DNA from: Actinomycetota bacterium
Lineage (GTDB): Bacteria > Actinomycetota > Coriobacteriia > Anaerosomatales > UBA912
Direction: 5' to 3'
DNA: 40,043 nt
NCBI GenBank assembly: GCA_018334075.1
Contig: JAGXSC010000045.1
Span: 1 to 40,043, forward strand
The notes beneath the pieces were generated by a model that worked only from the letters and a program-made list of their open reading frames with translations, made no database searches and was not told the origin of the DNA. Numbering within the stretch: the stretch's first letter is position 1; the number at the start of each line of letters is the position of its first letter. A program made the position numbers and the translations under genes. Below are positions 1 to 40,043 of this stretch, in pieces.

Positions 1-1166
1 ATAGGCTCTGGCAGTTCTAATTCGGAGACTCTTGTTAGTATCTCGATATCGTTCGAGTCTGGCGTCTTGGTGTGTTTGGATTTGCCAATACGGTAAACGA
101 TTTGTATCGGTTTGCGCTTAGGCCTCTCCTTCGTCTCAGTCAAAAGCGAATCATAATATGACTCAAAAGTGCGGCTCATTTTTTGCTTCGTAATGACCGC
201 GTTACAGTGAGGACATGGATACTCCTTCATTACCTTTTTTGTTTCCATGTCCATGGCTTCTTCGAGAAAAACTACCTCTCCAGCGCATTCCGGACAGGAA
301 AAAATTTCGCTCCATACGACATAGTCAACGCGCCCTTTCGTCTTTCCATCCGTATGGAGAGTTTCATACATCCAGCCGCATTCTTTTTCAACCTCCCCGA
401 GAATGCGCTTGGCCTCTTTCTCGAACACAGCAACATCGACAGGCGTGTTGTAGTTGTAGGCAATAAACGTCGCCGCTGGCGAAAGATCGTTCAGTACAGC
501 TCTGCGGACGCCCAGTTTTGAAAACGGTCGCCATACCTTCTTGCCATCTTCATCCATCTCTTCCTGCAAAATGGTGCCATCCTGCTTCACCTGATAGCCA
601 AGAGACATGACCGCTTCGCGATCGCCACACATCTGCGCCGCCACTCCTGTCATGCCAGTCCCGCAAAAACCGTCGAACACGATATCCTCCGGCTGCGTGT
701 AGTGGAGGATGTAACGCATGATGGCCTTGTGCGGCACTTTGGTATGGTAGGAGTGCGCGTTGTAAATCGGGTCGTTTTTCCCCTCGCTCACATCAGCCGC
801 AAATGGCTCACGGTGATAGTGATAGCCTTCAGGTTGTTTCGGCTTCTGCGCCTCCCATTCAGCTATGAAGTCGGCAATCCACGGGTTCGGGCAGGCGGTG
901 TAGTACGGTGGATCGCTCAGGTTTAGGATGTCCTCGTCGCTGCCGATTGGAAAGCCTTCGATCTTGCGGAACTCCGGGTCCTGCAGCTTCTTGCGCAGCT
1001 CCTCGGTAAAGTGGGCACGGCGGACTTCGTCATTCTCGAACGTCATGCCGAGGCAAGTGACCGGTTCGGAGGGCTTCTGCGGCTCTGGGAAGTCGAACTG
1101 CATTTCAGCGGAATTGGCATCGTCAAAAGCATCATTCATCTCGTCAATATCCTCTTCATCAAACAT
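1..1166 (-). CDS. pglX: BREX-3 DNA adenine methyltransferase PglXI, N-terminal part (runs off left edge)
   Basis: Open reading frame of 388 codons from ATG at 1166 to the window edge with no stop, so the 3' part is missing. It reads as a DNA N6-adenine methyltransferase with an embedded zinc ribbon, the PglXI type of BREX type 3, which marks host DNA as self. Visible motifs: catalytic DPPY (residues 85-88, in NLSDPPYYTACPNP); a conserved HSYHTKVPHKAI stretch (138-149); the AdoMet-binding motif I FDGFCGTGMTG (164-174); and two CxxC pairs (CPEC at 291, CPHC at 318) forming the zinc ribbon. DPPY precedes motif I, as in beta-type enzymes. The start overlaps the stop of the upstream gene by 8 nt, implying translational coupling. 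The family call rests on motif recognition and on brxF and brxC in the same operon; a different zinc-ribbon methylase is the alternative. Confidence 0.8.
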   Translation of the reverse strand, partial: MFDEEDIDEMNDAFDDANSAEMQFDFPEPQKPSEPVTCLGMTFENDEVRRAHFTEELRKKLQDPEFRKIEGFPIGSDEDILNLSDPPYYTACPNPWIADFIAEWEAQKPKQPEGYHYHREPFAADVSEGKNDPIYNAHSYHTKVPHKAIMRYILHYTQPEDIVFDGFCGTGMTGVAAQMCGDREAVMSLGYQVKQDGTILQEEMDEDGKKVWRPFSKLGVRRAVLNDLSPAATFIAYNYNTPVDVAVFEKEAKRILGEVEKECGWMYETLHTDGKTKGRVDYVVWSEIFSCPECAGEVVFLEEAMDMETKKVMKEYPCPHCNAVITKQKMSRTFESYYDSLLTETKERPKRKPIQIVYRIGKSKHTKTPDSNDIEILTRVSELELPEP

Positions 1167-2643
1167 GGCGTTTCTCCAGTGTGGCTTTCCCTTTGGCGGT
1201 AATCCGGTATTTCTGATGTCTGCTGTTGGGCTTGTCAGGAATCGTCATTTCAATAAGTCCCTGGGCAATGCCAATTTGCTGATAACGTTCGCGGAAATGC
1301 TTTTCGTCTTTGAGTTCGAGAGCACTCATGATCTCCCCTCGGGTCATCTCGCCGGTAATTACCCTTAGCATCCTCGTGACTTCGGGGGTGACTTCGGGGG
1401 TGACTTCGGGGGTGACTTCGGGGGTGACTTGCTGGGTCCCCGTTGCCGGCTCCATCTTTTCGCCAAACTCAGGCACCTTGATGACGATCCTGAACACATC
1501 CCCCTCGATCAGCTCCGGTTCGGCACCCCCGTAAGCTCGACTATACTTCATCATTTTGCGCATGCCAGAGCCAAGTTCATCGGCGCGGCCGATCTGTCGA
1601 AAGAACTTGGCAATTACGGGGTTCTTGGGAAACGGCGTGAAGGTCTCGGGATCGAGTCGGCCAAAACCGTGGGGACGGCTGCTGTTTTCGGTGCGAACCT
1701 GGCCGTACTCGATGATCAGCTTGGCGGGAAAAGCATTGGTGTATTCCCGGTGAATGAGGAGGTTGGAGGCCACCTCCCGGAAGATAGCATCTCGTATGCT
1801 TATGCTGGTCGTTCCCTCAAGGTAGAAAGGATCGGGCAGGTGTTTGTGAATGAAAGCCATGATGCGTTCATAACTTTCCACCAGATTGACATCGACGAAA
1901 TCGCGGTCATCGTAACGATCCAGATTGACCTTGCGCAGGATTAGGTCGGTGCGGTGATGGGGAACCGTATTCAACAGCGGCAGTTGTCTTCCCAAAAGCA
2001 ATATACCTGCAAGGGTAATTCCGCTTTCACCATTTTCTGAACTTGTCTGATACAGTTGGGCGCTCTTGAGCAGCTCCAGGTCATCCATATCCTTCCATGG
2101 GTGATTTTCCCAGCGGAGTGATGCAACCTTTCGGCATTTCGCGATCAAATCCCGATCAAGATCATCAAGCCCCAGGTGGGGAAAAATTCTGTTTTCGCTG
2201 TAGGTTGTCTGCTTGCGTTGATACAGAGCGGCAACCTGAGCCGTGTTGTCGGTGATGTCGAAGTCCCCATCCTCGTTGCGGTCGAAGATACGCCCATTGC
2301 AACGGTGGACCTGGGAGCTTTCAGGTACGAAAATGTGCAGAAGCTTTTTGCCATCTAGCTCGGCATCGTCTATAGACAGGTATGTCGGCGGTGTCAATTT
2401 TTGAGGATTATTGATGGCGGTAACGAAGTCCTTGCGAATCTGCACCAGCGCGTCGGGATTGATACCCGGTACGCTTCCATCATCCGCCACTCCGAGCAGC
2501 AGCGTCCCTCCATGCCGATTCAGAAAGGCACACACAGTCCCATACACCGATTTCGGCAACTGGTCGCAGCAGGCCTTGAACTCAAGACTCAGGCCCTCCC
2601 CTTTTGCGATCAAGGACTGCAACCGGTGCTGATCCATATTCAT
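1159..2643 (-). CDS. Schlafen/AlbA_2-type ATP-binding, winged-helix protein inside the BREX operon
   Basis: 494 aa from ATG at 2643 (GGAAGG about 11 nt upstream; 7 nt after the brxC stop). A longer frame upstream overlaps the brxC end and lacks a good start. The N-terminus has the AlbA_2 nucleic-acid-binding signature (GLSLEFKACCDQLPKS, then NRHGGTLLLGVADDG). The middle shows an HATPase_c_4-like part (REVASNLLIHREYTN, RIGRADELGSGMRKMM reads as QIGRADELGSGMRKMM). A TPEV repeat links to a C-terminal winged helix (EMTRGEIMSALELKDEKHFRERY, ending in MTIPDKPNSRHQKYR). Proteins of this architecture are often annotated as putative transcriptional regulators or RecG-like ATP-binding proteins and are frequent in defence islands. 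It is not in the canonical BREX-3 gene list (brxF, brxC, pglXI, brxHII, pglZ, brxA), so a regulatory or accessory effector role is inference. Its 8-nt overlap with the methylase gene argues for co-expression. Confidence 0.8.
   Translation of the reverse strand: MNMDQHRLQSLIAKGEGLSLEFKACCDQLPKSVYGTVCAFLNRHGGTLLLGVADDGSVPGINPDALVQIRKDFVTAINNPQKLTPPTYLSIDDAELDGKKLLHIFVPESSQVHRCNGRIFDRNEDGDFDITDNTAQVAALYQRKQTTYSENRIFPHLGLDDLDRDLIAKCRKVASLRWENHPWKDMDDLELLKSAQLYQTSSENGESGITLAGILLLGRQLPLLNTVPHHRTDLILRKVNLDRYDDRDFVDVNLVESYERIMAFIHKHLPDPFYLEGTTSISIRDAIFREVASNLLIHREYTNAFPAKLIIEYGQVRTENSSRPHGFGRLDPETFTPFPKNPVIAKFFRQIGRADELGSGMRKMMKYSRAYGGAEPELIEGDVFRIVIKVPEFGEKMEPATGTQQVTPEVTPEVTPEVTPEVTRMLRVITGEMTRGEIMSALELKDEKHFRERYQQIGIAQGLIEMTIPDKPNSRHQKYRITAKGKATLEKRHV
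1376..1430 (-). repeat. 12-bp in-frame tandem repeat (TPEV linker)
   Basis: Four perfect copies of gtgacttcgggg (plus-strand reading) and a 7-nt partial copy. On the coding minus strand they encode the repeated tetrapeptide TPEV between the ATPase-like part and the winged helix of the AlbA_2 protein. Because the unit is 12 bp, copy-number changes keep the frame and only alter linker length. Similar TPEV/SDQV linkers are common in this protein type. Confidence 0.9.
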
Positions 2644-2650
2644 TCGCGTT

Positions 2651-5600
2651 TCAGCCTTCCACGACGATCCGCACCTTGGCCGGATCCTTGCCCTTGGTAA
2701 GCTGATCGATGTGTTCCTCAAAGCGTTTCTTCATCTCCGCCGGGGTGGCCGGTCCGCCGGTGACTTGCAGGGCCTGTTGCAGCTCCTGCGCCTTGACGGT
2801 GACCTTGACCAGGCCGGAGAGCACTTCCTTCAGAGCATGAACAAAGTTGCCATCCAGCGGCACCGGCAGTTCCTTCGATTTGATGAAGGCTTCCAACGGT
2901 TCGCGGTCATCGATCTTTAGCAGATCCATGTTGGTCTTGGTGATCGGGTCCTCCAGGTTGCTGAGGATAATGGAGGTCCATGCCGCCACCATGGTGTCGA
3001 GCTGGACGTCCATCTGTTCGATCATCTGCGAGCCTGCCGCCATGTCGGTTTCCCCCGACGGTCGGAACCCGCAATGCGGGCAGATGGGCGAGGCCTCGAG
3101 GTTTTGCTCAGTCAGAGCAAAGCAGCTCTTCAGCCCAGCCAGGCGGTTCTGGTAATCAGTGAGCTGCTGCCTGGGCATCAGGTCGATACCGGCCAGCTTG
3201 AGCAAGGTTTGCAGGCGCTGGTCGTTGAGCAGTCCTGCCTTGCGTTTGTCGTCGTTCACGCCCAGCCGAGCCTTGGTGTGCAGGCCGATGTAGGCGACGA
3301 TGTAGTCCTTCTTCAGCTTTTGCAGCTTGGCCCCGATGCTCTGGGACTGGCTGGCCAGCTCGGTCAGGTCGGCCTGTTTGAGGGCATACAGTACGTCCTG
3401 CCGGGTGGTCTTCATGCGATCCACCCAGTCATGCTCGTCGGGCAGCGCCGCCTCTGCGTTAGAAAGCCAAGCAGCCGTCGGGCTGTGATCCATGATGAAC
3501 TCGCGCAAGGCGTCCAGTTCATCCAGAGCCTTCACGGCCTTTTCGTGAGCCAGCACTTCGGGAGCGCTGTAGCGGAAGTTCTTCAGCTTGCCCGGCGAGG
3601 AGTAGGCCTGCAGCGATTCAAAAAAGCCCTTGCCCTCGTCCAGTCCGCTGGCCTGGCTGGCCAGGTCGGTGTCCGCGAGCAGATCCATGCCCCAGAAAGA
3701 TAGCCCTTGACGCAGGGTCTGCTGGGTCATAACGATGCGCTTGACGATCTTACCCACAGCCTGCTGCAGGCTCTGGACCGGCTCGTCCTTGCCCTGGGTG
3801 ACGAGCTGGGCCATGCCCGGCGTCATGCTGAGCAGTTCGAACAGCGCCTTGAGCGCGGGAAGGTTCCATTCCTTGGGCTGCTCCAGGTGCTTGAAGCGAG
3901 CCAGCTCGTCCATACCGGTCGCGGCCAGTTGCTGCAACCCGGTGGCGTCAAATTTCTTGCCCGGGATGGAGAGAACGATATCGCCGGAGTAGACCAGCGA
4001 CGCCAGGATGACCATCATCCATTCGGGTTCCAACCGTGAACCGCCCGGGTTCATGTATTCGAGGCCGTGGTCGTCATGAATGATCTCGCTGCGGTTAACC
4101 ACCTGGCCGTGGCCTTTGGCCTTGACGGCATCGAGGATAAACTTGGTGTACTTCGACTTGTGGGGGTCGATCTTCTCGCCATCGAGCAGCTCCAGGGCGT
4201 CCAGTACAGCAGTGGCCTGCTTGGTGCGGTGGAGCCCCCCGATGGCCCGCAGAGCATCCTGCGCGGCCTGGGCGCGGTTGTTGCCGGTGATCAGAACCGA
4301 GAAAAACGGATAGTCCGGGGCCTGGTTCTCGAAGTTCGGCGCCAGGCAAACACCGGCGATAGCGTTGACCAAATCGCGGAAGTTGATGGTCTCGTGGGGC
4401 GACAGGCCAGACAAGTCGCGGATCGATTTGCCCTTGGCCCATTCAGTCATTGACTTGGCGCGGCCCTGGTATGTGACCTCGAAGGCATCGCTCATGTGCT
4501 TCTGCAGCCACTGGACCAGTTTCTTCAGGAAACCGTTGGCCTTCGATTCATAGGTGGCCTTGGCATGGCCAGATGAGGTGGCCGCAAGATCCAGAGCGGC
4601 CGCATAGCTCTTCAATGCGGTCTGGAATTCCTCGTCGGTACCCTTCAGGCGAAAGAAGACCTCGTCGTTGAACTTGTCGTCCCTGAATCGGGGCGGATCG
4701 CTGGGCTGGATGAAGTAAAGGTAGAAGTCCCGCTGCGGCACGGCGGTGGAGCGCTCGTTGGGAGCACCGAAAAAGAGGTAGCCTGAGCGGGCGGCTTTAT
4801 GCTCCTGCCAGATTAGCTCGTGCTGCCAGATCTTGTAGCCGGTCACGTAGGTGGCGTCCTGGCATTCCATGACCCGCTTGAGTGCCTCGTAATAGAAGCG
4901 GTCGAGCTGAGCCTGGCCCAGGCTTTCGGCCCGCTTGTCGATCAAGGCGTCGAAGTCGTCGGTCTTCTTCAGATCGAGGTAGAACTGGCGGTTTTCGACA
5001 TTGAAGGAGATAAACTGGCCACTGACTGTCTTGTGGATCTCGCGCAGAACCGTTTCCACATGGGTCTGCAGATCCTTGTCAGGCTCGTCGCTGCCCAGCT
5101 CGGCGATTAGCGGATCGAACAGGCAGAGACGGTCGCGCAGTTCCTCGGCGGATGCGCCCATGGGGGCATAGATATCGCCGGTGGTGAGGCGGTGAACGGA
5201 CAGCGCATGGATCAGTCGCAGCGCCATCGGCTTGTATTGCTTGCGGGTGATGGCGTTTTCGATCCGGGATTCCAGCACCTGGCTGCAATCGATAACCGCC
5301 CGGATCTCGGGAAGGGCGCGGAAGGAGGCGTTCTGTTTGAGCGTGCTCCAGTAGCTGTCGAAGGCGATCAGGCCGGGTTCGTCCTGCGGCACGTCTTTTC
5401 CGAGAATGCCTTTCATGCCCATGGACAGGGTCTTGAGCACCTCGCGTTTTTCCACCATGGTGACCCGCTCGAAGGTGTCGATGTAATCGGGATGCACCGG
5501 AAAGAGGCGGACAAAGTCGTCCATGCGCTCATTGAAGCCGCCATAGTATTTGGCAAAGGGCGTAAGGTAGTCGCGGATCTTAGCCTGTTGCTCGGTGGTC

Positions 5601-6385
5601 TTCTTGAGCAGGCGCTCGGCAACGACGAATTTCACGTCGCTGCGCGCAATAAGGATCTGCTCGAAGCGGTCCTTCACCCGGCGGATGCTGTCGGCGACAA
5701 AAGAGAAACGCGGGCTGTCAAAGATGGCTTCCTGGACACCGGCCATAAAGCGGAAGCGCAGGTCCTTGCAAACCTCGCCGACCTCGCGGAGAAAGTTGAG
5801 GTCGAGGATAAGTTCCTGGTCATTGCGGGCACGTAGGTAGTCGAGCAGCTCATCGACCACCAGCAGCAAGCCGTGTTCGGGAAATACCTCGCCGAACTTG
5901 GCCATCATGTCTTCGAAGGCCCGCTTGTGGCTGGTGATGGTCCCGGCTTCGGGGAACACATACTCTACGCCGAGCTTTTCGAGATGCTCTTCCAGTTCGG
6001 CCACCAGGATGTCGCGCAGGGACATGGTAGTGGATCCGATCTCGGTACGGATAACCTTGAAGCGTCCGGCGATCTGATCTGCTGCGTCGCGGACACCGGC
6101 GTGGCTCAGGCCCTCTAGCAGTGATGCGTCTGCGGCAATGCTGGAGACCACCGACATCAAGTGCGATTTACCGGTGCCGTAGTTGCCGACGACAAGCAGG
6201 CCCTTGTTGTCGGCAGGCTGGTCAAACTGCATCTGAGGAATGACAAGCTGTGTGAGCCGTTCGGCCATTTCCTCGGAAATGACATAAGTGTTTACGAGCG
6301 TGAGTGCGGCGCTCGATTTGTCCGCGTCACGCAACTGAACGACCGACTCAATCGGGTCGAACTGAATAAGGTCTCCGTATTTCAT
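2651..6385 (-). CDS. brxC: BREX AAA+ ATPase BrxC/PglY (DUF6079-like)
   Basis: 1244 aa, the usual size for BrxC/PglY, the large P-loop ATPase of BREX phage-exclusion systems. Walker A is GNYGTGKS at residues 67-74; Walker B is LLLVVDE at 173-179, followed by [10 protein letters not shown]. The N-terminus ([20 protein letters not shown]) is typical of the DUF6079/PglY group. The long C-terminal half is helix-rich and has a small CPHCG element near residue 1085 that may bind metal. Its ATG overlaps the brxF stop (ATGA), so the two ATPases are probably made together. BREX lets phage adsorb and inject but blocks phage DNA replication; the precise role of BrxC is not established. The frame is uninterrupted and probably functional. 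Assignment to type 3 rests mainly on the adjacent BrxF-like gene. Confidence 0.87.
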
Positions 6386-6897
6386 GCTTGTCCTGACTCT
6401 CTATTGTTTTTCGCCGAATCGACCGTGGCCGTGCCGTCCATGCCTACAATCAGCGCATCGACCGAGTCATAGCTGCGGTACTCGGGATGGCCGATTTCGG
6501 CATACAAAAGCCTCCCGGAACTCATGATTCCGCTCCACGAAGCCACCACGGCCTGGTTTCTCGAAATGCCCTGTAGCAGGCGCAAGGGATCCTGCTGGAG
6601 ATCCTTGTCGAAGAGGATCTCGAGATTATCCAGCACCACGGGTGACTGAGCTTGGTTCGCGATCTGCTCGAGGATGCCTGACAAGCGAAGTGACCGCTGC
6701 CTTGCCGTCAACTCAAGCAGTTCGCCTGAAAGCGCCAGATTGACGTTAACGACGGATGACCCGAACTCCTCGGCAATATCCCGAAGAACGCCTGTCTTGC
6801 CGGAACCGCTCTCACCCACCAGAAGTACCAGGCGGTGATATAAGTCTTCGGATGCCTGGAGAGATCGTTTTATCTTGTCGTGAACCGGCCCAGCCAT
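6382..6897 (-). CDS. brxF: BREX-3 small P-loop protein BrxF
   Basis: 171 aa from ATG at 6897, with AAGGAG six nt upstream. It is a compact P-loop NTPase: Walker A GESGSGKT at residues 28-35, a hydrophobic strand ending in an acidic residue (SPVVLDN, 85-91) as Walker B, then a motor-like LEILFD. Size, fold and position directly before brxC match BrxF, the ATPase that marks BREX type 3. The stop overlaps the brxC start (ATGA). The preceding HTH frame runs 86 nt into this gene on the same strand in another phase, so brxF was probably co-transcribed with that regulator. No damage is seen. The alternative is a generic ORC/DnaA-like small ATPase, unlikely given the context. Confidence 0.82.
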
Positions 6898-7120
6898 GGT
6901 CGCTCCTTATTTGCTCGGTTTCCGGCTTATCAGATTTATCAGCCGCACCGACGACCCTCACCCAATCGCCGACTTCGTCTTTCTTGAACTTCCCGCGACA
7001 GCCCATGCGGTGGGCAGGCATCGCATGCTTGTCGATCCAGCGGTAAACGGTGCCACTGCTGACACCGAGCTACTTGCCTATCTCGGCTACTGATAGCCAG
7101 CGGTCTTCCACCTCAGCCAT
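6812..7120 (-). pseudogene. Excisionase-family HTH regulator upstream of brxF, broken by an amber codon
   Basis: From ATG at 7120 the frame reads MAEVEDRWLSVAEIGK, then TAG (7072-7070), then LGVSSGTVYRWIDKHAMPAH and RMGCRGKFKKDEVGDWVR. This is the MerR/excisionase-like HTH (HTH_17) seen at the head of defence operons, where a residue such as Tyr normally sits at the stop position (EIGKYLGVS). A single TAC/TAT to TAG change would explain it. The frame stays open for 86 codons after the stop and ends inside brxF. Internal restart at Met34 (7021) would lose the recognition helix region, so the product is probably non-functional unless the amber codon is suppressed or read through. A sequencing error is possible. 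Confidence 0.72.
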
Positions 7121-7373
7121 CTTCTAATATATCACTGACCACTGACAATTCTATCCGTATAAGGCGGGCATGGCGTCGAATAGTGAGTTCCGGCAATTCG
7201 TCTTTAGCGGTATTTGTACTGGGCAAATACTTTCCAGATAATCATAGGCATCGGGAACATAGGAACCGCACAGGCCGGATTGGTTGTTGGCGTCGTGAAA
7301 AAAGCACCAACGCCTTCGCTTATGCCGCCGACGGGCGGCAGGACCTTGGCGTTCAGAGCCAGCTGGGGGGTCA
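7121..7373. other. Intergenic region upstream of the BREX operon
   Basis: No convincing gene on either strand. A 7-bp direct repeat (cactgac twice at 7133-7146, plus-strand reading) lies just upstream of the HTH start and could be an operator half-site pair, but no clear -35/-10 pair is visible. The weak plus-strand frames here have no ribosome binding site and no recognisable family. Confidence 0.4.
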
Positions 7374-7460
7374 CTACCAGTCGAGTTTGCGGGTTACGCG
7401 CAGATAGAATTCCCGCTCCAGAATGGCCAGGTTGTCACAAGCCATGTCGCAAGTTTGTCA
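7374..7460 (-). pseudogene. Possible DUF1016 (YhcG-like nuclease) remnant
   Basis: A short minus-strand frame ends in LAILEREFYLRVTRKLDW followed by TAG. It resembles the conserved REFYxRMTRKFGW segment of DUF1016/YhcG PDDEXK nucleases, which continues for well over 100 residues in intact proteins. An upstream stop and the early TAG leave only a scrap. It fits the debris field around it. Low confidence because so little sequence remains. Confidence 0.3.
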
Positions 7461-7476
7461 CAAGCATACACCTCTG

Positions 7477-7842
7477 CTACTCGTCGGCATGGTGTTGAAG
7501 CCAACGCAGTCCTTTACTGGTCAACCGATAACGCTGAGTCGGGCTACGCGGGGAATCGGGTTGTGTACGTTCGATCCATACGTCTTCCATGGCCGGATTG
7601 AGGTAGTTGTTCCAAAACGTAGGGCGGTGGGACAAACCCAAGGCCTGCATCAAATCGTTACTGCCCAGTTCGCCGCTCCCAATTGCACGGATCAATGCCG
7701 CTACTTGGTCGCTTACTTGGTCGCTTACTTGGTCGGTCGACACAGCCTCACGGACTGCATCGCGCAACGAACCCAGCATGAACTCGACAAAAAGAGTAGC
7801 ATCTGCCTGTTGGTCAGCCGCCGCGAGTGCCGGAATCATCAC
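7477..7842 (-). pseudogene. C-terminal fragment of a Fic-like or AlbA_2-type protein
   Basis: 121 aa at most, with no ribosome binding site at its ATG. It starts in the middle of a domain (ATLFVEFMLGSLRDAVREA), followed by a SDQV repeat linker and a winged helix (GSNDLMQALGLSHRPTFWNNY, then RYRLTSKGLRWLQ). The LFVEFMLG...DQVSDQV arrangement is typical of the C-terminus of Fic-family proteins and related AlbA_2 proteins; the catalytic part is absent. It directly follows a truncated HsdS frame, so a deletion appears to have joined the two. Probably not functional. Confidence 0.6.
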
Positions 7843-8047
7843 CTTCGGAAATATCTGAGGTTGTGCTTGGCAAGAGGCTTCCGGTCCAGGACTGAATGTT
7901 TTCTAGCCCCAAGTAGTCGGCATGCTCGGAGGTTGCGTCCATTCGCTCATTTCGAAGCGGCGCAATAAATTTCAGCCGCTTTCCGACTTCATCAACCCTT
8001 CGTGTCTTCGCGCCTTCGTGTGAGGCCATCATTGCCCCCGGATTCAT
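7814..8047 (-). pseudogene. hsdS: Truncated type I restriction specificity subunit HsdS, N-terminus
   Basis: 77 aa. RLKFIAPLRNERMDA and YLGLENIQSWTGSLL match the start of the first target-recognition domain of HsdS, which is normally about 400-450 aa. After SLLPSTTSDISEGD the frame loses homology, and the last residues overlap the Fic-like fragment in another phase. Its ATG overlaps the rhuM stop (ATGA), so the original hsdM-rhuM-hsdS layout is still visible. Most of both recognition domains is gone, so it should not confer specificity. Confidence 0.6.
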
Positions 8048-9069
8048 CGTTTTTCCTTCTTCTGTTCAAGTTGTCTTTCAATCCGCTCCAGCTCCACGAT
8101 CTCCTCGGCATCGGCCTGCCTGACCTCGGCGATGCGGCGTTTTTCGTCGAAAGCGTCGAAGCATTCGCAGGCGATGCGCTCCATGGCCTCGCGCGAGACA
8201 CTGCCGGCGTGGGTGAGCACGGCCTTTTCGTTGAAGTCCAGCAACCGGTCGACATTATGCCGCCAGTAGTCGAGAGTGAGCTGCTTGCGCTCCTTCACCC
8301 GCAATTCAGCCTGTTCCAGGAAGATGACCACCAGCCGGTTGAGGGTGTCCACCTCGTCGGCGGAAAGGTAGTTCTTGGCCACGATCACATCATGCTTGCG
8401 CACCCGCGAGCCGCTCCAGTTGGTGAGTGCCATGTTGGGGGCGTCCGGGTCGGCGCGGGAGACGATGATCTCGGCGGCGGTCTGACCGGCGACGGCGAAC
8501 AGCAGCTTGTTCTGGGTTTCAGCGAAGAAGAGTTGGGCGGCACGGTCGTCGGAAGTATAGTCGGAACTGAGCGCAAAGAGGTCGCGTACCTTCTGGTAAA
8601 AACGCTTCTCCGAGGCGCGGATCTCGCGGATGCGGGCCAGCAGCTCGTCGAAGTAGTCCCAGCCGCCGGGGTTCTTGAGGCGCTCGTCGTCCATGACGAA
8701 GCCCTTGACCAGATACTCGGCCAGGTGGGCGGTGGCCCACTGGCGGAACTGGGTGCCGCGCGGCGAGCGCACCCGGTAGCCCACCGCCAGGATCATATAC
8801 AGGTTGTACAGGTAGGTCTTGCGCTGGACCCGGCGGTTGCCCTCGTTTTGAACTGTCAAGGATTCCTTGACAGTTGCCGCCTCCGGCAACTCCCCTTCCA
8901 TTAGGATGTTCTTGATGTGCAGGCTGACGTTCTGCTTGGTAGTATCGAACAGCTCGGCCATCTCGCCCTGATTCAGCCAGACGGTACCATCCAGGGTTTG
9001 CAGCTGGACTTCCGCCTGCCCATCCTCGGTACGGTAAACGATCAGCTCTCCCCGGTCCGGTGTGCTCAC
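8044..9069 (-). CDS. RhuM family (virulence protein / Fic-associated) protein
   Basis: 341 aa from GTG at 9069, overlapping the preceding stop (GTGA). The sequence is that of the RhuM family: GELIVYRTEDGQAEVQLQ, WLNQGEMAELFDTTKQNVS with an HTH-like element, then RTYLYNLYMILAVGYRVRS reads here as KTYLYNLYMILAVGYRVRS, and FRQWATAHLAEYLVKGFVMDDERL. The C-terminal part has a Fic/Doc-like stretch without an obvious HPFxxGNG motif and ends in a charged coiled-coil tail. RhuM genes commonly sit between hsdM and hsdS of type I restriction systems; the molecular function is unknown. It appears intact, unlike both neighbours, so it may have outlived the restriction system. Confidence 0.85.
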   Translation of the reverse strand: MSTPDRGELIVYRTEDGQAEVQLQTLDGTVWLNQGEMAELFDTTKQNVSLHIKNILMEGELPEAATVKESLTVQNEGNRRVQRKTYLYNLYMILAVGYRVRSPRGTQFRQWATAHLAEYLVKGFVMDDERLKNPGGWDYFDELLARIREIRASEKRFYQKVRDLFALSSDYTSDDRAAQLFFAETQNKLLFAVAGQTAAEIIVSRADPDAPNMALTNWSGSRVRKHDVIVAKNYLSADEVDTLNRLVVIFLEQAELRVKERKQLTLDYWRHNVDRLLDFNEKAVLTHAGSVSREAMERIACECFDAFDEKRRIAEVRQADAEEIVELERIERQLEQKKEKR

Positions 9070-9539
9070 TCCGTCACCTCCCGCAAGAGGCCCATGATCC
9101 GCTTCTCTACCGCCTCCAGTTCGGCGTCGATCTCGGCAAGCGGTCTCGGCGGTTGGTACTGGAAGAATTCGCGGTTGAAGTTAATCTCGTACCCCACCTT
9201 GCCGATGCCGCCATCCTGTTCGTCCAGAGTGTCGCGGCCGATCCAGGCGTCCGCCACATAAGGGCGCACTTCGCGCAGCACGTAGCTGATGACGTCTTCC
9301 TTGAGCGGGATGTTTTCAAAATCCTTCAGGTTGGAGTCGGCCTCGTACTCGACATATTTCCCTTTCCCTGCCGAGTTGAGTCCAAGCAGGACTTTCATCT
9401 CATCGGGCGCAAGCTCGGGCAGGGTTTGGCCGGGAAACAGCGCTTCGTCCACATGGCGGGGATGCGGGCCGCTTTCGGCAAACTGTGAAACCACTTGATA
9501 GAGACGGTTTGCCTCTTCAAGTTTGGCAATCGGGGTCAT
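9066..9539 (-). pseudogene. hsdM: C-terminal remnant of type I DNA methyltransferase HsdM
   Basis: 157 aa against about 500-800 for an intact HsdM. The C-terminal 90 residues match the family tail: LKDFENIPLKEDVISYVLRE, PYVADAWIGRD, KVGYEINFNREFFQYQPPRP and LAEIDAELEAVEKRIMGLL. The AdoMet motif and the NPPF catalytic motif are absent. The first 55 residues are not recognised. The ATG overlaps the upstream HTH stop (ATGA), and the stop overlaps the rhuM start (GTGA), so it could still be translated. It cannot methylate DNA. Confidence 0.72.
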
Positions 9540-9772
9540 AGGTGAATATCCTTGTTATCGAGATTCAGCTTGCCTTGTCCCGCCATCCGCTCACAAAAAG
9601 CTTCGAATTGTTTTCTTGCGAGCTTGAAGGGAACCGTCTTGCCGTTTTCCCAGCGGTTGACCTCCTTGACCATCTCCGCAAAATTTTTCGGTGCTTTTGC
9701 CATATCGGTTTGCCCCAACTCCTGGTGCGCCGCCAATTCACTGGCAGCAATCAAGTGCGATTTGCCAAACAT
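9536..9772 (-). CDS. Small Xre-like HTH protein, possibly truncated
   Basis: 78 aa. It contains EVNRWENGKTVPFKLARKQF, the typical end of a Cro/C1 HTH (VNRWENGKTxPSKLA). The expected first helices (a QxxLAxxLGVSxxT-type stretch) are distorted: QELGQTDMAKAPKNFAEMV stands in their place. The first ATG has no clear ribosome binding site; a second ATG starts MAKAPKNF. It is the first frame after the tmRNA terminator and is coupled to the HsdM remnant. It could be a degraded control gene of the restriction locus. Confidence 0.5.
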   Translation of the reverse strand: MFGKSHLIAASELAAHQELGQTDMAKAPKNFAEMVKEVNRWENGKTVPFKLARKQFEAFCERMAGQGKLNLDNKDIHL

Positions 9773-9810
9773 ACAATTAGGCTTTCAATATAGCAGGTGA
9801 CAACGCACAG

Positions 9811-9858
9811 AAAAACAAAACCCGCCACCCCGGAGATTGACTCCAGAGGGACGGGTTT
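9811..9858 (-). terminator. Rho-independent terminator of ssrA
   Basis: On the minus strand AAACCCG ... CGGGTTT form the outer stem (9852-9858 with 9818-9824). A smaller GGAG/CTCC stem lies inside, and a T-rich run (TTTTGTTTTTC) follows. It lies about 13 nt past the CCA end of the tmRNA. Confidence 0.85.
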
Positions 9859-9870
9859 GTCTTTCGTAAA

Positions 9871-10223
9871 TGGTGGAGGCGCGGAGAATCGAACTCCGGT
9901 CCACGATACACGATCGGGAAGCATCTCCAGGCTCAGTCATCAGTGAGTTCTCGGCCGGCGCATTACCTGATGACACGCGGTGCGTCGTCCATGGCGGTTC
10001 AGGCTATAAGCAACACCATACCGCCTACGTGTGCTGCAGCAGTCCCCTAAGTGGCGCCTTACCGATGACGGGGACGCTCATCGGGTCGGCGTCGCTGCAC
10101 TATTTAGGCAGCGAGGGCGTAATCATTGTCGACGTTTATGCGTCGGTACCCCTGTTTTACGAGACGAGGAGATCTCGGCCTGCTTCTTCCGTCAAGCCTA
10201 TCGTGTCGAAACCAGTCGCCCCC
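9871..10223 (-). ncRNA. ssrA: tmRNA (ssrA)
   Basis: The 5' end GGGGGCGACTGGTTTCGACA is the canonical tmRNA start, and the 3' end carries the T-loop GTTCGATTC and an encoded CCA. The acceptor stem pairs GGGGGCG (10223-10217) with CGCCTCC, giving seven pairs including one G-U. The tag frame ends DNDYALAA and stops at 10106-10104. The usual alanine resume codon is not in frame: the codons before are ATA AAC GTC, and a GCA just upstream would read directly into TAA. tmRNA with SmpB rescues stalled ribosomes and tags the nascent chain for proteolysis. smpB and rnr lie just upstream on the same strand. Its 3' end is a frequent integration site, and the defence island starts here. Confidence 0.95.
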
Positions 10224-10283
10224 ATTCGCATGAGGAAATTCGACTTGTCAAAGTACATCCGGGCGCGCTTTGCCCGACTTACT

Positions 10284-10292
10284 ATTTTACCA
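10284..10292 (-). promoter_or_regulatory. Extended -10 promoter candidate for ssrA
   Basis: TGGTAAAAT on the minus strand, about 60 nt upstream of the mature tmRNA 5' end, would give a precursor with a leader removed by RNase P. No good -35 is seen 17 nt further upstream. A TTGACA at 10251-10246 is too close to the mature 5' end to serve as its -35 element. Confidence 0.4.
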
Positions 10293-10363
10293 GCCAGTGC
10301 AACTTCCACGCCATCGCTTCCCTGCCTGTTGGCAAAAGCCCGGGATAAGACGCGCAAGCGCGG

Positions 10364-10834
10364 CTATTGCCGAGGCGGTCGATCGCGCAGTGCCCGCTCC
10401 ATATCGCGCTTCTGATCACGCTCGGCTATGGTTGCACGCTTGTCGTAGAGCTTTTTGCCTCGCGCGAGACCGATCTCGATCTTCGCCCGATTGTCGGCGT
10501 TGAAGTAAAGCTTCGTGGGTACCAGGGTAAAGCCGCGCTCGGCGATCTTGCCTGCGAGGTAGCGTATCTCCTTTTTGTGCAGGAGTAGTCGCCTGACTCG
10601 GCGGGGCTCCAGATTGGCGCGATTGCCGTGCGAGTAAGGCGCGATGTGCAGGCCATGCACGAACGCTTCGCCGTGCTTGATGCCGACGTACGCATCGCGA
10701 AGGTTGGCGCCGCGGTCCCTTAGCGACTTGACTTCAGTGCCGCTGAGCTCGATCCCGGCCTCGAAGACCTCGTCAATAAAGTAATCGTGGTAGGCCTTCT
10801 TGTTTCCAGCTATGACTTTTATATCGCGTGGCAT
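10364..10834 (-). CDS. smpB: SsrA-binding protein SmpB
   Basis: 156 aa, normal for the family. It binds tmRNA and delivers it to stalled ribosomes, mimicking the codon-anticodon helix. Motifs: KAYHDYFIDEVFEAGIELSG, the GTEVKSLR segment, NLRDAYVGIKHGEAFVHGLH and GRR-like RKEI positions reading HKKEIRYLAGKI. The basic tail (KRATIAERDQKRDMERALRD) inserts into the mRNA path of the ribosome. Its ATG shares one base with the rnr stop (TGATG), so it is coupled to rnr. ssrA lies 140 nt downstream on the same strand, the classic rnr-smpB-ssrA order. Confidence 0.97.
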   Translation of the reverse strand: MPRDIKVIAGNKKAYHDYFIDEVFEAGIELSGTEVKSLRDRGANLRDAYVGIKHGEAFVHGLHIAPYSHGNRANLEPRRVRRLLLHKKEIRYLAGKIAERGFTLVPTKLYFNADNRAKIEIGLARGKKLYDKRATIAERDQKRDMERALRDRPPRQ

Positions 10835-12771
10835 CAGGATCCCAGTTCGAAGTCGATTCGTGCGTCGATCGTGCTGACGTTGGTAATTCTAACTGAAACA
10901 CGTTCTCCCAAACGGTACGATCGGCGTCTTTCCCGGCCGATCAGTGAGAAGCCGGCCGTATCCAGCTCATAGTAATCATCGACCATGCTCCGGACGTGCA
11001 CGAGTCCTTCGGCGGTGTTTTCAAGCTGGACAAAAAGCCCGTACGAATGCACCCCCGTGATGATGCCGTCGAAATCCTCGCCGATATGCTCGGCCATAAG
11101 CTGGGCGATCTTGAGGCGCACCGTTTCGTCCTCGGCGGCCTCGGCCTCGCGCTCCATGGTCGAAGAGTGATCGGCTATCCACTCCAGATCCTCGGCGGCG
11201 GCTAAGAGCTCCGGCGCCTTCGCTCCCTCTCTGAGCATGGCTCGAAGCAGCCTGTGAACCACCAGATCGGGGTATCGGCGGATGGGGCTCGTGAAATGTG
11301 AGTACGCGTCACTGGCGAGCCCGAAATGCGTGTCGGCGTAATCGGTGTACCGCGCTCGCTGCATCGCTCGAAGCAGAAGCGAGTTTATCAGGCGCTTTTC
11401 GGGCCGGTTGTGCGCGTACGCTATGATCCTGGCGAAGGTGGCGGGTGTCGCTCCGCGAACCTCGGTTATCGGATAGCCGAACTCCTTGAGCACAGCGGCC
11501 ACCGGCGACAGCGCATCTGGATCAGGCTCCTCGTGGATGCGGTAGACCATCGGCGCGCTGGCTTCAAGCATGTGCGCGGCAACAACCTCGTTGGCTCGGA
11601 TCATCGCCTCCTCGATCATGTTCGTCGCCTGCGTACGCTCGCGCAAGACCACCTCGAGCGGCGTGCCGTCATCGCTAAGCCTAACCTTCGCCTCGACGGT
11701 CTCGAAGTCTAGCCCGCCTCGGGCCAGGCGGCGCTTGCGTAAAAGCTCGGCGGCTCGGGCAAGCTCCTTGACGGCTTGTTCCAAATCCCGACCAGCCAGA
11801 CTCTCCTTTCCATCGAGAAAACGCTGAACTTGGTCGTAATCGAAGCGCATGTCCGACCTGATCACCGACGGAAAAAGCTCATAGCCAACAAGCGCACCGT
11901 TAGCGTCCAGATCCATCATCACCGAGAAAGCCAATCTGTCCTCGCCCGGATTCAGTGAGCACAGGTTGTTCGAAAGGTGCTCCGGGAGCATCGGCAGAAC
12001 CCTGTCGACGAGATAGACGCTTGTCCCGCGCTTGCGCGCTTCCAAATCTACGGGATCGTCCCATCTGACGTAGTGCCCGACATCGGCGATGTGAACGCCT
12101 AAGCGCAACACGCCATCTACCCGCTCGGCAGTGATCGCGTCATCGAAATCGCGGGCATCAGCGGGGTCGATCGTAAACGTGAGCTTGTCCCGAATATCTC
12201 GGCGATCCGGCTCGGCAAGCGCCTGTTCGACATCGAGCGTCTTCGATTCGGCGTGTGAAGTGACCTCAGGCGGAAACTCCGTGCGCAAGCCGTGCTGGCG
12301 GATGATGACCTCGATCTCCAGGCCGGGCGTTCCCTGAGGGCCTAAAACCTCCTCGATGACACCGGTCGCGCTTTGCTGCCGAGAAGGAAAAGCTGTTAGC
12401 CTGACAACCACGATGTCGCCAGGGCTGGCCTGGCCTGCGTCCTTGCGATGGACGAAGACGTCATGGTGAATGCGGGGGTCTACGGGAACGACCACGCCCA
12501 CCCGGGATTTGCTCTCAAAGCGCCCCACAAGGGTTTCATTCGCGCGCTCAAGGATTTTGAGTACGGCGCCGCTTCGTCCTTGCGCGGAGCGCCCGGCCTT
12601 GACCCGCACGCCAACCGTGTCGCCGTGCATCGCGCCTGCGGTCTCACGCGCACCGATATAGATGTCGCCTTCCGGCGCCGCGACAAACCCGAAGCCCTTG
12701 CGATTCATCGACAGCCGACCGACAATGAGCCCGCCGCGTCTGGCTTTGGCCAAACGTTTGCTTATAACCAC
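10834..12771 (-). CDS. rnr: Ribonuclease R
   Basis: 645 aa from GTG at 12771, with GGAGG seven nt upstream. A processive 3'-5' exoribonuclease that degrades structured RNA and works with tmRNA on stalled messages. It starts directly with a cold-shock/OB region (RGGLIVGRLSMNRKGFGFV), then the RNB catalytic domain with IDPADARDFDDA (201-212) carrying the metal-binding aspartates, and a C-terminal S1 domain (GIITGVHSYGLFVQLENTAEG). It is shorter than the E. coli enzyme (about 810 aa) because it lacks the N-terminal helix-turn-helix part and the long basic tail. It is coupled to smpB and divergent from a small plus-strand gene. Confidence 0.93.
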   Translation of the reverse strand: MVISKRLAKARRGGLIVGRLSMNRKGFGFVAAPEGDIYIGARETAGAMHGDTVGVRVKAGRSAQGRSGAVLKILERANETLVGRFESKSRVGVVVPVDPRIHHDVFVHRKDAGQASPGDIVVVRLTAFPSRQQSATGVIEEVLGPQGTPGLEIEVIIRQHGLRTEFPPEVTSHAESKTLDVEQALAEPDRRDIRDKLTFTIDPADARDFDDAITAERVDGVLRLGVHIADVGHYVRWDDPVDLEARKRGTSVYLVDRVLPMLPEHLSNNLCSLNPGEDRLAFSVMMDLDANGALVGYELFPSVIRSDMRFDYDQVQRFLDGKESLAGRDLEQAVKELARAAELLRKRRLARGGLDFETVEAKVRLSDDGTPLEVVLRERTQATNMIEEAMIRANEVVAAHMLEASAPMVYRIHEEPDPDALSPVAAVLKEFGYPITEVRGATPATFARIIAYAHNRPEKRLINSLLLRAMQRARYTDYADTHFGLASDAYSHFTSPIRRYPDLVVHRLLRAMLREGAKAPELLAAAEDLEWIADHSSTMEREAEAAEDETVRLKIAQLMAEHIGEDFDGIITGVHSYGLFVQLENTAEGLVHVRSMVDDYYELDTAGFSLIGRERRRSYRLGERVSVRITNVSTIDARIDFELGS

Positions 12772-12797
12772 TATTTCGCCTCCATCTTTGACAGCAA

Positions 12798-12806
12798 TGC
12801 TAGAAT
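12798..12806 (+). promoter_or_regulatory. Extended -10 element for the divergent plus-strand gene
   Basis: TGCTAGAAT, about 60 nt upstream of the TTG start at 12867. A TTTGACA sits only a few nt before it, too close to be a standard -35. The 95-bp divergent gap must also carry the rnr promoter, for which no clear hexamers are seen. Confidence 0.4.
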
Positions 12807-12866
12807 CTTATCCAAAATACGAAGGCACCGAAAATTTGCCGCCTGCTAGCCATACGGGAGACTCAA

Positions 12867-13298
12867 TTGAACTCAGGTAGACCACTTGCCCCTTGCTTCG
12901 TAGGAAGCGGCACCCTTACACATCCACTGGATATGGCAAGGGCGCTTGAAACGCTGGAATCAACTGATTATACCTACATGGTGGATGGTCAGGTTGTGGA
13001 AACAGGCGAAGCGGCTCTCGTGCGGCTCGTGATGGACAACTCGGCCGCCAGCATCATCGTGAATGGCTGCATATTTCTCAACATCTCGAGCTTTATCTAT
13101 CTGGACTTTAGCACCGAAGACGGCATCGTGGTTATGCGCCTGTACAGAGATGGCGCCGTGCTCGAACTAAGGGGCAATCCCGCCCGCGATCTGATTTCTG
13201 AGGGCGACCCTAATCCGACTGCCATTCGAATGGCCAAGCATCCGCGCTACTACCTCGAGCACTACATGATGGGCGAAGAGGACGAAGACGAGGACTGA
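12867..13298 (+). CDS. Conserved-looking hypothetical protein with acidic tail
   Basis: 143 aa, the only convincing plus-strand gene. The start is TTG at 12867, chosen because GGGAG lies six nt upstream; the next ATG (12933) has no ribosome binding site. No family is recognised. The protein begins with a short helical part (MARALETLESTDYTYMVDG), then an alternating hydrophobic, probably beta-rich core (SAASIIVNGCIFLNISSFIY, GIVVMRLYRDGAVLELRG), and ends in GEEDEDED. There is no signal peptide or membrane segment, so it is probably cytosolic. It is convergent with ctpA (52 nt between stops) and divergent from rnr. Codon use resembles the neighbours. Confidence 0.75.
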   Translation: MNSGRPLAPCFVGSGTLTHPLDMARALETLESTDYTYMVDGQVVETGEAALVRLVMDNSAASIIVNGCIFLNISSFIYLDFSTEDGIVVMRLYRDGAVLELRGNPARDLISEGDPNPTAIRMAKHPRYYLEHYMMGEEDEDED

Positions 13299-13350
13299 TC
13301 TCGCCTCACATGCGCGTGTCCAGGCACCTGCAACTGCTCGTGCGACGCCC

Positions 13351-14550
13351 TTAGAGCTCCTCGAGAACTAGCTCTATCGCCCGCTTGCGCTGTGTATCCG
13401 TAGCCTTATCTTCTTGAAGCGCAGGATCCATCTCCACGAGAACGTCCGGCTCGAGACCGACTCCGTTGATCTCGCGGCCCTTCGGCGTCACATAGTGGGC
13501 CGTGGTGAATTTGATGGCGCCGCCAAACGAGAGCTCGCGCACACTCTGTACGCTTCCCTTGCCGAAGCTTTTTTGACCGACGACACGCGCTCGGCCGTGA
13601 TCCTGCAATGCGCCGACCAGCACCTCACTTGCCGAGGCGGAATTCTCGTTCATCAACACGACCAGCGGCAGATCGATAGGATCGCGCCCGCTGGCTCGAT
13701 ATGCGTTGACAGCGCCGGAGCGATCCTCGACCGAGACGATCTTCCCATCGGGGATGAATATGGATGCGACGTCCACAGACGATTGCAGCAATCCACCCGT
13801 GTTGTCCCGCAAGTCGAGCACGAGTCCCTTAGCTCCGTCATCGGAAAGCGCCTGGATGGCGGCGCGAAGATCCGCTTCGGAGTTGTTGTTGAAGGTCATC
13901 AGGCGAACATATCCAACATCGCCCTGAAGCTCTTGGGTTACGTTTGGTATGTCTATCTTCGCCCGCTCTATCGTAAAGTCGAGCTTTTTCTCCTCGGCGG
14001 GTCGGAAAATCGTGACGCCTACCTTGGTGCCCTCCGGGCCGCGTACTCTTCGCACGACCTCCTGGGTCGTCCACTCTTCCCGCTCGACGTCGTCGATTCT
14101 CACGAATATGTCATCGGCCTTGATTCCGGCGCGCTCGGCCGGAGTGCCTTCGATCACGGAGATGACGTAGACGCCGCCATCACGCTGGCCGATGTTCACA
14201 CCGATTCCGAAGAACTCCCCTTCAGTCTGCTCGTTGAAGAACCCGAAGTGCTGCTCATCAAAGTAGAATGCGTGCTCGTCGCCCGTACCCTCCAAAAGCC
14301 CCCTGATAGCGCCTGCGCTCTTCGAGGCCTCAGAGGCGGGGCGCAGGGATTCACTGTCGAGAATTCGCTCGACCTCGAGGAGCTGCTCGACGAAGGTGCC
14401 ATCGGTAGCAGCAGGAGTACCACTAAACTTGTCGCTGAACGATTTGTCAAAGTCGGCGACTCGGCCAAAAAGTACGCCAACGACGAATACGGCCGCAACA
14501 AAGGCCAGCCCAAAGAAGATCGAAATGACGTAAATCCAACTACGCTTCAT
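13351..14550 (-). CDS. ctpA: C-terminal processing protease, S41 family
   Basis: 399 aa, membrane-anchored periplasmic or extracellular serine protease. The N-terminal membrane segment (about residues 5-28, ISIFFGLAFVAAVFVVGVLF) is followed by the CTP N-terminal helices and a PDZ domain (GIGVNIGQRDGGVYVISVIE, then AGIKADDIFVRIDD). The catalytic core has the Ser in NENSASASEVL and the Lys in VGQKSFGKGSVQ, the S41 Ser/Lys dyad. GAGG lies about 11 nt before the ATG. It follows ftsE-ftsX by 43 nt on the same strand; S41 proteases next to ftsEX are common and suggest a link to cell-wall hydrolase control at division. Confidence 0.93.
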   Translation of the reverse strand: MKRSWIYVISIFFGLAFVAAVFVVGVLFGRVADFDKSFSDKFSGTPAATDGTFVEQLLEVERILDSESLRPASEASKSAGAIRGLLEGTGDEHAFYFDEQHFGFFNEQTEGEFFGIGVNIGQRDGGVYVISVIEGTPAERAGIKADDIFVRIDDVEREEWTTQEVVRRVRGPEGTKVGVTIFRPAEEKKLDFTIERAKIDIPNVTQELQGDVGYVRLMTFNNNSEADLRAAIQALSDDGAKGLVLDLRDNTGGLLQSSVDVASIFIPDGKIVSVEDRSGAVNAYRASGRDPIDLPLVVLMNENSASASEVLVGALQDHGRARVVGQKSFGKGSVQSVRELSFGGAIKFTTAHYVTPKGREINGVGLEPDVLVEMDPALQEDKATDTQRKRAIELVLEEL

Positions 14551-14593
14551 GTTGTTACCATCCTCGAAGAGTACGGCGGCAGATACTGTAGCG

Positions 14594-15508
14594 TCACACT
14601 TTGAGGTAGCGACGAAGCGCTACTCCCGAGCCGATCAGGCCAATTACGATGCCTGCGGCAATCAGTACAAGCGAAAGCTGTACCATAGTAGTTTCGGTGA
14701 TATTGATCGGCAGGAACAGCAGCATCTCTTTTATACGGGGCACGAGTAGGAAGTACATGGCTGCTAGGGACGCTATCGCCAAAAACGCGCCAATGAGCGA
14801 TTGAATCACGCCTTCCAGCAGGAAGGGCGTCCTGATAAACCAGTTGCTCGCACCGACAAGCCGCATGATCCCGATCTCCTTGCGTCTCGCGTGAATCGCC
14901 AGACGAATCGTATTGGAGATAAAGATGAGACTTACCGAGGCAAGCATAACGATAAACACCACCGAGACAACGCGCATCATCCCGGTAAACGCGAACAGAT
15001 CTTCGATTATCTCGGCACCGTAAGCGAGTGAGCGCTCCGGCTCCTCTGGTCGATCCGCCACCTTGAGGAAGAGCTCACTGGCTTTTATCCTCTCGACCAT
15101 CACCTCAACCTCACGAGGGTCGTTCAGTTCGACGTCGAGCGAGGCGGGAAGCGGGTTTCTCTCCAGAACGTCCATGATCTCGCCACTAGCGGCCCACTGC
15201 TCCCTGAATCTTTCGAGCGCTTCTTCTTTCGTTATGTACTCGACGCTTTGAACAAGCGGATCCGACCTCACGAAGGATTGCAGCGCCTGGACATCCTCGG
15301 TGGCTGCGCCGTCCTTGATGAATACCTGTATCGAAACCTTATCCTCAAAGTCCCTCACGATATCGTTTACCACAGCGCCTACCAGCATCGACACGCCGAC
15401 GAGCAGCAGCGAAAGATAGATCGTGATAACCGCACCCAGGCTCATGACCCAGTTGCGATTGAAGTTTGTGATCGCCTCTCTTATGAAATAGCCGACATTA
15501 ATCGCCAT
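14594..15508 (-). CDS. ftsX: Cell division ABC transporter permease FtsX
   Basis: About 304 aa from ATG at 15508, which has GAGGAG nine nt upstream; ATG at 15514 is only three nt from the same site. FtsX has four membrane segments: one near residues 22-45 ([20 protein letters not shown]), an extracellular domain (residues about 50-170) that contacts peptidoglycan hydrolases, and three C-terminal helices ([57 protein letters not shown]). The cytoplasmic [15 protein letters not shown] loop couples to FtsE. It overlaps ftsE by 11 nt. With FtsE it activates cell-wall amidases or NlpC/P60 enzymes at the septum. Confidence 0.95.
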
Positions 15509-16184
15509 AGCCATACACTCCTCGGCTTTGATCGCGGATAACTCGGCCATTCTCAAGCGCAATGACGCGCTTTCGCATCGAATCGACCATCTCTCGATCG
15601 TGGGTAGCGACGAGCACGGTTGTCCCCGTCTTGTTGATACGATTGAAAAGACTCATGATCCCGAGCGAGGTCGCGGGGTCCAGGTTTCCTGTCGGCTCAT
15701 CGGCGAGCAGGATCGGTGGCCGGTTCACAAACGCCCTTGCGATCGAAACCCGCTGCTGTTCGCCTCCGGAGAGCTCTCCGGGATAGCTGCCGAGCTTGTC
15801 TTCGAGCCCGACGAGCTTGAGCACTTCCGGCACCTGGGTCCGGATGACATGTCGGGAACGCCCGATCACCTCGAGCGCGAAAGCGACATTTTCGTACGCG
15901 GTCTTGTTGGGCAACAGCTTGAAGTCCTGAAAGACGCACCCAATGTTGCGGCGCAGATAAGGAACCTTCCAACTTTTGAGCTTATTCAAGTTTTGGCCCG
16001 CAACGATGATATTGCCCCTTGTGGGCAGTATTTCGCGCTGGAGCAGTTTAATAAACGTCGACTTGCCGGAGCCGGAGTGTCCAACCAAAAAGACGAACTC
16101 CCCCTGCTCGATCTCTACATCTACCTCGGCTAATGCCGGTCTGTCACTCCCATAAGTCTTTTCAATACCTTGCAAGCTAATCAT
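15498..16184 (-). CDS. ftsE: Cell division ATP-binding protein FtsE
   Basis: 228 aa ABC ATPase. Walker [10 protein letters not shown] (35-43), Q-loop in [20 protein letters not shown], signature [16 protein letters not shown], Walker [14 protein letters not shown] and switch His in [12 protein letters not shown]. The DEPTGNLDP and [11 protein letters not shown] elements are characteristic of FtsE. It partners FtsX at the division site. An 86-nt gap separates it from the upstream transketolase gene, so it may have its own promoter, though no clear hexamers are seen. Confidence 0.96.
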
Positions 16185-16270
16185 TTGGCTTGTCTCTCTT
16201 CATATAACCATCTCTTTATCTAGTCATCCCGGTTACGCGGGGCCATCCAGCAAGAATCTCAACTATCTTA

Positions 16271-17218
16271 TCAAATCTCTCGCTCGCCCCGCTTCTCAAG
16301 CAACCCTTTCGCCGCTTCAGCTATATGCCGTGACTTCAATCCAAAGTGCTCCATAAGCTCATCCGGCTCACCGGACGTGCCAAAAACGTCCCTGACTCCA
16401 ACCCTTGCCATCGGCGTTGGCGAATCTTCACAAAGAACCTCCGCAATTGCCGAGCCAAGTCCGCCGATGATGCTGTGCTCCTCGCAGACAACAACCGCGC
16501 GAGTTTTTCTCGCCGAGGACACAATCGTCCCCTCATCCAGCGGTTTTATCGTCGATACATCGATAATCTCGGCGGATATCCCCTCGGATGCCAGTATTTC
16601 GGCGGCCTCCAACGAGTTTGCCACCATGACCCCGCATGCGGCGATGGTTACGTCCGCGCCCTCCCGAAGAATATAGGCTCGCCCGATCTCAAAATCATGG
16701 CCTTGATCGTATATGGCAGGGACAGCCGCACGACCGAGACGCACATAGAATGGCCCGGGCGTAGCAGCCGCCGCGCGTAGCGCCCCGCATGCGGCGTGAT
16801 AGTCCGCCGGAACCAGCACCTTCATGCCTGGCAGCACCCGCATCAGCGCAATATCTTCGAGCATCTGATGGCTTCCGCCGTCGGGCCCTACCGTGATTCC
16901 GGAGTGTGTCGGCGCGAGCTTCACGTTCAGGTTCGAGTAGCACACCGTGTTGCGGACCTGGTCATAAGCTCTACCGGTCGCGAAGACCGCAAACGACCCG
17001 GTAAACGCGATCTTACCTGCGGCAGCGAGTCCTGCGGCAGTTCCGATCATGTTTTGCTCGGCGACGCCAGCGTTGAAAAACCTGTCGGGATACTCGGTGG
17101 CGAACTTGCAGGTGGTGGTCGATTTGGACAGGTCAGCCTCGACCGCCACAATGTCGTTGCCCTCTTGCGCAAGCCTGATCAAGGTCTCGCCAAACGCCTC
17201 GCGCGTAGCACGCTTCAC
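16271..17218 (-). CDS. Transketolase, C-terminal subunit
   Basis: 315 aa from GTG at 17218, which overlaps the stop of the N-terminal subunit by four nt (GTGA). It carries the pyrimidine-binding domain with the catalytic Glu in RFFNAGVAEQNMIGTAAGLA, and the C-terminal domain (DVSTIKPLDEGTIVSSARKT). With the adjacent subunit it forms one transketolase active site for the non-oxidative pentose phosphate pathway, using thiamine diphosphate. Split transketolases are common in archaea and many anaerobes. A related split enzyme with another ketose substrate cannot be excluded. Confidence 0.92.
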   Translation of the reverse strand: MKRATREAFGETLIRLAQEGNDIVAVEADLSKSTTTCKFATEYPDRFFNAGVAEQNMIGTAAGLAAAGKIAFTGSFAVFATGRAYDQVRNTVCYSNLNVKLAPTHSGITVGPDGGSHQMLEDIALMRVLPGMKVLVPADYHAACGALRAAAATPGPFYVRLGRAAVPAIYDQGHDFEIGRAYILREGADVTIAACGVMVANSLEAAEILASEGISAEIIDVSTIKPLDEGTIVSSARKTRAVVVCEEHSIIGGLGSAIAEVLCEDSPTPMARVGVRDVFGTSGEPDELMEHFGLKSRHIAEAAKGLLEKRGEREI

Positions 17219-18072
17219 CACTTCTTGCTTCCTTCCTCGACAGAACACGCCAGCTCACCGAGAGCACACGAGGTTTCCTCGGAGTTGGTGGCCCTGCCGT
17301 GCCACTCCGCATTGTTTTCCATGAAAGAGACACCCCTGCCTTTTACCGTGCGGCAGACAATCGCCCTTGGGGGAGCATCGGACTTACCGCGATCCCCCAG
17401 AACCTCTAGTAACTGATCCGTATCGTGACCGTCGACAAGGCAAACACTCCACCCAAATGCCGAGAACTTGGCGGCGATATCTCCCAAATCCACCACTTCC
17501 TGGCACGATCCATCGATCTGAAGGCCGTTGTGGTCGACGATGGCCGTCAACCTGCCGAGGTGGTGGTGTGCAGCGAACATCGCGGCCTCCCACACCTGTC
17601 CCTCCTGCAATTCACCATCACCGAGCAGGCAGAACACCCGCTGCTCGGTCATGCCGTCAGCGCGGAGCGCCAGGGCGATCCCGTTGGCTATTGAAAGTCC
17701 CTGTCCCAGCGAGCCTGTCGAGACCTCAACTCCTGGCGTCTTGTTGCTGTCCGGGTGCCCTTGGAGGATCGAACCGAGTTTACGCAGAGTCGGCAGATGC
17801 TCGCGTCCGAAGTAACCAGCCTCTGCGAGCGCCGCATAGAGCACCGGTCCGGCATGCCCCTTGGAGAGCACGAAGCGGTCTCTCTCCGGCCAATCCGGGA
17901 ACGCCGGGTCGTGGCGCATTACCCCGAAGTAGAGCGTCGCAACTATATCGGCGGCGGACAGCGATCCACCCGGATGCCCGCTGCCGGCCATCGCGATCAT
18001 CTCGACGATGTCCTTGCGCATCGATGAGGCGACCCTGCGAATCTCGGCGGGGTCAAGATGCGTGAAAGTCAT
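17215..18072 (-). CDS. Transketolase, N-terminal subunit
   Basis: 285 aa from ATG at 18072, sharing one base with the yitT stop (TGATG). It carries the thiamine-diphosphate pyrophosphate-binding domain: GHPGGSLSAADIVATLYFG, substrate-facing FVLSKGHAGPVLYAAL, and the ThDP motif GDGELQEGQVWEAAMFAAHH ending in VDHNGLQIDG with the metal-binding Asn. Its length matches the N-terminal half of a full transketolase. It is translationally coupled to the C-terminal subunit downstream. Confidence 0.93.
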   Translation of the reverse strand: MTFTHLDPAEIRRVASSMRKDIVEMIAMAGSGHPGGSLSAADIVATLYFGVMRHDPAFPDWPERDRFVLSKGHAGPVLYAALAEAGYFGREHLPTLRKLGSILQGHPDSNKTPGVEVSTGSLGQGLSIANGIALALRADGMTEQRVFCLLGDGELQEGQVWEAAMFAAHHHLGRLTAIVDHNGLQIDGSCQEVVDLGDIAAKFSAFGWSVCLVDGHDTDQLLEVLGDRGKSDAPPRAIVCRTVKGRGVSFMENNAEWHGRATNSEETSCALGELACSVEEGSKKW

Positions 18073-18971
18073 CAAACTCCCATCTTCTTAAATCCTTCAC
18101 CCAACGTTTCGTGAACATCGGATATTATCATCATCGCCTTAGGGTCGATGGTATTTACAATCGCTTTCAAGTCATCGATCTCCCTTCGCGAGACAACGAC
18201 GAAGAGCATCCCGCGCGGCTCGCCTGTGTAAGCGCCAGTCGCCGAGAGAAACGTAGCTCCCCGGCCCAGCTCGCCGGTTATCGCCTCGGCGATACGCTCT
18301 GAAGCGTCCGAGATGATGAATGCGGCCTTTTCGACCTTGAGACCCTCGAGCACCAGGTCGATTGTGACGCCGACGACGAATATGGCCACGGCGGCATAGA
18401 GAGCGAATTTTGGACCGAACACGAACGCGGCGATCAGCACAACGACTGCATCAACCGCCAAAAGTAGCTGCCCGACGCCGAGGTTGAACTTGCGGGATAT
18501 GAGCTGGGCCACGATGTCCGTGCCGCCGGTGTTACCTCCGGCCTTGAAGACCATGCCGACGCCGAGTCCGCAAAGCACCCCGCCGTATAAAGCAGCCAGC
18601 AGCAGATCATCAGAGGCAAGCGCGGGGGTGAAGGTGGCGAAAAGTTCGATGAAAAAGGAGAGCCCGACTATTCCGTAGATCGTCTTGGCCGCATAATGCA
18701 ACCCGCGAAAACGGATGGCCACCGCAAGAAGGATGCCGTTCATCACAAGTAGCTGAAGGCCAACGGGGAGCAATATGCCGTTCTCCTGAGCCACGTGGAA
18801 GATGACCGTAGCCAATCCGGAGACCCCGCCCGCGGCAAGCTTGTTTGGAATGAGAAACGCCACCAGCGCAAAGGCGGTAAGAGCCAGACCGACCGTCATG
18901 TATCCATAATCACGAACCGGCCTATGCCGCAAGACCGCGCCTGGCCGTATTTGTGAGAGTCGGCCTATCAT
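18072..18971 (-). CDS. YitT family membrane protein (DUF161 plus DUF2179)
   Basis: 299 aa integral membrane protein. Several membrane helices are visible from residue 24 (VGLALTAFALVAFLIPNKLA) to about 210, with the family GGVSGLATVI and KAGGNTGGTDIVAQLISRKF glycine motifs. A cytoplasmic C-terminal DUF2179 domain follows (ATGAYTGEPRGMLFVVVSRR, then IDPKAMMIISDVHETLGEGF). Function in the family is unknown; transport is often proposed. It overlaps the PHP gene start (ATGA) and the transketolase start. Confidence 0.9.
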   Translation of the reverse strand: MIGRLSQIRPGAVLRHRPVRDYGYMTVGLALTAFALVAFLIPNKLAAGGVSGLATVIFHVAQENGILLPVGLQLLVMNGILLAVAIRFRGLHYAAKTIYGIVGLSFFIELFATFTPALASDDLLLAALYGGVLCGLGVGMVFKAGGNTGGTDIVAQLISRKFNLGVGQLLLAVDAVVVLIAAFVFGPKFALYAAVAIFVVGVTIDLVLEGLKVEKAAFIISDASERIAEAITGELGRGATFLSATGAYTGEPRGMLFVVVSRREIDDLKAIVNTIDPKAMMIISDVHETLGEGFKKMGV

Positions 18972-19756
18972 GATTTCACGACCCAGCCCTGCTCATCGGA
19001 CCAGATGCCTCCGGAATCAAGCCGAGGCCGGGGGCGTTTTTGCAGCAGAAACTCCAAAACACTCGCACTATCGCGATTCACACAAGCGCTCTCGGGAATA
19101 CTCAGGCCCTCCAAGACTTTGAGTGCATTTTCGAAGCGACCGATGCGCAAGTGATAGTGCGCATCGGAAGAGACTGCGATCGGCGCTTTCGCCTGGTAGG
19201 CCGCGAGCGCAAATTCACGCTCCCTGCACGAGCTGCCATTGCGATCGGATGTAGGCGTGAAGGAATGGTCGTTGATCTCGATGATCACCCGGTTATTGAC
19301 CGCAGCAGCAATCACAGATTCCAAATCGAGCGGAAACTCCCGATCATTGCCCGGGTGAGTGATCATATCCACGAAGGGGCTCTCCATCACCCTGAGCAGC
19401 GCCTCGGTATTCTTCACGCGATCACAATCGTCAAAGCCGGTGAGCGGATGAAATCCGACGGCGACAAAATCGAGTTGCTCTAGCACCTCATCGGGCAGGT
19501 CGATTCCGTTATCCGAACTCATCGAGGGAGATGCCTCGCACCCTTTCAGTATCCGCACCCCATTGAGCACACTAGGAATAACCTTGAGATTCCAGAAATG
19601 CCAAGGATGAGCACCCTCTGGCACGCTCGGCCCGTGATCTGTGACTGCAATAAGCTCAAGACCCGCCATCCGCGCCGCGGCGGCATTTTCCGTGATCGTC
19701 GAGTATGCGTGGCCTGAGGAGATCGTGTGCGTGTGGAGATCCGCGAGCAGGGCCAT
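18968..19756 (-). CDS. PHP-domain phosphoesterase (YcdX-like)
   Basis: 262 aa. PHP metal-binding motifs are in order: DLHTHTISSGHAYST (H8, H10), VTDHGPSVPEG, a Glu in ILKGCEASPS, the motif MITHPGNDREFPLD, and SSDAHYHLRIGRFE near the C-terminus. This layout is that of stand-alone PHP hydrolases such as YcdX, which use a trinuclear metal centre to hydrolyse phosphoesters. The natural substrate is not predictable. It lies 5 nt after prfB and overlaps yitT by four nt. Confidence 0.88.
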   Translation of the reverse strand: MALLADLHTHTISSGHAYSTITENAAAARMAGLELIAVTDHGPSVPEGAHPWHFWNLKVIPSVLNGVRILKGCEASPSMSSDNGIDLPDEVLEQLDFVAVGFHPLTGFDDCDRVKNTEALLRVMESPFVDMITHPGNDREFPLDLESVIAAAVNNRVIIEINDHSFTPTSDRNGSSCREREFALAAYQAKAPIAVSSDAHYHLRIGRFENALKVLEGLSIPESACVNRDSASVLEFLLQKRPRPRLDSGGIWSDEQGWVVKS

Positions 19757-19761
19757 CGTGG

Positions 19762-20895
19762 TTATGTCACCTTGGCCGATTGCGCCGATGAGTCGCCCGC
19801 ACTTACTCTCCAGCGGTGGTAACCGACAACGAAATCATCGATCTGCCCGTCCAAAACCGCTTCCACGTTACCGGTTTCGATGCCGGTGCGGACATCCTTG
19901 ACGAGCTGGTATGGATAGAGAACGTAGTTCCGGATCTGGCTGCCCCAGGAAATATCCTGTTTGACGCCACGCAATCGATCGAGCTCTTCACGACGTTTTT
20001 GTTCCTCTATTTCGAAAAGGCGCGAGCGCAGGATGGTCATCGCCGTTTCCTTGTTCTTCATCTGGCTCTTCTCGTTTTGGCAGGTAACAACGATTCCTGT
20101 GGGAAGATGCGTGATGCGCACCGCCGAATCCGTAGTATTGACCGACTGGCCTCCGGGGCCGCTTGAGCGGTACACGTCTATGCGCAAATCCTCATCTCGC
20201 AAGTCTACCTCGATGTTTTGCGGCAACACCGGCAAGACCTCAACGCCTGCAAACGTCGTCTGTCTGCGTTTTTTCTCATCGGTCGGAGAGATTCTTACCA
20301 GCCGATGAACACCGGCCTCGGAAGATAGCATCCCGTAAGCGTTACGACCATGCACCGTGAAAACCGCTCGATCGATCCCGATCTCCACCCCCGACGAGGC
20401 ATCATGGATATCAACCTTCCAGCGCTTGAGTGCAGCGTACTTGAGATACATCTTGAAGAGCATCTCCGACCAGTCCTGGGCCTCAAGTCCGCCCTGACCA
20501 GGCAAAATTGTGATGATCGCGTCACGCGAATCGAGCTCGCCGGTAAACCAGGTGCTCACCTCAAAAGCATCGAGGCGTTTCGTGATATCGCGAATGCCCG
20601 TTTCGACCTCAACAGCCATCTCCTGATCGTCTTCGACCAACGCCAGCTCATTCGATATTTCGACGTCTTCGATGGCAAGGATAAGTGATTGATACGACTC
20701 GACATCGTCTTTCGCCAGCGCCAATTCGGCCATCACGGATTGAGCCGCGCTCTGGTCCTCCCAAAACCCCACTTCAGAAGCTTCGCCTTCGAGCGCGGCG
20801 ATCTTCGCGCGCTTCTCATCGATGGCGAGGTATCGGGCGGTATCTTCAGCGCGGCGAAAAAGCTCGGCTATCTCTCGGGTTCGGTCAACGATCAT
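19762..20895 (-). CDS. prfB: Peptide chain release factor 2
   Basis: 377 aa from ATG at 20895 (MIVDRTREIAELF), with AGGTAGAG upstream; the longer upstream frame is not conserved and overlaps the secA end. RF2 reads UGA and UAA. The GGQ loop is in RSSGPGGQSVNTTDSAVRI, and the SPF-type anticodon region reads RLVRISPTDEKKRRQTTF. The programmed +1 frameshift that controls prfB in most bacteria (CTT TGA C) is absent: the equivalent place reads RYLAIDEKRAKI without a stop. It lies 31 nt after secA, the usual secA-prfB order. Confidence 0.96.
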   Translation of the reverse strand: MIVDRTREIAELFRRAEDTARYLAIDEKRAKIAALEGEASEVGFWEDQSAAQSVMAELALAKDDVESYQSLILAIEDVEISNELALVEDDQEMAVEVETGIRDITKRLDAFEVSTWFTGELDSRDAIITILPGQGGLEAQDWSEMLFKMYLKYAALKRWKVDIHDASSGVEIGIDRAVFTVHGRNAYGMLSSEAGVHRLVRISPTDEKKRRQTTFAGVEVLPVLPQNIEVDLRDEDLRIDVYRSSGPGGQSVNTTDSAVRITHLPTGIVVTCQNEKSQMKNKETAMTILRSRLFEIEEQKRREELDRLRGVKQDISWGSQIRNYVLYPYQLVKDVRTGIETGNVEAVLDGQIDDFVVGYHRWRVSAGDSSAQSAKVT

Positions 20896-20926
20896 ATGAA
20901 TATCTCTACCTGGCCTCAATCGTCGG

Positions 20927-23680
20927 TCAGACGTTGCTTCCGTGACACTTCTTGTACTTTTTACCACTACCGCAAGGGCAAGGATCGTTGCGCCCGGCGC
21001 CAGCGAATGGATCCGCCTTGTCCTTCACGACTGTAACCCCGCTCTTGCCCGCGCCTGCCGATGCGGCCGCCGCGGCACCCGGAGATTGCCCTGAGCCTGC
21101 TTGAGCGGCCGCCGATTGCATCGCGCCCGCGAATATAGTCTGCTCGGAAGGCGCACTGTAAACGACATCGCGCATTGAAGCCTCTGCGCTCGGCTCGGCC
21201 ACAGTGACCTGAATGTGCATGAGCGTTCTGAGAAAGTCCTCGTTTATCTGGCCGACAAGTCCCGAGAACATTTCGTACGCCTCGGCTTTGTACTCGGCGA
21301 GCGGGTCGCGCTGACCCATCGCCCGAAGCCCGATTCCATCCTTGAGGTAGTCCATCTCGAGCAAATGCTCCATCCAACGAGCGTCGATAACTCGAAGCAT
21401 CACATGACGCTCAAGCTCACGTAGTTGCTCTGCCCCCAACTCCGCCTCTTTTTGGCGGAAACGGTCGAGAGCGACGGTGATGAGCTCGTCCGACAGTTCG
21501 TAAGGGTTGCCGATCTCGGCCTTACGCTTGAGAACCTCACCGCTCAAACCCGTGACGTCTCTGTACCAGGTCTCCAGATTATCCCAATCCCACTCTTCAG
21601 AGTACGCGCGCTCGGGGCAGTAGAACAAAACGCCCTGGGTGATGACATCGGAAAACATCTCTTCGACGCGGCCATGAATATCCTTGCCGTCGAGTATCTG
21701 AGTGCGCTCGTTGTAGATAACCTCGCGCTGCTTGTTCATCACGTCGTCGTAGTCCAAGACATGCTTTCGCGCGGCAAAGTTCATAGCCTCCACCTGCCGC
21801 TGAGCGCTCTCTATCGCCTTGGACACCAGGCCGGCCTGAATTGGCACATCATCCGGTATCTGGGTGCGCTGCATCAGTGCGGAGATTCTATCCATCTTGT
21901 CCCCGCCAAACAGCCTCATGAGGTTATCTTCAAGGGAGAGGAAGAATTGCGAGACTCCCGGATCACCCTGGCGACCCGATCTACCTCGCAGCTGATTGTC
22001 TATGCGTCGCGACTCGTGACGCTCTGTGCCGAGAACCGCAAGGCCGCCCGCCTTCACCACGTCTACGTGCTCGGCATTGCAGATCCGCTTCGCTTCGAGC
22101 AAGGCGTCCTGACGATCCTGATCGCTCGCGTCTTCCGGCTGGATTCCGCGGCCTCTAAGCAGATCATCAACGAGGTACTCGGGGTTTCCGCCTAGTATGA
22201 TGTCGGTACCTCGACCCGCCATGTTGGTTGCGATGGTAACGGCGCCAAGCCGTCCCGCCTGAGCGATTATCTGCGCTTCCTGCTCGTGAAACTTAGCGTT
22301 CAGGACATTGTGTTTGACTCCACGCTTTTGAAGCATGCGCGCGAGTAGCTCAGAGTTTTCGATCGAAATGGTGCCGACAAGCACCGGCTGGCCCGCCTTG
22401 TTGCACTCAACAATCTGATTTACAACCGCGTTTAATTTCGCCTGGAAGTTTCGATAGATAGCGTCGTTACGATCATCGCGAATCATCTGTCGATGTGTGG
22501 GAATCACCATGACCGGCAGTTCATAAATGGACCGAAACTCAGCGTCTTCGGTGACTGCGGTACCCGTCATGCCTGCTAGCTTTTCATACATCCGGAAGTA
22601 GTTTTGCAGGGTTATGGTGGCTAAGGTCTGATTCTCCTCGCGAACGTGCTGCTTCTCCTTGGCCTCGATTGACTGATGAAGACCCTCCGAATATCTCCTG
22701 CCGTACATCAGGCGACCGGTGAACTCGTCGACAATGATGACCTCGCCGTCCTTGACGACGTAATCGACATCTTTCTTGAACATGAACTGCGCCTTGAGGG
22801 CCTGCTGGAGATGATTGACCATCCGGCCGCTGGGATCCGCGTACAGATCATCTATACCAAGCCACTCCTCGATCTTTGAGATCCCTGACTCGGTAGGCGC
22901 AACAGTGCGCTTGGCTTCATCAAGCTCAAAGTCAGTCTCCGCACGTAACCTCGGCACCACCTTAGCGAAAGCCTTGTAGGTGTCTGCGGATTTGGTTCCG
23001 GCGCCCGAGATGATAAGGGGTGTACGCGCTTCGTCGATGAGTATCGAGTCGACCTCGTCGACGATGGCAAAGTGATGCCCTCGCTGAACGCGATTTCCAG
23101 GCACTACAACCATGTTGTCACGAAGATAATCGAAGCCGAATTCGCTATTTGTTCCGTAAGTCACATCCGCTTGATACGCAACTTTTCTACGCGCTGGATC
23201 CATCTGTGCCTGGATAATACCGACCTCAAGTCCGAGGAAGCGGTAAACACGCCCCATCCACTCACTGTCACGCTTTGCCAGGTAGTCATTGACGGTCACA
23301 ATGTGGACCCCGTTGCCGGAGATCGCGTTGAGGTAGGCGGGCAGCGTAGCGGCGAGCGTTTTACCCTCTCCCGTCTTCATCTCAGCGATCATGCCACGGT
23401 TGAGGACCATACCGCCGATGAGCTGAACATCAAAGTGCCGCATTTCCAGTGATCTAAAAGCGGCTTCGCGACAAAGCGCAAAAGCCTCCGGCAGCAGCTC
23501 ATCAAGCGATTCACCAGCAGAGTATCTTGTCTTGAGATCGGCCGTCTTCGCCGGAAACTCATCATCTGACAGCTTCTGGACGTCGGGCTCGAGTGCATTG
23601 ATCGTCTCAACTACCGCTTCGAACTCGCGCAACTGCTTGCCCTCACCGATGGTGAGGAGCTTCGCGAGAAAATTAGCCAT
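20927..23680 (-). CDS. secA: Preprotein translocase ATPase SecA
   Basis: 917 aa, full length. Walker A MKTGEGKTLAA (101-111), DEAD-type IVDEVDSILIDEARTPLI, and the motif VI GRSGRQGDPGVSQFFLSLED. The C-terminal zinc-binding tail RNDPCPCGSGKKYKKCHG is intact, after an Ala/Gly-rich linker. It drives protein export through SecYEG and is essential. It is the first gene of a long minus-strand run (secA-prfB-PHP-yitT-transketolase) preceded by a 435-bp gap with an RNA-like element. Confidence 0.98.
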   Translation of the reverse strand: MANFLAKLLTIGEGKQLREFEAVVETINALEPDVQKLSDDEFPAKTADLKTRYSAGESLDELLPEAFALCREAAFRSLEMRHFDVQLIGGMVLNRGMIAEMKTGEGKTLAATLPAYLNAISGNGVHIVTVNDYLAKRDSEWMGRVYRFLGLEVGIIQAQMDPARRKVAYQADVTYGTNSEFGFDYLRDNMVVVPGNRVQRGHHFAIVDEVDSILIDEARTPLIISGAGTKSADTYKAFAKVVPRLRAETDFELDEAKRTVAPTESGISKIEEWLGIDDLYADPSGRMVNHLQQALKAQFMFKKDVDYVVKDGEVIIVDEFTGRLMYGRRYSEGLHQSIEAKEKQHVREENQTLATITLQNYFRMYEKLAGMTGTAVTEDAEFRSIYELPVMVIPTHRQMIRDDRNDAIYRNFQAKLNAVVNQIVECNKAGQPVLVGTISIENSELLARMLQKRGVKHNVLNAKFHEQEAQIIAQAGRLGAVTIATNMAGRGTDIILGGNPEYLVDDLLRGRGIQPEDASDQDRQDALLEAKRICNAEHVDVVKAGGLAVLGTERHESRRIDNQLRGRSGRQGDPGVSQFFLSLEDNLMRLFGGDKMDRISALMQRTQIPDDVPIQAGLVSKAIESAQRQVEAMNFAARKHVLDYDDVMNKQREVIYNERTQILDGKDIHGRVEEMFSDVITQGVLFYCPERAYSEEWDWDNLETWYRDVTGLSGEVLKRKAEIGNPYELSDELITVALDRFRQKEAELGAEQLRELERHVMLRVIDARWMEHLLEMDYLKDGIGLRAMGQRDPLAEYKAEAYEMFSGLVGQINEDFLRTLMHIQVTVAEPSAEASMRDVVYSAPSEQTIFAGAMQSAAAQAGSGQSPGAAAAASAGAGKSGVTVVKDKADPFAGAGRNDPCPCGSGKKYKKCHGSNV

Positions 23681-23742
23681 ATTTTATCCGCACCTTTTCT
23701 GGGAAGTGATTAATCGAAAGTGTCCGCGTAAAAGCGAGACAG

Positions 23743-23751
23743 ATTCTACCA
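23743..23751 (-). promoter_or_regulatory. Extended -10 promoter candidate for secA
   Basis: TGGTAGAAT on the minus strand, 63 nt upstream of the secA ATG. The same nine bases occur at 36016-36024. No good -35 is visible, as expected for an extended -10 promoter. It lies after the terminator at 23816-23860, giving secA its own transcript. Confidence 0.55.
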
Positions 23752-23815
23752 CATGAATCTGCTTACGCCTCCAACCCAAAGTAGACGAAGCTCCTACTGC
23801 GGTGGGGTCCTTCAG

Positions 23816-23860
23816 AATTAAAAACCGTGGGTGGTCGGCAGCTTCTCTCCGCCGACCACC
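23816..23860 (-). terminator. Strong Rho-independent terminator
   Basis: On the minus strand GGTGGTCGGC (23860-23851) pairs perfectly with GCCGACCACC (23839-23830) over ten bases around an 11-nt loop. CACGG and then TTTTTAAT follow within a few nt. It ends the candidate structured RNA and separates it from secA. Confidence 0.85.
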
Positions 23861-24040
23861 TCCGCTCCGACAGCACCTCGGGCCCATAAGAATCGGTCCT
23901 AAACGATGACTGGTGCCCCTCAGGAGCTCTCCCGGCTCCACACCTCACCCTACATGGCCGTACTCTTTTGCTCTGTCCCCAAACGGGGAGGCCCGACGTA
24001 CTGTCATTGCTTGACCCGGTGGCTACCGGGTCTGATAACG
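23817..24040 (-). ncRNA. Candidate structured non-coding RNA upstream of secA
   Basis: No protein frame fits this gap. A long-range helix pairs GACAGTAC-G-TCGGGCC (24005-23990) with GGCCCGA-G-GTGCTGTC (23884-23869): 15 pairs including one G-U, with one G-G mismatch. Inside it are a CCCC/GGGG hairpin (about 23979-23990), a stem-loop GGTGT+GGAGC / GCTCC+GCACC (about 23912-23944), and ATCG/CGAT (about 23894-23909). A perfect 8-bp hairpin GACCCGGT/ACCGGGTC (24032-24013) precedes it, and the terminator ends it. The 5' end is unknown. It could be a raiA-type RNA, known from Firmicutes and Actinobacteria near hpf(raiA)/comFC, or an unknown class; I cannot confirm either. A riboswitch for secA is less likely because of the intervening terminator and separate promoter. 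Confidence 0.55.
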
Positions 24041-24116
24041 ACGATAACCGATGGGTCTTACTAAAATCTAAATAATTGAGCATTTCTAAAAATATTTTAG
24101 AGTTTTCGGTAAATCC

Positions 24117-27100
24117 TCATGCAGTGGAGGCGTCTTCATCTCTCGGCTCGGATAAACGAGGTGTTCCTAGATGCTCCATCGACAGTATCTGATGGTAGAT
24201 TTGCGCCGTCTCAGAGGACGGATCCATGCCAAGATCCTCGTTCAGGCGTTTGCAAAACTTCATGTAGACCTCAATAGCGGTGCTACGTTGACCAGCGGCC
24301 GCAAGCTGCTTCATGAGGTTTTGATGAAGATCCTCACGCCATGCGTCGGCAGCCACGCCGCGCCAGGAGAACCTGAGTGCCCGGGCATTGTCACCCATTT
24401 CAGCAGCGAGCTCAGTGGCCCGCAACATTGAATCCCCAAATCCGATTCGATAGCGGTCGCGCTCATCTGTAAACCAGTCATCATACAGATCGCCCGGTAA
24501 CAACTCACCAACGTACAGCTCATCAAGGCGCTCGTAAGCTCCCAGTGCCGATTCCATATCCCCCATACGCTCTGCCGCAATCGCCTCTGACCTGAGCGCT
24601 CCGAACTCGGAGATATCCACTGAAACCAGACTCGATACCATTCGGCACATCCCGCCGACATGCTCGAGATACGGCAATGGAACTTTGCGGTCCGCTTTGG
24701 ACAGAAGTGCCGACTTCATCGCGCTCCAAATCACGTAAAGATTGTTTTGCGCTTTTTCTGAGTCTTTGTCGGGCCACAAATAATCAAAGATAATATCCAC
24801 CGGAACATCTTGCCCCTGCTTGAAGACTAGCATCGCGAATAACAGGCGCGCTTTTCGCTTCTTCCAGTCTTTCTCGCGCACACTTCTATCACCGACGCGA
24901 ACCCCCAGCCCTCCAAACATGCGAACTTTGCACATGGGGACATCTGCATCCTGCCGCTTCAACTGCTGGCGTATTCGATCGGCTGTTTCCTCACACGTAA
25001 ACCGAAGAGCAAGTTTTTTCCATGTCTTTTTCGAGCGTATAACCTCAAGGGCCGCGATAAGAGTCTTCTCGACGTCATCGGGTAGCACCATTTTTAGCAA
25101 GTACCTAGAAAGACGATCCGGATCCGCCACCTCCGAAAGTAGCCCCAGCAGGTGAGGGAATGCGCGAATATACATTCCGATCCACCAGTTCGAATACTCG
25201 CTCAAGACATATTCCGCATGAGGTGCAAGCCGTTTCCTGGCAGCGCCCAAATCGCCTTTTCGTCGGTCGCTTTCAGCCAGAATCATATCCGCGATCAGCG
25301 CATATTGAGCCGCTCCTATTTTCGTGGCGGAATCCCTAACGGATTTCGCATGCTTTTCAGCGGCTGGTGCATCTTGCAGCACCAAAAGATTAGCAGCAAA
25401 CTCCAAGGTCGCCAGCCACTCCACCCATTTACCTGAGCAACGTGTCGCGTGCTCGAGCGCTGTCTCGGAAAAGATCAGAGCCTGTTCATGCTCCCCGGCT
25501 GCACGGGTCCAGGCAGAGCGATAAGTGCACAACCTTGAGAGTTCCATCTCAAAGTTTCGGGCTTTGTTTCCATCGTATGCCTCAGTTGCCGCTATCTTAG
25601 CCTGCCCATAATCCCCTATGCCCGCCGCTGCTGTCGCCAAGTTGCTTAATTGCCAAAGCTCAACATAGGTAAGCCCATGCTTTTTTGAGGTTTTGATCGT
25701 GGATTCCGTCAGTTGCCTTGCGCGCTCAAGGCGACCAAGTTCGCAGTGTATGGCATTCAGATTGCCTTGAATGTGTATTTGCATTGTAAGAGACAGCCCT
25801 TCCATATTCAGTAACCTGGAAAGCCTCCGCCTAGTCTGTTTTAAATTTCCATACACGCTCACATCAACGAATAGTGCGTTATTTCGCACCAAAGCTTCTA
25901 CTTCCACGTGAATGTTTTTGTTGTCCGCTATCCAAATCGCCTTTTCGATATGGGGCAGACCTTTGTCCATATCCAAAAGATAGCTAAAACAAACGCCGAG
26001 ATACGCATGAGCCAATGCGCGCACATCATCGTCAACTTCCATTTCAAGAATTTTGGATAATACTTGCGTTGCCTCAGCCATAAGCGCGTCGTCCATTTGA
26101 ACGCAAACCCTCAACATCAAAGCTTCGGCCGCCAATTTTTCATTGCCCTCGGCAATGGCAAGATCATAAGCAGCGCAGGCTAAACGCAACGCGTCCTCCT
26201 TTTCAGCTTTTGCCCTCAATAGTCGCGCATTCCAGAAAAGTAATTTCGAACTTCTCGATATACCGACGGGCCCTAGACGTGAAAAAGCCATCGATAGCAA
26301 CTTGAGCTCACCTGATTCATAAAGCCTGTTTCCCGCTTTTTCCATCCACTCTGCCAGCAGCTGCAACGGGGCGCGTCGCAGTGCGAGCGCGAAAAGCGCG
26401 TCATATCTTCCTGTCGCGTCAAAATTTCCTAGTGCTCGCCGCAGCAGGTGATCAGATTGGAATCTAGTCGAGTCCGGCTGGGTAAAACATCTCTCCTCAT
26501 AGATTTCCGCAGCCAGATCATGGACGCGAAATCTGCATGTCTCTCCCGCTCCGGAAACCGTAACCAAAGGCATCAACTTTCCGAGCATCTGAATATCTGC
26601 TACTGCTGGCCTACCGACAACCGCCTCCGCCTCCTCACCGGTTCCCGATTTCAGCAACGCGCATGTATAAAGTACCGCTTTCAGACGATCGTCAAGCTGC
26701 ATATCAACCAGCTTGTTCAGATGCGCCACCAAATCTAGGGGAGCAGGCCCTGCAAACGAACCATTCTCTCCACTCTGGAAGGAGCCTAGAGCGATATGCC
26801 TGGCAAGCACACAAGCCGTTGCGGCTCTACCCGCCGATAGTTTCATCAGCTCTTCCGCGGCGCCAACGTCCACTTCACCGGTCAGGTAGCGTTTCAATAC
26901 CTGCCAGCACTCCTCCTCACTGAGCTTCAGGTGATCGGTTTGAAGCAGAGTAACCCCATCGCTCTCCTCAAATACTTCTGGTGACTCCCATCGCGTCGTC
27001 ACGATAACCCTGCTGCTGTCGAGTGTTTCGAGCATCCCGGTCAGCTCCCGAACGGCGGCCACGTCAGCTCCCACCGGCATATCATCAAGAACGACAGTGA

Positions 27101-27458
27101 CCCCCTTGCCTTCGCGAAATCGCTCGAGCGAAGATCTCACGCCCTCTACCAGATCAACTGTGTTTCGGTTGAGTATCGACGGCGCAGATCTGAGCTCGAC
27201 ACGACCCTCGCCGGCGCCAAAAAAATCATCGAGTGCAGAAAAAAGCTGCTCCCTGTTCCACTCCAACCCCGAACAGTCGAGCCAGATTACCTCCCCCTCG
27301 AATATCCCTGCAAGCTGAGAAGCCAGAACACTTTTTCCATAACCAGCCGGTGCGGCAAGGACCACAAAAGAGTCGTCCGCTTTGGCGACAGTCTCGACCA
27401 GTTTGTCTCTCGGTACAGTGCCCCGAAAACGCGAAAGGTATCTTTTCGAATAGTGCAT
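24117..27458 (-). CDS. STAND ATPase (MalT-like) with C-terminal OmpR-type wHTH and BTAD activator domain
   Basis: 1113 aa from ATG at 27458, with AGGGG upstream; GTG at 27464 is too close to it. The N-terminal NTPase has Walker A APAGYGKSVLASQ (GYGKS 39-43) and VTVVLDDMPVG as Walker B, typical of MalT/LuxR-type STAND regulators. A long TPR-like helical region follows (about 330-830). The C-terminus has a winged helix (VRMFGGLGVRVGDRSVREKD, then RKARLLFAMLVFKQG) and a bacterial transcriptional activator domain (LYVGELLPGDLYDDWFTDER, then SWRGVAADAWREDLHQNLMK). Such proteins activate transcription on ligand and ATP binding. The MalT-like body thus carries a SARP-like effector rather than a LuxR HTH. 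The target is unknown; the neighbouring membrane operon is a candidate. Confidence 0.88.
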   Translation of the reverse strand: MHYSKRYLSRFRGTVPRDKLVETVAKADDSFVVLAAPAGYGKSVLASQLAGIFEGEVIWLDCSGLEWNREQLFSALDDFFGAGEGRVELRSAPSILNRNTVDLVEGVRSSLERFREGKGVTVVLDDMPVGADVAAVRELTGMLETLDSSRVIVTTRWESPEVFEESDGVTLLQTDHLKLSEEECWQVLKRYLTGEVDVGAAEELMKLSAGRAATACVLARHIALGSFQSGENGSFAGPAPLDLVAHLNKLVDMQLDDRLKAVLYTCALLKSGTGEEAEAVVGRPAVADIQMLGKLMPLVTVSGAGETCRFRVHDLAAEIYEERCFTQPDSTRFQSDHLLRRALGNFDATGRYDALFALALRRAPLQLLAEWMEKAGNRLYESGELKLLSMAFSRLGPVGISRSSKLLFWNARLLRAKAEKEDALRLACAAYDLAIAEGNEKLAAEALMLRVCVQMDDALMAEATQVLSKILEMEVDDDVRALAHAYLGVCFSYLLDMDKGLPHIEKAIWIADNKNIHVEVEALVRNNALFVDVSVYGNLKQTRRRLSRLLNMEGLSLTMQIHIQGNLNAIHCELGRLERARQLTESTIKTSKKHGLTYVELWQLSNLATAAAGIGDYGQAKIAATEAYDGNKARNFEMELSRLCTYRSAWTRAAGEHEQALIFSETALEHATRCSGKWVEWLATLEFAANLLVLQDAPAAEKHAKSVRDSATKIGAAQYALIADMILAESDRRKGDLGAARKRLAPHAEYVLSEYSNWWIGMYIRAFPHLLGLLSEVADPDRLSRYLLKMVLPDDVEKTLIAALEVIRSKKTWKKLALRFTCEETADRIRQQLKRQDADVPMCKVRMFGGLGVRVGDRSVREKDWKKRKARLLFAMLVFKQGQDVPVDIIFDYLWPDKDSEKAQNNLYVIWSAMKSALLSKADRKVPLPYLEHVGGMCRMVSSLVSVDISEFGALRSEAIAAERMGDMESALGAYERLDELYVGELLPGDLYDDWFTDERDRYRIGFGDSMLRATELAAEMGDNARALRFSWRGVAADAWREDLHQNLMKQLAAAGQRSTAIEVYMKFCKRLNEDLGMDPSSETAQIYHQILSMEHLGTPRLSEPRDEDASTA

Positions 27459-27509
27459 GCCCACCGCCCCTACTAATGAGTCTCCCCAACATGCATCATT
27501 ACCTATCAG

Positions 27510-27538
27510 TCATAACAAAATCCAACTAATTTTTGCAA
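27510..27538 (-). promoter_or_regulatory. Promoter candidate for the STAND/BTAD regulator
   Basis: Minus-strand TTGCAA (27538-27533), 17-nt spacer, TTATGA (27515-27510). It overlaps the last codons of the DUF5317 gene and lies about 50 nt before the regulator start. Confidence 0.4.
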
Positions 27539-28083
27539 TCATCAAACTGATCATGCATAGCTGCGAAAATATATACCCCCAAACCAAACGACATATACAC
27601 ATCTCCTATGCTGACGATGTTTCCCGAATCTCCGGGTCCGGGCACCGGCAGCACATCGCCGAGCCATAACAAAGATGTACCCATTTCGGCCGGAACGTGG
27701 AGCCACGATTGATCCAGCGCGGCATAAACCACTTGCGCTTGGCTGGATATCATCGCAGCATTTGCCGTTAGTACCGGCATCCCGCCATTCACAGCGATTA
27801 CCACAATATTGAGTGCAAGGCCCAATGCGACAAGCGCAAAACCCGGCTCGCGGACGTTCCAAAGCGATATCGCGAGACAGCCTAAAGCCGGGATCATCCA
27901 AAAAACGTACAGTAAAATCGATTCGGGCAACTCCACCGGAATCCCCGTCGCCACAAGCTGAATAAACAGAAGCACAATAAATATCTCGATCCCCCGCAGC
28001 CGATGGTGGGCCAACGCGCCGAACTTTCCTTTGGTGATAAGGCCCAGCGCGATGCCGAGAAGCATTCCGATAATAAGAATCAT
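27526..28083 (-). CDS. DUF5317 membrane protein
   Basis: 185 aa with about five membrane segments (ILIIGMLLGIALGLITKG; IFIVLLFIQLVATGIPVEL; ILLYVFWMIPALGCLAISLW; FALVALGLALNIVVIAVNGG; and a C-terminal VSIGDVYMSFGLGVYIFAAM). The NGGMPVL motif and the GDVxxSFGxGVYIF end are those of DUF5317, a family of unknown function seen mainly in Actinobacteria. Its ATG overlaps the upstream HD gene stop (ATGA), placing it last in the three-gene HD operon. Confidence 0.8.
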   Translation of the reverse strand: MILIIGMLLGIALGLITKGKFGALAHHRLRGIEIFIVLLFIQLVATGIPVELPESILLYVFWMIPALGCLAISLWNVREPGFALVALGLALNIVVIAVNGGMPVLTANAAMISSQAQVVYAALDQSWLHVPAEMGTSLLWLGDVLPVPGPGDSGNIVSIGDVYMSFGLGVYIFAAMHDQFDDCKN

Positions 28084-29267
28084 CGCCTACCCCCGTAAGC
28101 CAGCCCAGCCTCAAGGGCATTCAGAACACTTTCAGAGTGCCCGGCCGGATCTCTTTGTCGCATGATGGAGATGCGCTCAGCTGTAGGCACGCCCCTGGCT
28201 GCGAGATCATCATAGTGTGAGGCGACCCTCACGATCTGCGCCAACAAGAACTTGTCCACCTCGACCTCAAGGGCAAACTTCGACTCCCTGCCCTGAAGTA
28301 ACAGTACCGGCGCAAGATCACTAAGAAACTCGACTTTTGAGAGCATTTCGGCTCCGCGGGACGCAACAGTATCGGAGCTCTCGTGGACGCTGCCATCCAC
28401 CCTTGCTTCCAGCCCTAACCTGCCGATGTCATGCAAGAGAGCGGCTGTCGTGAGCCGCTCCATCAACTCTCCGCTCAGACCAAGCTGACGGCCGATCAAG
28501 GCGGAAAGCTCCGCTGTACGCTCGGCATGCCCGCTTCTGGCTGGGTGTTGCATTTCGGGGATGTGCGCGAGCGCCGAGATGGTGTGCATATATGCCGAGC
28601 GCAAGCCGAGAAGCAGAGTGAAGCTGTGCTGCATAATCACCATTAGGGCCACAAGGATAAAAACCGCGAAATCACCTAGCCCCGGATAGATCAGCACCAT
28701 AACAATTGCAATCGATATCTGCGAGAGATAGAGCGTACCGACAGTTCGGACGATCCCATTAAAAGCATCGCGGATCCGAGAAAATCCATACCTTCCTTCG
28801 AAAATCAAGAACCCAACAATATCCACTAAGGCATAAACTACCCCAGATAAACCGCCCAAAAGAAAAAGTTGCAAGTGCCCGAGGGGGAAACCCGAACCCA
28901 AAAACGCAATGCTAAACAGCAGAGCCAGGCCATATATAACTATCACGCGCCTGAATAGATCAAAAAACCACATACGCGATATGTCGGTGGGCTTTACTAA
29001 AACCAGGGCCACCGCCGACCCCAAAGCCGCGGTCAAGGTTGCGACTTCGGGTGAGAGCAGCATCATGGCTCCGACGGCCGCTCCTACGTCGATTCCGAGT
29101 TTGCCGCCGCGAGTCAAAGCCAATGGCAAGAGATTGAATACCGCAATACCACCAGCAAGTAATAGTGATGTCAGCAGCCTGATATCAGGCCCGATAAACT
29201 CCATCACAAGCAAGGCCGTCAGCGATCCGATGGCTATGACAGTCCCTGACGCCCTTGCGCTAAACAT
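28080..29267 (-). CDS. Membrane-anchored degenerate HD-GYP-like protein
   Basis: 395 aa from ATG at 29267 (GGAGAG seven nt upstream), overlapping the previous stop by eight nt. About six membrane helices fill residues 5-210, then an HD domain with GHAERTAELSALIGRQLGLS and LLHDIGRLGLEA. The second half of the HD-GYP signature is missing: LLLQGRESKF stands where HHExxDGxGYP is expected, so cyclic-di-GMP hydrolysis of the usual kind is doubtful. The downstream helices fit an HD-GYP fold (DKFLLAQIVRVASHYDDLAA). It may act as a regulatory partner of the intact paralogue encoded just upstream. Confidence 0.83.
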   Translation of the reverse strand: MFSARASGTVIAIGSLTALLVMEFIGPDIRLLTSLLLAGGIAVFNLLPLALTRGGKLGIDVGAAVGAMMLLSPEVATLTAALGSAVALVLVKPTDISRMWFFDLFRRVIVIYGLALLFSIAFLGSGFPLGHLQLFLLGGLSGVVYALVDIVGFLIFEGRYGFSRIRDAFNGIVRTVGTLYLSQISIAIVMVLIYPGLGDFAVFILVALMVIMQHSFTLLLGLRSAYMHTISALAHIPEMQHPARSGHAERTAELSALIGRQLGLSGELMERLTTAALLHDIGRLGLEARVDGSVHESSDTVASRGAEMLSKVEFLSDLAPVLLLQGRESKFALEVEVDKFLLAQIVRVASHYDDLAARGVPTAERISIMRQRDPAGHSESVLNALEAGLAYGGRR

Positions 29268-30543
29268 TTGCCGGCTCTCCCACTCCTCGACGCACTGTGG
29301 CAGGAGCGATCGCCCCTTCGTTGATCGCGGCGACAAAGGCCTCCACGCATTTAGGGTCAAGGTGACTAGGGACAGAGTTCCTCAACTCCTGAATCGCCTC
29401 GTCCAATGAGAGAGTTTCCCGGTATGGCCTCAAGGAAGTGATCGCATCGAAAGTATCGGCGACCATAATTATGCGGGCACCTAAGGGTATCTCGTCACCC
29501 TTTAGCCCCATCGGATAACCTTTACCATCGAGACGCTCGTGGTGCGCGGCGATCAGCGGAATGACGTCACGCAAGAACTCTACTTCCTCCAATATCTCAA
29601 CCGCTATCGCGGGATGCTCCCTTATCTCGCAATATTCCTCGTCGCTCAACTCTCCCTGTTTGCACAGAGTCTCCCCCCGGACAATCACCTTGCCGATGTC
29701 GTGCAGCAATGCGGCCCACTCGATGCGCTGCACTTCGAACTCTCGCAAGCCTAAATGCTGACACACTGCTCGCGCGTAAGCCGCTACTCTTTCGGTGTGC
29801 CCGCTTGTGTACTTGTCCTTCACTTCTATCGCCGCTACCAGCGAGCGAACAGTATCCAAATACGCCGCCTGACGCTGCTGATAGATCATGAAGGTCTGTC
29901 TGGACACCAGGAAGGGAGCGATCAGTAATACGAGATACGCGAATCCCGCGAGTGCCACAAGTTTTGCGATTACGAGTCCCAGCAACGCTAGTGGAAGCAG
30001 CCCTCGTATATAATGCAACGCATCGGATGCAATTGCTCTGAACTGAGATTTGGTCACTAACCGGATCGCGATTACAACAAGCCCTACGTTTATTGCTGTA
30101 TACGTTACAGCCGTAAGTAGCACCAGTAACAGCCAAATCCAAATGTCAACACCTATCTGCGGTTCGAAGTATAGCGGCACGCCCCCCATGCCCAAATAGA
30201 CACTTCCCGCAACTGCCGCCGCTATTCCAAGCTGCGACATATTGAAAATAATTTGATAGAGTGGCTTGCCGCTAGCCAAGTCCCTGGAGGTTACCGATCC
30301 AGCAATCGCAACCATTACGCCTAGCTCAGGTCCGCCTAGCAAAATCGCAGCAAGGCAAATTGCAAACGCCAGTGACACGCTGCCGCCGTTCGGCAACTTA
30401 TAAGTAAGCATTTCAGCAACAAAACACACTGCACCAAGCAGCAACACTAGCAGCCAGTCAATACGGCCAGGCGAGCTATATAACCAATAGAGCATCAGCA
30501 CTGCCGCGAATGTAACTAGATGGAAGTAGGCACGGATCAGCAT
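29260..30543 (-). CDS. Membrane HD-GYP domain phosphodiesterase
   Basis: 427 aa from ATG at 30543, preceded by GGGGGTAGG. The N-terminal half has about seven membrane helices (MASE-like sensor). Residues about 235-415 form a complete HD-GYP domain: YTSGHTERVAAYARAV, LLHDIGKVIV, and AAHHERLDGKGYPMGLKGDE, followed by ARIIMVADTFDAITSLRPYR. HD-GYP proteins hydrolyse cyclic di-GMP (some cGAMP) at a di-metal site. It is the first gene of a three-gene operon with the degenerate paralogue and DUF5317. Confidence 0.92.
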   Translation of the reverse strand: MLIRAYFHLVTFAAVLMLYWLYSSPGRIDWLLVLLLGAVCFVAEMLTYKLPNGGSVSLAFAICLAAILLGGPELGVMVAIAGSVTSRDLASGKPLYQIIFNMSQLGIAAAVAGSVYLGMGGVPLYFEPQIGVDIWIWLLLVLLTAVTYTAINVGLVVIAIRLVTKSQFRAIASDALHYIRGLLPLALLGLVIAKLVALAGFAYLVLLIAPFLVSRQTFMIYQQRQAAYLDTVRSLVAAIEVKDKYTSGHTERVAAYARAVCQHLGLREFEVQRIEWAALLHDIGKVIVRGETLCKQGELSDEEYCEIREHPAIAVEILEEVEFLRDVIPLIAAHHERLDGKGYPMGLKGDEIPLGARIIMVADTFDAITSLRPYRETLSLDEAIQELRNSVPSHLDPKCVEAFVAAINEGAIAPATVRRGVGEPANV

Positions 30544-30608
30544 CGTGCCTACCCCCGCGATTCCGTTTGAGCTTTATGCCGCTCGCACATTATGGGCAAC
30601 AATTTTTT

Positions 30609-30683
30609 TTACAGTCTCATATTCGCTGCGCCAGTGTAAACAATGGCGGTTAGCGCGGTGAGTAGAAAAATAATGCGCTTCAT
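30609..30683 (-). CDS. Candidate 24-aa hydrophobic peptide (small ORF)
   Basis: ATG at 30683 is preceded by a perfect AGGAGGT nine nt upstream (TTAGGAGGTCTTCTTACTATG-like context, 30683-30702). It encodes MKRIIFLLTALTAIVYTGAA plus NMRL, then TAA. The product is a lysine/arginine start followed by one hydrophobic helix, as in small membrane peptides or leader peptides. It lies 65 nt upstream of the HD-GYP gene on the same strand. A run of eight A directly follows the stop. A 73-codon frame in another phase overlaps it (30574-30795) but has a weak ribosome site and no recognisable domain. No family known; it could also be a decayed secreted-protein start. Confidence 0.5.
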   Translation of the reverse strand: MKRIIFLLTALTAIVYTGAANMRL

Positions 30684-30818
30684 AGTAAGAAGACCTCCTA
30701 AGTGTTTCTTTGATCTTCTCCCATTCCGCTAAAGATGGAAGAACGCTGTCCGCTCCGCTCGCTCGTTTGCGTACAGTGTCCGGTTTGCTGATCATTCCGG
30801 TTGCCCGCTACAAGACCG

Positions 30819-31490
30819 CTATGTGGCTGTCAAAAAAAATCCGAGGCGACGATTGATCGCATCGAGCGTCGCCTTGACGATCGAGTCTTTCTCATTCTGT
30901 TGTACCAGGGCGGATCCCACAAAAGACTCCTCGCCCATGGCGGACACAAGCGAAACGCATGAGACCGCCACACGCTGACGGCCAAGTTGCAAGACATCGA
31001 CGTCTTCAAGGCCGAAAAGCCTGGCGTCGGGGACGCACTTGTTGATCGCGTTGAGAGTCGCTAAAGCCACCAGGCGAATCCGGCCGGTTTTGCTCGCGGG
31101 GCCGCTGGCTTCTCCCTGGTATGTCTTGCCATCGATTTCCAGCTCTACCACAACTGCCGAATGCACCCCGCTGACGTGGGCGTTTATCGATGAGATTCGA
31201 GTTCGAAGCCCACCTCGGAAATTGTCCGGCTCCAGCACTTTGGCCACATCGGCGCCCAATTGAGCAACCGATATTTTCTTGTGGTCAACCGCCAGGCCAT
31301 ATGCGGCCATCAATGTCGATTCGATGTCGCGAACAAGTTGTTTTGGCGCCTTGCTGGGAAGCGCCAGTACGTGTATCTCTTGAATGACTCCCTCTGGGGA
31401 TGCAACCACACGGGCAGCTTTGACCTCAGCTATCTGGCCCAACGTGTTTTCGATATCCTCAATCGATATCCGAGACACCTGCTGGTCCAT
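30819..31490 (-). CDS. Conserved hypothetical protein, unknown function
   Basis: 223 aa with AAAGG seven nt before the ATG. I do not recognise a named family. The N-terminal about 90 residues have a ferredoxin-like, ACT/BON-type pattern (IEDIENTLGQIAEVKAARVV, then LVRDIESTLMAAYGLAVDHK). The C-terminal half is beta-rich and may repeat a VxVEL...ATLxAI pattern twice (VVVELEIDGKTYQGEASGPA, ALATLNAINKCVP; and VSCVSLVSAMGEESFVGSAL, ATLDAINRRLG). It is soluble with no signal. It has a promoter of its own (31575-31604) after hpf and precedes the HD operon. Confidence 0.8.
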   Translation of the reverse strand: MDQQVSRISIEDIENTLGQIAEVKAARVVASPEGVIQEIHVLALPSKAPKQLVRDIESTLMAAYGLAVDHKKISVAQLGADVAKVLEPDNFRGGLRTRISSINAHVSGVHSAVVVELEIDGKTYQGEASGPASKTGRIRLVALATLNAINKCVPDARLFGLEDVDVLQLGRQRVAVSCVSLVSAMGEESFVGSALVQQNEKDSIVKATLDAINRRLGFFLTAT

Positions 31491-31574
31491 TCGCAGCCTT
31501 TCACTTGATTGACTTGCCGGTCAGATCAATCTCATGCCGATAAAACTACTAGGTTGCATCACGCACTGTTCCCT

Positions 31575-31604
31575 ACTCTATTCCTGTAAAAAGCGCCGTG
31601 TCAA
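31575..31604 (-). promoter_or_regulatory. Sigma-70-type promoter for the 223-aa gene
   Basis: Minus-strand TTGACA (31604-31599), 18-nt spacer, TAGAGT (31580-31575). Transcription would start near 31568, leaving about 78 nt of leader. It lies between hpf and the hypothetical gene. Confidence 0.6.
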
Positions 31605-31645
31605 GCAAAACGAAACCGAGCAACAGCCAAATGCTGCGCGGGTCT

Positions 31646-32200
31646 TCAGCTAACGCGCGGCTCTATCAGGCCATAATCCCCGTCCTTGCGACGATACAAA
31701 ACATTGACCGCCTCCGTTTCGGCGGATGTAAACACAAAAAAGTCATGGCCCAACAGCTCGAGTTGGAGTATCGCCTCTTCAGGCATCATCGGCTTTACAT
31801 TGAGCACCTTGGTCTTGACGATGCTGGGCTGCGCTTCCTCGTAGGTATCGCTCTCCACTGGCACCAATTGAGTTGAAGCCGCCCGCTTGCCGAGATGCCT
31901 GTCGAGCACCTTGCCCTTGTACTTGCGAAATTGGCGCTCCAACTTCTCTGACACAAGGTCGATCGCGGCATACATGTCAGAAGCGGCCTCTTTGGCGCGA
32001 ATGACAGGGCCCTTCGTCCAAACAGTGACCTCCGCGACATGATTTTTGCCGATGGAGGGGTTCTTCTCCACATAAAGCTCGACTTCGGCCCGCACATGGT
32101 CGCCATCGATGATTTTGGCGTTTCGGCCGATCTTGTCGTGCGCGTACTCGCGAATAGCGTCTGTTACCACCATATGCCGACCCTTGATTACCATGTCCAT
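31646..32200 (-). CDS. hpf: Long-form ribosome hibernation promoting factor
   Basis: 184 aa from ATG at 32200, with AGGAGGT five nt upstream (MDMVIKGRHMVV); the longer frame upstream is not needed. The N-terminal RaiA/YfiA domain (VTDAIREYAHDKIGR, then VRAEVELYVEKNPSIGKNHV) binds the decoding centre. The linker leads to the C-terminal dimerisation domain (LNVKPMMPEEAILQLELLGHDFFVF, with AVNVLYRRKDGDYGLI), the mark of long HPF that forms 100S ribosomes. In many Gram-positives it lies next to secA and comFC; here both are within 9 kb but separated by other genes. Confidence 0.95.
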   Translation of the reverse strand: MDMVIKGRHMVVTDAIREYAHDKIGRNAKIIDGDHVRAEVELYVEKNPSIGKNHVAEVTVWTKGPVIRAKEAASDMYAAIDLVSEKLERQFRKYKGKVLDRHLGKRAASTQLVPVESDTYEEAQPSIVKTKVLNVKPMMPEEAILQLELLGHDFFVFTSAETEAVNVLYRRKDGDYGLIEPRVS

Positions 32201-32241
32201 AAGGTACCTCCTATAACTACAGCGACGGGCTTGATTAAATG

Positions 32242-32278
32242 AAGACACCCATAACCATGCCGTTTATGGGCGCGTCTT
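32242..32278 (-). promoter_or_regulatory. Imperfect hairpin in the hpf leader
   Basis: Minus-strand AAGAC-CCCATAA pairs with TTATGGG-GTCTT (outer five and inner seven pairs; a small asymmetric internal loop; a 9-nt apical loop). It lies 38 nt after the glnQ-type gene stop and 41 nt before the hpf start. There is no proper T-run, so it may be a weak terminator of the transporter operon or a leader element of hpf. Confidence 0.5.
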
Positions 32279-32315
32279 GAGGTTTCGCTGCCAAGCCAAA
32301 TATCATGTATATAGT

Positions 32316-33062
32316 CTAACTGATATGGCCGAGAAAATCCCGTGTTCGTTCGTGAGAGGGCGAATCGAAAACTTGAGTGGGAGTTCCCTGCTCGACGATC
32401 AAGCCCTCGTCCATGAACACGACTCGATCCGCCACATCCCGAGCAAAGCCCATCTCGTGAGTCACGACCAGCATAGTCATTCCTCCTTTGGCCAGGGCCT
32501 TCATAACGTCGAGAACATCCCGAACTAGCTCAGGGTCGAGCGCGGAGGTCACCTCGTCAAAGAGCATCACATGCGGATCCATAGCGAGTGATCTCGCTAT
32601 CGCAACGCGCTGTTGCTGTCCGCCGGATAACTGCGCAGGATAGCTTTCTATCTTGTGCTCGAGCCCGACGCGAGTCAGTTGCTCTACGGCTACTCGCTCC
32701 GCTTCCTCTTTCGATCGGCTGAGCACCAGCCGTTGCGCAAGCATCACATTGCCCTTAGCGGTAAGGTGGGGAAACAGATTGAACGACTGAAACACCATTC
32801 CGATGTGCTCACGAACCCTGTTGATATTGGTTTTCGGGGCGTTGACCATGACGTCCTCGAACCAGATCTCGCCGCCGGTGGGCTCTTCGAGGCGATTCAC
32901 GCAGCGCAGCAGTGTTGACTTGCCGCTTCCGCTGGGGCCGAGGATGACGACCACCTCGCCCTTGGTCACCTCAAGATCGACCCCTTTGAGCACCTCATTG
33001 GAGCCGAAAGTCTTGCGAAGACCAACGAGGCGAACGATCAACTGCGATGACGTGTCGCTCAC
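32316..33062 (-). CDS. Polar amino-acid ABC transporter, ATP-binding protein
   Basis: 248 aa from GTG at 33062, overlapping the permease stop (GTGA). Walker [14 protein letters not shown]-loop [15 protein letters not shown], signature [17 protein letters not shown], Walker [15 protein letters not shown] and switch [15 protein letters not shown]. This is the GlnQ/HisP group. The usual DEPTSALDPE reads [10 protein letters not shown], a variant also seen in other members. It energises uptake of polar amino acids with the permease and binding protein upstream. Confidence 0.94.
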
Positions 33063-33835
33063 CTTCCTCCACCACCCTCCGACTCGGCGAGTTTGGCTTC
33101 AAGGCGTGCGACGATTCTGCCTAGGGGTATGGTCAAAAGCAGGTAGAATCCCGCCGCAACAATATAGGCAGACATATTGAGCTCGACGGCCGCGAACTGT
33201 CTCGCACGTTGGGTAATCTCGTTGATGCCAACCGCTGCAAGAAGAGCGGTGTCTTTGAAGAGCAGGATGAACTCGTTCATCATCGTCGGTAGTATGCGGC
33301 GCACTGTTTGAGGGATGATCACGAAGAACATCGCCTTTGGCAGAGTCATCCCGAGCGAGCGAGCGGCCTCCATCTGACCCTTGTGAATCGACTGAATACC
33401 GGCGCGGAATATCTCGGCCATATACGCAGAGGAGTTGAGGGACAAGATAAAGAGGCCACGCATGTAGATTGTGTAATCAATGCCGAACAAAAACGGCTCT
33501 TTGAGCCAGGGATTATCGCGAATCATATCCTGATATCCCGGAAGCAGCGTGACGCCGAACCACACGACCAGAATCTGCAGGAAAAGCGGTGTGCCTCTGA
33601 TCAGATCGACATACGCAGTAGCTGGCCATCTGAGGAGACGCGACTTTGACATCTTGAGAAACGCTATCGCCAGCCCTACCGGGATCGCCAAAAGAAACGA
33701 GCCAACCCCAAAAAATACAGAAACCGGAAAAGCGCTAAAGATAATGGGAATCGATCTTTCGATCACGTCGACCGAGAGAAACAGCCTCGTGACCGGGTTA
33801 GTCTCCCACCACTGAATGAAAGCTTCCAACAGCAT
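33059..33835 (-). CDS. Polar amino-acid ABC transporter, permease
   Basis: 258 aa HisM/GlnP-type inner-membrane permease. About five membrane segments start near residue 30 ([20 protein letters not shown]). [20 protein letters not shown] is the family start of the transport domain, and the EAA loop reads [34 protein letters not shown] single permease with one ATPase suggests a homodimeric pore. It is coupled to the ATPase gene and separated from the binding-protein gene by 96 nt with a strong hairpin. Confidence 0.94.
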
Positions 33836-33861
33836 CTCCTGGACAAAGACAGCGACAGCGA

Positions 33862-33896
33862 TTAAGGGGCCGGCGATTGCCGCAGCGGCCCCTTAA
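33862..33896 (-). promoter_or_regulatory. 11-bp perfect hairpin between binding protein and permease genes
   Basis: TTAAGGGGCCG (33896-33886 region on the minus strand) pairs perfectly with CGGCCCCTTAA around a 13-nt loop. There is no strong T-run. In binding-protein ABC operons such intercistronic hairpins often stabilise or attenuate the message so that the binding protein is made in excess; that role here is inferred. Confidence 0.6.
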
Positions 33897-33931
33897 ATCA
33901 CTAGAACATCTTATAACCCATTTGGCGCGCT

Positions 33932-34774
33932 TTAGGGAATTGAAAGCGGGTCGGCGCCAAACCACTTGCGATATATCTCGACGTATGTACCGTCTTCCTT
34001 TATCTCGGCTAGTGCGCCGTTTACCGCATCACGCAGCGCGGTGTTTTCCTTGTTGAACCCGAATCCGTACTGCTCATCGGTTTGGATCTCAGCGACAACG
34101 GCCACGCCGCGTGCGGGATCCTTCGCGATATCCTGCGAGATCGGTGCGTCGTTGATCACAGCATCAACATCACGAGCCTGCAAAGCGCCAAATGCTGCGA
34201 GAATGTCATCGAAAGTTACAATCTCAACACCCTTCGGCTCTAGATTTTCCTTGGCCCAGATCGCGCCGGTGGTTCCGGACTGAACTCCGACCTTGTCCCC
34301 GGCTCCGAGATCATCGACGCTGGCAACAGGCGAATCCTTGACGACAGCCAAAGACTGGTTCGCGTTGATGTAGGGGTCCGAGAAGTTGATCTTCTCGGCA
34401 CGCTCGGGAGTGATCGTCATCGCCGAGGCTATCATGTCGAACTCTGTGCCTGCCTGCATTCCGGTGATGAGAGCGTCGAACTTGTAGGTCTTGAACTCCA
34501 CCTCGTAGCCGATGCGCTCGCCTATCGCCTTCACCAAGTCGACGTCGAAACCAACGATCTCTCCGTCAACCACGCTCTCAAACGGAGGATACGCCGTGTC
34601 CGAACCCACGATTATCTTGCCGGGAACCAGCGTTCCGAGATCTGCTGGCTCTTCGGCAGCAGGCCCGTTGGCCGGTTCAGGCGGCTGGGCAGCCGGTGCA
34701 CAGCCAGAAAGCAGCACCGCCATCGCCAGCATCATCGCAAGCACCGTCGGGAAAAACTTACGCAATTTGGTCAT
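33932..34774 (-). CDS. Amino-acid ABC transporter substrate-binding lipoprotein
   Basis: 280 aa from ATG at 34774 (GGGTGG seven to nine nt upstream). It has a lipoprotein signal (MTKLRKFFPTVLAMMLAMAV, then LLSGCAPA with the lipobox Cys), a Pro/Ala/Glu-rich spacer, and an SBP_bac_3 domain: VGSDTAYPPFESVVDGEIVG-FDVDLVKAIG, then GVQSGTTGAIWAKENL and AVINDAPISQDIAKDP. The arginine/polar residue pattern is that of GlnH/HisJ-like proteins, but the ligand is not predictable. It feeds the permease and ATPase downstream. Confidence 0.94.
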   Translation of the reverse strand: MTKLRKFFPTVLAMMLAMAVLLSGCAPAAQPPEPANGPAAEEPADLGTLVPGKIIVGSDTAYPPFESVVDGEIVGFDVDLVKAIGERIGYEVEFKTYKFDALITGMQAGTEFDMIASAMTITPERAEKINFSDPYINANQSLAVVKDSPVASVDDLGAGDKVGVQSGTTGAIWAKENLEPKGVEIVTFDDILAAFGALQARDVDAVINDAPISQDIAKDPARGVAVVAEIQTDEQYGFGFNKENTALRDAVNGALAEIKEDGTYVEIYRKWFGADPLSIP

Positions 34775-34796
34775 CAATGCCCACCCTTCCCATAAG

Positions 34797-34818
34797 CTAC
34801 ACAAAAACTACACAAAAA
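34797..34818 (-). repeat. Perfect tandem 11-bp repeat before the binding-protein gene
   Basis: Two directly abutting copies of TTTTTGTGTAG (minus strand) in the 52-bp gap before the substrate-binding protein start. One helical turn apart, they could be a regulator site or a remnant duplication. Confidence 0.7.
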
Positions 34819-34826
34819 CGCGCTCA

Positions 34827-35717
34827 CTATGGTAGCACGAGTCTTGGTAGAGTACCGGCCCAAGTTGAACGGATCATCTCAATGACGCCTCCCTGCGTCA
34901 GCTCATCGAGAACACCTCGGATCTCGGCGGCAAGATCGGTATTTTCGGGTGAGACCGCGACACCTAGCGCTTTGGGCGAACCGTACTGCCCGGCAAAAGC
35001 AACACCTTCGAAATCACGTGCCACATAAGCCGAGACAACCGCGCTGCCGGCCACCACATCTATCTCACCAGCGGAAAGCGCCTGGAGTGCCTCCCTGATA
35101 GTGGGATAGGCCGTCACAGCGCCTTCGCCGAGATCATAGTAGAGCGCCCAGTACGAAGGCGATCCCTGCCGGGCGCCGATCCTCTTGTTACTGAAAGCAT
35201 AGGGCGAAACTATCTGCGCGACGTCGGCCGAAGGCGTAGCCTCAGCCGACGGAGTGGCCGCCTGGCTTTCCTCGGCGTCTGAAATCTCCTGCTCGGGCGC
35301 ATCCTCGGAGCGAACAAAAAACGCTGGGCCGTCCATCATGTAAACGCCTGCGATGTTTACTTCGCCGGCAACCTCTTCGGTCAGAGGAACAGACATCACG
35401 ACATCCACCTTGCCATCGGCCAATGCTGCGGCAGCCTCGGCGGGTGTCACCTGGATGGTGCGCAGCTCAAGTCCAAGCTTTGAGGCGATGGCGGACGCCA
35501 CCTCGATGTCGATTCCGGCCTCAACGTCTGCATCCCGCCCCGCAAAAGGCGGATACTCCAAATCCACACCGACTCTCAGTACCCCGGCTTCGCCGATGAG
35601 TGGAGGGGCAATCTTCGGCTCGATCGTCGGCTCTTCAGCTTGGCGGGCGCACCCTACCACAAGCACCAACATACCTAGCAGCAAGAGAGCGACAACGGCT
35701 TTTCTCCTGACGCGCAT
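34827..35717 (-). CDS. Second substrate-binding lipoprotein (SBP_bac_3)
   Basis: 296 aa. Lipoprotein signal (MRVRRKAVVALLLLGMLVLV, lipobox VVGCAR), then an SBP_bac_3 domain: LRVGVDLEYPPFAGRD, AGIDIEVASAIASKLGLELR, and DVVMSVPLTEEVAG. An Ala/Ser/Glu/Pro-rich stretch of about 25 residues (near 142-168, SDAEESQAATPSAEATPS) is inserted between the lobes where the family normally has a short loop. After it the fold resumes (RIGARQGSPSYWALYYDLG). It has no permease of its own and may share the downstream transporter or act as a sensor protein. Confidence 0.9.
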   Translation of the reverse strand: MRVRRKAVVALLLLGMLVLVVGCARQAEEPTIEPKIAPPLIGEAGVLRVGVDLEYPPFAGRDADVEAGIDIEVASAIASKLGLELRTIQVTPAEAAAALADGKVDVVMSVPLTEEVAGEVNIAGVYMMDGPAFFVRSEDAPEQEISDAEESQAATPSAEATPSADVAQIVSPYAFSNKRIGARQGSPSYWALYYDLGEGAVTAYPTIREALQALSAGEIDVVAGSAVVSAYVARDFEGVAFAGQYGSPKALGVAVSPENTDLAAEIRGVLDELTQGGVIEMIRSTWAGTLPRLVLP

Positions 35718-36018
35718 AGCTCACAACCTCTCGCAAAGTCCATAAATACCGTCATTCAGTAAGTGCTCTCACCCGGCTGACCTGGTCTTTGACCCCACAC
35801 TCGCGTACCGGGACTTTCGCTCGATGCAATCTCACTAACGATCCTCTCGCCCCTGAACCGCGGGATGCGGTCCTAACGGGCGGTACGACTTACCCCTAAG
35901 ACGCGCCATGCTCGCGCGACGAAACCGCCGGCTTACGTGGGTCCTTTCGGCCGCGTCTACCATGGACTTGGGCGCGATAGCGCCCTCAACCACAGACCCG
36001 GGTGGGAGCATAGTGATT
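35718..36018 (-). other. Gene-free 301-bp gap with RNA-like secondary structure
   Basis: No protein frame with a ribosome site. An extended -10 at its start would make a transcript. On the minus strand several helices are visible: GGGCGC/GCGCCC with a 4-nt loop (about 35969-35984); AGACGCG/CGCGTCT (about 35955-35961 with 35900-35906); CGCCC enclosing a GGACCGC/GCGGTTC hairpin with GGGCG (about 35848-35885); CCCGG/CCGGG enclosing GGTC-AAA-GACC (about 35773-35814); and TTAGTGAG/CTTACTGA (about 35756-35763 with 35831-35838). There is no terminator, so it could be a long leader of the downstream binding-protein gene or a stand-alone RNA. The raiA RNA of clostridia lies between comFC and hpf, and this is also just after comFC. 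Confidence 0.4.
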
Positions 36019-36024
36019 CTACCA
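36016..36024 (-). promoter_or_regulatory. Extended -10 promoter candidate after comFC
   Basis: TGGTAGAAT on the minus strand, overlapping the comFC stop codon, identical over nine bases to the element upstream of secA. It would start a transcript near 36009 through the structured gap into the second binding-protein gene. No -35 is seen. Confidence 0.5.
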
Positions 36025-36693
36025 CGCGCGAGCCAGAGCTCCGACCCGAACTTCGTCGGCGCCGCAAGCAAGCAGCGCGGCCGCTGCCGAATCAACCGTC
36101 GCGCAGGTCGTCATCACGTCATCGAGCAGCAATACCCTCGAAGGCAACGATACCTCCCGAACGCCGATCATTGTGGCTGCGACATTCCTTTGCCTTTCCT
36201 GTCTACCGAGATGCCTTTGGTCAGCCCTGGTGGCAGAGTGAAGCGCTAAGAGCAGTGGAACCTCCCACATCCGAGCTAGGCCGTCAGCGACAAACTCGAT
36301 GTGATCGAAACCCCTAAGCGAGATCGCCTTAGGCGACGCCGGAACCGGAACTACCGCCTGGGTCCACTCTCGCCATGACTCCAGCACCTCGGCGAGAACC
36401 GATGTCATAACGGGTGCGAGTCGTCTTTCGCCGCCGTCTTTGTAGATCGTTACCAGCCGAGAGAGCGGGCGCACGAGTGATCCCGCGCAGATCGCCTCGC
36501 TGAACGCAAACTCGCTGTTCCAGCACTCGGTGCACACTATCTCGCCAAACGGCGTTCCGCAATGTCGACACGGATTCGCAGGCCTGATCGCGCGGATTGT
36601 CTCGCGACACCGATCGCAAAGCAGGGCACCCGGGAAGTCACACCCGGCGCACCGAGTGGGATAGACCGCTTCGATAAGGCCTTCAAGCCACAA
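36019..36693 (-). CDS. comFC: ComF family phosphoribosyltransferase-like protein
   Basis: 224 aa from TTG at 36693 (GGGGCG about eight nt upstream). The N-terminal zinc finger has CAGCDFPGALLCDRC and CRHCGTPFGEIVCTEC. The PRTase fold follows, with VVPVPASPKAISLRGFDHIE and the PRPP loop VLLLDDVMTTCATVDSAAAAL. ComFC is needed for DNA uptake in transformable bacteria; in others it is kept without known competence. The phosphate loop reads DDVMTTCAT rather than DDVxTTGAT (Cys in place of Gly), a small deviation. It lies at the end of the punA-ahcY-mtnA run. Confidence 0.93.
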   Translation of the reverse strand: MWLEGLIEAVYPTRCAGCDFPGALLCDRCRETIRAIRPANPCRHCGTPFGEIVCTECWNSEFAFSEAICAGSLVRPLSRLVTIYKDGGERRLAPVMTSVLAEVLESWREWTQAVVPVPASPKAISLRGFDHIEFVADGLARMWEVPLLLALHSATRADQRHLGRQERQRNVAATMIGVREVSLPSRVLLLDDVMTTCATVDSAAAALLACGADEVRVGALARAW

Positions 36694-36768
36694 TTTTCAC
36701 GCCCCAGTTCCCCACCAAAACCGGAATCCCTACCCCGCTCGTGCTGGCGATCGGCCGAAAGATCCAGC

Positions 36769-38001
36769 TTACTCGATCGTCATTTCGTGAAGCCCGCCTG
36801 AGCCCATGCAGGTCAGCCCAAGTGACATCTCAAAATCGGGTCTTACCACGCCCCGCTCAGTAATAATTGCCGTAATGTACTTCGCGGGCGTGATGTCGAA
36901 TGCCGGGTTGTACACCGGAACATTCAGAGGCGCGATTCGCGCCCACCCGTCAAGCTGGTAAGCGCCGCCTTTGCGGGCGACCATGAGCTTGTGTCCCCTT
37001 GATATGTCAAACTCGTACGAGCCTTCTTTGGTAAGCGCGTCGAATGTTTGAACGACTCTCGGATCCGTTGCCTCGAACACCGCCGACCAGGAAACGCCAG
37101 TGACCTCTTCCTCAGAACGCTCTTCGATCACCATCTCAGCACCGGTGCTTATCGTCAGGTTCACCGTGGAGGAAGGAGCGGCGACATAAAACGGGATGCC
37201 GTGTTCATGCGCGAGCACTGCAAGTCCATATGTGCCGATCTTGTTCGCGGTATCCCCGTTTGCGGCTATGTGATCCGCACCGACGATAACCGCGTCCACG
37301 CCCCCTTGCTGCATAACCCAAGCCGCCATGCTATCGGTGATAAGCGCACACGATACCCCTGCCATCATGAGCTCCCAAGCCGTCAAGCGCGCGCCTTGCA
37401 TGACCGGCCGAGTCTCGTCGACCCAGACGTGCTCGACATTGCCCCTTTCGTGGGCGGTGAAAATCACCCCTAGCGCTGTGCCAAAATAGGCTGTGGCCAG
37501 GGACCCAGCGTTACAGTGAGTCAGTATTTTCGAGCCCGGCTCGATCAGATCAGCGCCATTGGCACCCAGGACCCGATTGCGCTCCTCATCTTGGGCGATC
37601 ATGCTCAGGGCCTCCTGTAAGAGGATATCGCGCAGCTCAGGGAGGGGTAGATCGCTCTGGTCATAGGCCAGCCGGCGCATGCGCTCGACTCCCCAGTGAA
37701 GGTTTACCGCTGTTGGACGAGTGGCCTTGATCTCGTCGGCAACATCTTCCAGGGCGGCAAAAAACACATCGTGCGCCTCGATATCGTCAGCCTCATTCGT
37801 GGCCCATGCGGCGATCGCCAGTGCTGCGGCGACACCAAGCGCGGGTGCGCCGCGAACAGCCATCCCCTTTATCGCCCAGCACACTCCCGAATGCGTCTCG
37901 CACTCAAGAATATCTCCCACTAGCGGCAAACGCGACTGGTCGATAAGACGGACCTTGCCATCTTCCCACCAGATCGTCCGTGGAATATCGTTGATCGCCA
38001 T
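36769..38001 (-). CDS. mtnA: Methylthioribose-1-phosphate isomerase with internal insertion
   Basis: 410 aa against about 345-350 for the family. It converts methylthioribose-1-phosphate to methylthioribulose-1-phosphate in methionine salvage. Catalytic Cys163 (LTHCNAGSLAT) and Asp243 (GADHIAANGDTANKIGTYGL) are present; His244 replaces the usual Arg (GADRIAANGD). About 50 residues (roughly 302-352, with FEATDPRVVQTFDALTKEGS and HKLMVARKGGAYQL) are inserted between EEEVTG and the conserved WARIAPLNVPVYNPAFD end. The gene starts two nt after ahcY, so the operon handles both by-products of S-adenosylmethionine. Confidence 0.92.
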   Translation of the reverse strand: MAINDIPRTIWWEDGKVRLIDQSRLPLVGDILECETHSGVCWAIKGMAVRGAPALGVAAALAIAAWATNEADDIEAHDVFFAALEDVADEIKATRPTAVNLHWGVERMRRLAYDQSDLPLPELRDILLQEALSMIAQDEERNRVLGANGADLIEPGSKILTHCNAGSLATAYFGTALGVIFTAHERGNVEHVWVDETRPVMQGARLTAWELMMAGVSCALITDSMAAWVMQQGGVDAVIVGADHIAANGDTANKIGTYGLAVLAHEHGIPFYVAAPSSTVNLTISTGAEMVIEERSEEEVTGVSWSAVFEATDPRVVQTFDALTKEGSYEFDISRGHKLMVARKGGAYQLDGWARIAPLNVPVYNPAFDITPAKYITAIITERGVVRPDFEMSLGLTCMGSGGLHEMTIE

Positions 38002-38003
38002 CG

Positions 38004-39287
<1,284 letters not shown>

Positions 39288-39326
39288 TTAGGTCGGCATG
39301 AACCGCCGAGAAACGACCACAAAAAC

Positions 39327-40043
39327 CTAAAGCCTTGCAAGTATACCAGCCACGAGCCTCGATACGACCGGGGCTTTGTCCGCAGAGGTCGCCAGCACCT
39401 CATCGTGCCCGTGAGCGCTTCCTGCAGCCACGTTGGTCACTAGCGACAGACCCAGCACGCGCATTCCGGCGTGCACCGCGGTGATCACTTCGGGCACGGT
39501 CGACATTCCGACCATATCGGCGCCGAGCGTGCGTAACATCCTGACCTCGGCGGGCGTTTCGAAGGCAGGTCCACTCAAGGCTGCGTACACTCCCTGGCGC
39601 AGATCGATCCCGAGCTCTGACGCCACCTGCTTGGCCAACGCGCGCAACTCCGGGTCGTAAGCCTGCGTCATCGGAGGGAACCTGGGTCCGAACTCATCGA
39701 CGTTCGGGCCGATGAGCGGGTTGGTAAACATGAGGTTGATGTGATCCTCGATAAGCACGATGTCTCCCGGCGAAAGCTCCGGCGAGACACCACCGGCGGC
39801 GTTCGTGGCCACTAGAGTGTCAGCGCCGAGAAGGCGCGCCACCCGGACATAGAGCGCGAGCAGTTCGATCGGGTGCCCCTCGTAGTAGTGGATGCGGCCC
39901 TGCATGATGAGGACGGGAGTGTCTCCGGCGTGGCCGAAGGTGAAGCGACCAGAGTGGCCCTCGACGCTGGGCGGAGGAAATCCCGGCACCTCCTCAAAGG
40001 GCAGGGATGCCGCGACCTTAGTCTCGCCGACAACACCATCGAG
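39327..40043 (-). CDS. punA: Purine nucleoside phosphorylase, partial (5' end beyond right edge)
   Basis: 238 codons to the window edge without a start, so the N-terminus is missing; the family has about 270 aa. It is the trimeric PNP/MTAP superfamily: LIMQGRIHYYEGHPIELLAL, ATNAAGGVSPELSPGDIVLI, the ALSGPAFETPAEVRMLRTLG purine-site motif, VGMSTVPEVITAVHAG and VTNVAAG. It phosphorolyses purine nucleosides; next to ahcY and mtnA it may act on adenosine-derived or methylthio nucleosides, but the SHGHDE-type end (SAHGHDEV) fits general PNP better than MTAP. Confidence 0.92.
   Translation of the reverse strand, partial: LDGVVGETKVAASLPFEEVPGFPPPSVEGHSGRFTFGHAGDTPVLIMQGRIHYYEGHPIELLALYVRVARLLGADTLVATNAAGGVSPELSPGDIVLIEDHINLMFTNPLIGPNVDEFGPRFPPMTQAYDPELRALAKQVASELGIDLRQGVYAALSGPAFETPAEVRMLRTLGADMVGMSTVPEVITAVHAGMRVLGLSLVTNVAAGSAHGHDEVLATSADKAPVVSRLVAGILARL

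Follow-up and report, generated by a model that had tools for sequence, protein, structure and literature searches.

What does the gap upstream of secA encode in this stretch of 40,043 nucleotides (hereafter the window) from a member of the bacterial order Anaerosomatales? The original prediction had placed a discrete, structured RNA roughly 200 nt long there, within the limits 23816-24040, and had suggested a link to raiA RNA. On the minus strand, from about 23825 to 24036, the gap holds a strongly folded RNA (z -5.8) that lies between secA and the gene of an AfsR/SARP-like regulator, in the following surroundings:

20927-23680, minus strand: secA (Pfam SecA domains)
24117-27464, minus strand: large SARP/AfsR-like regulator gene (Pfam BTAD, 8e-20; AfsR in PDB, 3.7e-7; MalT and AfsR models)
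27526-28083, minus strand: DUF5317 membrane protein gene, a syntenic neighbour (Pfam; synteny)

The regulator consists of a MalT-like ATPase part followed by a C-terminal module with OmpR-type DNA-binding and BTAD domains. We also observed two HD-domain proteins, one of the MASE9 HD-GYP type, at 28080-30543 on the minus strand, conserved in the block across the order beside DUF5317 and the SARP regulator.

The 241-nt region folds with a predicted energy of -115.4 kcal/mol, compared with -86.0 ± 5.0 kcal/mol for dinucleotide shuffles (z -5.84, 0/200). Its fold comprises a 5′ hairpin, a long-range helix of 15 pairs, a three-way junction and an apical hairpin, with a terminator at the 3′ end. The helix that had been claimed between 24005-23990 and 23884-23869 was confirmed, its 16 positions holding 15 standard pairs (one of them U-G) and one G-G mismatch; the hairpin expected ahead of it is present in the fold at 24032-24013, and behind it, at 23860-23830, stands a terminator-like hairpin of 12 pairs, followed by a run of T. 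Across homologues the architecture is conserved as a P0 hairpin, a P1 closing helix in two segments, a P2 hairpin, a variable P3 and an invariant apical hairpin, in which a GGGAGA loop and a UGAGGGG bulge (CUCCUGAGGGG) are near-invariant. The ends of the RNA were inferred from its promoter (-10 at 24046-24041, with a transcription start near 24034-24036) and its terminator, and they agree with the limits of the original prediction. The parts of the RNA are:

23825-24036, minus strand: structured RNA, inferred transcript (fold z -5.84; covariance model matches in 56 genomes; covariation)
24013-24032, minus strand: 5′ hairpin P0, GACCCGGUAGCCACCGGGUC (fold; hairpin at the same place in several homologue groups)
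23990-24005, minus strand: P1 long-range closing helix, 5′ strand (covariation in the larger alignment: 11 modelled P1 pairs, all changed on both sides)
23976-23989, minus strand: P2 short hairpin (3/3 modelled pairs changed on both sides)
23912-23944, minus strand: invariant apical core GGUGUGGAGCCGGGAGAGCUCCUGAGGGGCACC with GGGAGA loop and UGAGGGG bulge (near-invariant in all homologues; complements the regulator mRNA leader in most relatives)
23869-23884, minus strand: P1, 3′ strand (same covariation test as the 5′ strand)
23830-23860, minus strand: terminator-like hairpin of 12 pairs, then U-rich tail CACGGTTTTT (strong hairpin after P1 in most homologues)

No conserved reading frame was found in the RNA: its longest sense ORFs are no longer than those of shuffled sequence, and in none of the three frames is the span length constant among relatives. 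As had been stated for the whole region, no protein frame explains it, and a small afsS-like protein in place of an RNA was rejected for lack of a conserved frame.

The RNA was searched for by its sequence and by a covariance model. The DNA search found the near-invariant 33-nt core GGUGNGGAGNCGGGAGANCUCCUGAGGGGCACC in 27 of 61 genomes; in one further case (G050) only the terminator hairpin matched (query 186-217), and the covariance model found the RNA elsewhere in that genome. The model, built from 15 sequences, detected the RNA in 56 of the 398 genomes of the class, all 56 belonging to the window's order (about 69 searched), Anaerosomatales being the same as OPB41 (PMC9686372). About 329 genomes of the class from outside the order gave no match to the model, and in a phylum sample the matches were again confined to the order. 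Among the 13 order genomes without a match, the start of secA went unmatched in 10; in one the contig stops just short of secA, and another has an unusual, divergent secA where its contig ends; in the last (G018) the upstream sequence is present, without the RNA and without the regulator. The core occurs in named records of metagenome assemblies labelled Coriobacteriia or Anaerosomatales and in EMTCatB1, some of the labels looking wrong. The sole match outside the class, in Nocardioides, comprises only 25 nt of the core and was taken as chance; viral contigs did not contain the core pattern.

The pairing is supported by covariation. In the first alignment 96.5% of the paired cells were standard and the covariation was 0.417, against 0.187 in shuffled alignments; no structure model was used to fit this alignment, though it is the one from which the structure was read. 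In the larger alignment of 57 distinct sequences, which was fitted to the structure and so favours it, 17 of 23 pairs had changed on both sides, with a covariation of 0.456 compared with 0.199 for shuffled alignments and at most 0.121 for slid controls. The check for compensatory changes proposed with the original prediction also came out in its favour: when changes were counted by parsimony on a tree of SecA, pairing survived about 62 both-side changes and was broken by 2, while in slid pairings it survived 3-5. Fold and covariation together strongly support the discrete RNA with its own terminator that had been proposed.

The RNA was then compared with known families. No Rfam 15 family reached its gathering score in the window region or in 14 homologous loci, and relaxed E-values (up to E = 10 in the window region) gave no relevant family match. 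The comparison with 6S RNA (RF00013) that had been recommended gave no match here, and separate 6S candidates were found in 35 of 41 genomes, including that of the window (G000:C3, a weak one below the gathering score). The bacterial SRP RNA (RF00169) was rejected likewise, having no match here and a separate gene in 28 of 31 genomes, the window's among them, and so was tmRNA, which in the window is a separate gene at 9871-10223. This tmRNA, on the minus strand, encodes the tag peptide VDNDYALAA. A search of a paper library found no earlier description of the RNA. By comparative sequence analysis, the approximately 210-nt RNA is a real, new and order-wide structured RNA family.

SARP targets carry direct repeats 11 or 22 bp apart that end just before the -10 element, and the -35 of afsS, TTCAGC, resembles the repeat seen here (PMC10936776). 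The promoter of the RNA comprises:

24068-24073, minus strand: upstream SARP-type repeat, ATTTAG (11 bp before the second repeat)
24057-24062, minus strand: second SARP-type repeat (downstream), AGTAAG, 10 nt from the -10 (same geometry as the afsS promoter, PMC10936776)
24041-24046, minus strand: -10 element TATCGT of the RNA promoter (TANNNT conserved at fixed spacing in homologues)

Among the homologues the repeats read G(G/T)T(A/T/C)AG and have a spacing of 11 or 22 bp, and 10 nt separate the last one from TANNNT. With at least 5/6 matches demanded in each of two repeats, such a promoter precedes the RNA in 49 of 57 loci, including the window, where shuffled sets average 0.045 and the downstream sequence gives 0/57; these counts are somewhat favoured by a repeat consensus read from the same loci, the spacing being the published SARP rule and not freely chosen. 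The window's box, ATTTAG-ATTTT-AGTAAG-10 nt-TATCGT, is the sole one of its kind in 40 kb, and its repeats fit the consensus less well (5/6 each) than those of most relatives. Genome-wide, the exact pattern gave 26 matches in 63 genomes, most of them at the RNA promoter, and none in a reversed control. Three genomes have matches within a transporter gene; these track conserved codons and were not counted as sites. Further SARP-type boxes were seen before genes predicted to encode secreted or small membrane proteins (L160, L165, L170, L181 and L176), which are possible regulon members. Judging from the promoter repeats, it is very probably the SARP regulator next door that controls the RNA: this regulator, whose C-terminal module matches AfsR, would bind the 11/22-bp repeats and recruit RNA polymerase to the RNA promoter, like AfsR at afsS.

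The surroundings of the RNA are stable, nearly all loci containing DUF5317 and the regulator (in either order), the RNA, secA, prfB and ftsEX. The RNA can nevertheless be separated from either neighbour, since secA is 1.4 kb away in G030 and the regulator 2.7-2.9 kb away in G005 and G016, and in G033 two copies (7914-8054 and 11409-11549 of locus L127) lie on either side of the regulator gene, both with a SARP-type promoter of their own. Most of the sampled Coriobacteriales genomes have the regulator beside secA but lack the RNA, and it was not found in 20 regulator regions of other orders of the class, most with secA adjoining. An AfsR-like regulator beside secA is therefore an arrangement common to Coriobacteriia, while the RNA occurs in one order only. 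In one Coriobacteriales locus (L203, G391) the stretch between the regulator and secA has a SARP-type box and, possibly, another kind of RNA that ends in a terminator, but no recognisable core.

In most genomes the 60 nt before the regulator start are complementary to the apical core, with a mean z of -2.34 ± 0.25 over 42 loci, whereas the complementarity of the secA, DUF5317 and ftsEX leaders is not above that of shuffles (z about 0). The match first emerged in an exploratory comparison of eight genes with three RNA fragments each, and the later tests were designed as checks on it; the genomes in all these tests are related, so that the standard errors are too small. The longest exact complement in the regulator leaders averages 7.8 nt, with a maximum of 13 nt, compared with 5.46 nt in shuffled controls (highest shuffled mean 5.83), and these complements mostly lie at -28 to -36. 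With the window's family excluded, the leader region -48 to -22 gave a z of -1.95 ± 0.23 against shuffled RNA and of -2.24 against shuffled leaders, and the control region -110 to -61 a z of about 0. In the RNA-lacking Coriobacteriales, where start codons are less certain, the regulator leaders showed nothing (6.06 vs 5.88).

Many of the leaders read CCCUCAGGAG-n-UCUCCC-loop-GGGGGAG-start, and the putative leader-side partner of the RNA bulge in the relatives is CCCUCAGG. Part of the complementarity could belong to a leader hairpin masking the Shine-Dalgarno sequence and not to pairing with the RNA; the RNA could also compete with this hairpin. When the target was blocked, the predicted accessibility of the ribosome site shifted without a clear change (p = 0.06). 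The leader match is absent from the window's genome and from L105 and L106 of its family, and also from L108 and L114. A SARP box stands before the regulator itself in three of the five match-less loci (L105, L106 and L114) and in 0 of 37 others, which suggests, given the small numbers, two alternative feedback routes, one mediated by the RNA and one by direct autoregulation. Another member of the window's family, G002 (L185), also has a SARP box before the regulator and a regulator leader without complementarity to the RNA; the RNA itself was not found in this genome. Together these loci suggest that RNA-mediated autoregulation was exchanged for the direct kind. On the evidence of complementarity, most of the order offers good support for pairing between the RNA and the regulator mRNA, but the window's family does not.

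Taken as a whole, these results make it probable that the locus encodes a standalone regulatory RNA that the SARP regulator activates and that, in most of the order, acts back on the mRNA of this regulator. The leader complementarity suggests that in those genomes the GGGAGA loop and the bulge CUCCUGAGGGG would pair with CCCUCAGGAG...UCUCCC in the 5′ leader of this mRNA, just upstream of the regulator's Shine-Dalgarno sequence, which would close a feedback loop of either sign. In the window's family, where there is no leader match and close relatives have a SARP box ahead of the regulator, the RNA probably has other targets. A more specific circuit, which we put forward tentatively and hold at somewhat less than an even chance, would be a closed one: the SARP regulator switches on the RNA, the invariant tip of which pairs with the regulator leader and possibly frees the ribosome-binding site, and the lineages without the pairing, the window's family among them, use the SARP box at the regulator instead.

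Three other explanations were weighed against a SARP-activated regulatory RNA. That the RNA is a member or a diverged copy of raiA RNA, as the original prediction had suggested, was rejected: a raiA RNA and an hpf gene do occur in the same neighbourhood, but the RF03072 model has no match within 23650-24150 at E up to 10 and none in the homologous loci of relatives, the fold and the core differ, and this genome's true raiA RNA is encoded separately, elsewhere in the window (35768-36006, minus strand; 166.5 bits). This latter gene has an extended -10 (TGGTAGAAT) and no SARP repeats, and lies about 3.5 kb from the hpf-type (S30AE) gene at 31646-32248. It is also improbable that the RNA works as a cis-regulatory leader of secA, with the SARP promoter reading through it and the terminator setting the readthrough in response to a ligand or protein. 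The RNA is always upstream of secA and co-oriented with it, usually at a distance of 250-350 nt, and a terminator-like hairpin follows it. Between this terminator and the secA start, however, 47 of 57 loci have an extended -10, TGNTA(G/C/T)AAT, so that secA is most likely transcribed from a separate promoter beyond the RNA; in the window this is:

23743-23751, minus strand: extended -10 TGGTAGAAT, probable promoter of secA itself, beyond the RNA terminator (motif in relatives)

Against a secA leader also speak the distance in G030, the second copy in G033, which is 3.8 kb from secA, the lack of overlap between P1 and the terminator, with no antiterminator apparent in the fold, and a secA leader that is not complementary to the RNA.

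The remaining explanation, that of a protein-binding scaffold or sponge working like 6S, Ms1 or CsrB, with the purine-rich loop and bulge sequestering a protein and the leader match being secondary, seems to us unlikely, though less so than the other two. It would account for the near-invariance of the loop and bulge sequence and for a family, the window's own, without a leader target; it fits poorly with a leader complementarity that has a fixed position in most relatives and is absent where the RNA is absent, with a single GGA-type loop in place of many, and with a 6S RNA encoded elsewhere in the genome. We retain the SARP-activated regulatory RNA as the preferred reading. What the analysis contributes is an RNA family that had no annotation, is backed by covariation, is spread over an entire bacterial order and shows a clear promoter logic. 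SARP regulators are familiar as activators of antibiotic genes; if our reading is correct, a structured RNA as the partner gene of a SARP regulator, possibly controlling that very regulator, would represent a new use of this regulator type.

The closest parallel to the promoter side of the circuit is afsR-afsS of Streptomyces, in which afsS encodes a small protein, unlike the structured RNA without a conserved frame produced here. Both systems have a large, ATPase-containing SARP regulator and a target promoter with 11/22-bp direct repeats ending just before a poor -10 (PMC10936776). The SARP module is N-terminal in AfsR and C-terminal in this regulator. OmrA and OmrB are feedback small RNAs that act with ompR, and resemble the proposed circuit in that an RNA activated by a factor pairs with the mRNA leader of that same factor; they are not homologous to the RNA described here, which is larger and more structured and for which the pairing applies to most of the order and not to the window's family. 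raiA RNA (RF03072, ModT in C. difficile) is similarly a structured RNA of about 200 nt found in Actinomycetota near hpf, but it shares no sequence or structure match with this RNA, and 6S RNA (RF00013), another standalone structured RNA of similar size, differs from it in having its own candidate gene in this genome.

Follow-up and report, generated by a model that had tools for sequence, protein, structure and literature searches.

A 24-codon ORF (30609..30683) on the minus strand of the 40-kb contig of a 1.89-Mb genome was confirmed as a real gene and as the conserved reading frame at its locus. We are inclined, on balance, to regard it as the precursor of a secreted peptide signal, for which the membrane half of the neighbouring HD-GYP protein would be the receptor. 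Coordinates are those of the window, ie the whole stretch of 40,043 nucleotides that was analysed, and all of its features described here lie on the minus strand. The order of transcription is hpf, U223 (223 aa, 30819..31490), a structured leader RNA, the 24-codon ORF and a MASE9-HD-GYP protein of 427 aa (29260..30543), whose membrane sensor, approximately residues 1-220, is the proposed receptor. These are followed by HD2 (28080..29360), a second, degenerate membrane HD protein in which HDIG is kept and the HH and GYP motifs are absent, a DUF5317 membrane protein (27526..28083), a MalT/AfsR-like regulator with a BTAD domain (24117..27464), and two genes which, from their sequences, we take to be secA and prfB.

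The translation of the ORF is MKRIIFLLTALTAIVYTGAANMRL. Its Shine-Dalgarno sequence, AGGAGG (30694..30699), is 10 nt from the ATG (9 nt counted from AGGAGGT), and a G-rich string of this kind precedes the ORF in 48/48 loci, so that the ribosome binding site picked out in the preliminary description is a conserved one. Selection on the codons was measured in 48 of 59 leader hits, all from Anaerosomatales; ten with too little downstream sequence and one without a locus were dropped, and no locus with enough sequence was lost through the script accepting ATG starts only. The ratio pN/pS was 0.33 over codons 2-20 (bootstrap 0.31-0.37) and 0.06 for codons 2-3, and within genera it was 0.04 for residues 2-20. 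An overlapping frame of 73 codons (30574-30795) is also open within the order, over the leader part in 40/45 loci and over the ORF part in 43/45, and the spacing from loop to ATG is kept modulo 3 in 41/45. The 43/45 is above the null of 0.71, although the loci compared are closely related. An SD-like 4-mer precedes a start of the longer frame in just 6/48 loci, and no start with a Shine-Dalgarno is common to it among the 48. It is not kept outside the order: of 17 outgroup loci, just three have it open over the leader, and over the 17 the spacings modulo 3 number 9, 5 and 3. It was rejected as the gene on the grounds that it lacks a shared start and is not kept in the outgroups. The opposite pattern, ie a broken 24-codon frame beside a conserved 73-codon one, was looked for and was not what the relatives showed, so the choice of the shorter frame as the selected one holds.

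A covariance model of the 110-nt leader matched 54 of the 69 genomes of Anaerosomatales and a profile of the peptide 52, their union being 56, which is more than chance. The tie to the HD-GYP protein was also borne out. An HD-GYP match lies downstream in 46 of the 58 leader loci with sequence, the other 12 having at most 809 nt downstream, and U223 lies upstream in 55 of the 58, the remaining three having at most 9 nt there. The same small ORF was present upstream of the best HD-GYP relatives in 4/4 genomes of the family. The locus is usually a single, syntenic copy heading the operon, and was found in 12 of the 16 families of the order. At least two genomes of the order without an RNA match (G026 and G053) have contigs broken exactly at the leader or peptide, and G002 reads N there. 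Draft contigs often end at or near these elements (G003, G024, G026, G032, G048, G050, G052, G053, G057, G061, G062, G064, G065 and G067), which would follow if the sequence up to that point is nearly identical in several species and becomes polymorphic beyond it. A second locus in G001 (L092, tail AWKM) is on an 8-kb contig, its U223 is 86-95% identical to that of f2 genomes, and it may represent transfer or a binning error. In other orders of the class the leader model matched 0 of 327 sampled genomes; elsewhere in the phylum it matched 10 places among 396 sampled genomes, one of which (L112) is a chance hit. The peptide profile matched 48 of these 396 at E ≤ 0.01, of which four belong to this order and the weakest are possibly chance. 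Twenty-two of the peptide loci were read: 16 have an HD-GYP gene downstream, four belong to family f36 and two are at contig edges. A scan for the RNA pattern in one genome per species, covering 84,980 species, yielded 92 stretches; titles were read for all but twelve, and every stretch so read that has the peptide after it is from Actinomycetota or taxa within it.

The consensus of the peptide is MKRIxxLLxSLAALVLxGGA followed by a tail of four to six residues, giving 24-26 aa in all; the tail has four residues in 40 of 55 peptides, five in 12 and six in three. Residues 1-20 begin with MKR, continue as a hydrophobic core and end in small-x-A at positions 18-20. Residues 17-19 are mostly small, A20 is invariant (48/48), G19 is present in 47/48 and residue 18 is G, S or A in 47/48. 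The genome encodes two signal peptidase I genes. The tail, NMRL at residues 21-24 here, usually follows the pattern x-hydrophobic-[KR]-hydrophobic, with aromatic or aliphatic residues around the K/R. Its third position is K or R in 43/48 (null 0.13), its second is hydrophobic in 45/48 (null 0.31), and an acidic residue occurs in 0/48 (null 0.18). Four species of genus g8 have identical first 20 residues, leaders that differ by 0-7% and four unrelated tails (LKIPTQ, FTKM, SYVVSR and WIRG), with pS of 0.06-0.17 and pN of 0 in the N-terminal part. Over 27 within-genus pairs, pN was 0.009 in the N-terminal part and 0.416 in the tail. These comparisons show a peptide built of 20 residues resembling a signal peptide and of a polymorphic, chemically constrained tail.

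The adjoining HD-GYP protein has intact catalytic motifs (HDIG at 281 and HHERLDGKGYP at 334; HD_5, E 6e-40) and matches MASE9 (PF20972) with E 2e-11 and 44.6 bits against a cut-off of 24.3. It is the one MASE9 protein of this genome that Pfam detects, in a search that was positive for its controls, Thermotoga maritima and Thermus composti. At E ≤ 1e-4 the model matched 12 of the 69 genomes of the order, 10 of them over the cut-off; 11 of the 12 matches lie within 1 kb of the peptide and the twelfth is at a contig end. Elsewhere in the order the sensor has diverged beyond the reach of the model and was assigned by orthology. The structural model of the protein has a pLDDT of 91.5, and residues 22-203 fit the ECF S-components 4hzu_S and TmRibU over 159 residues (Z 14.4 and 13.8, rmsd 3.5 and 3.4). 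Many other S-components gave Z of 10.1-14.4; for helical folds a value below about 13 may arise from an arrangement that is widespread, and having a fold in common does not establish function. The ECF S-component fold binds vitamin-sized ligands from outside the cell. As modelled, the membrane half resembles these transporter subunits; unlike them, it is fused to an HD-GYP output. In family f36 (four loci read, three scanned with Pfam) the peptide, with tails such as HWKV and HWKG, occurs without this RNA and without HD-GYP, and the genes flanking it, which lie on the other strand, encode MASE9-like histidine kinases. In the three scanned loci six proteins match MASE9 (E between 2e-5 and 2e-3; two pass the cut-off); HisKA_3 is matched by five, in one case below the cut-off.

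The tail and the sensor diverge together. Twenty within-genus pairs were compared, in which, where measured, HPF was 77-95% and U223 85-99% identical (among the pairwise identities one SecA value, 21% for G028/G029, is obviously bad). Sensors were 26-46% identical where the tails differ at two or more places, with one exception at 60%, and 60-86% identical where the tails are the same or one residue apart. The tests over all pairs used 41 of the 48 loci, leaving out six without a full reading of HD-GYP or U223, and G015. For the resulting 820 pairs the partial rho between tail and sensor, given U223, was 0.222, reached in 0 of 1000 permutations; that between the tail and the catalytic part of HD-GYP was also positive (0.141, 16/1000), and in an 18-locus subset the catalytic part and the sensor were equal in this respect (0.22 and 0.20). 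The permutation numbers are descriptive and not true probabilities, because the loci are related. Among the 45 pairs with U223 at least 84% identical, the eight sharing at least three of four tail residues have sensors 51-86% identical, and the other 37 have a median of 41% and a maximum of 60%; two cross-genus pairs sharing three of four tail residues have sensors of just 51-52%. Neither HD2 nor the regulator follows the tail (partial rho between -0.07 and 0.14 in 18 loci), for which reason both were rejected as the receptor. As judged from sequence comparison, these data show that the tail co-diversifies with the membrane domain of HD-GYP, the correlation being modest and the loci related. 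The pattern is that which a signal and its receptor, inherited together as alleles, would be expected to give.

The same data bear on a live rival, if an unlikely one, in which the 24-mer remains whole within the membrane and serves MASE9-HD-GYP as a subunit or regulator. The tail would then contact its partner and would, for that reason, co-vary with it; co-diversification with the membrane half of HD-GYP fits such a contact as well as it fits a ligand. The hydrophobic stretch, the K/R at both ends and the aromatic residues near the C-terminus also agree with a membrane microprotein. Against it, the invariant A20 preceded by mostly small residues at 17-19 is the pattern of a signal peptidase site, and complete exchange of the tail within a genus, length included, would sooner be expected of a specificity signal than of a contact between subunits. 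A small membrane peptide tuning the HD-GYP proteins had been put forward in the preliminary description. Its link to HD-GYP stood, while the co-variation of tail and sensor favours a signal over a tuning subunit.

The ORF is part of a structured RNA, and the RNA enclosing it and the tail that co-varies with the sensor had both been missed earlier; that first reading was partly supported. Upstream of the ATG are three hairpins: P3 (30688..30719, AGAAGATC / GGTCTTCT), P2 (30721..30738, CCAT/ATGG with the loop TAGCGG) and P1 (30741..30781, with the conserved AGCGGAGCGG). In P3, AGAAGACC pairs with GGTCTTCT and the Shine-Dalgarno sequence lies within the hairpin, part in the loop and part in the 3' strand. 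Over 55 distinct leaders, 95.2% of the P1-P3 cells were paired compared with 38-54% in slid structures, a score which is favoured by the alignment having been fitted to the structure. Changes on both sides were found in four pairs: three in P1, clearest in L084, one in P2 (99.5% of cells paired) and none in P3 (95.9%). The arms of a long-range helix, P0, are complementary and lie one just past the U223 stop and the other just past the ORF stop. They flank leader and ORF, and the ORF is therefore inside a closed RNA domain. The window has its own version, GGGCAAC (30800..30806) with GTTGCCC (30594..30600), the latter 8 nt past the ORF stop. The mean helix score, taken over 45 of the 48 loci, was 33.4 in cis, 28.0 in trans and 18.0 when shuffled. 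In the 35 of these 45 loci used for permutation (the regular expression missed ten, including the shorter arms of this window), none of 5000 permutations attained the observed pairing, 8.09 of 9; column 1 is GC in 22 and AT in nine, and columns 4 and 5 are each AT in 26 and GC in six.

A search of Rfam with five loci at E ≤ 5 gave one weak match, away from the leader, and at gathering scores the whole window gave raiA and tmRNA, both elsewhere. A known riboswitch was rejected, as the leader has no Rfam match. We regard the leader RNA as a structured element in its own right, not listed so far, whose closing helix encloses a coding sequence. Control by CsrA through the GGA-bearing loops was rejected too, with no CsrA match in the genome (the control was positive in 3 of 14 genomes). 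We do not claim that P2, in an extended form, switches with P1 and P3, because L084 and L081 have lost the pair 55-82 of that form; L084 keeps the foot of P1 by changes on both sides.

A further hairpin, P4 (30526..30552), has 9 bp here, contains the HD-GYP start codon and is longer in other families. Its z-score, from mononucleotide shuffles, was -2.6 or lower in 20 of 22 loci of eight families, the remaining two being this window (-1.6) and the second copy in G001 (-0.3). In the 26 loci of f2, f6, f7 and f11 the family means were -0.6 to 0.3, with two loci reaching -2.6 and -2.7; a rule chose the start codon of HD-GYP, and its choice is least certain in f2. P4 does not hold for the locus in general.

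Attenuation at erm and cat is the model for another explanation, likewise raised in the preliminary description, that the ORF is a cis-acting leader. Translation of its 24 codons would open structures controlling the translation of HD-GYP, and the product would be irrelevant. P0 enclosing the ORF, P3 holding its Shine-Dalgarno and a clear hairpin at the HD-GYP start in 20 of the 48 loci (the eight families above) are what such a leader would have, and its position within a structured leader stood. Translation alone does not seem enough to explain the ORF, however. Amino-acid conservation and the polymorphic tail argue that the product matters, and selection on the amino acids, the composition of the tail and its co-variation with the sensor are not expected of a leader. 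A conserved N-terminal end with a variable C-terminal end is the opposite of an arrest peptide, in the 26 loci of the four other families the average gives no hairpin of this kind, and in f36 a related peptide without this RNA adjoins MASE9-like kinases. We consider this explanation improbable.

Closely related pairs give a finer view of the diverged region. Between G016 and G017, nucleotide identity is 94-100% from U223 (-900) to the ORF, 48-71% over 0-750 nt, ie from the tail to the end of the sensor, and 83-96% from that point as far as SecA. In the interval from U223 to SecA, divergence is limited to the tail, the spacer and the first 190 or so residues of HD-GYP; the two genomes are unlike each other upstream of U223. 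G021 and G022 have U223 99% and SecA 98% identical, but their sensors are 41% identical and their tails are MYRV and WFRA. The more distant pair G020/G022 (U223 91%) has the tail WFRA in common and sensors 80% identical. In G021/G022 and G011/G012 the divergent block continues through HD2 into the regulator. Since neither of these tracks the tail, part of the variability in g8 and g12 may have another cause. In pairs from these genera with differing tails, the first half of the regulator is 20-46% identical and the last quarter 81-96%. DUF5317 follows the regulator, rather than lying between HD2 and the regulator, in two genera (G011-G013 and G020-G023; L235-L237 and L239-L242).

Tail and sensor are adjacent, and linkage alone could make them travel together. 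It may be asked whether a surface-exposed operon has simply diverged fast, neutrally or under immune pressure, with tail and sensor varying independently and seeming linked by adjacency. HD2 is hypervariable within genera and the MalT-like regulator is hypervariable too, and the correlation between tail and sensor is modest, all of which such divergence would give. Adjacency fails to explain why tail and sensor alone diverged in G016/G017 when HD2 (93-94%) and the regulator (87-91%) did not, and the tails are chemically constrained; this account seems to us quite improbable. A module like the type I toxins, in which a hydrophobic peptide is made from an mRNA kept silent by concealing its Shine-Dalgarno and by long-range 5'-3' pairing, shares the architecture of P0 plus P3 and the size of the peptide, and is scarcely credible for a locus that is usually one syntenic copy heading an operon, in 12/16 families of the order, and whose polymorphic tail is tied to a receptor-like domain.

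For the favoured reading, a secreted peptide signal, we infer secretion, binding and output as follows. The Sec pathway and signal peptidase I would release the tail after A20, in this genome approximately NMRL; a mature peptide of four residues is unusually short for signal peptidase I. The released tail would bind the membrane domain that resembles ECF S-components, either on the cell that made it or on kin of that cell, and binding would alter the phosphodiesterase activity of HD-GYP and hence c-di-GMP. The RNA may gate the amount of precursor, with P3 hiding the Shine-Dalgarno and ribosomes at the stop having to open P0, and in eight families P4 would additionally restrain translation of HD-GYP. 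Different species would carry different alleles of signal and receptor, as in known pherotype systems, and U223 and an input to the RNA would have a role in the system. More tentatively, peptide quorum sensing of this kind may extend across Actinomycetota as a class not recognised before, with a pheromone of four to six residues cut from its precursor, a MASE9 receptor fused to a c-di-GMP phosphodiesterase or a histidine kinase, exchangeable alleles and an RNA that senses a second, licensing input.

The Agr groups and the ComQXP pherotypes are polymorphic pheromone loci of Gram-positive bacteria. As in those, a small precursor would combine a conserved export part with a variable signal part, the membrane domain of the receptor varies along with it, the flanks are conserved and alleles are shared across species lines. 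Unlike those, the output is an HD-GYP domain and not a histidine kinase, the kinase version being confined to family f36, and the precursor lies within a structured RNA. AgrB gave 0 matches in this genome (the control was positive in 1 of 14 genomes, below the cut-off, so that this search may lack sensitivity), and no NCBIfam AgrD model matched an AgrD-type precursor at E ≤ 10. The Rgg-SHP and cCF10 precursors are hydrophobic, 22-25 aa long and carry the signal in their C-terminal residues, as proposed here; their receptors are cytosolic, whereas the protein that co-varies with the tail is a membrane domain. The downstream-peptide RNA and yfr6 of cyanobacteria, the latter about 250 nt with an ORF inside, resemble our locus, as far as their description in PMC2864571 goes, in that a structured RNA precedes a short conserved ORF; here there is no Rfam match and the helix closes over the ORF itself.

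In BDSF-RpfR and AI-2-dCACHE, quorum signals are read directly by c-di-GMP enzymes (PMC8846402), and a population signal directly altering such an enzyme is what we propose. The signals in question, a fatty acid and AI-2, are sensed by PAS or dCACHE domains; the parts of that 2022 review that we consulted give these as the directly shown ones and contain no peptide case. The parts consulted of a 2016 review likewise give no reports of quorum sensing for Coriobacteriia (PMC4748050). In the open-licence literature we found no prior work on a peptide/HD-GYP system, on MASE9 as a sensor or on DUF5317. If correct, the present reading would provide a peptide language for a deep actinobacterial lineage and an instance of a c-di-GMP enzyme under the direct influence of a peptide signal. 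It offers a testable ligand for the orphan sensor domain MASE9, with exact peptides predicted for dozens of species.

The C-terminal half of U223 was modelled like the regulatory domains of LeuA and citramalate synthase, which VIA-align ranked first with Z of about 10. That U223 might be an RNA-binding protein of the dsRBD type was considered but not adopted; Foldseek ranked LeuA first, with dsRBDs below. In many families of the phylum U223 accompanies the locus, and in f38 and f39 a relative 31-36% identical is on the opposite strand. Elsewhere in the window, also on the minus strand, are a tmRNA (9871-10223), a run of large ORFs known from the reading frames alone, some of them ATPase-like (1159-9539), which we presume to be a defence island, and a raiA RNA (RF03072, 166.5 bits; 35768-36006) beside a comF-like gene.
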